Source of the DNA: Antedon bifida
Taxonomy: Eukaryota; Echinodermata; Crinoidea; Comatulida; Antedonidae
Length of the DNA: 64,000 nt
Reading direction: 5' to 3'
Assembly: GCA_963402885.1 (NCBI GenBank)
Contig: OY727097.1
Span: forward strand, 15,314,001-15,378,000
The notes beneath the pieces are model-generated. The model searched no databases, was not told the DNA's origin, and worked only from the letters and a program-made list of their open reading frames with translations. Within the stretch, counting starts at the first letter, position 1. Every line of letters starts with the position of its first letter. The position numbers and the translations under genes were made by a program. This document shows, piece after piece, positions 1 to 64,000 of the stretch.

Positions 1-105
1 CACACATACTGTACATTCCACATATTATATATGGTATTCTGTGTCAGGGTATTATTATAATTAATTATTTATTATTTATTATAATTAATAATTATTCGCA
101 TATTA

Positions 106-247
106 CAGATACTCTTAACGAATTACATTGGCTTCCTGTTCAGCACCGCATTGTCTATAAAATATTGTTATTAGTTTATACGTGTATAACTTAGATTCGT
201 TAAACAAATTATTAAAAACTCATCTTTTTGCCCAGGCTTATACATAG
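106..247 (+). mobile_element. CR1/L2-like LINE, C-terminal fragment
   Basis: Plus-strand translation from about 106 reads DTLNELHWLPVQHRIVYKIL, the conserved LHWLP..RI.YKILLL block found near the C-terminus of CR1/L2-group reverse transcriptases. After a stop and an apparent internal deletion, LLKTHLFAQAYT followed by a stop resembles the usual C-terminal end. The fragment is non-functional and only about 140 bp long. The same block is present in the larger LINE at 1936-3610, so the clade call rests on two examples in this window. Confidence 0.7.
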
Positions 248-833
248 TCATAATTCTTTCCATTTTAAATTCAACATTTTCACTTTCACAATAATTCTGT
301 AATATCATGTGCATAATGATGTATTTTACAATTGTCATCATTTTATCTCGAATGTCTTGACACAGAATTAACGGGAATACGATTGAGCCTCATCGGAAAT
401 CAAACTTGAAACTACCAAAATATACTATAGTGCCGCTGTGTTATAAAAGAAAGTATACTGTAGAATAAAATAAAATTGTGTGTTCAATTCTCTGAACACA
501 AATATACCAATTGAAATGCCATACGGTAGTTTATGTAATTCGTTTCTCTCAATATATAGAGTTACTGTGTAAATGTTTCGTACAAATGGACACCGCCAGA
601 AAAGTGCGTCCTATCACTATAGTAAGTAACTTGATTCACATTTTGGTTCCTGTAACTTTGATACAGCGCAGATATCGACGCGTAAACCGCAATGAAAATG
701 AGTTCGTGAATTAGACGTTTTACTATTGGTTACTAGAAATTAGTTTATTAAAATAAATTCTACAAAATTAGTAGGCCTACTATTATTTTTCCTCAGAAAT
801 TAATGGGACGGCGCTTCTGAGTGAGTGAGAATC
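248..833. other. Duplicated non-coding DNA
   Basis: I see no gene here. The stretch around 380-520 matches 35100-35250 (both contain CAATACGATTGAG, a TGCCGCTG or TGCTGCTG tract, and CCAATTGAAATGCC). The stretch around 540-720 matches 48115-48270 (ACAGCGCAGATATCGAC). It belongs to the mosaic of segmental duplications in this window. Confidence 0.6.
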
Positions 834-1040
834 AATAAGGCATTTAATTAAAATGCAGACGGTCTTAAAATAACGTGACATGTTTCGATAAATATATTCT
901 CATCATCAGAACTGTAATCAAAGCCTAGAGTACTTGTATACCTATTAAAAGGTTGCATTTAAAATGAGTCAATAATTAGCATGAGAATAGATTTATCGCG
1001 TTATTTTAAGACGGTCTGCATTTTCATTAAATGCCTTATG
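834..1040. repeat. Hairpin MITE-like repeat, copy 1
   Basis: The left end (ATAAGGCATTT, then ATGCAGACGGTCTTAAAATAACG and TCGATAAATATATTCTCAT) is the reverse complement of the right end (ATGAGAATAGATTTATCG, CGTTATTTTAAGACGGTCTGCAT, AAATGCCTTAT), giving arms of about 70 bp around a short loop. A second copy lies at 48405-48620 inside the paralogous segment, so the element predates that duplication. It has no coding capacity. Outer flanks (GAGTGAGAATCAATA and its complement near 1045-1062) extend the symmetry weakly. Confidence 0.75.
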
Positions 1041-1935
1041 ATATTATTGATTATCACTCGTCATTTTGGTGGTATTATACATGATGACAAAGCCGACGAT
1101 CCGAGAGAATTACATGTTTTAAAAAACACCCACGTGTTATTTTCAAAAAACATTGCACATCGGCGAGGTCTGATGGCATGCGTGACTGGCGAAACAACGC
1201 AACAAAAATGTTGGCTAAAAACGAAAATGGCATGTTTTGTTTTACTGTAGGCCTATCCAGTAGGCCTACAATGAAACGTGTATTTTGTGTACCCCACGGT
1301 ACCAAGTGTTATACAAGTAGTACATTTAATAATTCGAACAACATAGATCGTGAACATAATTCATACGCTTTTGCTGTAGCGTGTGTATACACAGTACACG
1401 ACGTACGCGTCTGTAAACTTCGCCGGGGAAACAACTACGCATTTTGGTCCCTGGATGGAACATGTGTATTACGCTTAAACCGTGTATTCCACGATGTCAC
1501 TGGATCAGTAACTTAATAATAATAATTTCTTTAATTGTCAAATTCATCATGTGTTTGTCATTACTATGAACTTTAATTGTACTGATTGGAATAATTAATC
1601 AGTGTTTAATAATTCTAGCCTTCTAATCAATGTTAGTTACATTGAAAACCTCATCCAAAGGATGCGATGTAAATCCACTCAACAATTTGTTGAATGGCAA
1701 GAGACATGGGTCTGCTAATTCACTTGCAACTGTTTGTCTTCTTTTTAACAATAATTTGATGACGAAGTAACAGTTACTGTATAGTCAGAGTGAAAATAAT
1801 TATAAGAATTATTGTTTCAGATTTGTAATAATTACGTCAAGTATAGCCTCTTCTCTAGTAGCTATGTCAACCACTTGACTTAGCGATTGGGCATGTCAAA
1901 GTGCCCTGGCATTTGCACGTTAAAATCGCCTATGA
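1041..1935. other. Segmental-duplication DNA without a gene
   Basis: This stretch parallels 49000-49970 closely, including ACATTGCACATCGGCGAGGT, the GTAGGCCTA pair near 1248 and 1261, TTCGCCGGGGAA near 1418, and the TAGTAGCTATGTCAACTACTTGACTT-type end. Open frames here (for example 1178-1516) are not conserved in the copy and are not called as genes. It ends at the 3' border of a LINE insertion. Confidence 0.65.
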
Positions 1936-3610
1936 TCAATCAATCAATCAATTCATATTTATAATGCGCCGAATTCTTCCCAGAGAGATAAGTTCTAAGG
2001 CGCAACGCTAGAACCGCTAGCACTTGTAAATTTGTTGAAATAAAATATGTTTTCAGATGCCTTTTAAACAAGTCTGTAGATGTTGATTTCCTAATGTTAA
2101 TCGGAAGAGTGTTCCATATAGATGGAGCGCAGACACTAAACGCACGATCACCATACGTTTTTAGGCGTGATCTAGGTACGTGTAATCTTATGTTATCATT
2201 AGATGATCGTAGTGAACGATTGCTGTGTTGGTAGCTTAGCAATTCGCTCAGGTACTCCGGTGCAAGGCCATTAAGGCATTTATATGTCAGTAGCAGAATT
2301 TTGTATTCTATGCGTTTCTTTATTGGTAACCAGTGCAGTTTGATAAAAAGTGGAGTAACATGGTCATACTTCCTGCGCATATATATGATACGTGATGCTG
2401 AGTTTTGAACAAGTTGTAATTTTTGGATCGTAGTCTCAGGTAGGCCATAAAGAAGCCCATTACAGTAATCTAGCCTTGATAACACCAATGATATTACTGC
2501 CTGTTTCGTCGCTTCAACAGTAAGAAACGGTCTGATTTTCGCTATATTACGTAGATGATACATTGACATTTTTACGATATTGGACACTTGAGGTTTCATC
2601 GATATATTACGATCAAAAATAACCCCAAGATTTTTAACCGGGAGGTTTGTAATCACTGTATCACTATCTCCAATACGAATGGATTGAATATTGATTTTGG
2701 ATAAAGAGATATCGGATCCGATGATTAAAATTTTGGTCTTGTCAGAATTAAGTTTTAACTTATTTTGAGACATCCAAATAGATAAGTCACTCAGACATGC
2801 CTCAACTTTACGTATAGCTTGAACGATGGAATCTTTCGGAGAGACAGTCAAATATAGCTGCGTATCATCCGCAAATCCATGCGGGACGATTTCGTGATTT
2901 CTTATTATTGTCGCTAGCGGTAAGATATAGATGAGAAAGAGTATCGGTCCGAGAACGGAACCTTGTGGCACGCAATATGACAGATAGTAAATGATCGATT
3001 TAACGTCATTGATTTTAATACGTTGCGAACGTCTGGTTAGGTATGATTTGAACCACTTAAGGACTGTCCCTTCAATACCTAGGATAGTTTTCATTCTTTA
3101 AAATAAAACGCTGTGGTCAATGAGATCAAACGCAGCACTCAGGTCTAATAGAATAAGGATTACTATGCCTTTTTGATCAACAGCCGATACTATATCATTG
3201 TGTATTCTAAGTAAGGCAGTTTCGGTTGAATGAAATGCTTTATAAGCTGATTGAGTTTTTTCGTGCAAGTTAAATTCGCTCATATAGTCATTCAATTGTT
3301 GGGCGACAGTCTTTTCTAAAATTTTAGATAAAAATGATAGATTGCTCACCGGTCTGTAGTTTTTTAAAATGTTACGATCAAGAGAAGGTTTTTTCAATAA
3401 GGGTGAAACAATAGCCGATTTCATGGTTTCTGGAAAAATTCCGGAATCAAGCGACTGGTTTATTAGCCTAGTGATGAACAGTAATGTAGAATCAAGAGTT
3501 TTCTTTGCAAGCCATGTAGGGAGCGGATCTAAATCGCAATGTTTTGATGCTGAAGTTGCAATTAGTTTGCGGACATCCTCACTGCAGACTGGTCGGAAAA
3601 AAGTAACGAC
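1936..3610 (-). mobile_element. 5'-truncated CR1/L2-like LINE
   Basis: The element runs on the minus strand. Its 3' end is a short ATCA microsatellite tail (GATCAATCAATCAATCAAT at 1934-1952), typical of CR1/L2-type LINEs. The 5' end is truncated within the finger region of the reverse transcriptase. The paralogous segment near 49965-49990 lacks the insertion: it reads ATCGCCTATGACACCAACAC, joining the two flanks found at about 1925-1935 and 3609-3625. This bounds the insert at about 1.67 kb. No clear target-site duplication is visible. Confidence 0.85.
1940..3610 (-). pseudogene. LINE reverse transcriptase with one in-frame stop
   Basis: Reading from 3610 downward, the protein has KNYRPVSNLSFLSKILEK, LLDLSAAFDLIDHS (the palm motif with the first catalytic Asp), then an in-frame TAA at 3098-3100. 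The same frame continues to 1940 with VPQGSVLGPILFLIYI, GFADDTQLYL (catalytic Asp-Asp), KLHWLPIKKRIEYKILLL and a CR1/L2-type C-terminus. Apart from the stop the frame is open for about 550 codons. That suggests a fairly young copy or relaxed decay. The endonuclease domain is missing. An ATG three bases after the stop could start the downstream part, but I treat this as a dead fragment. Confidence 0.9.
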
Positions 3611-5109
3611 ATCAACGCAAGCATAAAACAACTATATTCTACAAATAAACATGATCAGAAATAGACAATGTAGTCGCTTAGTATATATAGCAATTTCATT
3701 ATGTAACTGCTGTGTTCAGTGTTATATGTTATTTACGTACATTATACAGAAACGCCTTCCTCGTGATCATGTTTACGATAATATGTAAAACGAATGTTAA
3801 ACATCAGAGATGTTATCTATCGGGTTGCCAGTTATATAGTAAAAACAATTAATACTAGAATATAAAAACTACATAATGAAAAAAGAAAACCTGGATAACC
3901 CCATTCCGTTAACGTTTGAACTATACTAACTTTAGATAAATTGGAGCTCATCAGGATTTGAAAAAAGAATGTTTGGCAAATCAAAATTGATTACATTCCG
4001 ATTATCAATGGTAGGAAGACGTAAACTTACTGTGTGTTTTTCGCATTTAAATTATAATAGTATGAGGCTAATTAGACGGATTTTGTTTCTCAGGCTCACT
4101 ATGCAATCGCGAAATTTTCTTTTAATTCTAAGCTCACATAAACAGGCAATGAAATCGTTGATAAAAACATAAGCTTATACAGTATATTTATATTATTTTT
4201 TGTGGATTTTTACTTTTATGTTGAACCAAAGAAACGATAAGGAATAAATTACCTTCGTGACGTTTCGTCGACAATACAGTATATTTATATTAGTTATTTA
4301 TTTATTTACTTGTTCTCGCTTTACTTGGCCTTTTTTTTTTAAGAAGCGTATAAAAATCAATTTGCATGATTGATTTCTGTAATATAAATTATGTAAAAGC
4401 GTTGTTTCCAGTGTTCATTGTTCGACAGATCGAGTATGATGTTATAACAGGTCATGATTGTTATTATAAAAATATGATATGAAAATAACTATTGTTGTTA
4501 TGTTGTACCATGTTGTGTTGAAGTTTAACAGAACAATAGAAATAGTTCTATTGGTTCTGCTAATTTAGTATTATTTATATAATGTAGTGACAGTACTTTA
4601 GGTATGTTATTACCGGTTACCGGTTTAAATTTGAAAATTAAACCATTTGTTTTAAAGGGCCTACAATAGTCTTGCTGAAACTTGCAAAACCTCTAAAAAT
4701 TACAATCTTGGTCTACTGTAATTAACAAAATACAACACACATTCACCTAAGACTAACGACCAACAAAAATTATTTCAGTGTAGTTACAAGAGTCTATTTG
4801 GCTAAAATCACATAAATAAATGTTGGGTCACACGACCTTTAACCGTTTGATTCTTTAGGTCAATCAAGATTTCCACATTGGTTTAGGAATGAAAAGGTAA
4901 TAAATAGCTTTCAATACAGAAAGGCAGCTTACAAATCTGCTATAAGCTTAAGGGATAAGTTCAGAAATGAAAGACAATTCAACAGCGTTTACAGCAAAAA
5001 GGCATGCTAACAAATCTGCTGTTAGTGCTTAAGCGGAATTAGCAGATGTAGCAGCTTAAGCGACGAGTTCAGAAGTGAAAAGGTAATAACATTTACAGCA
5101 CAAAGACAG
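3611..5109. other. Intergenic or intronic AT-rich DNA
   Basis: No gene seen. Segments 3620-3900 and 4340-4400 recur at 49975-50300 and 50340-50410 (AAACATCAGAGATGTTATCTATC is shared). Short AT-rich simple tracts are present. Open frames such as 3969-4172 have no recognisable domain and no conserved counterpart. Confidence 0.5.
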
Positions 5110-5400
5110 CAATCCCGTTTTGAACTAGTGGTGGCGCCAGGATATTCGTGACAGACTAAAGTCCCCGACTGGTGGGCTATGCGAAGCGATCATCACTTGG
5201 CTGGGGGAAGAGGGCCGCCAAGCAACGCGCTTTAGCGTAATTTGAGGCCGCTTTAATCAGATTTATTGGAGGAAACTTTTGTAATTTTTAATGGTACATG
5301 TAAATAAAATACTGTGGGCAAACACATTGCATGAGGTCCGATGGTATACATGACTGTGTTTTAATAAATTCTTTCAATTTAAAAAATGAAGTGATTACCT
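5110..5400. repeat. GC-richer interspersed repeat, empty target site
   Basis: This patch (GTGGCGCCAGGATATTCG, GATCATCACTTGGCTG, GAGGCCGCTTTAATCAG, GGAGGAAACTTTTGT, GAGGTCCGATGGTAT) matches two separated flanks around the large inverted-repeat element: 35745-35905 on its left and 45390-45490 on its right. Here the two flanks are contiguous, so it is an allele-like empty site that defines the element's ends. It carries no open frame that I recognise. Confidence 0.8.
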
Positions 5401-6479
5401 TCGACAGGTTCAGGGAAGTTTAGCAATTGCTAAACAATTGCCTTTTTTTAAACCGCCGATAAGATTTATGGTTTCTTTAAGTTGAATATGGGCTTGCGAA
5501 AACCGAATTGGTAAGTATGAAGTATTTTATTCTTGGAAAGATAAATTTCAACTTTTGTTGCTACAAATTTTAAAGAATATTTGAGATAAATGGTAGAATA
5601 TTAATCATCCGATAATATCATGTTCTAGAATTGTTCTTCAATAAAAGTAACTTTAGCTATTGTAAGATCATGAGGAACATTAAACGAAAAGACATTCTTT
5701 ATATTTTTATTATACTCCCGCGACAATAATATGTAACATCAGCAAACTGGATACGTACAAACAAATAGAGAAATTATATCCAGGTTATCAGTATGTATAC
5801 GGTTGGGTAGTAGGCATTTATTCTGGTGTTTAACGAAAATCAGAGTTTAACGTTGGGCAAGATGTGTGGTGTTAATTCTCACAAGTAGGCATAATAAAAT
5901 AAGATTTGTAGTAATCATTATTATTAATAAAGAATTTACCTCCTAATCAATGAGTATCATTGGTTTTCATCAAGTGCGTGGCGTGTTGGTCAGCCGATTG
6001 CAAATTCCCGCCAAAAGGAAACGAACAAAATCAAATGAAAACGGGATAAAAATATACCAAAACACACTGTACATGTCCATTATATAAAAGGTATCCATGA
6101 AGTCGTTCAGGTGATCAATATTGCACTTAGATGTTAAACAGATCACCAATTGAATAACGATGCCTCACACAGTACCGTTTTACGGTCTCCATAAAATCAA
6201 GGAATTTATGATTCTACACCTTTGGTTATACTGCACAATTTTAATTTATAGTCACCAATACGGTCAATTGAGTCAGCTAACTGTAAATATCAACGATCGG
6301 TGTGTTTCTGACAACAAAGCCTAAGTTTTTCATCGGATTTACAAGGACGTCTTAAGTGCTAGGCATATTTTAGATATGTTATTACCGCCGGTTTGCCCTT
6401 TAAATTTGAAAATTAAATTATTTGTTTTAATCACACTGATTTATATAGCACCCTTATTATTAATATTTGTAAAACTTAC
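5401..6479. other. Intronic DNA downstream of an ankyrin exon
   Basis: No gene or clear mobile element recognised. AT-rich throughout. The last 100 bases before 6480 (for example TTTAAATTTGAAAATTAA and TTTTAATCACACTGA) recur beside the ankyrin exons at 8594 and 17857, so they are duplicated intron sequence. Confidence 0.45.
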
Positions 6480-6578
6480 ATTTGTTGTAAGATCCAAATT
6501 AGCACCTGCCTTGAGCAAAACAGTGCAAACATCCGTGTGGCCTTTACTTGCAGCAGTATGCAAAGGTGTCCAATCATC
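6480..6578 (-). CDS. Ankyrin-repeat exon
   Basis: This is a 99-bp minus-strand exon encoding one complete 33-residue ankyrin repeat: DDWTPLHTAASKGHTDVCTV followed by LLKAGANLDLTTN. The TPLH turn, the GH..V helix start and LL.AGA are the ankyrin consensus. The upstream side ends TATTTCAG (acceptor, AG at 6579-6580 complement) and the downstream side is GTAAGT (complement of 6474-6479), so it is phase 0 at both ends. Ankyrin repeats usually bind protein partners; nothing here tells which. Its flanking intron sequence resembles that of the exons at 8594 and 17857, indicating exon duplication. It is the most downstream of the four copies on this strand. Confidence 0.88.
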
Positions 6579-8593
6579 CTGAAATATTACAAACATTATG
6601 TTATAGTATTTTCACTTCACAACAAACTATTGTACTAAAATCAATTAGAGGGGATCATGTATTATACTACTTCAATAAAATAATTAAATTTATATATTTA
6701 AAGTATGATAAATTGTAAAAATTGCCAAATATATTTTATTAATATTTGATATTTTCGTTGTAAAGTGCATTACAAACGCATTTGCTTGCATGGTATTCTT
6801 GTGGATGGTACACTTAATAATAACTGTGGCATTTATAAACTGTTACCAATTGTATAAAATATGGTGTTTCTTTATTTTTGGACTCAACCTTTATTATTTT
6901 TCTTACCAGTAGAATTATTCTAAATATATTGACACCTTTGAACAATTTCAAATTTTGGAATGTTATGCACATTTTCATTATAGATCCAATGTGATCAAAT
7001 ATAGGTCTAATAAATTCAGATTGATCAGTAAAAATAAGAAATGCGTTATTATTATGTTATTTAATTTCAAACAACTGTAATCCGTTACGAGATTTACACG
7101 GACACGTTATATATCCGATAGGACTTATTTTATATACAATCTCTTATTTCAAGATTTTATTGACTTCTGCATTACAGTTATTTTATTGTAAGAGAGTAAA
7201 ACGTAACGAACTGTACAAAGTACAGATCACATTTGTTGTGGTCATTCTTGATCAAATAATCAATCCATTGATTAATTAGGCCTAATACGTTTTGTCTCCA
7301 CACGTTAACAGTATATTTGTTTCATGTACAAAACAACATGCATTTTAAATGTGTTACATGTGTTGCAATCAACGGAAATATTTATGAATCGAAATGAATC
7401 TTTTGTGTCTAATTTATCCAAAACAATATTATTTTAATTATAAACTTTTAATATTAAATCATTGGACAGTTTGTGTGATATGTGTAATGTACTTCCTAAT
7501 TTAAAAATATGTATGAAAGCAAACATAACAACGGACAATGATTAATATTTTCCCGAAGAATTGTTGAATTAAACTAAAATTTGATCACCGTGATGAGTTC
7601 GGGATATCCGCGTTAACGCACACAGTGTAACAAACATCTTAAAATACGCACATACTCTATGACCTAAAAAAAAAATGTATAGTGCTGAATTATTTCTATT
7701 ATGTGTCATACAGTACTAAGTGCGAAAAACCAATAAAGTAAATAGTGTTTGTTTTCTTCGTAAAAAAAACAATGCCTTTTATTTAATATTGTTCTTAATA
7801 GTATAATATTAAATGTGTTGGTGTATATCACTGTTACGAGTCCAGTTAAGCACAACTGTGACATCTTGTCTACAAACGTCTATAAATTCCAAGTCCTCTA
7901 TTGTCTGACTTCATTTTTAATGAAGTTATAGGCCTTCAAATTCAAATGTCAAATGAATACTAATATTGGTGTCCTTTCTGCATGATTTCAAGCTCTTCCG
8001 CTAGTCGACCTTATTGACCAACTCATTGCTTTTGGCCAGTAGTTTAGTTTGGCCATATCAAAGTAATATTAAAGTAATTCACTTTAAGTCGAAAATTCGA
8101 GCCAAAAACAACAAGTTTACGTAATTAACAGGTAAATTAATTTGATTACATTTCGTCTGGAAAATCGTCGCTAGCGAAAGTAAACAAAGATTTCAAACCA
8201 CGAGTATGCATTATGCATAATGCTAATTAGGATTGTTTACAACTCGTCACGATTGAGAAGGTGTTTTCACACAGATCACGACGAAGTTTTATGATTATGC
8301 ATACAGAGCAGCCAAACAAGCGCGTTGCATTATGAGATAGGCCTAAGTTATTTTTTGAACAAAAAAACGTCTGCATTTCAGTTAAATGATTTTTTTTCCG
8401 ACTAATTTTTGGTGGAAGTTAATAACTATTATGATACTTCAAAATGACCAACTTTTTTTCGAAATCTTTTTATTTTTTTATATTTTGGGAATTAGTCAAA
8501 GGGATAATACATCTTTAAATTGTAAAATTAAACATTTTTTTAATCACACTGAATTATATAGCACATGTTATTATTAATGTATGTAACACTTAC
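6579..8593. other. Intron between two ankyrin exons
   Basis: No gene seen. Sequence at 7490-7800 recurs at 16560-17000 and 32590-32960 (GTTCGGGATATCCGCGTTAA, CATACTCTATGACC). Around 8195-8225 there is a short palindrome, ATGCATTATGCATAATGC. The last 80 bases before the next exon repeat the bases before 6480. Confidence 0.5.
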
Positions 8594-8692
8594 TTTGTCC
8601 TGAAGATCCAATTTAGCACCAGCCTTCAGCAACATGGAGCAAACATCCGTGTGGCCGTTCTGTGCAGCCACCTTTAAAGGTGACCATCCATC
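8594..8692 (-). CDS. Ankyrin-repeat exon
   Basis: A 99-bp minus-strand exon coding for one 33-residue ankyrin repeat, DGWSPLKVAAQNGHTDVCSM then LLKAGAKLDLQDK. The acceptor is TATTTCAG and the donor GTAAGT (complement of 8588-8593); both ends are phase 0. The canonical TPLH is altered to SPLK, but the rest matches the consensus, so the fold is probably kept. The exon and at least 100 bp on each side are paralogous to 6480-6578 and 17857-17955. Exons of this type can be added or lost without breaking the reading frame, which fits the apparent copy history here. Confidence 0.9.
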
Positions 8693-8961
8693 CTGAAATA
8701 TTACAAACATTATTATTATTATGTCAAAGTATTATAATATTGTCCTGAAATCACTACAATGTGATCAATTAAAAATGACCTTATAGATTTAAATAATGCT
8801 AAATTGTTAAATTAAATAAAGAGTATAAACCCTTGATGTTTTCTTTAAAATAATGTATTGTATACGTATACATTTGTCTTTCTTGTATAACATTTTTTCA
8901 TAGTACTTTATAAATGTAAAACAAATAAGTGGGTTTTTTTCTGAAAAATAAACACTTCATC
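8693..8961. other. Duplicated intron sequence
   Basis: No gene. It is shared with 17956-18190 (CTGAAATATTACAAACATTAT, ATGTATTGTATACGTATACAT, TTTATAAATGTAAAAC) and partly with 28970-29060. It ends where a SINE interrupts the shared sequence. Confidence 0.7.
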
Positions 8962-9214
8962 ATGAGTGGAGTTGTGGCTTGGTGGTTATGATGCTTGGCT
9001 TCCACTCCAAGGGTCCTGGGTTCAAGTCCCGTCACATGTCAGGATTTTTTCTAAGGATCGAGACAAAATTACAACTCCACTCCCTAAGACTTGTAACAAG
9101 ACTTTGTTTATGTAGAGCATCTTGTGTATATGTTTGTCTTGTGAACCTCTGAGGGTCCCTAATGATCAGCAATTGCGGATGGATCACCCTCTTTAAATAT
9201 GGTAAAAAAAAAAA
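8962..9214 (+). mobile_element. tRNA-derived SINE
   Basis: The head looks like a tRNA: TGGCTTGGTGG resembles an A box and GGGTTCAAGTCCC resembles a B box, the two internal RNA polymerase III promoter elements. The stem CTTGG/CCAAG encloses a loop containing TCC, so a tRNA-Gly(TCC) origin is possible but unproven. A tRNA-unrelated body of about 170 bp follows, ending in a run of about 12 A at 9204-9215. The paralog at 18183-18205 reads CACTTCATCCGGTAGTG with no insert, proving a clean insertion here between CACTTCATC and ATCCGGTAGTG. Only a 3-bp duplication is visible. Confidence 0.8.
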
Positions 9215-11963
9215 ATCCGGTAGTGCTAACTAGTCTAAGTGTAAATTATGATAAAGTGGCGTTTGAACTGGCAGTTACGACTAAAATATCTAGGCTCCAA
9301 ATTATTTTCAGGTAACACACTTTGACTGCTATATTCTTACTACTGGTTTCATTTAACCGTTACTTGGAGGAGATATGTTTTTTTTTAATGTTTTATAAAA
9401 TCAAATGAAAATCTCGATTCATATCCATTTATTGTATCATTTGCATAAATACAGTGTTGCTCTGTACAGCACAATACAATGCAAAACACAGAAAACTGAA
9501 AAACCACGACATATCATTCTCTAACATTCAGTGCCTTAAAGGCATATGGTAACAATGATTGCGGAATCTATTACGAGAGGTGATGAACCTTTTTTTTTAA
9601 CGTCAAAATAGTGCATTGGATGGGTTGGGTCTTGCAAAATTCAATGTGTTTTCTCAGTAAAGTCTCTTAATTACAACTACTGTAGTCCTATCGTGAAGCA
9701 TAACTAACAATACGTTCCAGCTAATTCTTACATGTGGTCCCGGTAAACTATAAAATATGAATAATGAGAATACTTTCAATGACAGATTTATGAAAAAGAC
9801 GTATGCCTAATGGGAGGGTTAACTCCAAAAGATTTGAGTCTACGCAAAAGTAAAGCCTATTTTTTATACTCTCAGTATAATGAGGTCGTGCCATTTAAGA
9901 TCACAACTTCAGAGTGGGTACCGTACCGTATTTCATTTTTTTAGGTGATTTTCCTTTTTTTGTAGGTTACTGTATGGGTTGAAAATACTGTATGGGTTGA
10001 AAAAGGTCGTAAGATGTTAGTTTATTAGTATATAGAGTACTGTACACCTAAACAGTAGGTAACATTTGTAATTGGGAGCGTTTTATTTGACACGACAAAG
10101 CATCCGAACTCCTCAAAAACGTACCGTATCATAATGTAGTCTATTTTAACTTTTAACATGACATAATAAACATAGAAAGTTCTTTCTAACAGAGTTTTTT
10201 CTCGGGGTACTCGGATGTTGTAATTAATTATTTTTTTTGTTTTATTTATTGTGATGCGCCGTGTTCTTTATATCTTTACAGAGATTGTATATTGTTTTTC
10301 TCCGTGCGGAGGATTCAGGTAATTTCTCTTATAGTATTAAAGAGTAACACCGCGGCTTTAAAATGTATATTGCTTATTATAAAATATAAACCTTTCAATC
10401 AACATTGGTAATAACCGTGCATAATTTTAGACAGCACTCAGGCAAAAGCTAAGTCGCTTCTTTTAAAAAAAAGTTGTTCTATAAGACAATACAACAGTAC
10501 GCATGTGAAGTGGAACTAATTCGCCTTAAAAATACTAGTTTAAAAATATCATAATTAAACTCAACCTTTTAAATAGCTGATAATCAGAGATGTGCGCGCG
10601 TGCAAATTAACCATCTAAATTAATATATTTATTTACTAAAGCTAACATTATGTTTTCTATTCGAAAAACGTTGTTGTTATGGGAACACAGTAAGTGATTT
10701 AACTAGCGTTCCTGCTCCCAAAAGTCATCCATTCAAAGAAGCACTGATAAAGAAAGTCTATCAGTGGGGACTAGTAGAGTGTGGTCCCGGGACATGCCTA
10801 AACTTCGGCTTTAGTTGATAGTGGATTGAAATGTTTTGTTAGAGAAGATAGAGTATGCAATGTTTGATTATATTAGTGTAAATAGTTGGATTTAATGATC
10901 TTGTACATAGATAATGATATGTGTTAGTATAGGCCTACACATAATAATTTAACATTATTAAAAAAGTGTATATAGATATAAGGGAGAAAAGGTTTAGTAG
11001 TATTATATTATTATTGTAACCGAATTAGACATTTGTCATGATTTGAAATCAGTTGCATCAGGTTTAGTAGTATTTATTATTGTAACCGAATTAACATTTG
11101 TTGTAATAGAACACAAATACTGGTACGCAATGGCCGACACTCAACACTAAACATGGCCATGCATTTAATACTAACCATCGTGCTACATTGACAAGTCAGA
11201 CTGTTATAATTTACTTGGTATTGAAACTATACTGAATGACCAAAAGGTCATATCCTGTTTTGTATCGTTGGATAGATTTGAACTATGAAATTATTTTAAC
11301 AATAATATTGTTTGTAGATTATACGTATGATTTAGTAATTCTTGTCATTAATTGAAAGTAATGGTAGGCCTAAATGCATAATTTGTATAGTGTTCCATAT
11401 CGTTTATGAACGCTTTATAATTCTGTTCTGGTTCGCTATGCGTAAAAGTGATCAAACAAAATCAAAATAATTAAAATGTTAGAATTAAACTCCATGTTAA
11501 TATTTAAAGTAATCTTTTCTTTATTTTATATGTCATTTGACCCAAGCCTAAATAATATGAAAGCAATCTTTAGAAAATTAATAGTATATATCTATAATCC
11601 GAATGTGAATATTGGTATTATACGAATAATTAGGCCTAAATGATTTTCTCTATGGGCTTCCGATTTAAGTGAAGTAAGCATTATTTTATTATGACGTAGT
11701 AAGGTTCTACCGCTATCTTTATTGAAGATAACCATATTTCTTTGTAATCAGTGCTAATACTAAACATAAAATCATCGATAGGGAACCATATGTAAACAAC
11801 AGACACATCAGAGGCCATTTTGGATCGGACGAAACCCAACAACATCAACAGAGATAAAGGCGCCCACCAACTCAATCACGTGAATTACCCTTTTATTAGA
11901 CAGAATTGGCTCTCTAAACAACAATCTGTTTAATTACATATTTGTCATTTCCTCTGAAGGAGC
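9215..11963. other. Segmental-duplication DNA with LINE debris
   Basis: No intact gene. The part 9230-9900 parallels 29330-29960. Within it 9720-9860 corresponds to the minus-strand LINE fragment at 29790-30020. The part 10240-10690 parallels 54970-55480 and 31390-31600 (GCGCCGTGTTCTTTATATC). The part 11030-11900 parallels 55650-56580. An extra block at about 10697-10850 has no counterpart in those copies; I do not recognise it. Confidence 0.6.
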
Positions 11964-11983
11964 TGTCTGAGCGAGACGGGTTG

Positions 11984-12345
11984 GTGAATTTTGTCCAAGA
12001 TGGGGAAATTTCTGTCCAGAATGGGGAAATATTTTGTCCAGAATAAGGACAAAAGCGATAGGTGGCGCTATAATCGTGTCCAAGATGGGGAAGCTGTCCA
12101 ATATAGAGAAATCCGATTTGTCCAAAATGGGGAAATTTCTGTCCAAGATGGGGAAGTGGTGGCGCTATATCGTGTCCAAAATGGGGAAATTTCTGTCCAG
12201 GATGGGGAAGTGGTGGCGCTATATCGTGTCCAAAATGGGGAAATTTCTGTCCAGGATGGGGAAATGCTGTGTCAAAAATAGAGAAGCTGTCCAATATAGA
12301 GAAATCCGATTTGTCCAAAATGAAGAAATTTCTGTCCAGAATGGG
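11984..12345 (+). repeat. Left arm of foldback element, 21-bp array
   Basis: Tandem units of about 21 bp alternate between GTCCAAAATGGGGAAATTT-like and GTCCAATATAGAGAAATCC-like variants, with a GTGGTGGCGCTATATC insert repeated twice. Because the period is a multiple of three, both strands stay open and give long spurious reading frames. The right arm has one extra copy of the GTGGCGCTATA-bearing unit. Confidence 0.85.
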
Positions 12346-12700
12346 GAAATACTGTGTCTAAAATAGGGAAGCTGTCCAATATAGAGAAATCCGATTTGTC
12401 CAAAATGGGGAAATTTCTGTCCAGGATGGGGAAGTGCTGTGTCAAAAATAAGGAAGCTGTCCAATATAGATAAATCCGATTTGTCCAAAATGGGGAAATT
12501 TCTGTCCAGGATGGGGAAGTGCTGTGTCCAAAATAGAGAAACTGTCCAATATATAGAAATCCGATTTGACCAAAGTGGGAAAAGGTTGTCTAAAATAGAG
12601 AAATTTTTAGCAGAAAAATATAATTTTGACAAATTTCTCCAGAATAGAGAAGTGCTGTGTCCAAAATAGAGAAACTACAGTATCCAAGGCCTAATAAATT
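12346..12700 (+). repeat. Unmirrored continuation of the 21-bp array
   Basis: The array continues with progressively degenerate units (GTCCAAAATAGAGAAACTG and similar) to about 12700. This part has no counterpart in the right arm, so the two arms differ in length or the right arm was trimmed. Confidence 0.75.
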
Positions 12701-12892
12701 CGATTTTTCCGAATTGTATAAAAGAGAAACTGTCAAATATGTAGAGAAATTCAGAAATGTTCAAAACGGGGAAAGTTTTTGTCAAGAATGGCGCTACATC
12801 GTGTCGAAAATCTGTCCCGCATATAAAGACTATCTAATATATAGGGAATGTCTCAGTTATGGAAGCATTCAATTAATATCACTTTGTTTATA

Positions 12893-13922
12893 GCTGGAAA
12901 TTAATGATTCGGCGTGTACGTTTGATTTTAAACCATTGAGTTACTATAATAACTCAAGGATTCCATCATATGGTCGAAATTCCATGTAGAATTACTGCAT
13001 GTGGCGGTAGATTGATTCCCGCGTTCTGTGGTCGAAAAAAAACAAGAAAAAACAAGAAAAAACAAAACAAATAAAGAAAAGAAAATAAATAAAAAGGATA
13101 AAAAGAAGGAAAAGAAGCGACAATCTGTATTAATTAAATAATAAATATCCTGTAGGCCTACTCTTTCTTGATGTGGTAGTACTTTCTTTTGTGGTTTTTA
13201 TGGTTGGAATTTAATATAATATACTGTAGTTTTTAACGATTAACATCAGTAGCCATAATAAATCAGCATAGCAATTCACTCCCTGGTAAAATACACATTG
13301 ATAGAATAGTTGCTCACCAATAACATTTGTATTGACACAAAGTTTTTGAGAGAAATTTAACCAAAAAAATAAATCTAATTGAGCATGATAAACCTTACAG
13401 AAAATGCGAAGCACTGGCTGTAATCATATTTTAATATCAACATAATTATTAGCCCTAAACTATGCCTATTTGGAGTAGGAAATAACGTATTTAAAGCACT
13501 AATTAATACTATGTTACTAGTATGCAAACACTCGTATACTATTGTAAAATGAGAAAAAATAGGCCAGGATTTGTCAATGATATCACTTATATATCACTGG
13601 AAATTAATGATTCGGCGTGTGTACGTTTGATTTTAAACCATTGAGTTACTATAATAACTCAAGGATTCCATCATGTGGTCGATGGGACGGTAGATTAATA
13701 CCCGGGGTCTGTGGTCGGAAAAAAAAACAAACAAAAAAAAACAAATAAAGAAAAAATAAAAAGGATAGAAAGAAGGAAAAGAATTGACAACCTGTAATAA
13801 ATATATTATTAAATATTCTGTACTCTTACTGATGTGGTATAATAATGGCGGTGCCGGTACTACTTTCTTTTTATGGTTTTTATGGTTGGAAGTTAATATA
13901 ATATACTGTAGTCTTTAACGTT
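12893..13922 (+). repeat. Direct repeats in the foldback spacer
   Basis: About 12893-13237 and 13598-13922 are direct copies of one another. Both begin CTGGAAATTAATGATTCGGC, contain GTTACTATAATAACTC (a short palindrome), an A-rich AAAC/AAAG tract, and end near ATACTGTAGT(C/T)TTTAACG. No coding potential is evident. They separate the two inverted minisatellite arms. Confidence 0.75.
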
Positions 13923-14194
13923 AGATAAATGTATAGATTCAGTGAAAATTTACTTCAGAAGTAAATTGAAACCACATCCCTCACTAAATGTTTATTATAC
14001 TTAAAATTAGCTGATAATGGTGTTAATTATTTAATTAATAGAACACCTTTCCACAATGTAAAGTGTTAACATAGTACTGTTATTATTATGTACATTTTGT
14101 AATGTTTTCAGATTAGAAGTGTGAACTTTATTAAAGTTTTTAAAACAAAAAAAAATTCTTATGTTGTTTTAATGTTTTGCCTTCTCAGCTCTAT

Positions 14195-14622
14195 ATTGAC
14201 AGTTTCCCCATTCTGGACAGAAATTTCTCCATTCTGGACAAATCGGATTTCTCTATATTGGACAGCTTCCCTATTTTTGACACAGCATTTCCCCATCCTG
14301 GACAGAAATTTCCCCATTTTGGACACGATATAGTGCCACCACTTCCCCATCCTGGACAGAAATTTCCCCATTTTGGACACGATATAGCGCCACCACTTCC
14401 CCATCCTGGACAGAAATTTCCCCATTTTGGACACGATATAGCGCCACCACTTCCCCATCTTGGACAGAAATTTCCCCATTTTGGACAAATCGGATTTCTC
14501 TATATTGGACAGCTTCCCCATCTTGGACACGATTATAGCGCCACCTATCGCTTTTGTCCTTATTCTGGACAAAATATTTCCCCATTCTGGACAGAAATTT
14601 CCCCATCTTGGACAAAATTCAC
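14195..14622 (-). repeat. Right arm of foldback element, 21-bp array
   Basis: Reverse complement of 11984-12345, with one extra internal unit carrying the GCGCCACCACTTCCCC module (three copies against two). Identity over the outer 250 bp appears essentially complete, which points to recent formation or ongoing correction between arms. Confidence 0.85.
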
Positions 14623-14820
14623 CACACCTATTTGTCTGAGCAGGACAGCGAAACTGTCAATTTGCCACAAAAAGAATTGATAAATTATAACTGCTTTTAG
14701 TAGGCTGGAATTATATTGGTTTTACAGCCACAAACTGTCAGTACTTTGTTATCTAAAACTAATGTAGAAAATGTTATAATTTACAAGTCTATACCATGTA
14801 CAAATGCATCTCTTTACTTA

Positions 14821-15313
14821 GCTATCTCGTAAACGGACGGACGTTTAAAACGCCTCATATCGTAAGCGACCATGTCCATACACCGTAAGCAACCACCCTC
14901 GTTAGCGACCACCTCTATTGAACGACCACCATCTCTGTTAAAGGACCGCTTCTCACAATCGACCACCTCTCATAAGCGACTATCTCTATTAACGACCACC
15001 TCTCTCTTAAAGACCACCTCTTTTAAAGGACAACAAACTCTCATAAGGCACCGCTTTTCATAATCGACTACCTCTTGTAAGCGGTGGTCCTTTAAAAAAG
15101 GTGGTCACTTACGAGAGGTGTGGTCTTAAGAGAGGTGATCACTTACGATAGGCGGTCGATTATGAGAAGCGGTCCCTTAACATAGATAGTGGTCGTTCAA
15201 TAGAAGTGTTCGCTAACGAGAGTGGTTGCTTACGATGTAGGGTCTGTTTGTTGGGAGGTGATCACTTACAAGATGTCCCCTTTTTTGAAAGTCGGTCGCT
15301 TACGAGAAGTGGA
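14821..15313. repeat. Palindromic minisatellite, GACCACCTCTC type
   Basis: The left half is an array of 16-20 bp units such as TTAGCGACCACCTCT, and the right half is the reverse complement, AGAGGTGGTCGCTTA. Variant units occur in mirror order: for example CGTAAGCAACCAC, TTGAACGACCAC and GGACCGCTTCTCA are found in both halves. The symmetry centre is near 15080-15095. It would fold into a long imperfect hairpin. A foldback element is likely, but I cannot see a target duplication, so its ends are approximate. Confidence 0.7.
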
Positions 15314-15339
15314 TAGATTGATAACTAATTTGCACATGA

Positions 15340-15501
15340 TTTAGATATAGGTTTCTATAATATAATGTTTTCTACATTAGCTGGCGATGTAACTACATAA
15401 GGTGGGAGACAATTTTCGTTACTACATAAGCGGTTGACCGTTCGACATTAGCTGGTGTTTATTTCGTATTTAATACAAAAGCTGTTGGTGTTTCTACATT
15501 A
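15340..15501 (+). repeat. Degenerate CTACATTAGCTGG minisatellite
   Basis: Units resembling TTTCTACATTAGCTGGTG recur at about 15368, 15420, 15446 and 15490, and continue after the MITE at 15711-15765 (TTCTACATTAGCGTTG). The array supplies the host sequence that shows where the MITE landed. Confidence 0.6.
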
Positions 15502-15710
15502 AGCGTGGTTCCCACTAGAACGCAACGCAGCGACGTATTGACGTAAAGTGTTGTATTGCGTAATCACAAGTGGGAACCGACGACGCAATAGTGCTGCAAA
15601 CATCGCAGGTTTGATTTCACGCAGGCGGGGGCAAACACAATTATTTGAAGGGCATTTGCTTGCGTTGCGTAGATTGTGTTACGTTGCGTTGCTAGAGTGG
15701 GAACCAAGCT
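15502..15710. mobile_element. 209-bp MITE with TTA duplication
   Basis: The ends AGCGTGGTTCCCACTAGAAC and AGAGTGGGAACCAAGCT are inverted repeats of each other (AGC.TGGTTCCCACT). Subterminal CGCAACGCA and TGCGTTGCG motifs are also inverted. TTA flanks both sides (15499-15501 and 15711-15713), and removing one TTA plus the element restores the host unit CTACATTAGCGGTGG. A 3-bp TWA duplication is typical of PIF/Harbinger transposons; that superfamily is inferred. No transposase is encoded. Confidence 0.85.
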
Positions 15711-15713
15711 TTA

Positions 15714-16691
15714 GCGGTGGATTGTTCTACATTAGCGTTGTTACGACATCTGCTGGTTGTAACAACGCCCGTTAATTCATAGAACAAAAGATTCTAACAC
15801 TATTGGGTCCTGAATTGTGGGTCCAACTTGTAAAGCTAGGTGTGCGGTACACCATGCCTTTCCACCAAGTAAATATAAAGTATATGGTTGAGAATATCTC
15901 AAAAAAACATTTTTAAAAAGCTTTTTATGATGGTCACAAAATACCAAGACACATTAAAGGAACGCTCATCGTCAGATATATGTAATGAGAAATATACAAA
16001 CAATGATGTTGTTGTGATGTCGGTGGTGGGTGTTAGGTGTGGCGGCGTTTATTCGGGGAGGCATTGTTGGTAACGTTTTATAATAAAATAAATTCCCCTA
16101 GATATGAACAAGTAGGCCTACAACACCGTATTTGATATTATCAAGAAGTGATAACAGTAAACAATGGTATGAAAATACTTGGTCAATAAATAGATATAGC
16201 AGTCAATGAATTATTCAACACATATAATTGTGTTTGTGTTATAATACAATATTGTGTGTATAAATATATGTTGCGGGGCGTTTATTAGAGGGTGGATGTT
16301 GCATATTACAATGTGTTATGGGGGAGACGGCGTTTATTCAAATAAATTCGGTAGGCCTAATTGGTATATAATCAATACATTATTTAGTTTAAATCAAACA
16401 CCAAATAATGAAAAGCATAAGTGAGCTGTTTCAGCATAAGGAAAACGTTTTAAACGGCTTGCAACATGGGCCAAAGCACCCCGGGTCTCAATGGCGATAC
16501 AGTACATGTACCAGAACGTACCAGTTCCAGAAACGGATGAAACACGAATTTAATTAAGTATGAAAGCAAATATAACAACGGACAATGATTAAAAGTTTCC
16601 CAAAAAATTGGTGAATTAAACTAAAATTTGAACTCAATCATCACCGTGATTAGTTCGGGATATCCGCGTTAACTCACACATACTCTATGAC
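15714..16691. other. Duplicated non-coding DNA
   Basis: No gene. About 15930-16550 matches 50540-51090 (AATATACAAACAATGATGTTG, GCGGCGTTTATTC or GCGGCGTTCATTC, GGCTTGCAACATGGGCCAAA). Reverse-complement copies of the same sequence lie at 59430-59640. About 16560-16690 matches 7500-7660. Confidence 0.6.
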
Positions 16692-16854
16692 CTGACAATC
16701 GACATAAAGACATCTGAAAACATCAACACTTTCAAAACACGACTAAAAACCCATTTTTACACAGAGGCATTTCCTGCTTAACTTTGTCAAGCGCCTTTGA
16801 ACATTATTATGTATACTGGCGCTATATAAATCTGATTGATTGATTGATTGATTG
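16692..16854 (+). mobile_element. LINE 3' end with (TGAT)n tail
   Basis: The frame LTIDIKTSENINTFKTRLKT and then HFYTEAFPA-stop is the C-terminal end typical of CR1/L2-type LINEs. It is followed by a 3' UTR ending GGCGCTATATAAATCTGATT and a (GATT)n tail. It interrupts a segment that is continuous at 7640-7700 (CATACTCTATGACC joined to AATGTATAGTGCTGAATTA), so it is a short 5'-truncated insertion. Confidence 0.8.
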
Positions 16855-17856
16855 AAAAGAAACTATTCATAGTGCTGAATTATGTATATTTTTACAGTAT
16901 TAAGTGCGAATAATTAATCAAGTTAATAGTGTATGTTTTCTTCGCAAAAAACCCAATGTATTGTATGTGATATTTTTCTTGATAGTATAATATTCAATTT
17001 GTTGGTGGATATGATGCATTCTGAAAGTCCTATAAAGGTTTTGTTAAAAGAAACATCAACTACGATTTAATTTTAAACAATGTTAATATATGTTTTGGTA
17101 TCGGAAAATTTCATAGTTTCGATGCATTAAATATACAAATTTTGAGAGCTCAAAGATGTATATTCAACTGTAACATTTCAGAGGACCCACACATTTAAAG
17201 TCATTGTTAAAAGAAATATTGAAATAGAAAAATATATTGCTTTTGAAAATTATAATATGCATGCATATAACCTAAAATGGAAAAAATTAGGAGTATAGTC
17301 TGCCTTTTAACTACTCATGATATGTATACATTTTTGCTTGATTGGTTTTGTATCTTGTTGTTGAAAACGAAAATGCGAAGGTTTGGACAGTTTTCTCACC
17401 AAGTGCGCGCGACAGGTATTACAAAGTGTTATTTGACGATTATTACAAAGTGCGACAGGGAGTTTACAGATAGTTATTATAACTATATGCGATGTTTTTT
17501 TTTCAAGACAGTTTGTCAGGAATCGACTCTATTTTTGTCCTTTCTTGAGTTTCGGGATCATTAATTTGATGAGATTTGGCTTGGAGGTATCCAAGTCTAA
17601 GTAAATGACCGCGACTTTTAAACTATCTTTGGTTGATCTGACTTCTCAATGTCAAGATTAACCTTGATGGGGCAGCGTTGTTTCGAATCATGGTGCAGTT
17701 TTCGACAATACAGTTATTCTCACTACAAAGTAGACCTGAGTTGTTTCATTTAGGTATGTTATTACCGATACGTCCTTTAAATTGTAAAATTAGCACTTTG
17801 TTTTAATCACACTGAATTATATAGCACATATTAGTATTAATGTTTGTAACACTTAC
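16855..17856. other. Intronic DNA upstream of an ankyrin exon
   Basis: No gene called. About 16860-17000 continues the segment shared with 7690-7830. Around 17418-17465 ATTACAAAGTG(CGACAG) is repeated two or three times; the same motif recurs at 51610-51680. About 17500-17565 matches 51705-51770. The stretch 17030-17280 has faint LINE-like codon usage but no motif I can name. Confidence 0.45.
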
Positions 17857-17955
17857 ATTTTCCTGAAGATCCAAATTAGCTCCAGCCTTGATCAAAATAG
17901 TGCAAACATCTGTGTGGCCGTTGAATGCAGCCTTATATAAAGGTGACGGTCCAGT
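17857..17955 (-). CDS. Ankyrin-repeat exon
   Basis: A 99-bp minus-strand exon for one 33-residue ankyrin repeat, TGPSPLYKAAFNGHTDVCTI then LIKAGANLDLQEN. Splice signals are intact: acceptor ATTTCAG and donor GTAAGT (complement of 17851-17856), phase 0 on both sides. TPLH is changed to SPLY, a mild departure. Intron sequence on both sides is shared with the exons at 8594 and 6480, so the three arose by duplication of an exon with its surrounding intron. No ankyrin exon is found in the related segments near 29 kb and 51.8 kb. Confidence 0.88.
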
Positions 17956-18230
17956 CTGAAATATTACAAACATTATGTTGTAGTATGTTTCACTCTAAAC
18001 AAAGTATTGTACTGAAATCAATACGATGTGATCAATTAACAATAACGTTTTGGATTTAAGTATGCTACATTTTTAATTTAAATAAAGATTAATGTATTGT
18101 ATACGTATACATTTTTTTTGCTTTTATAACTTTTACAGTACTTTATAAATGTAAAACAAGTGTTTCTTTGCCTGAAATGTAAACACTTCATCCGGTAGTG
18201 CTAACTAGTCTCAGTGTAAATTATGATAAA
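17956..18230. other. Duplicated intron sequence
   Basis: No gene. It shares CTGAAATATTACAAACATTAT, GTATTGTATACGTATACAT and CACTTCATCCGGTAGTGCTA with the copy at 8693-9230, but without the SINE. It ends at AAATTATGATAAAGTG, where the LINE starting at 18231 interrupts it. Confidence 0.7.
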
Positions 18231-20902
18231 GTGTTGACGGGAGGGCCAAAAATCACGTATTTTTTTAATTTATTTATTCAATATATCGTAATCGCAGCAC
18301 AAGGCTGAATTAAAACAATATTAACATGATAATGTACACATCAAAAGGACAACAAATCTAAAAAATTACAAATATAAAAATATAAAGGTACAAAATTTAA
18401 GAATCGATAAAAATATACAAAATTAAAAATAGACAAAAAGTAGCACACAAGCACGCGAGCAACAACTGCACATGACGACCAATAAAACAAGAATCATTTG
18501 TCATTAAGGAGTTTGGCGAGAAAGGGTATAGCACTTTTGGCATATCTTTCGGTTCCTTCGGTTCGGTACCTTTATGCCAAATATGTATCTATATCGTTTT
18601 GAGAATGACAGAATTATTTTACTACTATACATTGGTTTGTAAATGAATACGTTTATAAATACCTATTAAGTCATGTTAATGAAAATGAGAAGAAATTACA
18701 ATAAAGGTGGGTGATTCCCACGAAAGATAAAAAAAAAATATCTTTCGATTCGAGCACGGGGGATTAGAAATTCGTTGGATTTTCTAAGGAGCATACTGTT
18801 AGAACGAGAATTAATAGGAAACCACTCTTTGATAGAATTGGAACAGACGCATCGATGTGCAAATTCTTGAAATAATTTAATTCTTCTCGTATCAAGCGTC
18901 TGGAGATTAGTACTTTTAAGTGCGTTAAGATATGTGTCGTTCCAATTTAATCCGAAGCGCTCTTTTTATAATTCGCTCAATTATGAGAGACTGTTTTATA
19001 GTAATACAACTATGTAACGCTGTTGAGGCATTCTCGACAATAAGACGAACGTACCCCACATGAACGGACACCAAATCGCAAGCAGAAACTCCAAATTAAA
19101 CGCCTGAGACGATTAAGCATATAAAATCTACGGCTACTATTAGAAATCATATTGCTAATAAGAGTATCCCATATAAATTTGCTTGTATAGGGATACCGAG
19201 AATTTTTATTTCATGCACAAAATCCAGCAATTTACCACCTATAACTAAGTTTGGAGGATCGAGAGGGTGTTTTTGCTTTACATTTTGATGGATTGAGGTT
19301 GAGAAAGTTGTGACTAGCCCAGTTATCTAGATCACAAACGTCAGAATCAACAAAAGTGGGATCGCTAGCACGACGGACCTCAACAAGGCTAATATCGTCA
19401 ACATACTTAAATTTAGATGATTGGCAGCATCGTTAATTATAACGTTAAAAATAATTGGTCCAAACTTAGTACCATGAGGGACGCCACATAAAAAGCGTTA
19501 CCCATTCAGAGAGTTCGGAATGGTAACGAACTCTTTGGCGTCTGTTGGTAAGAAAGTCAACTACCCAGGGCAATATTTCATTTCGAACACCAAGATCAAG
19601 AAGCTGTTGGATTGCAAGCCTATGATTGACGGAATCAAAAGCCTTGGTCGCAACTAACGTACCGACTGTGTTTGGTTTGTCAGAGCCTTTATAAAGAGTA
19701 TCCAACATCTCAACCAGACAATGAGTTGTTGAAGATGCCTTAATTCCAACAAATTGATGATGATCAATTTGGGTGAGGGGGGTGGGGTGGAGATATCGTT
19801 ACCGAACCATTTACAAACAAACTCCTCATAGACTTTTGCTAGAATCGACGTGAGGGATATAGGGCGAAGATTTGAAACAATAGCAGGTTTAAATTTAGGG
19901 ATAGGTGTAATAGTGGCGTCTTCCACATTTGAGGAATGGAACCTTGGGCAAGGGATGCATTAAGAATACTAGAAACAGGGATACTAAATTCGAATCCAAA
20001 TTCTTTAATCAATTTTCCAGGACGTCCATCGGGTCCTGGGGCTTTTCTGGCGTTAATTAATAAGGCTGTGAACATTTCCCAGATCTGAATCTGTGGGGGA
20101 TGGGTGGGATGTAAGGTTGGAAGGTAGGCTGGTATCTTATGGCGTTAAATCGGGCGGCTATTATGTAAGATTGAGGCAAAACTCTGATTGATTGCCTTAG
20201 CAATGGGGGACTCCGGGGACTGAAATGCTGGGAAGGGATTGTAATTTATTGCTCATAATTTGGATTTCTTTATGCCAATTGGATGGATCATTCTCTTTTA
20301 AATTTTAAAGGCGGTCTTGATAAAAAGATTTTTTGATTATTTGATAGAGAAAATGATTTTGTTTCTAAGGAAGCGCCACAGGTACGTTTTATTTTGGCAA
20401 AAGGTTACTTGGCGCTTTTTAATGAGAATCTTAATTTCTGGGGTCATCCAAGGTTTGTCATTAGTATGCATTTTAGAAGTTTTTAGTGGAAAGTGAGTGT
20501 TAATAAATAATTGACTGTACGATAAAATAAATCAGCCTTAGCTTGGGGTGACTTAGCTTCAACCCAAGATTGGCCAGTTATCCACCTCCCAAATTCAAAC
20601 ATACGATGCTTAGGCATAGGTCTAAAAATATTTTTCCTAATACTACCCTTTAATTTAAGGCCGCTCGGGGCCCAACAACAGTATTATGGTCACTATTACA
20701 AATTGGTGCACAAACAACTGGTTTACAATATAATAAACATTATTAATGTTAGTAACAATAATGTCCAAAATAGCAAGTTCATGTGTAGGTGTCACGAACA
20801 CTTGCTTCATAGAGTGAGCACGCATATACAGTTATTCTTAATAACGGCTTCTAATTCGTCAATTTTGTTGAGTACGGAGCGAGTGTTTGTAAGTAAAACA
20901 AG
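18231..20902 (-). pseudogene. Degraded CR1-group LINE (endonuclease and RT)
   Basis: Minus strand. From high to low coordinates the recognisable pieces are: LTNTRSVLNKIDELEAVIKN (start of the AP-type endonuclease, about 20830-20900); ARKAPGPDG (about 20030-20050); LRPISLTSILAKVYEEFVCK (RT, about 19820-19880); KAFDSVNHRLAIQQLLDLGV (palm, about 19600-19660); GVPHGTKFGPIIFNVIIND (about 19430-19490); KYVDDISLVEV (catalytic Asp-Asp, about 19395); and the C-terminal ERYAKSAIPFLAKLLNDK-stop at 18494-18553. Several frameshifts separate them, so it is dead. The 3' end at 18231 is fixed by the uninterrupted paralog near 9250. Confidence 0.85.
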
Positions 20903-21660
20903 GCCATATACATGGCTGCAGTCGCGTGCTCAAGTTAGTGTTTACCGACCAACCAACCGACCGACCGACCAACCGACTGAAATTGCTTTTTTGTAAAAAT
21001 GTTGAAAATGTGTAAATGTTTATGACAATGACAATGACAACTTCTTTTATTTTCTTTGTAAATAAAGTAAATAAATTAACTTTTATAATTACAAAATTGA
21101 TTTAACAAAGAAAATTCTTGAAGCAGATGCTTATATTTTTTTAATTTACACGTGCGTAGCCTGTCACTTTTGACGTGTTCGTATAACGTAATTTCGAGTT
21201 GTAAAGTGAATCAAATACGATGACATTAAGGAAAGGTTGTAAAACAGAATCATGTGCAGTGCGCGTGCTAAAATCTGCGCACTCATTGCAATTTTTTAAA
21301 CGCTTAAAATTGACTGAAACGTACTCTAATTTCATCGAAAATAAATTAGACAATTTTTAAAATTTTAAGCGCGCGTACACATGCGTTATATGCGCTACGC
21401 ACGTAATTGTATTGCCGTATGATCAAAAATGTCCTGAAATTTATGAGTACCAAATTTTATTTAATTGTGATTCAAGCTTGTGAAGATATGATTACAAACG
21501 TGATTTCGTTAAATCGTGCGTAGACCGCGTAATTTTTGATTGCGCACCGTGAAAAACATAACCACATCGAAAAATGGACTTGAATGATATCAAGAAAAAG
21601 CCATATACAAGTTAGTGTTTACCGACCGACCGACCGACCAACAGACCGAAATAGTGGTCT
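20903..21660. repeat. Dispersed repeat with ACCG tracts
   Basis: The block begins AGGCCATATACATGGCTGCA, GTCGCGTGC and runs into a GTTAGTGTTTACCGACCAACC tract. A second, partial start (GCCATATACAAGTTAGTG and ACCGACCGACCGACC) is found at 21600-21645. Related copies are at 31945-32060 and 44005-44530. It appears to interrupt the LINE whose basic N-terminal part resumes at 21661-21941. The inner 21020-21590 is AT-rich and unrecognised. Confidence 0.6.
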
Positions 21661-21941
21661 GTTTTGGAGTGAAATGAAAAGTGTTCTTACCCAAATCCGC
21701 CAGATTCTTGAGAGATCGTGTTTACATATATTAAATTGGCATTAGGCCTACGTATCATGGAGTTGGCATCACGAAAATTAGCGATATGTCCATAGCACGA
21801 AGAAACAACACGTATTCTACGCTTAGTACCACGACTTCGTTTTCTACGTTTAACCCGCTTGCAGGTGGTACGCAAATAGTTCGTCGAGTTCACGTTGTTC
21901 CACATGTGCACTACGCTGCTCCCGTGGTATGCATTTAAACA
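21661..21941 (-). pseudogene. Basic N-terminal segment of a LINE ORF2
   Basis: Minus-strand codons read YLRTTCKRVKRRKRSRGTKR followed by RIRVV and PNANLIYVNT. A short Arg/Lys-rich stretch just before the endonuclease is common in CR1-group ORF2 proteins. It lies upstream, in the reading direction, of the endonuclease start at about 20900, with the ACCG repeat between. I infer one LINE split by that insertion. Similarity is weak and the assignment tentative. Confidence 0.45.
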
Positions 21942-24075
21942 AGATACAAGATACAAGATAACTTTAAGTTCAAATAGTTCATCAACGAAACATTGAAATT
22001 GGTTTTTCTCATGGCAACTTAATATACAAATAGAATAAAATCAGTAAACTGTTAAAACACAAAGTAAAATACACAGAACTGTAAAATATGTACAGATAAG
22101 GATAAATGCTATCAGGTGTTCAATGGGGGCTAATACACAGCCTTGTGGGGCGCCTGTGCTGACTTTGCATACTTTAGATTGTGCATCTTCTATCTTAACA
22201 TACTGTGGTCGTTCCCTAAGGTAACTGATAAGCCATAACAACATTTTAGTATTGACATTTAATTTATACAATTTATCGATAAGTAAGTGAGACTGGATAC
22301 AATTGAAAGCACTGAAAAAGTCAATAAAAGTTGATCTGATTAAAGATCTAGGCACATCAAGGTATTTATATACACTATCAGTATACACTATCACTGCATC
22401 ATCAACAACTCTGTTTTGACTATATGCAAACTGATTAACATCATTATCAATATAATCATTCGACATAATCATTTTAAGCATTATTCTTTCCAAACATTTC
22501 ATTGGATTTGGTGTCAAAGCTATGGGACGGTAATCGTTTAAGGAAGTAATTTGTTTAGTTTTAGGCAATGGTTCTAATAATGAAGTCTTCCAAATAGTTG
22601 GGATAACTCCAGTATCAATAGTACGTTGGAAAAAGTTGTAAATACTGGAGAGAGTTGGTGACTACAAAACTTCAGCACTTTATTGCTAATACCGTCAGGA
22701 CCCGTAGCTTTGTTCACATTAACACCTGAGAACACCTGCCCGACTAAAGTTTCATCAATACTTAAAATAGTGGATTCTTTATTGGTTTCGTTTTCTAATG
22801 ACCTTATGTTATCGCTAAAATCATGTTTATCAAATCGGCAGTAAAATTGATTTAGGTCATTTGCGAGTTTAAAATTAAAATTGTTAGTATTACTATTATC
22901 ATTACTTTATTTACAGTTAAAACCTGACATTGTTCGCATTGCCTTCCATGCTCCGCGGCTATCACAGTTCTTAAATTTATTTTCAAGAGTTCTACCATAT
23001 TCAGCTTTACCGGATTTGATTAACTTGTTGATTTCTTTTTGTTTCAGTTTAACAAGACTGCTTTTGTTATCTGCAAAAGCCCGTTGTTTCTCAATTAATA
23101 GCAGTCTTGTGTTTCTCGACATCCATGGTTTGTTATTTGCGTACACTTTCTTGTATTTGATCGGGATCACATTTCCAACACAATATTTAATGTACTCATT
23201 TACAGCAGTAGCATTAGTGTCGATATTATTATCGTCGAATACCGACCAGTCCGTATACAAAGCAACCGCGTAATGTATCCACTGCATCTTCCCTCTAGGC
23301 GCGGTATTCAATTGTGATTGGCTTGAATTGCTTAAAACGTTGTCTGTATTTCGGCAGCATACATATTGTATTATGATCAGATGCTCCTAGTGGCACTCGC
23401 GATTTCACATTATATTCACACTTAATGTTTCTGAAACATTTGTCTAAGATCGTAATGCCTCTAGTTGGTTTGGTAATATATTGCACATAACCCGGATATC
23501 TAAAGCGGCATTTGTTAAAATCACCCAGTACGAGTTTAATGGAATCCGGTGATTTACTTTCGAGATCGTTTAACCTGCGTCTTAGCTCTTTGTTTGCAAT
23601 CGCCTGATTTGCATTTGGGTGTATGTAGACAACAACAACAAATATCTTGGTGAATTCACGCGGCAAATAAAATGGTCGCAAACCAACTAAAATCAACTCT
23701 ATGTCGGGTGAACAATAATGATGAATTGCACCATTTATTGTTGAAGTAAAGACATACACCACCACCTCTGTTTTTGTCCGATTCACTGGTTCTGTCACCT
23801 CTAATAAGCTCATAATTTGGTATGTGTAATGCACTATCGGGAACGTCTACCCCCAGCCAGGTCTCGCTAAAACACATTAAATTAACATCACGAAACTCCT
23901 GTAAATATCTCAGATTACTGCTAATTTCATCAATTTTATTTGGTAGCGATCTAACGTTTGCAAGAATGATGGAGGGGAGTGGACTCTTGTTACCACTTTT
24001 CCTCATTTTTACCCGAGACCCTCCTTTCCTACCTCGTAGGAAACCAATAACATATAAAAAAACAGTAACGTAATC
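21942..24075 (-). pseudogene. CR1/Rex1-like LINE, endonuclease plus partial RT
   Basis: Minus strand. The AP-type endonuclease starts ILANVRSLPNKIDEI, has LMCFSETWL (catalytic Glu), KLVLGDFNKC (catalytic Asp/Asn) and PLGASDHNTI (catalytic Asp-His), with one frameshift near 23700-23750. A linker with NKPWMSRNTRLLL follows, then RT pieces LNDYRPIALTPNPMKCLERI, FIDFFSAFNCIQSHLL and STGAPQGCVLAP. Just after that the frame leaves the RT and runs into 3' sequence, so the catalytic YxDD region is deleted. The 3' end carries a (GATACAA)n-type tail at about 21942-21962. The 5' end abuts an oppositely oriented LINE near 24075. Confidence 0.85.
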
Positions 24076-26540
24076 CAGCAAAACACACGAAAGGGACTTA
24101 AAAAACACAGACAATCCTAATAATACTAATATTAATGATAATAATGCAAATAGTAATGAACACTCGGAATCATTCCTACATAATATCAAATTAAATATTA
24201 ATACTGTTTCAATTGCTCTTGCACATGCCAAAAATAATAAGGCGCCAGGGCCAGACGGAATTACAAACGAACTCCTTAAAAATGGGGGTGTTTATATTGA
24301 ATACTCTCTTTTGTTTATGTTCCAAAGAATTATCGAACTAGGAGAAATTCCAAATGAATGGAACAAATCTACAATTATCCCTATTTTCAAAAAAGGAAAT
24401 AGGTTAGACTTAAATAATTATAGAGGTATTTCGTTGACTTCCTGTATATCTAAGATATTCAATAACTGATTTTCTTGAAGAAGGGGATGTCCTTTCGGAA
24501 GTACAGGGAGGTTTTCGCGCACAGCATAGGTGTGAGGATCACATTTTTTTACATTAAAAAGTATTGCTGCCTGCAGATTTGCAGAAGGGAAAAACACCTA
24601 TATGGCCTTCCTGGACTTCCGAAAGGCATTCGACAGTGTATGGCGAGAAGAGCTACTAAAAGCTATATGGAACTGTGGTATTAGGGGTAATATATGGAAA
24701 CTTATTGACAAATTATATAAAAATGTTGAAGGATATGTAAAATTTGGAAACATTTCTACTGATTCATTTGTAATCGATCATGGAGTTAAACAGGGATGTA
24801 ATCTCCTGTACTCTTTTCAATTTTTATTAATGAATTTAAGAAGTTGTTAGAGTCAAATAATGTTGGTGTTAAGATCCAAAATAAATGGATGGGTAGTCTT
24901 TTCTGGGCTGATGATGTCGTGCTAATTGCCAATAATGAGCATGACCTTAAAAAGATGCTTAAATTAGCAAGTGATTTTTCAAATGATTGAAAAATTAATT
25001 TTAACTATGAAAAATCAAAAGTCTTGATTTTTGAGAAAAGGATAAATAAATATAAACAATGGGATCTTGGCAAACATCACATCACAGAAACAGACACCTA
25101 CCAATATCTAGAAGTGCTAATATCAAGAAATTTATGTGAACATCCGCATATTGACAATGTTGTTAAAAAGGGTAATAGATTAGTTTCATATGTTAAATCT
25201 ATAATTGATCATCTTGATGACTTTGACAGAGTATATTACGGAAATATCCTATGGAAAACAATAGTTTTACCTTCTATTAATTATGCTTGCTCTGTTTGGA
25301 CTGGAGGGTCCAATTCAGATATTGAGAGACTGGAACGGCTTCAAATGCAGATGGCACGATATATTTTAAAAGCACCAGTGTATACACCCAAAGTGGCCTT
25401 ATATGGAGATTTAGGATGGATACCCTTAACCGTATCTCATAACATATTACAACTAAAATTCTTTGAACGTTTAGTCGGGTTAAATGAAAAACGATGGCCC
25501 AACCTATTGTACAAGACTATGCTTAATTACAACACAAAAGAATTACGATTTAAATTCCTTAGTTGTGTACGAACCACTTTCTGTAGATTTGAATGCATGC
25601 ATATTTTTAACAATGTTATTAAAAATCGCACTATGGAAAATCTGTTTAATTTACTGAAACAAAATATTTTAGATAATGTAAATAATCAATGGTCAGAGGA
25701 CCTCGTATCTAAATCGTCGCTATCTTTTTATGCAAAGTTAAAATCAAAGCCGGATCTTGAAAAGTTTTTACTTGATAAAACAAATTTTAATGGTGCCCGT
25801 CTTAAATTTCAAGCCCGTTCCAATACTCTCCCTTTAAATTTTAAATTAAGTAAATGGACCGTGGATAATGATGGTCTCTGTTCATTGTGTAACTCTGGAA
25901 ATATAGAGGACATATCTCACTTTTTATTTAGTTGTGATGCATTACAATGTGTAAGAGAAGAACAGCTAAATATACTTAAACAAGACTTAATTTTTCATAA
26001 CGAGTTAGATGTTTGGGAAACATTCTGCACCAGTAACAATGACGAAAAAATGTTATATGTTCTGGGGACGGATACACTTCCCCTCAGTAATAATGTTCTA
26101 TTGAGTCTTGACAAATTTTGTAAAGTATACCTAGCAAGATCATGGAAAATACGAAACAATCTTATACAACTCGCAGATAGCATGTAATGTTTTTGTTTTG
26201 TTGCGGTATAGAGATCTTTTATTTTGAGTTTTTAATATTACTTTTTTTTTTTTTTTAATTTTGGTACAATATTTTTTGTTTTTTTTTGGTTTTTTTTTGT
26301 TTTTTTTTTTTTTTTTTTTAGTTACTGTACTACTTAAAAATTGTTTGTATTTCTTTTCTTTTTAACTCATTGTATTTTGCATAAGTGCCGTACGACTACG
26401 ATAGCGATCGAGTCGGCGGTTGATAGTTTTATTTTGTATCTGTTTGTTTTGATTAATTTGTATCTGTTGAATGTCTATCTGTATATAGAACGCACCGTGT
26501 AAAGGTGTAGTTTCAATAAATTATTATTACAAGATAGACA
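24076..26540 (+). mobile_element. 5'-truncated non-LTR retrotransposon
   Basis: Plus strand, starting abruptly at about 24076 against the 5' end of the preceding minus-strand LINE. It covers the RT from its N-terminal side to the C-terminal zinc-finger-like region and a 3' UTR rich in T (26230-26320), ending near AATAAATTATTATTAC. The 3' UTR contains GCCGTACGACTACGATAGCG. I cannot place it firmly in a clade. No target duplication was recognised. Confidence 0.8.
24225..26187 (+). pseudogene. Reverse transcriptase with C-terminal CCHC-like finger
   Basis: Pieces in order: NKAPGPDGITNELLKNGG and LNNYRGISLTSCISKIF (24230-24470), AFLDFRKAFDSVWREEL (palm, from 24605), DHGVKQGCNL (about 24777), LFWADDVVLIANN (24896-24940, catalytic Asp-Asp, with Trp where Phe or Tyr is usual), KINFNYEKSKVLIFEKR (about 25000). 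Stops or frameshifts fall near 24467, 24600, 24848 and 24988. From 25024 to 26187 the frame is open for 387 codons and ends with CSLCNSGNIEDISHFLFSC, a C-x2-C...H...C finger as in several LINE clades (I, Tx1, others). The intact stretch may simply be the part spared by mutation. Confidence 0.85.
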
Positions 26541-27764
26541 TCAATTCAATGACTAAAAAACATCACAAATACAACAGGAAACTAAAGTCCGAAGAGCAGC
26601 ACTGATGTAGCGCTACCGAGACGACGAAACTACTGTCTTATGGCTATGCACAATATTAATTTGTTGGCGTTCCAGATAATTATATTTTATTGTTTAGGTG
26701 GTTTAGTATTATTTATGATTTTCAAACAAATTTTAAAAGCTTATGTGCATGGAAATAGTGTAGATTTATCATCTTCTAATTCAAATATCAACTGTATACG
26801 TGAAGCATAATTAACAATACATTTAAGTTCCAACTTATCCTTACATACATAAACTGCATTATCAAACTTGGTTCTTAGTTTATATGACAATCCTTATTGC
26901 AGTTTAAAAGAAGCTATACTGGTATTGGGTGCAGTAGCATCTGACAAACGGCATGCTTCGATAACTGCTGTAAAATTAACAGGGGCTGAATTTGAACCAG
27001 AACACTGGGGTAACCCCATATTCATCACGAAAGATGCCCTGGATTATTTATCATCCTGTTTTAAATCAGATGTAATTAGAATTCTATGGACCTCAACAGC
27101 ATCCCTATTTCTAGATAAATGTCATTCATACTCATTGGGAGTAGGCTGGTTTATTTAGCAGAAACAAGATATCCTTTAACTTGCATCAGCTTAAACTTAT
27201 TATCGTTTGACCAAAATTATTAGAGATGGGAGCCAATAATTAAATATATACTGCTACTGATGCTAAACATGCACTGGCCTTGGCAAGGCTGAACCTGACT
27301 AGGATGAGCCTTCTATCTTTGCTCAAATCATATCCATTTCTTTCCAGTAGCCTTTTATAAACATTCGCTGTCATTTCAACATTTGCTATAATGGATAATT
27401 ATCACAAAATGTAATAATATCATTGTGTTTTGGTTCTGGTCAAATTGGATAGAAAACAAACTCCCTAGCTACTGTAAATTTTGCTATTTGAAAATTGGGT
27501 TAGATTCAATTTTCCTACAAAGATGATATAATTTCATGAAAAAAGGCCATTATAAATGTAAATATTGGTAACAATTGTATAACAATAGCTATAATTCATG
27601 TCTATGTTTTATTGTATATTTATTTAATCCAATCATGTAAAATTTTTCCACACAAAAAATGGCATATCCTTTACCATTGTGTGATTTGATAATACCACCA
27701 ATTACCTAGCTGGGCAAAGTTTGACAGCCCTGTTCTTGCATTGACACTAAGTCGCAGGATTGGT
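26541..27764. other. Mixed duplicated DNA with one odd open frame
   Basis: About 26790-26870 (GAAGCATAATTAACAATACA, CCAACTTATCCTTACAT) is LINE-derived sequence also seen at 9690-9740 and 29825-29875. The plus-strand frame 26868-27158 (96 codons) reads LKEAILVLGAVASDKRHASI and GAEFEPEHWGNPIFITKDAL. Its second half is repeated, with changes, at 35668-35740. I do not recognise it. It could be a fragment of a transposon protein or of a host exon. Confidence 0.4.
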
Positions 27765-28290
27765 CATATCAATAAATAGCAAACTATAGCCAAATAGTAT
27801 AAACATAGATAGCAAGGAAATAGCTGTGCAATTGCTATACTTGATATAGCATAAATAGCAAATAAAACCTTGCAATTGCTATACTGTACTTGATATAGCA
27901 AACACATAGCTGTGTAATTGCTATACTTGATATAGCCATAAATAGCACACAAATAGCTGTGCAATTGCTATACTTCATATAGCCAAATAGCATACAAATA
28001 GCTGTGCAATTGCTATGCTTCATATAGCCATAAAATAACAAACAAATAGCTGTGTAAGTGCTATACTTTATATAGCCATAAATAGCCTACAAATAGCTTG
28101 AAATTGCTGTACTTGATTTAGCCATAGCAAATCAATAGCTGTGTAATGGCTATACTTGATATAGCCATAAACAGCTGTGCAATTACTATACACCATATAC
28201 CCATAAATGGCAAACAAATAACTGTGCAATTGCTTTACACCAGCTATAACAAACAGGCTGAAAATAGCCTTGGAATAGCTGTCTTACTGT
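27765..28290 (+). repeat. Minisatellite of about 57 bp, nine or so copies
   Basis: Units read roughly AATAGCTGTGCAATTGCTAT, ACTTGATATAGCCATAAATA and GCAAACA before the next unit. Unit length varies between 45 and 65 bp through internal loss, and divergence rises toward 28290. Each unit contains inverted AGCTAT/ATAGCT-like pairs, so single units can fold. No genuine coding sequence is present. Confidence 0.8.
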
Positions 28291-28552
28291 GACATATTAG
28301 TCACTTGCCTGAAACCTCAGCTACAGCTGCTATAGTAGCTATATTTCAACTATACCATACCATGTCTGAATGTAGTCCTTAAAGCCAAATAATATAACAA
28401 TTACACAATGCTACAATTAATAACTACAGAATTAGATACACTTAATATACATTGAATAGTTGACAAGTTTTGTTTTAGGGTATACACATTAGGCGATCTA
28501 CATGAAGGTGGTTATATCTTGGCGGTGTACATCTGGAATGATGTTTTTTTAA

Positions 28553-28705
28553 AGGGTTTGGTTCAGTTGATAGTTAAGAGATTATTAAGAGGGTTTGGTT
28601 CAGTTGATAGTTGAGATTATTTAGAGGGTTAGGTTTAGTTGACAATTCAAAAATTATGAAAAGCGGGGATTCAGTTGATACTTGAGATTATTTAGAGGGT
28701 TAGCT
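28553..28705 (+). repeat. Tandem repeat of about 45-50 bp, three to four copies
   Basis: The unit GGTTCAGTTGATAGTTGAG then ATTATTTAGAGGGTT is repeated from 28553 to 28705, with the third copy diverged (GGTTTAGTTGACAATTC). The surrounding 28291-28552 shows no gene. Confidence 0.7.
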
Positions 28706-30456
28706 TGAATGTTACGTTTATAGTATTTTTTTTCAACTTCAGAGTTTTATTTTCATGCTATAGCAAAACTTATCCACCATCTTGTTTCACCTTCTAGGAA
28801 GTCACCAGACATGGTGATGAAAAAAACTCTTTATAGTAGAATTTTACAAAATATTGTATTTGACCATTTTAAGGGAAATCCTTGATTTCTATTTCAAATA
28901 TTTTATTTATGCACAATTAACCAGATATTATATTTAAAATTCATGCCTGTACCTGAGCTTGAACTTAAATAAAGGTTATTAACCATTTGATGTTTTCTTT
29001 AAGATAATGTATTGTATATGCATGCATTTGTTTTGCCTGTATACTATTTTTTTTTATATAGTACCGTACTTTTATATGTAGCATTTATATAAATTGCAAA
29101 TTCGGTAAGAAATTGTGGTCCTTAATAAGAAAGGTGGCACTAGTTCTGCTGCCAGTTATTTTGCTACAATTATCAAAGAACCTATAGATACAGTGCACTG
29201 ATTGGGTAATAGAATACTGTAGTTCAATAAGGTTAGTGTAATTTTTTCGACGGTTGAAAATGTCAACCTTTAAGAATTTTTGTTGGAGACATTGATTACG
29301 CACCGTCATATGGAACTTTTAAAGTTAAAACAGCCCCAAATCATATATATTATGATAAAGTGGTGTTTGCGTTTGAACTGGCAGTTACGACAAGAAATGT
29401 ATCCAGGCTCCAAAATGTGTTAAGGTAACATATTATATTTTGACTGCTAAATTCTTAACTATTGGTTTAATTTACCGTTACTGGGAGGGGATACGTTTAA
29501 AAAAAATGTTTTAACAAATCAAATGGATACCTCGATATCTATTTAGTGTACCATTTTCATAAAATAGTGTTGCTCAGTAGGCGCCATCACAATACAATAC
29601 AAAAACATAAAAATCACCATTAAAAAAGACATTCCCTAACATTCAGTGCTCTAAATGGTAAAAACTATTACGAAATCTATTTGTACGAGGGGTGATGGAC
29701 CGCTTCCTTGAACTTAAAAAATAGTGAATATGAGATGGGTTGGGTCTTGCAAAATCAAATGTGTTTTCTTAGTAGAGCGATCTCTAATGAATCAAATTGA
29801 GATCTGCAAAATTCTAAGTATACGTGAAGCATAATTAACCATACATTTGAGTTCCAACTTATCCTTACATGTGGTCCCGGTAAACCATGCAACAATGATG
29901 AAAGTGAGAATACTTTCAATGACCGATTTATAAAAAAAAAGACGTAGGCCTAATGGGAGGTTTAACTTCAAAATATATAAGTCTATGCAAAAAGTAAAAA
30001 CGTAGAGCATGGGCCTTTTTGATAGCCTTAGTAATAATACTTATTGTCGTGTCATTTAAAATCTCAGTGATTTATTTACAATGTCAATTCCAGAGGGGGT
30101 ATTTCATATTGTAGGTGATTTACATTTTGTGTTATAAAATGTCGAGTGTTTCACCTGCTTTGATAGAGACAATACTGTTGAGTTGAAAATGTAAACATAT
30201 TAGTGTATTGGTAAATACATGATGTACTGCAAACCAAACTAGTGTATTTGTGCACATAATAGTAGGTGACATATTTGTAATTGAGATCGTTTTATTTGAC
30301 ACGACAAAGCATGTAAACACCTATAAAACGTACATAATCATATAATGTAGTACATTTTGAATGTTGACATGACTTGATAAACAATAAACATGTTCAACAG
30401 AGTTCAACTTAGATTTTTCTCGGGCTACTTGGATTTCGTTCCTAATTACGCGGTGT
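28706..30456. other. Duplicated DNA with a LINE fragment
   Basis: About 28970-29060 matches the intron sequence at 8815-8900, and 29330-29960 matches 9240-9900, but no ankyrin exon is present on the expected side. On the minus strand, 29790-30010 encodes LRLFFYKSVIESILTFIIVA and NYASRI, the SVIESVLTF block common in CR1/L2-like and related fish and invertebrate LINEs. It is a decayed fragment. Confidence 0.6.
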
Positions 30457-30465
30457 ATTGTTTAT

Positions 30466-31380
30466 GGTTCTAGGACACCTACCCCCCTAGACAGTTACCC
30501 CCCGGATGTTTACCACCCGGACAACTACCCCCTTAGGACAACTACCCCCTTAGGACAACTACCCCCCGGACAACTACTCCCCGGACAACTACCCCCTTAG
30601 GACAACTACCCTCCCCTTAGGATAACAACCCCCCGGACAACTACCCCCCGGACAACTACCCCCCGGACAACTACCTCCTTAGGACAACTACCCCCTTAGG
30701 ATAACTACCCCCGGGTAATTATTCCCCGGGTAACTACCCCCCGGTCAACTACCTATTATACACTGTTGCAGAGTCAGGTTGTTGAATGGTCTGGGTGGTA
30801 GTTGTTCGTCCGGGGATAGTTGTCTGGGTGGTAGTTGTCCAGGGGTTAGTTGTCCTACGGAGGTAGTTGTCCTAAAAGATTATTTGCCCTCGGAGTATTG
30901 TCCAGGTCCAGGAGGTAGTTGTTCTACGGGGAGTATTATGTCAGAGGTAGTTGTCCGCGGGGTAATTACCCGGGGGGGGGGGGGGGGTAATTGTCAGGGG
31001 GTAATTGTCAGGGGGTAATTGTCCGGGGGTAGTTGTCCAGGAGTTAGTTGTCCTACGGAGGTAGTTGTCCTAAAAGATTATTTTCCCTCGGAGTATTGTC
31101 CAGGTCCAGGAGGTAGTTTTCCTACGGGGAGTATTGTGTCAGAGGTAGTTGTCCGCAGGGTAATTACCCGGGGGGGGGGGGTAACTGTCCGGGGGTAATT
31201 GTCAGGGGGTAATTGTTCCTAGGGGGTAATTGTCCGGGGGTTATTTGTCCGGGGGTTATTTGTCCGAGGGGTAGTTGTCCTAAAGGGTTAGTTGTCCTAA
31301 GGGGGTAGTTGTCCAGGTGGTGGTTGTCCGGGGGGTAGTTTTCCGGGGGTAGTTTTCCGGGGGGTGAATATCCGGATACG
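30466..31380. mobile_element. C/G-rich foldback-like element with 9-bp duplication
   Basis: A left array of GGACAACTACCCCCC units (30478-30760) is inverted relative to a right array of GGGGGTAGTTGTCC units (30785-31370). ATTGTTTAT flanks both ends (30457-30465 and 31381-31389). The flanking sequence continues as one piece in the paralog at 10190-10260, as expected for an insertion with a 9-bp target duplication. The right array holds a higher-order repeat of about 198 bp (30838 and 31036 start equivalent units) and a run of 17 G near 30970. No transposase gene is visible. The G-rich strand should form G-quadruplexes readily. Confidence 0.8.
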
Positions 31381-31389
31381 ATTGTTTAT

Positions 31390-31944
31390 TTATTGCAATG
31401 CGCTGTGTTCTCTCTTAGTATTACAGGGTAACACCGTGGTTTAAAATTATATTGTTTATTATAAAACATAGACCTTTTCAAAAACTTAGTTTATTATTGA
31501 AAAAGATAATATACATTTGAATTAGCTGTACGTGAGTGCAAAACATCTAAATGAATATGTATTTACAAAAAGCTACAATTATGTTTTCTAGAATTGTTGT
31601 TTTTTTTTAGACCACACTAAGTGGTTGGTGTAACTTAACATTAATGATATATTGAAACACTGTATGTTAATTAGTCACCTTAACCTTGCCATATACGATG
31701 ATTTAAAATTCTGAGTTTTAGTATTATAGTATTACAGTTGAAGCTCCGTGAGCGGCCTCCTCCCTTAACGGCCGTACTTTCAAAAGCCCGTTTGTTCTTC
31801 ATCTAATTAGTGGACCTCATGTAAGCAGATATCTCACGTGAGCGGCCGCGGCAAATTTGTTTACAACACATTAGATTGTTTGTATGGTATTTACCTCCCT
31901 GTAAGCGGCCACCCAAAAAAATCGTATTGACTTTTGACAACAAG
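31390..31944. repeat. Duplicated DNA with GCGGCC-type degenerate repeats
   Basis: About 31390-31640 matches 10245-10690. At 31735-31925 units such as GTGAGCGGCC, CTCCCTTAACGGCC, GTGAGCGGCCGC and GTAAGCGGCCACC recur at irregular spacing, in the style of the minisatellite at 14821-15313. No gene is seen. Confidence 0.55.
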
Positions 31945-32060
31945 GCCATATACATGGCTACATTCGCGTGCGCAAATTTTAGTTAGTGTTTCCCGACCGA
32001 CCAACCGACTGACCGACATAGTGAGCTGTAGAGTCCGTTTTGCACGCGACTAAAAATACA
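31945..32060. repeat. Dispersed ACCG repeat copy
   Basis: It contains AGGCCATATACATGGCTACA, TTCGCGTGCGCAAATTTT, GTTTCCCGACCGACCAACCG, and ends GTTTTGCACGCGACTAAAAA. The ends CGCGTGC...GCACGCG are inverted, which suggests a short MITE. Related copies are at 20903 and 44005. Confidence 0.6.
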
Positions 32061-32964
32061 ATGTTGATACTTATATTGTGCTTTATATATTAGCTATATT
32101 TCGAAGCGGTTTTAAAAATGTTCCTGTGTTTTTTTAGATGAGATGAGAAAACTACACAGATTTTGACCAACCGATTTGTCTGAAATCATAAATAATACTA
32201 AATCATCTGATTATAAATTAAATGGAGAATATAGAGGCTAGTTGCGTTTAGAAAGCCGAAAAATATCGTTTAATTCCATAAAATAAGGCAATTAATAGGA
32301 GTTGATACCTCAACAACATGAATTCCAGAAAAGTGAGTGACCTGCTACATAACAAACACTGAATGTAAAAAAATAATTTTGCTCGCAGTTTGTAAATTTG
32401 TAATTGTATATTCTTTATTTTTTTAATGCATTTTTGTATATATATATATTTGTATATTTGATGTTTGTGTAAATTTTGCTCGTTTTGGTATATATTTTAT
32501 GTTAATGTTACTGGACGCAATTCAGTTTTGTACTGCAATGTCTTTGTTTTAATAAACCAGAATAAATAAAAAAAAAAAAAAGAATGTATAGTTTTCCGAA
32601 GAATGCGCTACATGGCTAAATTAAACTAAATTTGAACTCATCAAGCCCAAAGACGTTCATTTTTGTCGCAAATACTGTAATAGCAAATACAAGCGTAAGC
32701 AACTGAAAAAAAGATATTTAGGCCTAGCCTAGATGTCATAAGTAAGCCTATTGATTACAATTGTCACGGCTGGTCTCTTCAGAAAATAGCGAACCTACGA
32801 ACCCCTCTTGCTATGGGCTTGCACTTCACCGTGAGTTATCCTCGTTAACGCTCACCCTGTAACTAAAATAAAATACACATACTCTATGACCCGAAAAAAA
32901 ATGTGTATAGTGTGTCTATTCTGTGTCATACAATATTAAGAGCGAATAACCAATAAGTAAAGGT
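32061..32964. other. Retroposon tail and duplicated DNA
   Basis: The stretch ending at 32567-32581 (AATAAACCAGAATAAATAAA and a run of A) looks like the polyadenylated 3' end of a retroposon whose body I cannot identify. From 32590 to 32964 the sequence parallels 7540-7745 (CGTTAACG, CATACTCTATGACCC, GTGTCATACA, GCGAATAACCAATAAGTAAA). Confidence 0.5.
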
Positions 32965-34611
32965 CATCTCTCAATAAGTCAAACACAGGGCTTATTAACA
33001 CTATTACCTAAATCTGATAAACCACGTGAATTGATTCAAAACTGGAGACCTATTTCACTTTTAAATGTTGTATATAAGATTGCCTCATCATGTATAGCCG
33101 AAAGAATAATAACTACCAAAAAACATGTGCTATGTGGATTGGGAGCAAAACGCATTGTAAAGAAAGAATTTGTAAATAAAAAGATTTCTATTGGCCAGAT
33201 GATGGACACTTATGTATTCTTGGCATCATGTATTGTGTTGACTATACTCAAATGCCAGAACTAAATTATATTAAATGTATGACATCTATACAAAAATCAC
33301 TAGCCCAATGGTCAAAAAGATATCTCACGCCTCTTGGAAGGCTTACTATTGTAAAATCTCTAATTATTCCAAAAATAAATCATATAATTCTAACCATGCC
33401 AAACCCCAATGACAATTTTGTTGCAAAGCTCAATACATTACTTTTTAAATTTATTTGGAAATCTAGTGAGAAAATAAGTAGAAAACAAATTTGTAAAGGT
33501 CACAGTCAAGGCGGTTTTAATATGGTTCAAATAGAAGATTTTTTTCAGTCCTTAAAGTTAACATGGATCCGGAGATACATGTTTTCTTTGGGTAAATGGA
33601 AATCTCTTTCTAATTTTTTTGTTCCTCTTATGAGTGGTATAATATCGGGAAAAAGTGTTTTTTTTAACTTCTGAAAGGAATGCCTTTTGGAATGATGTTG
33701 TAACTGCCTGGAATAATCTGAATCAAAGTAATTACCCAGAAACAAATATAGATATCCCAAGAATATTTTTGTGGGGAAATAACGAAATAAAAGTTGCCAA
33801 TAGGCCTATGTTTTTTAAAAATTGGTATGAAAGGGGAATAGTTTATACTAACGATGTATTACGTTCAGAAAAAAATTCGTTTATGTCATGGGAACATTTA
33901 AAAAAACATTATAATATTCAATGTAATTTTTTACAGTACCAAGGTATAATTAATTCAATAAAACATAGTTACAATATAAGTAGTTTGACTAAACTGCAAA
34001 CACCAATAATTCCTTTTCATTTAGATATTTTTATTAAAAATCCAACAGGGTGTAAAGCTTTTTACAATAAATTTAAAGAAAATGTTTTTGTCAGACCGAA
34101 AAGTATGAAAAAATGGGAAGACAAAATTAATGTCAATAAAACAGATGAGGAACTGAAAAAAATGTACAAACTTCCTTTTAAATGTGTCAAACAAACAAAC
34201 CTACAATGGTTCCAATATAGAATAAATAATAGAATAATTGCAACAAATGTTTTTTTGACAAGAATTGGTATTCGACAAAATAAAGCATGTACTTTCTGTG
34301 ACAATGTACCTGAAACACTTCCTCATCTGTTTGTAAGCTGCAAATATGTAAAACCACTATGGTCAAATATAGAACACAAAATTAGTATTTCCTTTAACAA
34401 AATAACTTTTACAATTGATTCGATTTTGTTTGGAGATATTTCACAATGTTTTTCTGTTAATACAATTATTATTCTTACAAAGTATTTCATTTATAAATGT
34501 AGAATTGGTAAAACTCTGCCAAGTATTAAGGCTTTAAATATTTATTTACGAAATTATTTAATGATGGTAAGGTATATTGCAAGGCAAAATGGAGAATCAA
34601 ATGATTTTTAG
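32965..34611 (+). pseudogene. Tx1/L1-like ORF2, palm deleted
   Basis: The frame begins at the insertion point with LSISQTQGLLTLLPKSDKPR and LIQNWRPISLLNVVYKIAS, a diagnostic L1/Tx1 RT block. About 35 codons later the expected palm (AFD and FADD motifs) is missing. The sequence resumes near 33255 with IQKSLAQWSKRYLTPLGRLT and VKSLIIPKI, then LKLTWIRRY (about 33555). After a frameshift near 33655-33675 a 318-codon frame runs to 34611 with LQWFQYRINNRIIATNVFLT and CTFCDNVPETLPHLFVSC. The last is the Tx1-type C-terminal finger with W shortly after. Without the palm it could not polymerise DNA; the copy must have been mobilised in trans or deleted later. Confidence 0.9.
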
Positions 34612-34747
34612 AAACAATGGGTAGACTTTATTAATTTATTGTAATACTAATCTTTTTTACTGCTTGTTATAGACACGTCTCTTTTGTTTATTTTTTCCTT
34701 TTTTATTTTTTTCTCTGTATAAAATATGAATAAATAAAAAAAAAAAA
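32965..34747 (+). mobile_element. Tx1/L1-like LINE with poly(A) and 13-bp TSD
   Basis: AATAAGTAAAGGT occurs immediately before the element (32952-32964) and immediately after its A-tail (34748-34760), a clean target-site duplication. The element starts inside the RT, has lost an internal block, and ends AATATGAATAAATAAAAAAA, with a polyadenylation-like AATAAA. Its interruption of the duplicated segment shared with 7730 confirms the insertion. This is the best-preserved LINE integration in the window. Confidence 0.92.
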
Positions 34748-34760
34748 AATAAGTAAAGGT

Positions 34761-35905
34761 TAATATTCTATTCTGTTCCGTTTATTCAGTAAGGCCTACA
34801 TTTCACTCAGATACGTGTTAATTTTCACTATGATCACACGATTACGAAATCAGCAACAGTTGACCACATACGAATGACAATCGGTTCTTTTTAGTGGGCT
34901 GAATTATTAACAATAATTGATTTAAACGGCCACCAACTGTCAGTACTCAGTTAATAAAAGTCCAAATCCCGCTTGTACAGAGAACTTGACATGAAAACTT
35001 TTACAGATACAATATCATTTCACTATATAAATCTTTGATATCATGTGTATATAAACAACACTGGATTTGTTTACAATTGTCATGTCACGGCAATACGATT
35101 GAGTTTCATAGGAAACAAAGTTGTAGAGATTATAAGTTTCTGAAATATACTGTAGTGCTGCTGCTGTGTTATCTGAGAAAGTTTATAATCTAATCACATT
35201 ATGTGTTCAATTATCTCAACACACAAATACCAATTGAAATGCCTTTTAAATATGTCTACTATAATCTTTTCCATACAAACAATAGTAACGCATATCCATC
35301 ATTACTAACAAGTAAGTTATCAGGGATAGTTATGGCTTCAGGTTGATGTGCGTACTTACATTTCCATCACATTGAACCCGTACGTTCTATCACTTAAACT
35401 ATTAAGATTACACACCTGTTCATGTGCGCCATATTATTGCTCATATATTTTATACCAAAAAAGAAATGTTGCAAGCACGGTTAATGTATTGATTCAACAT
35501 TACTTTGTTTACCAATTGGGGTTGTATATTCATGTGAAGTAATACTTATATTAATAAAGTCAACAATCGGGAAACCAAATTCCCAGATGTCTCTCTGTAT
35601 GCAATATTCTGCTACCATTAGAATAAACTGCATTGTCAACTTTATTCTTGGTTCTTAATAACAACAGGGGCTAAATTTGAACCAGAACACTGGGGTGGTA
35701 ACCCCAATTCATCACAAAAGATGCCCTGGGTTCTTTATAATCCCGTTTAAAACTAGTTGTGGCGCCAGGATATTCGCGACAGGGGGATATGCGAGCGAAG
35801 CGAGCATCACTTGGCTGATGGCCAGAGGACCGCCAAGGGGCCCGCGCCCCAGTATGGGTGAATCCCTCGGAAGCAACGTTCTAGCGTTATTTGAGGCCGT
35901 TTTAA
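34761..35905. other. Duplicated DNA up to the large inverted element
   Basis: About 34770-35050 matches 57195-57640, and 35095-35250 matches 380-520. 35668-35740 repeats part of the odd frame near 27000. 35745-35905 is the left half of the GC-richer repeat that is intact at 5110-5290. No gene is recognised. Confidence 0.55.
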
Positions 35906-36617
35906 TAGTCCAAGAGCATTAGGGTTTGACCCGGAAATTTCTGGTAACAAGCTAATTTTTTCAGGAAAGGTCGAGAACTATGATTGGAACATCATACTAA
36001 AAGTCCCGAAAAATCCTCCTTGTGCTCTCCGAGAAATCCAAGATGGCGTCCAAAATGGCTGCCATTTTAAATTGGTCTATAACTTTGTAACCGCTTGTCG
36101 TAGAGTATCGATTTTGGTGTCAAATAGTTCACAATATATACATTCCTATTTGCTCTAACAAAAAATGTTGTCAAAAAATGGCCGCTACTACAGTTTCTGG
36201 CAGTTTGACCTTTGACCTGGTCTTATCATATCTCGGTAATGGCTTGTCATAGAGAATTAAGATTAGGCCCAAATTATTCAGACCATGCATATTTTTATTT
36301 GGTGTAATGAAATATTTTATCCCAAAATGACCGGAAGTGAGGTTATTGACCTCTTATTGACCTATTCATATCTCTTTACCGTATCTCAAGAAATATTTGT
36401 CGTAGAGCATTACTTTTGGTGTCAAATTGTTTGGAACATATACATTTCTATTTAGTCTAATACAACAGTTTGCCCTCAAATGCTCGGAAGTAAGTTAATT
36501 TATTGAAAACTTTAAAAATCAAAGAGCTACATAGGCAGAGGATATGAATACTGTAGAAAAAATCTAAATTTTAACTCTGCCTTAAAACATGTTTTGGGCA
36601 TAGCACATCATCAGGTA
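35906..36617 (+). repeat. Left terminal inverted repeat of the 9.5-kb element
   Basis: Reverse complement of 44668-45390 at roughly 95 per cent by eye. The arm is built of about three diverged units of 130-145 bp. Each has a (C/T)ATATCT...GTCGTAGAG or GTCATAGAG block followed by TTTGGTGTCAAAT-like and TATTT(A/G)(C/G)TCTAA-like blocks. It also contains TGACCTTTGACCT at 36206-36218, a DR1-type nuclear-receptor half-site pair, kept in the other arm. Confidence 0.88.
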
Positions 36618-37435
36618 ACTTTGAGGGTAAATTTTCCTGTAAGGGTATGAACTATACAAAAAAACCCCCAAAATAATCATTTATTTAACTTCGATAGAAC
36701 AAAGAATATCATGGGACACGTTAATTGAAATTCTCATACTAGCTATGGTTGAAAAGTTATTGCTACAAAATGTCACCTATATGTAGATGTCATGAATACA
36801 TTTTAAATGCGTTATTCGTCTGTAACTCGCATTACAGTACATACGCGAATTAGTGCTTTTGTTGAAATCACGTCGTTATTTTTATTATTTATTATAGAAA
36901 TTATGATAATTATTTTTGTTCAGAGAAGTAGAAATTTTATGTAATTTAGGAAATGTATAGACTTTATGATACTGTGAGTGTGAGAATTAAATGTTCAGGT
37001 CATATACATTTCGCATGGAAATGCTCAATTGGCAGGGAACACTATGTACATGGCATATATTATACTCCGGATTGTCAAAAACTTATTATATTATTTGTAA
37101 AAATAATGCATTTTGAAACATGAAACCAGGTCATTCCTTGTTTTAAAAGAGAATGCACTCTTGAATGTTCTCTAACCTCATAACGTCATAACTTTTGGGC
37201 AAACATGCAACAACACCCATACAGATGAACATGATGATAATGATGTGAAAGAAGCAACAAACACCAAGATGTTGAAGATGCAACATCAGATGATGAATGA
37301 CTGTAACAGAATGCTGCTGTTCAATGTTGAAGTGATTTAAAGACCCTTTATTTTGCATATTTTTAATATTTAATAAATCATATATAGGGCATATGGCGAT
37401 ACTTTTTTCATCTTTAAACAGTTAAATATGTAACT
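36618..37435. other. Left interior of the 9.5-kb element, no gene
   Basis: This AT-rich stretch has no counterpart on the right side of the element and no recognisable protein. Open frames such as 37143-37358 are short and featureless. Confidence 0.4.
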
Positions 37436-37508
37436 GGGGGACTAGCTCAAATGGTAGAGCTCTCACTTAGCATGTGAGAGGTACCGGGATCATTGCCCGG
37501 GTATTCCA
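37436..37508 (+). tRNA. tRNA-Ala (AGC), possibly decayed
   Basis: A cloverleaf can be drawn: acceptor GGGGGAC/GTATTCC (one mismatch and two G-T pairs), D stem GCTC/GAGC, anticodon stem CTCAC/GTGAG with loop TTAGCAT (anticodon AGC), variable AGGTA, and T stem CCGGG/CCCGG with loop ATCATTG, discriminator A. No intron. The T loop departs from the usual TTCGANN, which would weaken the B box and the TFIIIC contact. The gene may therefore be a pseudogene or a passenger in the surrounding transposon. The A box TAGCTCAAATGG is acceptable. Confidence 0.75.
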
Positions 37509-37854
37509 ATCTATTTTTCATAGATTTCAGCAAGGACCAAATAAAATCTAAATCTGGAAAAGAAAATCTATGCATGCCGAGTAAAGAGCGTTTGACGTGA
37601 AATACCTAGGGTATATTCTCTTTTTATCATAAATAAGCCATACAACGAACATTTAAAGCAAGGAATGTTTCAAAATGCATTATTTTTACAAAGTCAACAA
37701 GGCCATATATTACATAGCCTATGTAAATACGTGAACGTGATTGGTTGAAACTGCGTCACATGACTATCGCTGCGAGGATCGTAAATCGTATATATCCTCG
37801 AGAACGATGATATTGACTGAGCAATTTTCGCGTAATTATCGTGTCCCCTGTGTA

Positions 37855-38060
37855 ATATTATACAGATATTGACTGCTTAGAGGTTAAATATAAGATTTGA
37901 CATCCCCGAGGGAATGATATTATGTTCGAGGGAATATATATTTCCCGAAGCGCCAGCTGAGGGAAATATATATTCCCCGAGAACATAATATCATTCCCAA
38001 GGGGATGTCAAATCTTATATTTAACCGATATAAAAGGCAATATCTGTTATATTATATAGC
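37855..38060. repeat. Long hairpin repeat inside the foldback module
   Basis: AAATATAAGATTTGACATCC, then GAATGATATTATGTTC and GGGAATATATATT are followed, after a loop near CCAGCTGAGG, by their reverse complements ending at 38022. The symmetry extends outward to ACAGATATTG/CAATATCTGT. Stem length approaches 95 bp. The inverted counterpart is at about 43800-44005. Confidence 0.8.
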
Positions 38061-38152
38061 CAAGAACAAGTCTGCTGGTGAAGCTAGGCTAGGCCTCCTA
38101 TTCTATAGTATTTGTATTGTATGTAAACAAGCCTCCTGCCTAGACACCTTAC

Positions 38153-38308
38153 CTTGCGAAGAATAATATACAGATAATTACTAATTAATGATTCCTTGGC
38201 AATAAAATATTCACTTAGGCCTAGGTCGTTTAAATTAACAGAAGAATTTCCATCAATAAGCCTATTAATAATAATATTATAATCAGGTAGGCCGAATAAA
38301 CAATTCAT
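38153..38308 (-). CDS. Possible first exon carried by the element, copy 1
   Basis: From ATG at 38308 the frame reads MNCLFGLPDYNIIINRLIDG, then SSVNLNDLGLSEYFIAKESL and SNYLYIILRK, ending exactly at a consensus donor, AAG|GTAAGG (complement of 38147-38152). The copy at 43543-43698 differs by Tyr to His in the visible protein, and both keep the frame and the donor. No family is recognised. It could be a first exon captured from a host gene, or the N-terminus of an element-encoded protein whose other exons are gone. No initiator or TATA box is evident upstream. Confidence 0.4.
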
Positions 38309-38489
38309 CGTCTTCTCTTCGAGGAGCTAGCCGAATCACCGGATGTTCAGCGCGTAGTTACTAGGTTACTACCGTGAGTATTGACCAATCACAAACGGTG
38401 TTTCATCACATTTAGGGAGGACTAATAACAAATGAGGGCGCTATGTATGCATAGTTTAAATAGTTTAGATGAATAATTTCTTGAAGCAA

Positions 38490-38562
38490 CTTCCGTGGCG
38501 CAGCGGCGGAAGCGTTGTCTTGCGATGGAGTGACAATTCCACCCGAGTTCAAATCCTGTAGA
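38490..38562 (+). other. tRNA-like box (pol III promoter-like), copy 1
   Basis: TGGCGCAGCGG resembles an A box and CGAGTTCAAATCC a B box, about 40 bp apart. Upstream TTCCG and the middle stem CGTTG/CGATG give a tRNA-like outline, but the anticodon loop is too short for a real tRNA. The inverse copy is at 43288-43361. It is probably the relic of a tRNA-derived sequence within the module. Confidence 0.5.
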
Positions 38563-38791
38563 TGACTTTTGTTTATTTATCGGCGAACGCGAGTGTTGCC
38601 ACACGAAAATTACACAGTCAATATCATCGAACTCGAGAATGTATATGATTAATGACAGGGGACACGATAATTACGCGAAAATTACTCAGTCAATATCATC
38701 GTTCTCGAGGATATATACGATTTACGATCCTCGAAGCGACAGTCATGTGACGCAGTTTCAACCAATCACGTTCACGTATTTACATAGGCTA

Positions 38792-38979
38792 TGTAATATT
38801 CTTTAATACATGAGAGACGTTTCTAGTAACACAATGCTTTTATTCTCTCGACATCATTGTTATCACAATCATTCGTGAGGTCTTCTATACTGAAGCCATG
38901 TTTTAGAGGTCTGTTGCCTTATGGGTATCCTACATACTATAGAGGGCGACATCATAATATATGGTGCCATCATATAACA
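38792..38979 (-). repeat. 3' LTR of the Gypsy element (188 bp)
   Basis: Identical to 42998-43192 except for loss of 7 bp (AGTTATT) after TTCTCT. Ends are TGTTATATG and GAATATTACA in the element's direction. The short length is within the range of small Gypsy LTRs. Confidence 0.95.
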
Positions 38980-38991
38980 TCCCTCTTCTTT
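38980..38991 (-). promoter_or_regulatory. Polypurine tract
   Basis: AAAGAAGAGGGA in element direction lies directly against the start of the 3' LTR. That is the expected place and composition for priming of plus-strand DNA. Confidence 0.85.
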
Positions 38992-39082
38992 AATTACTCA
39001 TAATGGTGTACAAATATAATTAAACTGTGGGTCTCATTTATCAATCATATTACAATCATAATAAAACAATTATAAGTTTTAT

Positions 39083-41953
39083 TTACAAATCTAATCTATT
39101 TGGTTTCTTAATTTTTCTGCCACTGCTAGAGCATGATGATGGTTTGTATTCTATAGTCTTGTAATGAGTAAGTGGTGTTTCTAGTATTATGTGTGTAAAG
39201 TGTTCGTTTGTTTTGCGGATGTGTGTTCGGTTTCTTCTTAGTGTTTTCTGGTTTTCTGTCAGTACTCTGTACGAATGTGGACTTGTTTTGTTTAGTATCT
39301 TCGCTGGGATCCACTGTGGGTTTTTGTCAGAGTGTCTGATTCTCACGCTTTCTCCTCTCTTTATTGGTTGAAGTGGTTTTGTATTTTCATCATGATATTG
39401 CTTCTGTTTGTCTTGTCGGTTTTTTAGTCGATTTCTTATTTCTTTTCTGGTTGGCATACTGTTGAAGTGTGGTCCGTTGTCGGTAATCAATTCTTGAACC
39501 ATCCCAAACTCTGAGAAGACATTTTTTATTATCGATATAACTGTCTCACTGTTTGATTGGTCTGCCGGTATTTTTCTTATGATTGGATATTTGGTGTAAT
39601 AATCTGCTATTAGGAGGTATTCTACTCTATTTATGTAGAATAGGTCAGCTGCGAGTATTTCCCATTCTTTGGTAGGGATTTTTCTCTTCAACATTGGTTC
39701 ATGTTGTTGTTTGTGTTTGTGTTGTTGGCATGATGGGCATGCTTTTATCATGTTTTCTATTTCCTCATTAATACTGGGCCAATGGATTGATGTTTTAGCC
39801 ATCAGTTGACACTTGGTTGTGCCTAAGTGGGATGTGTGTAGTTGTTTTAGGATGTCCTGTCTCATGACTTCTGGGATCACTACTCTGTTACCCTTTAGTA
39901 TTATTCCGTTCTCTGTTGTGAGTTCATCCCTGTATGGGAAGTATGGTCTTATTGTCTTATGTACAGATTTTAGTTTGTCTGGCCAGCCTTGCTGTATTAT
40001 ACTTCCCAATTTTATGAGAGTTGGGTCTTCCTTGGTCTTCTGCCTTATTTCTTCTTCTTTGGACTCTGAGAAATATGACAGTTGTATCTTTACTTCTTCT
40101 TCAATTTGGCTGTCATTTATAGGGTTTAATCTAGACATGGCATCTGCCAGGACCATTTCTTTGCCTGGTTTATACTTGATTGTCAGATCATATCCTTGTA
40201 GTCTCATTAGTAGTCTTTGTAGTCTTGGTGGTGCACACATTAGATTTTTTAGTTGGATCATCTCTAACGGTTTGTGGTCTGATTCCACAATGAATGAGTT
40301 TCCATACACATATGTGTGGAACCTCTCTACTGCGTATACTACCGCCAGTAGTTCTCTTTCAATGTTCGCATATCTTTGTTCCGCTTCTGTTAATGCCTTT
40401 GATGTAAACGCAACAACTTTTTCGTCTTGTATGAGTGCTGCTCCCACTCCAATCAGGGATGCATCCACTTGTAGTTTCAACTTTTTGTTAGGTTGGAAAT
40501 AGGTCAGTGTTGTCTGGTTACATATTGTTGACTTTATCTCTTCGAATGCTTTTTGTTGTGAGCCATTCCATTCAAATACATTATCTTTTTTCAGAAGTTC
40601 TCGGAGGGGTGCTGTTTTGTCTGACAGCTTGGGACAGAAGGGACTCATATACGTGGCGATGCCTAGGAAACTTTGTAACTCTTTAACATTCGTTGATGGT
40701 TTTATTTTGCTGATGGCTTCAATGCGCTTTGGGTCAGCATGTACTCCATCTTTATCATATATCATACCAAAGAAATTTATTTGCGGTCGCTTTATTTCAC
40801 ATTTCTCTGCATTGAATACAAGCCCATATTCTCTAGCGGTTTCCATCAGGTCCATTAAGTTTCGATCATGTTCTTCTTCTGTTTTCCCAAATACAGCAAC
40901 GTCATCTGCGATGCCTGTGGCTCCGATGCATTTCTCCAATATTTGATCCATCTTATGTTGAAAAACGTCTTGGCTGACATTCAGTCCAAATGGTAATCTT
41001 AGGAATCTGAATCTTCCAAACCCTGGAGTGTTAAATGTGGTAAGATAACTGGATTCTTTGTCAAGTCTTATGGACCAATATCCATGTCGTGCATCTAGTT
41101 TAGAGATAAACTTTGCCCCACTAAATTTATGTGTTATCTCATCTAGGGTTGGTGTGTGATGGTATGTGCGTTTTATAGCTTTGTTTAAGTCCTTAGGATC
41201 TAAACATATCCGCCATCTCCCATTTGGTTTCTGTGAGTAGGCCAAACTTGAAACCCAATCCACTGGTTTCTCTACTTTCTGTATGACATTTAATCTCATC
41301 ATTTCATCCAACTCAGCCTTTATGTCATTTTTTATCGCTAATGGACATGACCTTGGTGCGTGTATGACAGGTGGTACCGTTTCGTCTATAACTATTTTGT
41401 ACGTACCCTCAAACTTGCCAATGCCTTCAAATCTGTCTGGATAGAGTCTTTTTATGTCCTCTACATCCTTGATTTTGTCATTTACTTCGACTGCACAGTT
41501 TATCTGTATTATCTTCAGAGTCTTTAGCGTCGGTAGTCCCATTATAGCTGGTCCCTGTACCTCTGCAATATAAAACTTTGCATTTGTGTGTAAGTTATTG
41601 AAGTAACATGGGATGTGTATGTAACCATAATGTTTGATTTGTGCTCCGTTATACGCTGTGACTTTTACATTAGATTTGTTAACATATCTATCATTAGGTA
41701 CATTATTGCTCATGTTTTTAGGAAACATAGCTCTATACATTCTCAGTGGTAATATATTACCCTCTGCACCTGTATCTACTTTTACTTTCAGAAAAGTTGG
41801 TTTGTTACGGTTTATTTCAATTTTGACATTTGTGAACACTTCTGTGTCACCATCTTTAGCGTTTATCTGGCTTATTTTAATTGCGTCAAATGTAATATTA
41901 GATTCATCTTCACTGTCGCAATCGCTATCATTGCTTTTGTTTATACCATGCAC
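39083..41953 (-). CDS. pol: Gypsy pol polyprotein with integrase core deletion
   Basis: A 956-codon frame counted from an internal Met; real translation probably enters by frameshift from gag. Protease: VDTGAEG (catalytic Asp at about residue 60). RT: KLDARHGYW (Asp 287), LPFGL, and GIADDVAVFG (Asp 350-351, Ile-Ala-Asp-Asp variant). RNase H: LQVDASLIGVG (Asp 497) and a VESDHKPLE block near 556-564. Integrase: zinc finger HTSHLG...ACPSCQ (706-742), AADLF (Asp 770) and ITDNGPHFNS (Asp 825). Straight after this the sequence jumps to MPTRKEIRNRLKNRQ, in frame. The usual segment holding the third catalytic residue, Glu, is absent (junction near 39457). Integrase is therefore predicted inactive although the frame is open. 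Confidence 0.93.
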   Translation of the reverse strand: MHGINKSNDSDCDSEDESNITFDAIKISQINAKDGDTEVFTNVKIEINRNKPTFLKVKVDTGAEGNILPLRMYRAMFPKNMSNNVPNDRYVNKSNVKVTAYNGAQIKHYGYIHIPCYFNNLHTNAKFYIAEVQGPAIMGLPTLKTLKIIQINCAVEVNDKIKDVEDIKRLYPDRFEGIGKFEGTYKIVIDETVPPVIHAPRSCPLAIKNDIKAELDEMMRLNVIQKVEKPVDWVSSLAYSQKPNGRWRICLDPKDLNKAIKRTYHHTPTLDEITHKFSGAKFISKLDARHGYWSIRLDKESSYLTTFNTPGFGRFRFLRLPFGLNVSQDVFQHKMDQILEKCIGATGIADDVAVFGKTEEEHDRNLMDLMETAREYGLVFNAEKCEIKRPQINFFGMIYDKDGVHADPKRIEAISKIKPSTNVKELQSFLGIATYMSPFCPKLSDKTAPLRELLKKDNVFEWNGSQQKAFEEIKSTICNQTTLTYFQPNKKLKLQVDASLIGVGAALIQDEKVVAFTSKALTEAEQRYANIERELLAVVYAVERFHTYVYGNSFIVESDHKPLEMIQLKNLMCAPPRLQRLLMRLQGYDLTIKYKPGKEMVLADAMSRLNPINDSQIEEEVKIQLSYFSESKEEEIRQKTKEDPTLIKLGSIIQQGWPDKLKSVHKTIRPYFPYRDELTTENGIILKGNRVVIPEVMRQDILKQLHTSHLGTTKCQLMAKTSIHWPSINEEIENMIKACPSCQQHKHKQQHEPMLKRKIPTKEWEILAADLFYINRVEYLLIADYYTKYPIIRKIPADQSNSETVISIIKNVFSEFGMVQELITDNGPHFNSMPTRKEIRNRLKNRQDKQKQYHDENTKPLQPIKRGESVRIRHSDKNPQWIPAKILNKTSPHSYRVLTENQKTLRRNRTHIRKTNEHFTHIILETPLTHYKTIEYKPSSCSSSGRKIKKPNRLDL

Positions 41954-41979
41954 GTTTCTCTTACTTCTGTTAGGTGCAT

Positions 41980-42744
41980 TTATATATTTGCCCTTTTGTT
42001 TGTCATTACGTTTTGACCTACATGCTCTACTAAAATGGTTTTCCTACCACAATTATTGCAGGACATGCCAAAAGCTGGACATTTACCATATTCATGTGAT
42101 CTAGTGCATCTTGAGCATGGTTTACTTTTATCTCTATCTTTGGTTCTATCATGTTTATAATTATTAGACATACCTAATTGATCTACCGCTACTTGGTGAT
42201 CAGCTTTGAGCTCTTTCCCTAAGTTTCTCGACGCTTCTGATGCCTTACATATTTTCATGCACTTATCTAAATTTAAATCATCTTCTCTAAGCAATCGTTC
42301 ACGCAATTGATTGTCCAATAGTCCACAAACAATTCTATCCCTGATGAGGGATTCCTCAATTTCACCAAACTCACATGTCTTGCTCTTGTTCTTTAGGTCG
42401 GTCACATATTGGTCTATCTTCTCACCTGGTATCTGGTTTCGTGAAAAGAAAGTGTGTCGTTCAAATGTAATGTTTTTCTTGGGGTTGCAATATTCCTCAA
42501 ATTTGTGCATAACTGTGTTTAATCTCATCTTCTCAGCTTCATTTTCAAATTTAAATGCGTTATATACATCTAAGCCTTGTTGCCCAATAGTATGGAGTAG
42601 TAATGACGTTTGCGTTTCACTTGGTTTTCGTGACATTCCACTGGCAATGTTATATAGTTCAAATCTCTGTTTGAATCTCTTCCAATTCTCTGATATGTTG
42701 CCTGTCGATATATTTAATGGTTCTGGCTGATTTAGGTTCGCCAT
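41980..42744 (-). CDS. gag: Gypsy gag
   Basis: I take the start at 42744 (MANLNQPEPLNIS) and not the upstream Met at 42795, because the conserved-looking Gag body begins there. The middle (NWKRFKQRFELYNIASG, RHTFFSRNQIPGEKIDQYV, IRDRIVCGL) is a retrotransposon capsid-type region. A basic linker leads to a zinc knuckle, CSRCTRSHEYGKC (C-x2-C-x3-H-x4-C), and the start of a second, CNNCGRK. The second knuckle is completed only in the -1 frame, which is the pol frame, so gag and pol appear to be joined by a -1 shift at about 42030. The shift site sequence is GGAAAAC. Confidence 0.9.
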   Translation of the reverse strand: MANLNQPEPLNISTGNISENWKRFKQRFELYNIASGMSRKPSETQTSLLLHTIGQQGLDVYNAFKFENEAEKMRLNTVMHKFEEYCNPKKNITFERHTFFSRNQIPGEKIDQYVTDLKNKSKTCEFGEIEESLIRDRIVCGLLDNQLRERLLREDDLNLDKCMKICKASEASRNLGKELKADHQVAVDQLGMSNNYKHDRTKDRDKSKPCSRCTRSHEYGKCPAFGMSCNNCGRKTILVEHVGQNVMTNKRANI

Positions 42745-42982
42745 GATCAATATTAATTTTTTAATATTGTCAGTTGTTGCATACAGTGGTAACAAAATGT
42801 GTATGGGCTATTTTTTGCCTTCTGCTATCCGAATACAAAATCCAATTCAGTTCTCTCCGCACGTGTGTACTCTCAACAACACGTTTTACTAATCTATTCG
42901 TGCGGCGGCGTGTACGCTAGCCTATTTATTCTTCTAGCCTAGTATAGCTTATCGATTGACTTTATTATATATTTCAATCCTA

Positions 42983-42997
42983 CCAATCAATCCACCA
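42983..42997 (-). promoter_or_regulatory. Primer-binding site
   Basis: TGGTGGATTGATTGG in element direction directly follows the 5' LTR. It starts with TGG, the complement of a tRNA 3' CCA end. I cannot name the primer tRNA. Confidence 0.75.
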
Positions 42998-43192
42998 TGT
43001 AATATTCTTTAATACATGAGAGACGTTTCTAGTAACACAATGCTTTTATTCTCTAGTTATTCGACATCATTGTTATCACAATCATTCGTGAGGTCTTCTA
43101 TACTGAAGCCATGTTTTAGAGGTCTGTTGCCTTATGGGTATCCTACATACTATAGAGGGCGACATCATAATATATGGTGCCATCATATAACA
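42998..43192 (-). repeat. 5' LTR of the Gypsy element (195 bp)
   Basis: Full-length LTR, 7 bp longer than the 3' LTR and otherwise identical. It should carry the element's promoter; I see no convincing TATA box in so short a sequence. Confidence 0.95.
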
Positions 43193-43287
43193 CCTGTCAT
43201 TAATCATATACATTCTCGAGTTCGATGATATTGACTGTGTAATTTTCGTGTGGCAACACTCGCGTTCGCCGATAAATAAACAAAAGT

Positions 43288-43361
43288 CATCTACTGGATT
43301 TGAACTCGGGTGGAATTGTCACTCCATCGCAAGACAACGCTTCATGCGCTGCGCCACGGAA
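43288..43361 (-). other. tRNA-like box, copy 2
   Basis: Minus-strand counterpart of 38490-38562, with GGCGCAGCGCATGAAGCG in place of GGCGCAGCGGCGGAAGCG. B-box-like CGAGTTCAAATCC is unchanged. Confidence 0.5.
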
Positions 43362-43542
43362 GTTGCTTCAAGAAATTATTCATCTAAACTATTTAAACTA
43401 TGCATACATAGCGCCCTCATTTGTTATTAGTCCTCCCTAAATGTGATGAAACACCGTTTGTGATTGGTCAATACTCACGGTAGTAACCTAGTAACTAGTA
43501 CGCTCTAAACATCCGGTGATTCGGCTCCTCGAAGAGAAGACG

Positions 43543-43698
43543 ATGAATTGTTTATTCGGCCTACCTGATCATAATATTATTATTAATAGGCTTATTGATG
43601 GAAATTCTTCTGTTAATTTAAACGACCTAGGCCTAAGTGAATATTTTATTGCCAAGGAATCATTAATTAGTAATTATCTGTATATTATTCTTCGCAAG
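43543..43698 (+). CDS. Possible first exon carried by the element, copy 2
   Basis: Fifty-two codons from ATG at 43543 to the donor AAG|GTAAGG (43699-43704). Only one visible substitution separates it from copy 1 (DYN to DHN). Codons upstream to 43516 are also open (MIRLLEEKT) but copy 1 lacks that Met. Function unknown; see the entry at 38153-38308. Confidence 0.4.
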
Positions 43699-44005
43699 GT
43701 AAGGTGTCTAGGCAGGAGGCTTGTTTACATACAATACAAATACTATAGAATAGGAGGCCTAGCCTAGCTTCACCCAACCCAGCAGACTTGTTCTTGGCTA
43801 TATAATATAACAGATATCGCCTTTTATATCGGTAAAATATAAGATTTAACATCCCCTCGGGATGATATTATGTTCTCGGGGAATTATATATCCCTCAGCT
43901 GCCGCTTCGGGATATATATATTCCCTCGAACATAATATCATTCCCTCGGGGATGTCAAATCTTATATTTCACCTCTAAGCAGGCAATATCTGTATAATAC
44001 ATGGC

Positions 44006-44530
44006 TGCAGTCGCGTGCGTAAATTTGAGTTATTGTTTACTGACCGACCGACCGACCAACTGACCGAAATTGCTGAAAATGTTTTAAAATGTCCACATTT
44101 TTAAAAACATTTATATTTTCCCCCAAGTATTAAATAATATCCAGTATTAAATAATATCCAGTGTCAAAATAACGAAAAAATATGAATATGAGTTAGTGTT
44201 TACCGACTGTCCAACCGACCGAAATTGCTAAAAAGGTTAAAAAATGTTGAAAAATGTTTAAAAACATTTATATTTGCCTACAAGTATTAATATCCAGTGT
44301 CAAAATAACAAAAAAATATGAATATGAGTTAGTGTTTACTGACTGACCAACCGACCGAAATTGCTGAAAAAGTTAAAAAATGTTGAAAAATGTTTAAAAA
44401 CATTTATATTTGCCTACAAGTATTAATATCCAGTGTCAAAATAACGAAGAAATATGAATATAAGTTAGTGTTTACCGACCGACATAGTGAGCAATAGAGT
44501 CGCGTTTGCACGCAACTCAAAGTTGCATAT
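44006..44530 (+). repeat. ACCG repeat with three tandem units of about 140 bp
   Basis: It starts ATGGCTGCAGTCGCGTGCGT. Then the block GAGTTAGTGTTTACCGAC, (CCGACCGAAATTGCT), TGTTGAAAAATGTTTAAAAA, TTGCCTACAAGTATTAAT and AAATATGAATAT is repeated at about 44030, 44190, 44325 and 44460. It ends GTCGCGTTTGCACGCAACTC. Related single copies lie at 20903 and 31945. Confidence 0.8.
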
Positions 44531-44667
44531 AAATGGTCGGATATGTGCTGTGTACATATAGGTATTTGCCAATTTTCTTTTGTTTACTTAACCAACTTTG
44601 ATTAGCCACTGACAGTTATTCTTTGTAATTTATTGACTTTATATTTTCTTTTTGTAACAATTCACTC
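44531..44667. other. Right interior of the 9.5-kb element
   Basis: A short AT-rich stretch with nothing recognisable, between the ACCG array and the right terminal inverted repeat. Confidence 0.4.
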
Positions 44668-45390
44668 TACCTGATGATGTGCTATGCCCAAAACATGTTT
44701 TAAGGCAGAGTTAAAACTTTTTTTTTACCTACATTATTCATATCCTCTGCCTATGCAGCTCTTTGATTTTTTAAGTTTTCAATAAATTAACTTACTTCCG
44801 AGCATTTGAGGGCAAACTGTTGTATTAGACTAAATAGAAATGTATATGTTCCAAACAATATGACACCAAAAGTAATGCTCTACGACAAATATTTCTTGAG
44901 ATACGGTAAAGAGATATGAATAGGTCAATAAGAGGTCAATAACCTCACTTCCGGTCATTTTGGGATAAAATATTTCATTACACCAAATAAAAATATGCAT
45001 GTTCTGAAGAATTTGGGCCTAACCTTAATTCTCTATGACAAGCCATTACCGAGATATGATAAGACCAGGTCAAAGGTCAAACTGCCAGAAACTGTAGTAG
45101 TGGCCATTTTTTGACAAAATTTTCTGTTAGAGCAAATAGGAATGTATATATTGTGAACTATTTGACACCAAAATCGATACTCTACGACAGGCGGTTACAA
45201 AGTTATAGACCAATTTAAAATGGCAGCCATTTTGGACGCCATCTTGGATTTCTCGGAGAGCACAAGGAGGATTTTTTGGGACTTTTAGTATGATGTTCCA
45301 ATCATAGTTCTCGACCTTTCCTGAAAAAATTAGCTTGTTACCAGAAATTTCCGGGTCTGCCTATACTTATGAACTAATTCTCTTGGACTA
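44668..45390 (-). repeat. Right terminal inverted repeat of the 9.5-kb element
   Basis: Inverted partner of 35906-36617. It has about 10 extra bases near the outer end (TGCCTATACTTATGAA). AGGTCAAAGGTCA at 45067-45079 is the conserved DR1 motif. Confidence 0.88.
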
Positions 45391-45613
45391 TAATCAGATT
45401 TAGAAGAGGAAACTTTTGTCACTTTTTATGGTACATGTAAAAAAAAAACTGTGGGCAAAAAATATTGCACGAGGTCCGATGGTATGCGTGACTGTGTTTA
45501 AATAATTGCTTTCAATTTTAAATTTTTTTTATTTAAAGTTCAGTATAAGTCTATATTTATCGGCTAAATTTTATCATAGAACATTTATACGAACCGCGAA
45601 CGTATGATGTACC
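45391..45613. other. Right flank, continuation of the interrupted repeat
   Basis: TAATCAGATTTAGAAGAGGA and GAGGTCCGATGGTATGCGTG continue the repeat that is intact at 5250-5400. No gene. Confidence 0.7.
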
Positions 45614-46203
45614 CACGCACAGTGGGCAAGAATCAAAATTGTGCCAAACGTCCAAAATGGTAAATGTGACAATCCAAACTTGTTAATATTGTGTTAGGAA
45701 AAGATATCTTAAATTATATAAATCCACTAATAATTTTATGTTTATGTAATTTTAATCGTGTCTTGTAACCATGGAAACTGTGAGAAACCATAAAATTTCA
45801 CTTAAAAAGAGCAAAAAAACAACAGTTTTGATAAATTCGCTGTTATTTTTTTCTAAAAAAAAGCAATGAATTTGATACTGCATGATATTTTTTTCTGTTA
45901 TTAATCATATTAGGCAGTAAAACTTTTAATTATTGCTTTATTTTGGGGTTAAAGGTCACCAAATGCACCAAATACAAAAAAATCGTATTTTTTAAATAAA
46001 AATAGTTTAGATTCACAAATTTACCAAAACTGTTGTTTTTACTCTTTTTAAGTGAAATTTACCAAATATAAGCCTAACATTATTAGTGGATTTATATAAT
46101 TTAAGATATCTTCTTCCTAATACAATATTAAAAAGTTTGGATTGCCACATTTACCATCTTTGGACTTTTGACACACTTTGAATTGATTCTGGCCCACTGT
46201 GCT
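45614..46203. mobile_element. MITE with inverted repeats of about 130-150 bp
   Basis: GCACAGTGGGC at 45614 and GCCCACTGTGC at 46203 are perfect inverted ends. Farther in, GGTAAATGTGACAATCCAAA, GATATCTTAAATTATATAAA and TCCACTAATAAT are mirrored on the right. An inner pair, TTTCACTTAAAAAGAG and CTCTTTTTAAGTGAAA, is also inverted. No coding capacity. CAGTGGGC ends resemble some hAT elements, but no 8-bp duplication is visible. Confidence 0.75.
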
Positions 46204-46491
46204 ACGGGCCAAGAGGTATTAATTTTATTATTCTAATTTTTTTTAATCGGTAATCGTGACACTTTATAACTTGTTGTTGTATATGATGTGCCATGCCAGC
46301 GTGCGCGATATTGGTACATGCTACGTTTTAGGCGTTGGAGTAGTAAACAACCTAATGAAAGTGACAGTGGGTCTGTTTCTGCTGAAAAAATAATCGATTT
46401 TTCCTAAGTACCACAAACCACAGAATTGACCGCGTTGCAACTGAACATTTTCTCCGACGTTGGTAATGGTAATCGCTATTAAAAAAACACG
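46204..46491. other. Unrecognised spacer
   Basis: I see no gene, repeat or site that I can support between the MITE and the next foldback element. Confidence 0.4.
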
Positions 46492-46497
46492 TAATCC

Positions 46498-47523
46498 TAC
46501 GAAAGCCCATTAATGCCATTTTAAGTATATGTTTTTCGAACGTAATCCGTTCAAACGAATTAGTAATCCGTTCAAACGAATTGCAACACTGCAACAAGTG
46601 CCATTTAAAGTATATGTTGTAATTCGTTTGAACGGATTATTAATCCGTTCAAACGAATTACGAATTTGTTTAAACAGATTAATAATCTGTTTAAACAAAT
46701 TAGTTCAAACGGATTAGTAATTTGTTTAAACGGATTACTAATTTGTTCAAACGAATTACTAATTCGTTCAAACGAATTAGTAATCCGTTTAAACAAATTA
46801 TTAATTTGTTTAAACGGATTACTAATTATACTATTATTATTAAACGGATTACAGATTATTAATCTGTTTAAACAAATTAGTAATTCGTTTGAACGGATTA
46901 GTAATCTGTTAAAACGAATTAGTAATCCATTGAAACGAATTGCAACATATAAAAACAAGTGCCATTTAAAGTATATGTTGTAATTTGTTTAAATATATTA
47001 ATAATCTGTTACGAATTAGGAATCCGTTCAAACGGATTAGTAAATTGTTTAAACGGATTACTAATTTGTTCAAACGAATTACTAATTTGTTTAAACAGAT
47101 TAATAATCTGTTCAAACGAACTGGGTATCCGTTCAAACGGATTAGTAATTTGTTTAAACGGATTACTGATTTGTTCAAACGAATTACTAATTCGTTCAAA
47201 CGGATTATTAATTTGTTTAAACGGATTACTAATTTGTTCAAATGAATTACTAATTCGTTCAAACAGATTAGTAATCCGTTTAAACAAATTAATAATTTGT
47301 TTAAATAAATTAATATATTTGTTTAAACAAATTACTAATCTGTTTAGTAAACGAATTACAACATATATTTTAAATGGCACTTGTTGTATATGTTGCAATT
47401 CGTTTGAACGGATTACTAATTCGTTTGAACAGATTATTAATCCGTTCAAACGAATTACTAATTCGTTAGAACGGATTACGTTCGAAAAACATATACTTAA
47501 AATGGCATTAATGGGCTTTCGTA
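46498..47523. mobile_element. Foldback-like element with 21-bp palindromic array
   Basis: The ends TACGAAAGCCCATTAATGCC, ATTTTAAGTATATG and GTTTTTCGAACGTAATCCGT are mirrored exactly at 47470-47523. TAATCC lies directly outside on both sides (46492-46497 and 47524-47529). The interior is an array of about 21-bp units of the form ATTAGTAATCCGTTCAAACGA, itself nearly palindromic. It is interrupted three times by a block containing AAGTGCCATTTAAAGTATATG (46590, 46955) or its inverse (47360). These internal blocks resemble the element ends, so it may contain nested copies. No protein-coding gene. Confidence 0.85.
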
Positions 47524-47529
47524 TAATCC

Positions 47530-48404
47530 ATACCCACAACGCAGTTCAAGTTATGGAAGGCCGATGAGAGTTGGTTTGTTTACATCCTATCGCTGCCTAA
47601 AACTCTCACATGTAGGATTAAAAATTGAACTCTGACGTAAAGCTATATTATTTGTAAAATAAACATCTAGGCCTATTACCGTACCACATACAACAGAACA
47701 ATGATGTATTAATAAGGCCACGTCGGCGAGAAAGTTTGTTTCGCCGTTGGTTCTTCTACTCTAGGGCCTAGCTGGGCTATAATTTCTACCGAAAACAACA
47801 GGCCTAAAAAAGCACATGCAAAACATCGTTAGCCTGGACTGGGATGGATGTAACGGTGTACTTGTAACGTAGAATCCTGGAGTCTCTCGGTATAATTCTC
47901 TCTAATCGATTAAAAAAATAATCGGTTAATAACCGAATATTCCTGCTCAGCAGAAACAGGCCCAGTGGGTAGACTTGTAAAATGGAGTTGCGAATGAATT
48001 GCCGTTTCTTACAAAGGGAGCATACGTACCGCCTCTCGTAACTACGCATTTTGGTCCGTGGATGTGTATAGCATGGCCCTCGGATGTCGACGCGTGAGCT
48101 GGGCCAACTTCTAAATATAGTTACTGTATAAATGTTTCTTACAAAGGGACACCGCCAGACAAGTGCGTCCTATCACTAACGAGTAACTTGATTCACATTT
48201 TGGTCCTTGAAACTTTGATACAGCGCAGATATCGACACGTGAACCGCAATGAAAATGAGACGTTTTACTATAGTTACTAGAAATTATTTTGATAAAATAA
48301 ATTATTAAATATAATAATAAATATTAGTAGGGCTAATAATAATTTTTCTCAGAAATTATGAGGACGGCGCTTCTGCACACGTGACGGTTTATGAGTGAGA
48401 ATCA
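47530..48404. other. Segmental-duplication DNA without a gene
   Basis: About 48040-48400 matches 540-835 (ACGCATTTTGGTCC, ACAGCGCAGATATCGACACG). 47530-48040 is unrecognised. The frame 47804-48049 on minus has no recognisable domain. Confidence 0.5.
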
Positions 48405-48620
48405 ATAAGGCATTTATCGAAAATGCAGACCGTCTTAAAATTACTTGACATGTTTCGAGAAATCTATTCTCATCATCAGAACTGTAATCAAAGCCTAGAG
48501 TACTTGTATACGTACTACACAGTTGCGTTTAAATGAGTCAATAATTAGCATGAGAATAGATTTATCGAAACATGTCACGTAGTAATTTAAGACGGTCTGC
48601 ATTTTCATTACATGTCTTAT
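48405..48620. repeat. Hairpin MITE-like repeat, copy 2
   Basis: Paralog of 834-1040 with the same inverted ends (GGCATTTATCGAAAATGCAG and its complement). A LINE tail inserted just beyond it at about 48636. Confidence 0.75.
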
Positions 48621-48635
48621 GATATGTTATGGTCT

Positions 48636-48979
48636 AACCACTGTTAAGATTATTAAATCTTTGGAGGTGTGCTACAACAACTCATTGAGAATATTGCTAG
48701 GCTTTACCTAAGCACCGTAGTGCTAGTAATATGTTTGCCACGAGGAGAATTCCTTCTTTCTATGAGTATGTACGCAAGTGCGTCTATGGTTTTAGATTAA
48801 GAGTTGTTAATAGTGAAATCTGGTTAGGTGTACCATGAACTATTGTTCCGATATTCAAATCTCTACACTAAGTGTGAAAAAATCCTATTTTAGTTTGATT
48901 TTCCGGTTTTGTATTATTTGTTGTTGTATATATAGTATATATGGAATATTTATTCTGAAATAAAGTGATCAAATCAAAT
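48636..48979 (+). mobile_element. LINE 3' end, 5'-truncated
   Basis: Plus-strand codons read IKSLEVCYNNSLRILLGF and, after a frameshift, RSASNMFATRRIPSFYEYVR and KCVYGFRLRVVNSEI, the YNNSLR...RSAS.MF...IPSF block at the C-terminus of many invertebrate LINEs. The tail is AAATCAAATCAAATC. The copy at 1035-1062 runs straight from CTTATGATAT to TATTGATTATCAC without it. Confidence 0.8.
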
Positions 48980-51935
48980 CATATATTATTGATTCTCACT
49001 CGTAATTTTGGTGGTATTATATGTTTATGTAATTAATACACAGTGAAAAGGCTTATTTTAGTATCCTATAGTAATACATTTTTCTATATAATTTAAAGAG
49101 AAGATGGAATTTAAAATCAGTTACAAAAGCCGACGATACGAGAGAATTACATGTTTTAAAAAAACACCCACTTGTTATTTTTTAAATACATTGCACATCG
49201 GCGAGGTCCAATGGCATGCGTGACTGGCGAAACAACGCAACAAAAATGTTGGCTGAACAAAAATTGCATGTTTTGTTGTACTGTAGGCCTATCAGTAGGC
49301 CTACAATGAAACGTGTATTTTATGTACCCAACGGTACAAAGTTTCATACAATTTAATCGTAATACAGTAATTCAGCCTAGATCGTGAACATAATTCGTAC
49401 GCTTTTGCTGTAGCGTACGTATACACAGTACACGACGTACAGGTACCCGTCGGTAAACTTCGCCGGGGAAGTAACTATACGCATTTTGGTCCCTGGATGG
49501 AACAATTGTGTATTACGCGTAAACCGTGTATTCTACGATGCCACTGGATCGGTCACTTAATGATAATAATTTCTTTAATTTTCTAATTCATCATGTGTTT
49601 GTAATTACTACTTTAATTGTACTGATTGGAATAATTAATCAGTATTTAATAATGCTTGCCTTCTAATCAATGTTAGTTACATTGGAAACCTCATCCAAAT
49701 GATGCGATGTAAATCCACTCAACAATTTGTTGAATAGCAAGAGAAGACATGCGTCGGCTAATTCACTTGCTATTGTTTGTCTTTTTTTAACAATATTTTG
49801 ATGACGAAGCAACAGTTACTGTATAGTCAAAGTGACAATAGTTATAATAATTATTGTTTCAGATTTGTAATAATTACGTCAAGTATAGCCTCTTCCCTAG
49901 TAGCTATGTCAACTACTTGACTTGACTATTATTATTGGTATATGCACGGTTAAATCGCCTATGACACCAACACAAGCATAAAACAACTATATTCTACAAA
50001 TAAACATGTCAGGAATAGACAATGTATTCGCTTAGTATATAAATTATACCAATTTCTTTATGTAACTGCTGTTTTCAGTATGCTGCTATTTACGTACATG
50101 ATACAGCAACACCTTCCCCGTGAGATCATGTTTACGATAATATGTAAAAATAATGTTAAACATCAGAGATGTTATCTATCGGGTTGCCAGTTATATAGTA
50201 AAAACAAATAATACTAGAATATAAAAAGTACATAATGAAAAAAAATACAACTATACTCATTTTAAATCAATTGGAGCTCATCAGTCATACGTTGTAGTGA
50301 TTTTGGATTTGACACAAAAATTTTTAAAATATTTTAATTTGTTTTAAAAAAAGAGGCGTATAAAATTAATTTGCATGATTGATTTCTGTAATATAAATTC
50401 TGTAAAAGCATTGTTTCCAGTTAAAAATATGTAAAATGACAAGAATTTACTCATGGTTGTATGGTGGCGCCTTCCCACGTATCATTTAATCGCATCGCAT
50501 CCTATTACTATTGAAAACGAATTGAAACATTTTAACAAGCTTCTTATGATGGTCACACTCATCGTCAGATCTATGTATAGTAATGAGAAATATACAAACA
50601 ATGATGTTGTTGTGATGTCGTGGGTGGGTGTTAGGTGTGGCGGCGTTCATTCAGGGAGGCATTTGTTGGTAACATTAATTTTATAATAAAATAAATTCCC
50701 CTAGATATGAACAAGTACAACACTGTATTTGATATTATCAAGAAGTGATAACAGTAAATAATTGTATGAAAATACTTGGTAAATAAATAGATATAGCAGT
50801 CAATGAATTATTCAACAAATATAATTGTATTTGTGTTATAGGCCTAATACAGAATTGTGTGTATAAATATATGTGGCGTGGCGTTTATTAGATGATGGAG
50901 GTTGAATATTCCAAAGATGATTTATGGGGGAGAGGGCGTTTATGCAAATAAATGCGGTAGGCCTAATTGGTATAATCAATACATCAAATTCCAAATAATG
51001 ACAATCACTAGTGGGCCATTTCGGCATAAAGAATACGTTTTAAACGGCTTGCAACATGGGCCAAAGTATCTCGGGTCTTAACGGCGATACACATGCAGAT
51101 AGCGCGCAACCTGTTCAAACCTAACATCAACTCAACAACTTGGCTACCATTCGGCTATATCGAGATTTTACCTGATTTCAAATACATCTATGATTATGGC
51201 TATAATCAGTTCTCCCGATGTAGGCATAATATAATTTTTACCCTGTTTATGTTATTTAAAATTGTATATACTGATTTTACAATTTCCCTCGCAATATAAT
51301 TCGATGATGTTTTAATATAATTGATTTGTTGATCGTTTGTTTGCACAAACAAAAATGTGATGTGACGATATGGACATGATGATGTCATAGAACTACCATA
51401 TTTGGGCACATCACACTTTTTTTGTCAAACTAATTTTATAGTGTAGACAGAGCTTTAAATGTTACGCGTGGCCGTAAAAAAAGCAAAACAAACATTGGAG
51501 GGGAGAAAAAAACTCGGAAGGTGCAAAATATTATTAGTAAAACGCATAATAACATTGCAGTAATATTTATTAATTCATAAAGTTTATAAAATATTTAAAT
51601 TTTAAAAATTATTACAAAGTGCGACAGATAGTTATTACAAAGTGCGACAGCTCGATTACTACAAGTGCGACAGATAGTAATTATATGCGATGTGGCTTTT
51701 TTTTCAAGACAGTAGGCCTACTTATCAGGAATCGACCCTATTTATGTCCTTTCTTGACTTTCGGGATCATTAACTTTTTTTATAGTATTTTATAAATGTA
51801 AAACAAATAAGTGTTTCTTTGCCTGAAATGTAAACTTCATCCGGTAGTGCTAACTAGACTTAATGTAAACTAGAAAGCCACTCCGAGAGTGCATACCTCC
51901 GCCTACTGTAAAATTCTCCTACATAAGATTTCTCC

Positions 51936-51939
<4 letters not shown>
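48980..51939. other. Segmental-duplication DNA without a gene
   Basis: About 49000-49970 matches 1050-1930 and 49975-50420 matches 3620-4420, without the LINE. 50540-51090 matches 15930-16550. At 51610-51680 ATTACAAAGTGCGACAG is repeated three times. At about 51772 the sequence jumps from the equivalent of 17560 to the equivalent of 18140, so the ankyrin exon present in that copy is missing here. Confidence 0.6.

Positions 51940-51984
<45 letters not shown>
51940..51984. repeat. (AT)n microsatellite
   Basis: About 22 uninterrupted AT dinucleotides, followed by TTTGTGTGTGT. Confidence 0.95.
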
Positions 51985-51988
<4 letters not shown>

Positions 51989-54054
51989 GTGTGTCTTAAT
52001 GCTGTTTGTGATTTAGGCTAATTTCACTATAAGCATGTGTAGGCTATGCGAGTTTGGTGTAATGGTTATGTAACAAGCCTTTCACTTAACATATAGCTTC
52101 AGTTGACTAACAATAGAACAGTAACGCGAAAATCAAACAAGTGAATTTGAAAAGAAATAGGTGTTTTAAACTACTCGCATCAAAAAACGTGCACATTAAA
52201 TCAAATTATGTTTTAAAATTACAAATCATTCAATTATAACTCTTGCCTCTTGTACAAAAATGAAGTTTTTTGGACAAGTAGGTCTCGGGAAAATGCAATT
52301 TTAGTTTACTTGTTACTTTAAGACTGCTCGCCGGCTTTTAAAAAATTCTGTCCTATCTTTTAACACTAGCAAGTCTAAAAAGTATACTAAAAAGTGGTTC
52401 AAAATTAATGGAATGGTCCTTGACCACATATCTATCTGTATATTCATTTTGGTAAAGATCTTGTAATTACTTTTTGAGTAATGCTGCTAACAAACAAATG
52501 AAAGCACTCAGAAACTGAGTGAAGTACTTGGCAAAATATATCCACTGATTGGGAGCATTTTCAAAGATACATTTTTATTTATTTAGGTATTAGCTTTACA
52601 TTGTTCAAATCCTGCTAGGGTTTATAATTTGGTTAAATAATTTTTAATACAAATAATGACCTTTCTGAAGATCTCAAGATTGAACTGGGAAAATGTGAAC
52701 GTCTAAAGAGAATGATTACAATTAAATAATACTGAAAAAATACAAATGTGGCTTAATTTTTTAGAACTTAAATGTTTTATTATGATAAATTAAATAAATT
52801 ATCACAATTATTAACAACAATAATAGATATAATGAAGTAACTAAACATATGAGAACAACATCAAAGAGTGACACAAAAGAAGCACTATAGTATACCAAGT
52901 GCCATTCCTCCTCCTGTGTCAACTCCGCCAATGTTCAGTCAACACTTTTATTGGTTTAGGTAGAGAGGCTATAAACCCAGGGGAGGACTGAGCCTCCCTT
53001 TCACCAAGAGATAATAATATGAAGTGATCGTAGAAGAATGAAATAGAAAGAAACGAGATATTAGAATAACAGCATGGGATGATAATATAAATGAAAACCG
53101 TAAGGTTAGTGCCCATGCACGGTGCAAGTCCAAGCTCTTTATATCTTGGCTCTGTGTGTATGTGAGACGCATCATACCAAAAACATTATGAAAAGTAGAC
53201 ATTAATTAAACTCATGTTATTGTTAATGTCATGGATCAGTTGTTGTTCGTGTGCGTTCTGCGTATTTGCATATAAGTGTCTTGCTGCTAGTTGTTTTGCG
53301 AGCATTGTGTTTGGCGCATTTGCATATAGGTGATGTTTTGTTTAACTACCTGGTTTTTCTGTCTGCGCGTCAGAAAAGCTTTTGTTGCAAACACAGGAAG
53401 ATGTGATTTTCGTTACCGTGTTGTATTATTAAGCCGTTGTTGAAGTTACCATTGTAAGTAGTAAAACGAATTATATTACACGATAGACGGATCATTGCCT
53501 GTTAATTTATTATACGAAATTGCATGCATACAACTTAAATAAAGCAAATAATGTTCTCAAATCTTTACTTCAATTTATAGAGAAATGGTTGATTGCTGTA
53601 CGATCTTTCGTTCTTATTAGTAAATACATCATTCAAGTTGATTCAGGTATTGATCATTTGTAATGACGTTTAATTGATTGTATTGTTCTTAATGATAACC
53701 AGTTTGTACACAGTGTGTTTAAGTATAGTGGTAATACAGTGGTAAAGTGAAGTTATAAACTGATTATTATTGATTATTGGTAATACAGTGGTAAAGTGAA
53801 GTTATAAACTGATTGTTATTGAAATTATGTAACGCTTGTTTGTATATTTGCAGGGCTTTTTTTCCTTCGTTCTCTTTATTTTCTGAGTAACGTTGATTCG
53901 TACACAATAAATGGTATGGTAACGGCAATCAACAACTTGTTGTCTTTCTGTTGGTCTTGATATTGCATTCATTTGAGCCAAGCCTCGCACGCTTGATACC
54001 CGGGGAGAAAACTTCCAAATTAATCCGGGCATGGTCTCACGTACCACGACATTA
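51985..54054. other. Unrecognised DNA with small repeats
   Basis: No gene called. At 53260-53335 the phrase GCG(T/C)ATTTGCATATA(A/G)G(T/G)TG occurs twice, each with the octamer ATTTGCAT. A 42-bp unit (GGTAATACAGTGGTAAAGTG and AAGTTATAAACTGATT) is repeated twice at 53735-53820. Frames at 52919-53202 and 53802-54047 have no recognisable domain; the latter directly follows the Helentron-type fragment. Confidence 0.45.
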
Positions 54055-54899
54055 AAATAACAGCATCATGGTCTGAATAGTATATATCTTCAACTTCGAC
54101 TGTTGTGTCAGTGAAGCCATGTGGGAGTTGGTTGACATAGATGTGATCAAAGTCCTTGAATCAGTTGTTGGTTCTTGTACCAGTTGTTTGAAACCATAAC
54201 GTGTCATAAGGTTGGTCAAAGAGGTTGGTGGACTGTTTGTTGTTTGTTTGATATTAACATTGAAATCCCCATGATGAGGATGACTGTCGGGACGTTCAGA
54301 GGCAGCCTCAAAAGCAGTGACTCCATAAGGATGCGGATATTTTCTAGTAAAGTTGATGGGCTTCTATACAACGTACATACCACCAGGCGGCATGTGTTCT
54401 TATTCAGGAGCACAGTCTTCGACTCCAATCCTTGTACAGCAATCGATTCCAATTCAGTGGGATTAGTTTCTGATTTGGCACAAATCATTACACCGTGCAT
54501 TCTGGCATGTTGTGAAGTCTGCTGTGCATCAGACCTGAATGCTGTGTATGAATGTTCATTGAGAAAATGATTGAAACTGTGATGGTCTTGAAGATATGTT
54601 TCACAGAAACAAATAACATCTGTTTTTTTGAACAATTTCTTCTCGCTGTCTGTCTGCATATCCCTAATATTTTCAATGAAATAATGTACGTTTAAGTGTC
54701 CAATGGTGAAATTTGTTACTGTAACAGCTGTAGATTTTGGTAAGTATAACAGACGCATCTCCTGCATTTCTGTTGGTATTTTCTTGTTTGACTTAATGCC
54801 GACCTTATTAAAGTCTGTTATGAACAGAATATTAAGTGATTTTACTCTGCTAAAAGCAACATAAGCCTGTTCATTGCAAAATCGCTTAGCTCCTTTCAT
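54055..54899 (-). pseudogene. Helentron-type fragment: helicase end plus endonuclease
   Basis: Minus strand. The first 35 codons contain NEQAYVAFSRVKSLNILFIT and DFN, the last conserved motif of the Pif1-like helicase found in Helitron Rep-helicase proteins (Q.YVA.SRV). A spacer leads to an AP-type endonuclease: TIGHLNVHYF, VICFCETYL (catalytic Glu, about residue 100), LVVCTLYRSP. After a frameshift comes a GDFNVN motif (about 54259-54270), and after another DHIYVN and YSDHDAVIL (54058-54085). A helicase fused to such an endonuclease is the hallmark of the Helentron branch of Helitrons. The Rep nuclease and most of the helicase are missing upstream of 54899, and the frame is broken at least twice, so the copy is inactive. 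Confidence 0.85.
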
Positions 54900-57382
54900 G
54901 CTGACTACAATTATATTATAATATTTATGTTCATTATCAGTTGTATATTTACAGTATGATGCTACTCTGTATTTTGCTTTATTATTTGTGGAAATAAATA
55001 TTATAATATTATAATTAAATTAAATTAATGCGCCGTGTTCTTTATATCTTTACATAGATTATAATTGTTTTTCAATAAGCCGTGGGGAGGATTCAGGTAA
55101 TTTCTCTTAGTATTAAAGGGTAACACCGCGGCTTTAAAATGTATGCTTATTATAAAATATAACCTTTTAATCAACATTGGTAATAACCGTGCCTAATTTT
55201 AGACAGAACTCAGGCAAAAGCTAAGTCGCTTCTTTAAACAAAAAAAAGTTGTTCTATAAGACAATACCACAGTATGCATGTGAAGTGGAACTAATTCGTC
55301 TTAAAAATACTAGTTTAAAAATATCATAATTAAACTCAACCTTTTAAATATCTGATAATTAGAGCTGTGCGCGCGCAAATTAACAATATAAATGAATATT
55401 TATTTACTAAAGCTAACATTATGTTTTCTATTCGAGAAACGTTGTTGTCATGGGAACACACTAAGTGGTTGGTGTAACTTCACACTAACGGTATATTGAA
55501 ACATTATATTAATTAGTCTCCTTTACATAGACCTTGGTCATATGCGATGATTTGAAATTCAGTTTAGTATTGATGTTACTGAGGTGTAGTAGTATGCCAC
55601 ATGCAGTGTGGATTGTTGAACATTTCAATTTATTGATGATAAAAAGTATATTATTATTGTAACCGAATTAGTCATGACATACGATGAATTTAAATCAGTT
55701 TTTGCATCATGTTATGAGGTATAGTAGTATTATATTATTATTGTAACCGAATTAACATTTTTAAAGTTTTATAGAATACAGATACTGGTTCGTAATGTCC
55801 GACACTCCACACTAAACATGACCATGCATTTAATACTAAACATTGTATTACATTAACATGTCAGAATGCTATAATGTACTTGGTATCGAAACTATACTAA
55901 ATAACCAAAAGGTGACATACACTTTTGTCAAATCATATACTGTTTTGTATCGTTGGATAGATTTGAACTATGAAATTATTTTAAAAGTAAAATTATTTGT
56001 ACATTATAAACGATGTAGTCAATCTTTGTTTGTCATTGAAAGTAATGGTAAATGTATTATTTGTATAGTGTCCCATATCGTTTATGAACGTGTTATAATG
56101 TTGATTCTGTTCTGGTTCGCTATGTGTAAAAGTGAAGATCAAAATTTTAAAATGTTAGATTTAATCGTGATCTTTGAAATTGTAATTATTAATATTGTCT
56201 CAATGTTAATATTTAAAGTAATCTTTTCTTTATTTTTTATGTCATTTGACCCAAGCCTAAATAATATGAAAGTAATCTTTAGAAAATAAATAGTACATAT
56301 CTATAATCCGAATATGGATATTGGTATAATGAATAACTAAATGACTTTCTTTCTGGGCTTCCGATTTAAGTGAAGTAGACATCATTTTATTATTACCTAC
56401 AGTAGTAACGTTCTACCGCTAATTTTATTGAAGATAATCATGTTACTACTAATCACCAACCATAACATCGTTGATAGAGAACCAGATGTAAACAACAGAT
56501 GCATCAGAGGCCATTGGATCCGACGACGAGGAACCCAAACCATCAACAGAGACGAAGGCGCCCACCAGTCACGTGAATGAACCTGTCATATCTTCTGAAG
56601 GATCCTTCTGAGAAGGACAGCGAAACTGCCAAGCAGGTTAGTTTCACTAATTGGGTTTTTTTTCGAAAAGAATTAATAATTCACATGCCGTATTGTTACA
56701 TAAAATACAGAATGTACATAATCTTCGGGAATCCATAGTAATTATTTCATTAACATGCATAGGGTCTAGGCTAACACAAAAATCTGAAAAGAGGCCTAGA
56801 AATCAATATAGGAGAAGTGGAATGCTACCGGCAGTCAACATAGCCATATATTCTATTTAATCCCTACTGACCACTCTATGCTTTTTTGCATAGACTACAC
56901 CCCACTTCAAGTCGTTTCCTAATACTAATACCGGTACGTGTAATTTTCACATGATATCCAGCTCGCTAGACCGAATTGACCAAATTCGTTTCACTTCCCA
57001 TAAAAATCATGTCTACTATTCTGTTGTACCATGATACTATAATACATTTCAAACATTCTTGTTTTAAAGATTTCGATATCTTCTCGCCTCTGTTTATCAT
57101 TACTGGCTCAAAATAATCCACGTCAACATTGGCAAATGTTGGTGTATCGCATGTTTTGAGTTAGTTTTATCTTTTCTATGTATATTTAATAAGCGTTTTC
57201 TCTGTTTATCCAGTAAGGTTCATTCAGCTTTGTTGGCATGATACTTCTATCACTGTGACCATAATTCAAATGAGTATCTTGAATAACGAAATCAGCAATA
57301 GTTGGTCCCAAAGAAATGAAAAATAGTTGCTTTTTAATAGGCTGGAATTGCTTTTACAGCCACAAAAACTGTCAGTACTAGG
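54900..57382. other. Segmental-duplication DNA without a supported gene
   Basis: About 54970-55490 matches 10240-10700, and 55640-56600 matches 11030-11960. 57195-57370 matches 34775-34960. The longest frame, 55843-56289, is disrupted in the copy at 11190-11590, so I do not call it a gene. Around 56600 the sequence is the uninterrupted version of the site occupied by the foldback element at 11973-14632. Confidence 0.6.
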
Positions 57383-57522
57383 CTTGATGGTGAAATAATG
57401 CAACTTATGCGACAACGTGATTGCACGCATAAAAAGGCTAAACAATCTGGTTTAGAAATAGATTGGTACACCTAAAAAACGTTACGGAATAACGTGACTG
57501 ATAAAATCCGGACCAAAAATAT
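57383..57522 (+). mobile_element. Short LINE linker fragment
   Basis: Plus-strand codons read LDGEIMQLMRQRDCTHKKAK, then IDWYT-stop-KTLRNNVTDKIR, matching the LM..RD..HKKA...W...RN.VT..IR linker between endonuclease and RT in CR1/L2/Rex1-like LINEs. It interrupts a segment shared with 34950-34990. Both ends are truncated. Confidence 0.65.
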
Positions 57523-60188
57523 AAAGCTGTGTGATTGAGAATGTGTCGATTTCGAACTAGTGTTCATTCACAGTGTAAACATTTAAACAATATTGTAGGT
57601 CCAGCTTGTACAGTAGAATATCATCTCACTGTATAAACAACAACGATTTATAACAATGTCTTCACCTGTAAAATATAGGTCACACCTTTTTTTAAATGGA
57701 ATTTCAAATAGAAATGGTTAGTTTAGTCAGTGTGCACTCTATACATCAAGCCTAATGCAGGTCAAATTAGCAATTGAGTCATATGTACATCCCTACACAC
57801 AATATGTACATCCCTAATACGTTGTCAAAATATGGTTCTCGGTAAAGTTATCATTTAATACTGTTTAGACTGGTGTTTTTTCACAGAATTGAAATATCGT
57901 TTAATTTGCATCAGCTTAATATTATCATCACTTGACCAAAATCATCAAGTCATCAATATTATCCTGGAACTGTCATTAAGCTTATAACAAGTTTCACCAA
58001 TGAGTAGCAATTAGTTACAAGTAATTACACACTGCATTGTTTACAAACTGGTAAGTAATACAACCCAAAAACTGTTATGATGTAATTAAGAAAAGGGAAC
58101 AAAATTGCGTATTTCCATAATAATAATAATAATATCAACTAAAGGTTCTGTAAGTTCACAAGCAACCTGCTTAATACATTATTAGTCACAGTTCTGTCGT
58201 CTGTTGCATTTCAAACGTTTATTCCATTTGTCCTCTTTTTTTCATATTTATTTTAGTGGTTTGAGACTTACATACTAATTAGTTAGTATTTGTCATCCTT
58301 CTCATCTATGAAACATCATTCCAAAATGTGATGTACATCCACAGACAAAATTGTTGAATACAGCGATAGAATAATGAATGCAAACGTCTTAAAAAAATTA
58401 AGAACAAATGAATTAAGATTACCATGATATCTGATACCTGATTTGTTTAGTAGATAGTAATTATTAAGTGGATGTGTAGGGGCATTCATATTGTTTCAAC
58501 TTAGTGACAGTTCTGTATCATCACTACGCGCAATTGGCGAGTGAATAGATAGTTACAGGTTGTTTTATTTGAAGTTACTTTAAGTATAGCCTCTTTTTTA
58601 CTCATGTCACATGAGACAACCACAAGGCTGCTGTACATGCAAAAATAACTACCGTGGCCTACATACCTCAAATAATTATGCCAGGCATAGAGCAAGAAAG
58701 TCGATTAGGATAAACATGGAAAAATTCCATCATGTAACTGGCGTGACAGGCGGAGGAGGCAAAGGGACATTATGCTTAATTCTGAAATACGCGAGCACAA
58801 TGAAAAAACTGTTCTATCGCAGATGTACCGCGAAACGTAGATTTGATAACATCGTCGTCACTATTACGATATTGTTTCATATTTCTCTCTTAGGGAGATA
58901 TTATTATAAACAAAACTTCTGATTTCATCTGTAGATTTTCAACCGTCCACGGTATAGAAGTGAATTCCGGGTTGATGATGTAAATACTTTGCTGCTTCCT
59001 GGTTTTTGCTCCCTCCAACGTTTGCCGTTGGCGGCGACATACATTTTGCTTTATTTATGGGCCACGTGTGAAGTTTAACCAAAATGAAATTATACTGCAA
59101 AAAATAACGATCAAATCAATTATATTAAAAAATCATCGAAGTATATTGCAGTGGAATTTGTAAAATCAATAAACAAAATTAATATCAGAAATCGAGTAAA
59201 AATTACATTAGTACGGAAGCCTAATCTTGCCACATCATGATTGTAAATGAAATTTCGACATTCGGCAAAAATAAATAGGCGTTCCATACGTGGCGGCCGA
59301 AATGAACGGCAGCCAATGTGCACTGTATTATTTATTTATTTATTTTTCAACCAGGTAAAACCCCGACTTGTTCCCGGTTTCCTTGGTCGGCTCACTCTTC
59401 TTCCACACATAGCCGAATGGTAGCCGAGTTGCTGTAATGTTTTGCATGTGTATCGCTGTTCAGACCCGGGATGCTTTTGCCCATGGTGAAAGCCGTTTAT
59501 TTAAACGTCTTCTACAATAAACGCCCGTCTTCCATAAAACATCTTTGGAATATTCAACCTCCACTCTCTAATAAATGCTCCGCCACATATATTTATACAC
59601 GCAATATTGTATTATAATCAAACACAATTCTATTTGTTGGAAAAGGTCATCACAAGGGGGATATACAGCCATTTTACAACAGTAATTGTAACAATATGAT
59701 GAATGGTTAGGAAACTAGAGAAGAAGTTAGTTTGAATAAGTTTATATTATGTTTGAAACTATCGGCTATACGCGTACACAAAAAACGCACTACGTATAAT
59801 TCATATTTATAATACAAATAAAAACGCAAGTTAACCGTACCTATAGTTACTGAATGGTTTATTTGTGTTTCTATGTCTTTACAGATTGAATAAATACACA
59901 GAAAGAAAATACACAACTAAACAAAACGGATAAGCACTAACAGTGAAATATTATAATAAATACATAATGGGATACATTTTGTATTTCATCCTACACAGAA
60001 ATGCGAATGTGTGTGTTTAATATCATTTGAATCACGTTTATCTAATCCTTAACCTATTTCACAGTTATATGCATTCACGTATAATGTACAGTAATATTTG
60101 CATTTACAATAATTATTGCCAATGTATTTTTAATGAAATGTAATCCAAATATAGAACATCCACAAGAGTATAAACACATACGGCCTAC
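57523..60188. other. Upstream intron-like DNA with inverted duplicated segment
   Basis: No gene supported. About 59430-59640 is the reverse complement of sequence at 16240-16520 and 50810-51080 (CCCGGGATGC, CATATATTTATACACGCAAT). A TTTATTTATTTATTTATTTT tract lies near 59330. The frame 58611-58922 has no recognisable domain. Confidence 0.5.
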
Positions 60189-60287
60189 CTTACTCTGAAC
60201 ATTCACATGAGATCCTGCCATAAGCAGAATGTTAACAATATCTGTACAACCTTGTTGTGCAGCACAATGCAACGGCCCACTTCCATT
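60189..60287 (-). CDS. Ankyrin-repeat exon (most upstream)
   Basis: A 99-bp minus-strand exon coding for one 33-residue ankyrin repeat, NGSGPLHCAAQQGCTDIVNI then LLMAGSHVNVQSK. The acceptor is TTTATTTCAG and the donor AAG|GTAGGC (complement of 60183-60188), weaker than the GTAAGT of the others. Phase is 0 on both sides. It is clearly more diverged than the three exons between 6 and 18 kb: LMAGSHVNVQ in place of LKAGA.LDLQ, and the intron flanks are not shared. It therefore belongs to an older duplication or to a different gene. Same strand and same phase make one long gene plausible; transcript data would be needed to prove it. Confidence 0.85.
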
Positions 60288-61929
60288 CTGAAATAAATAA
60301 AACACGTTTAGGTATTACTATCAACTCAAATTTGTTTCTAATTTGAATTTAAATTCTACCGTATTTAACTAGTTTAACTATTATTTAGTTAATCGTTCTC
60401 TGACAGATAAAAGCCAACACTGTTGTTGTTAGTTAGTTTATAATGTAATGTTCAATTATTTGTAAGAATATAATATATAATATGTAAAATATAACATATA
60501 ATATATTATTATTATTATACATTATGGGATTTAGAAACAGGAGTGTTTACAAGTTACTACATTTTCTCAAATATAAATTTGGCTTTTAAACATGTACGGT
60601 TTTAAAATGTTTTCCAGCGGACGCTGAGTTGGATTGAATGAACAACCAACAGTGATGATGATCGAGCCGGACCACCAATTGTTTAAACAATTGGTATTAA
60701 AGTATGATTTTTTAACTTAGTTTAGCGCTTTCTCTCGAGCATTGCTGGAACACCAAGACGTAAAAAATAAATTGGATTTTGATTGGTTGGTTTATGCTTG
60801 GACTGAAGACAAAACATTAAATTTAATTTTTTTTGTTATTATAATTTATAGTTTTACTTATACAATAATTGAAGAAGTCGTCGCTTTGTGAGAATTCAAG
60901 AAGTAGCAGTGCGTACTATTTTGTTATCAAATTATGATGACGTAATTTGTGAAACTTTTGTTATCGTTAAAGTTGTAAACGCAGTGTTGACACATATTTC
61001 ACTGCTATTCGTGTCAATCGTTAAAATATCAGTAATCTAAAATGCGTCGACATAAAGACCAGTTACCCCTTTTCATACCAATTCGTTGAATCTGCATAAC
61101 TCAAATCAACTCAACATTGACTAGAAAACAGGCCTTACTCTCGATATTAATATGGAATAATAGGTATTATACTGTTTAATGGACGAGGGAAACATTCACT
61201 TAAGACGTGTAAATATATCAGGCATTTATCATTTATTCAGTTTTATAGGCTACACTAGTAATTTTGTTTGTCAAAATAAAAATAAGTACAATAATTTCGA
61301 CAAAAAAGTATTTTCGTACATTCAGTTTCTTAATAATTGTTACGGGCCTATTTATAAGAGAGATAATAGACCGGTAACGTCTTCTGCTACGTACAACTTA
61401 AACATAGGATGGATTTTTTTTTTCATTTTGGAGGAGATTGTAAAAACAGTCCGTCGTCAATTTTCAGGAAGGCATCTCAGAGTTGGAATAAGAAAAAACA
61501 AACATATCCATCTAAGATAGTGCACTGTTTTACGCCGATGATGCAAAATGTTAAGATTACCCTTAATGATGTATATCAGTAACCTTTTTGAAAAAGGAAT
61601 ACATTAAATTGCAAGAACCAACACAAAGCTTTACTGGAATTTCATCAAATCCACAACACATAATAGTGTCTGGAGTCGGCTTATTAACCTTGACTGATAG
61701 ATGTGTATAACGCAAAAGCGAAAGCTGACATTTTTACAAACATTTTTATGACACAAATATGAAAAAAAAAGTATTCCTGAAAGTCTGAACCAGATACCAT
61801 CCCCGTTAATGTACCAAAACACTCGCACCGAGTAAAAATGTTTCAGAAATCGCTGTGTACAGGATGTCTCCCAAATGAATGGCTAAAATGCTAATGTTTC
61901 CCCTCTTTTATAAGAAGGGCGAATTTAGA
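60288..61929. other. Unrecognised AT-rich DNA
   Basis: No gene or known repeat supported. The frame 61179-61520 (113 codons) on plus has no recognisable domain and AT-rich codon usage like its surroundings. Confidence 0.4.
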
Positions 61930-62064
61930 AAACTATATAGATCTGTCCCATTGAATTCTTGTGGAATACTTGAATACTGATCACCAACTGGGCCCTCTGG
62001 GAGACCAGTCTTTGACTGAAGAGGTTACCCAGTATAAATATATATTTCAATCAATCAATCAATC
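61930..62064 (+). mobile_element. Retroposon 3' tail with (AATC)n
   Basis: CCAACTGGGCCCTCTGGGAG, CCAGTCTTTGACTGAAGAGG and ACCCAGTATAAATATATATT end in a (TCAA)n-type tail, TTTCAATCAATCAATCAATC. A TATAAATA phrase just before a tetranucleotide tail matches the tail style of the LINE end at 16692-16854 (GCGCTATATAAATCTGATT). Body not identified. A second phrase of this type, GCGCTATATAAATGTCGC, lies at 62845. Confidence 0.6.
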
Positions 62065-64000
62065 AACGTATCATCATATTATTAATTTTGACAAACATTT
62101 ATCTTGATATATGTTCAAAATGGTTGTTACACTCTTGATACACTCTGAACAGCAGCATTACTTTATGATCTTGCTAACATTCTAAATTGGAAATGACAAA
62201 TAAACTTTATTATTAAACTTTTGGCCATTGGTTTAGTCCCTCATATTTCATCATTGGATTGTTTCTTACTAAGTATGGAACGCGGAGAGTGCCACTTTCG
62301 GCTACCTTTTAATGCGCCGCAATAGCATTTAGCAGCGACTTTGTTATTGAAAGGCAGCTACACCATCCGGCGACTTGTGCATACGGCATAGGCCTACAAA
62401 TATTTAATTAATTTAAAAACTGTACTTTAAACATTAAGAATGCAAAAATGTAGATAAAATTTTCATACTAAACCAGCTAAACAGTTAGCATTGTGATTAA
62501 GTAGCCACCCAACCGCTTAAACACTTAATGTTCCAATTTGTTTAAATGTCCGGATGAATTGGAGTAAAACATTGTTTTAGTTCAATTCAAAATAAATAAA
62601 AATACTAAATAAAATAAAGGCACACCAACTAGTTCTCTAGTATAAATAGCCATGTCATAGGCTATATTTAAAATAATATAATACTATTAATTTATATTAT
62701 GCCTAGGCTAGTAGGCCTAATAAAATTTCTCTATTGGTTCATCTCTCTATCGGGTTGTCTTTGGTTAGCCTATTTCTTGTTCATAGTCTAGATACTTTTA
62801 ATAACCAACTAACACTCAAAGCGCTCTGATCTTTACAAAATAGCGCTATATAAATGTCGCATTATAGGCCTATATTGGCCATTTTTAGTGAGTACAGTAG
62901 GCTTCTATGCTAGAGAGTAGGTCTTCTTAGAAAAAATAAAAAACCTTAAAATTATATTCTATTTCAAATTGACATAAAGATGTCCTAAGTTAATTTCTTC
63001 TAGAATTTCAATGCAATGTTTTGTTCATTTTGAAGATTCTTTTGTAAAGGATGCATACACAAGACTGGGTGAAAGAAATAAATTACCAATAAAACACTGC
63101 ACGAAGAGAGGTATTGGAGGTTATTCAACCGAAACAAAGTCACCACATGAAAAAAGTTGCAGTCGAATAGTAAAGTCGCAGAGTCGCCGCATGAAAAAGT
63201 AGCCTCTGAATTTTGAAGTCTCCTAGCCGCAGAAAAAAAGTTGCCGCTAATTAATACCAAAGTATCCGAAATGGTAAAGTTGCCGAAAAAATAGCAGTCT
63301 CCGGCGTTCCATACATTCCAGTCTCTTTTCCAAGCTTTAATTCCGTCAGGATTTTTGTCTAACAGAATAAAATATGAGTTTTTTAAGTGATTGAATGACA
63401 TTTTGTTGTAAATCTGTGACTGCAGTTGGTAAACAAATGTTTGGTCAACCATTAGCCTTTTGTGATTTTATGGATTTTAGCACCGCGACCTATGACTGCA
63501 GTTGATACAAATTCTTGCTCATTGTTTTATTTTGGCATATAGGCCTATATTATCCCATTAGGCCTAGAAGAATAGGAGTTAGGCCATATTATATTATATA
63601 GGTTAGGTACTTTGTTAACGTCTGTGTTTTGTATGGTAAATATATATAATATCTATTTAAATTATATTGATGTAGTAGGGAACGAGCGTTTACCTCGACA
63701 ATAAGCAATTCAAATTGGAATATTTTAAATGTGAACGTACCGCCCCAAATTCATCAAATGTGCCATGAAAAGGATAGTAATCGGTGATACAATGCAAAAC
63801 ACACATTTGGTTTTGATTAAATTTAATTCAATAGTTTGGACTCATTTTATGACAAGTTTCTCTTTCGGATGTAATTTCCAGGGTTCGAATTGTATTCGAT
63901 TATTAAATCAACGTGTCTGTATTATTTGTTCATGTAGTCGACATTTATACTGTTGTACATAGCCCTGTCTACACTTATTTATTTACGCCGAAACTTCACT
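62065..64000. other. Unrecognised DNA with a degenerate minisatellite
   Basis: No gene supported. At 63140-63310 degenerate units such as GAAAAAAGTTGCAGTC, TAAAGTCGCAGAGTCGCCGC, GAAAAAAAGTTGCCGC and TAAAGTTGCCGAAAAAATA recur about every 18-25 bp. They keep the minus-strand frame 63000-63452 open, so that frame is probably an artefact. TAGGCCTA occurs five times between 62389 and 63566. Confidence 0.45.

Follow-up and report, generated by a model that had tools for sequence, protein, structure and literature searches.

The 9.5-kb composite element of Antedon bifida as a nested copy of an apparently young, probably trans-mobilised 3.2-kb transposon family carrying tRNA-Ala(AGC)

Among the described systems closest to the element discussed here are the non-autonomous PIF/Harbinger-like elements of Medicago truncatula. 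According to the accessible part of PMC2213677, nested Gypsy-like insertions enlarge copies of these elements, one unit measuring 21,696 bp from end to end. In the wider Harbinger/ISL2EU group, target duplications are either absent or 1-4 bp long, and in Zator elements they measure 3 bp, as far as the available sections of PMC10045372 go. The locus of interest lies in the window, by which we mean the whole analysed stretch of 64,000 nucleotides of Antedon bifida DNA, and was described in the initial annotation as a 9.5-kb composite element. In all probability, it is a member of a young, non-autonomous family of elements about 3.2 kb in length, with long terminal inverted repeats (TIRs), tRNA-Ala(AGC) and 3-bp duplications of variable sequence, which would be moved in trans by a cut-and-paste-type reaction and was enlarged in this copy by later nested insertions (Table 1).

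Table 1. Features of the interrupted copy and of its empty site, in window coordinates (a dot stands for no strand).
Feature	Position	Strand	Remarks
Whole interrupted transposon copy	35906..45390	+	9485 bp in total, of which 3195 bp lie outside the secondary block; exact 11-bp inverted ends, arms, duplication, empty site, genome-wide sisters
Left TIR	35906..36617	+	712 bp; contains three diverged subunits (starts: 36095, 36244, 36397)
Right TIR	44668..45390	-	723 bp
Target duplication TAA, left	35903..35905	.	
Target duplication TAA, right	45391..45393	.	
Empty site, single TAA, in a paralogous copy of the host repeat	5220..5384	+	joined flanks align 86%, E 6e-49
Family core, left part	36618..37709	+	present in sister copies
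tRNA-Ala (AGC) gene	37435..37509	+	ARAGORN call; member of the family core
Family core, right part, 136-bp tandem units	44000..44667	+	contiguous with 37709 in sisters
TA to the left of the secondary block (target duplication)	37708..37709	.	uninterrupted site in sisters and at window 20902 and 31944
Secondary insertion block	37710..43999	.	6290 bp including the right TA; absent from 19/19 complete sisters
Short module S1 between two TA	37710..37855	+	146 bp
Foldback element F, left arm	37858..38659	+	
Short module S2, second copy of S1	38655..38796	-	
Gypsy/Ty3-like LTR element	38792..43192	-	LTRs 38792-38979 and 42998-43192
Gypsy pol frame	39083..42043	-	RT, RNase H, integrase zinc finger (Pfam); PDB match to Ty3
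Gypsy upstream frame	41980..42807	-	gag-like by position only; no Pfam match
Foldback element F, right arm	43193..43997	-	

The ends of the outer element, TAGTCCAAGAG and CTCTTGGACTA, are perfectly inverted over 11 bp and flanked by TAA on both sides, as first described, and each occurs exactly once in the window (35906-35916 and 45380-45390). Alignment of both arms confirmed the earlier lengths of about 712 and 723 bp. Over their full extent, 16 substitutions and 17 gap columns separate the two arms, which are 97.7% alike. An ungapped stretch of 690 bp (35928-36617 against 44668-45357) matches at 97.4%, and the unmatched stretches beside the ends measure 11 and 22 bp. The three diverged subunits reported for the arm are present, but their spacing is 149 and 153 bp, not 130-145 bp; over 86 bp, the second is 66% and the third 76% like the first. 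The empty site that had been proposed in the same window is real, since the two flanks, when fused around a single TAA, align to it. The divergence between the arms was rejected as a clock, because arm differences are inherited within subfamilies: closely agreeing copies still have differing arms of their own. A search with the arm among plasmid records returned no match. In viral contigs, the 17-bp end was found at 30 places and the same pattern read backwards at 46, so that the viral matches are attributed to chance; the arm gave no alignment longer than 24 bases at the 30 loci.

In the Antedon genome, the exact 17-bp end occurs 110 times, and the pattern read backwards does not occur. Among the first 100 of the 110 ends there are at least 38 neighbouring inverted pairs, spanning 3116-9485 bp (32 of them 3116-3601 bp), and the window copy is the longest of the 38. 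Of 39 further scored copies, we read 20 whole; 19 complete sisters and the window copy make 20 complete copies. Both arms are found in all of these, and for 16 of the 19 sisters the length lies in the range 3.15-3.34 kb. In a comparison of 10 copies, three shared the same 3298 bp without any difference, and another two the same 3338 bp, all at separate sites. The identity of three copies at three sites points to recent movement, and by this measure the family appears to have jumped very recently. With fixed inverted ends in many copies, a duplication of fixed length (18 of 20) and no transposase seen, it classifies as a non-autonomous class II DNA transposon of the MITE-like or foldback kind. 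The apparent 9.5-kb composite is replaced by a clean family with defined ends, 3-bp duplications and near-identical copies; the young ones among them mark current transposition well and are a good means of tracing the transposase. A diverged relative, L106, has TATTAG after the same 11 bases and contains inverted stretches (237-470 and 601-810) that are 80% alike, suggestive of a short foldback. With up to 2 mismatches allowed, its right end could not be located, and its remaining frames resemble simple repeats. The longest frame in a 10-kb stretch toward an unpaired end (L107) is 137 aa.

Of the 20 complete copies, with the window copy counted among them, 19 have perfect target duplications. 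Eighteen are of 3 bp and one, in L091, is of 6 bp and lies in a TAA run. L098 is without a perfect duplication, and its first base is altered, so that it starts with AAGTCC. Only 5 of the 19 perfect duplications are TAA or TTA, and the other 14 are not TWA. The TWA preference that had been read from the TAA at the window copy is therefore not borne out, and the assignment to PIF/Harbinger that was drawn from it loses its basis, as the duplication is 3 bp long but variable in sequence. The initial annotation had named two findings that would speak against it, other copies lacking a TAA duplication and other copies with different ends. The former were found, and the ends coincide in 19 of 20 copies, L098 being the exception.

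Two assignments of the family to a superfamily are compatible with movement of a non-autonomous element in trans. We see about an even chance that it belongs to another superfamily with 3-bp duplications (Zator, Academ or a CMC relative), with an autonomous copy that is absent, rare or equipped with diverged ends. Academ and CMC are, like Zator, superfamilies with 3-bp duplications, and duplications of this length without fixed sequence speak for such an assignment, but no transposase has been seen with these ends. PF07592, the Zator/ISAzo13-type transposase, gave no match here, nor in any of 14 control genomes. That the family is PIF/Harbinger or a close relative appears distinctly improbable, despite the abundance of DDE_Tnp_4 transposases, which are of the Harbinger type, at 150 scored places in the genome. 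For 100 of the 110 ends, the distance to any of these places exceeds 5.6 kb. The duplications are 3 bp long and A/T-rich, with TAA at the window copy, and the range of duplication lengths in the wider group leaves room for a relative without TWA (PMC10045372, available sections), but the predominance of duplications other than TWA argues against the assignment. So does the start of the ends, TAGTCC, which differs from the G of the plant ends tabulated in PMC2213677, the comparison being with plant ends only.

The initial annotation saw no transposase, and none was seen in the frames examined. Pfam searches with 10 of the 25 listed short frames of the window copy, six of which come from or reach into the left core, gave no match at E 0.1, and in L090, a typical copy, stop-to-stop frames do not exceed 94 aa. 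Three longer sisters were considered as sources of a transposase and set aside. L086 carries a nested LINE, with RT and endonuclease domains over the Pfam cut-offs. A 347-aa frame in L088 matches immunoglobulin entries and one of 253 aa in L105 matches GIY-YIG, in each case below the cut-off. L102 also carries extra sequence. An autonomous partner was not found among the copies and frames examined. Movement in trans, as already suggested, is therefore the best explanation, and the outer element is probably mobilised in this way. A transposase encoded elsewhere would recognise the common ends, with TAGTCCAAGAG and neighbouring sequence as putative binding sites.

The tRNA-Ala gene, the inverted foldback modules and the Gypsy element, listed as cargo in the initial annotation, are present, but of the listed cargo only the tRNA-Ala gene belongs to the core. 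It was called in 9 of 10 sister loci scanned, and is identical in 12 of 19 sister copies. Special conservation of the gene is not shown: substitutions amount to 0.15-0.77% in five bins over the tRNA region (37368-37542), but two core bins at 36768-36867 are equally low (0.30-0.37%), and the bin 37493-37567, which touches the gene, reaches 3.59%. Despite the ARAGORN call, the gene may be a pseudogene, because its acceptor stem, inspected by eye, has one G-A mismatch and two G-T pairs. In view of a perfect 28-bp inverted repeat that brackets the tRNA region, the family core may itself be layered. Rfam returned nothing at gathering thresholds. A literature search for tRNA genes inside DNA transposons returned only Dada elements, which reportedly target tRNA genes. 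A tRNA gene fixed in a DNA transposon is a simple way in which the number of genomic tRNA genes, putatively expressed, could rise. It is a rather unlikely extension that a transposase-less, recently active family spreads tRNA-Ala(AGC) and its promoter to dozens of sites, feeding the host tRNA pool or using RNA polymerase III, and is moved by a superfamily with sequence-independent 3-bp duplications that is so far untied to TAGTCC ends.

The remaining 6.3 kb of "cargo" are a secondary insertion at a TA in the window copy, since they are missing from every complete sister. The join is exactly at the block position in 18 of the 19 sisters, among them L093 in inverted orientation; the remaining one, L091, has a small deletion. 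The arms of the foldback element F (37856-38659 against 43193-43999) are 98.0% identical, with 16 mismatches in 798 aligned positions. S1 and S2 (37707-37851 against 38655-38799) differ by 3 mismatches in 145, and S1 may be a MITE. A single element S1-P-S2 with 145-bp ends was set aside. Two short TA-flanked modules seem preferable: TA adjoins S1 on both sides and S2 on its outer side, and a deletion at ACAGG microhomology would explain the missing left Gypsy duplication. The nested element is assigned to Gypsy/Ty3 by its LTRs and a pol frame with RT, RNase H and integrase. Its integrase core gives a weak, partial match under the Pfam cut-off, and the copy therefore looks damaged. The LTRs show no substitution in 188 aligned bases and a single 7-bp indel, which suggests that the insertion is probably recent. 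The "exon-like frames" noted earlier probably correspond to this element's two long frames on the minus strand. As for the order of events, the outer copy would have inserted first, into a dispersed repeat at TAA. The foldback element F would then have inserted into a TA of the core, and as the Gypsy element and the two short inverted modules came to lie in the block, the copy would have grown to 9.5 kb.

Alternatively, the 9.5-kb composite could itself be the mobile unit, with all its cargo moved in trans. The composite is indeed a real insertion, whose defined, intact ends are flanked by a target duplication, and to this extent the initial description holds. As a mobile unit, it is highly improbable, in view of the absence of the block from the sisters, of a length not matched by any of the other 37 pairs among the first 100 of the 110 ends, and of the LTRs, which suggest late arrival of the Gypsy element. 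An assembly artefact as the source of the palindrome, also raised in the initial annotation, has practically negligible probability, as the arms differ from each other and recur at many sites with different duplications; nothing came to light in its favour.

The enlargement of one copy of a 3.2-kb family by nested insertions is the preferred reading, and the nesting itself is ordinary: the locus is a tidy example with visible empty sites, and involves no new mechanism. With Zator, the Antedon family has 3-bp duplications in common (PMC10045372, available sections), whereas no Zator-type transposase is tied to the Antedon ends. The Tetris foldback element of Drosophila virilis resembles the Antedon family in its long TIRs, which contain internal repeats (of about 220 bp in Tetris), in its non-coding middle, and in that no transposase was found. 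It differs in its duplications of 8-10 bp, and the accessible part of PMC4079207 does not mention a tRNA gene. In the Medicago elements, the duplications are TTA or TAA, the TIRs listed in the table of PMC2213677 are 12-22 bp long, and the ends start with G, whereas the Antedon family has arms of 0.7 kb, TAGTCC ends and variable 3-bp duplications. As far as the accessible part of the same paper describes them, the Medicago elements are nevertheless like the Antedon family in being non-autonomous, in duplicating 3 bp of target, and in having copies that are enlarged by Gypsy-like nesting.

The large composite is explained by nested insertion into a single member of a young family of 3.2-kb TIR transposons. 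The window (64 kb, G+C 33.9%) lies at C10:15314001-15378000 of the searched genome, a 315.6 Mb assembly of 27 contigs, whose size, together with its LTR and LINE elements, points to a eukaryote. The ends of the window copy, TAGTCCAAGAG at 35906-35916 and CTCTTGGACTA at 45380-45390, each occur once in the window. Inside them, 11 bp on the left side and 22 bp on the right side have no ungapped match, and beyond these stretches the arms match over 690 bp at 97.4% in an ungapped comparison. Over their full lengths of 712 and 723 bp, the two arms show 97.7% identity, and the left arm contains three diverged subunits, with spacings of 149 and 153 bp. TAA flanks the copy on both sides. When its flanks are joined with one TAA between them, they align to 5220-5384 (86%, E 6e-49); the insertion therefore lies in a dispersed repeat, of which the window also contains an uninterrupted copy. 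The defined ends, the TAA flanks and the empty site proposed in the initial annotation are thus borne out.

Other repeats are present in the window. Tandem units spaced 54 and 85 bp apart make up a large inverted repeat at 11971-14680, the longest arms of which measure 288 bp at 99% identity. It has long frames on either strand, which look like products of the repeat and not like genes. An array of 21-bp tandem repeats at 46555-47523 likewise has long frames on both strands. Two dispersed repeat pairs, 10465-11621 / 55240-56330 and 822-1888 / 48392-49930, have pieces that are 85-96% alike and are separated by about 44.7 and 47.6-48 kb.

With the terminal 215 bp as query, a first look at the genome gave 177 candidates, which is a lower bound; the 40 that were scored for identity match at 97-100%. 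The exact 17-bp end is found at 110 genomic places, compared with 0 for the same pattern read backwards. Among 100 of these ends that were listed, 24 are unpaired and the remaining 76 make up 38 inverted pairs of neighbours. Most of these pairs (32/38) span 3116-3601 bp, and the others 3864 (twice), 4323, 4679, 7974 and, in the window copy, 9485 bp. Twenty loci of 10 kb, out of the 39 other scored places, were read, and both ends were present in all except L092, which is without the right end. The 20 complete elements compared are the 19 sisters and the window copy; 16 of the sisters are 3153-3338 bp long, and L102, L088 and L086 are longer.

The 6290-bp block inside the window copy is absent from 19/19 complete sisters. 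In 17 of them, window position 37709 is joined straight to the stretch from 43997 on, with TA counted once. The sister L093 (element at L093:1501-4808) has the same join at 37709, with the middle part of the element inverted between the arms, as expected from recombination between inverted ends. In the sister L091, the join is accompanied by a small deletion, leaving window 37682-44011 unmatched. The uninterrupted stretch also occurs at window 20902 and 31944, regions that score 108 and 110 against the joined flanks (control maximum 27, 261 stretches); another region, near 21600, reaches 71, and the join is not spanned there. These joins mark the block as a secondary insertion into a TA, and not, as originally annotated, part of the cargo of the composite element.

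Features within the window copy
Feature	Position	Remark
Secondary block	37710-43999	inserted at TA
tRNA-Ala(AGC)	37435-37509	ARAGORN
28-bp inverted repeat	37094-37121 / 37665-37692	perfect; 599 bp end to end
Foldback arms	37856-38659 / 43193-43999	98.0% identity
Short inverted module 1	37710-37855	TA touching both ends
Short inverted module 2	38655-38796	TA touching outer end

The block itself is layered. Its long inverted stretches are read as the two arms of a foldback with TA duplications, and they enclose a minus-strand Gypsy/Ty3-like LTR element. The LTRs of the latter have no substitution over 188 aligned positions and differ by a single 7-bp indel. The pol frame has Pfam matches to RT, RNase H and the integrase zinc finger, with Ty3 as the best match among solved structures. 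The nested Gypsy copy looks damaged, because the integrase core is a partial match below the Pfam cut-off, and the frame departs from the conserved region shortly past TDNGPHF. CCTGT is found on its right, and the matching copy is missing on the left. This could be accounted for by a deletion between two ACAGG motifs that followed the insertion of the second short module.

The tRNA-Ala gene lies outside the block. ARAGORN was run on 10 sister loci and detects it within the element in nine, the miss being L088, where the gene is truncated. The 75-base tRNA stretch is unchanged in 12/19 sisters. A 106-bp query that includes it yielded 209 candidates in the genome, of which 40 were scored and match at 92-100%. 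Judged from these sister and genome matches, the predicted gene regularly belongs to the family. It is not clearly less diverged than other parts of the core, and by eye the acceptor stem has one mismatch. Since the 28-bp inverted repeat brackets the region, the gene may have been acquired with a smaller, older module; no duplication flanking this repeat was seen by eye. A narrow literature search found no matching case of tRNA genes carried by DNA transposons.

Ten copies were compared over their full length. No difference was seen over 3298 bp between L089, L090 and L096, which lie on three contigs and have the duplications ATA, TAT and TAG, or over 3338 bp between L100 and L104 (TTT and TTA). 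This points to recent movement. Divergence between the arms of a copy is inherited, and was therefore rejected as a measure of age. As in the initial annotation, no transposase was seen: Pfam matches at E 0.1 were absent from the 10 short frames scanned, out of 25 in the window copy, and L090, a typical copy, has no stop-to-stop frame above 94 aa. Among the longer sisters, L086 contains a nested LINE, and one frame of L105 weakly matches GIY-YIG. The best explanation would be that a transposase encoded elsewhere moves the family. In the sister L088, an insert of about 1.45 kb holds a 347-aa open frame (5436-6479, minus strand) with immunoglobulin-domain matches slightly below Pfam cut-offs and, by eye, a membrane-spanning-like stretch, possibly a captured host receptor fragment.

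The initial annotation had suggested PIF/Harbinger from the TAA flanks, an assignment that the family as a whole does not support. Perfect duplications were found in 19/20 elements, 18 of exactly 3 bp and one of 6 bp (L091, in a TAA run); L098 has none, and the first base of its element differs. The triplets are TAT (4), TAA (3), TTA (2), TTT (2), and AGT, GTT, AGC, ATA, TTC, TAG, CAG and TAC (once each), so that only 5/19 are TAA or TTA. The duplication is fixed in length and variable in sequence, save for a bias towards T at the first place (14/19), and the window TAA is one draw from this set. DDE_Tnp_4 (Harbinger-type) is common in the genome, with 150 places scored out of 215 candidates, but none of them is within 5.6 kb of a family end among the 100 ends listed. 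At C8:21.5-22.2 Mb, a cluster of nearly identical DDE_Tnp_4 matches occupies about 0.7 Mb, and most of these have a single TAA stop. PF07592 (ISAzo13-type) has no match here or in any of 14 control genomes. L106, a diverged relative that shares its first 11 bases with the family, resembles a short foldback.

The tRNA gene and the superfamily question are the parts that deserve a specialist's look. The family is not filed under PIF/Harbinger, because neither the duplications nor the comparison of ends speaks for it. Membership in the wider Harbinger/ISL2EU group, for which PMC10045372 gives duplications of none or 1-4 bp, is possible; the same paper describes three-base duplications for Zator. 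The family works like other non-autonomous TIR elements. Tetris has long inverted ends with internal repeats and is without transposase (PMC4079207), and Medicago has nested Gypsy insertions in non-autonomous DNA transposons, one unit measuring 21,696 bp between its ends (PMC2213677).
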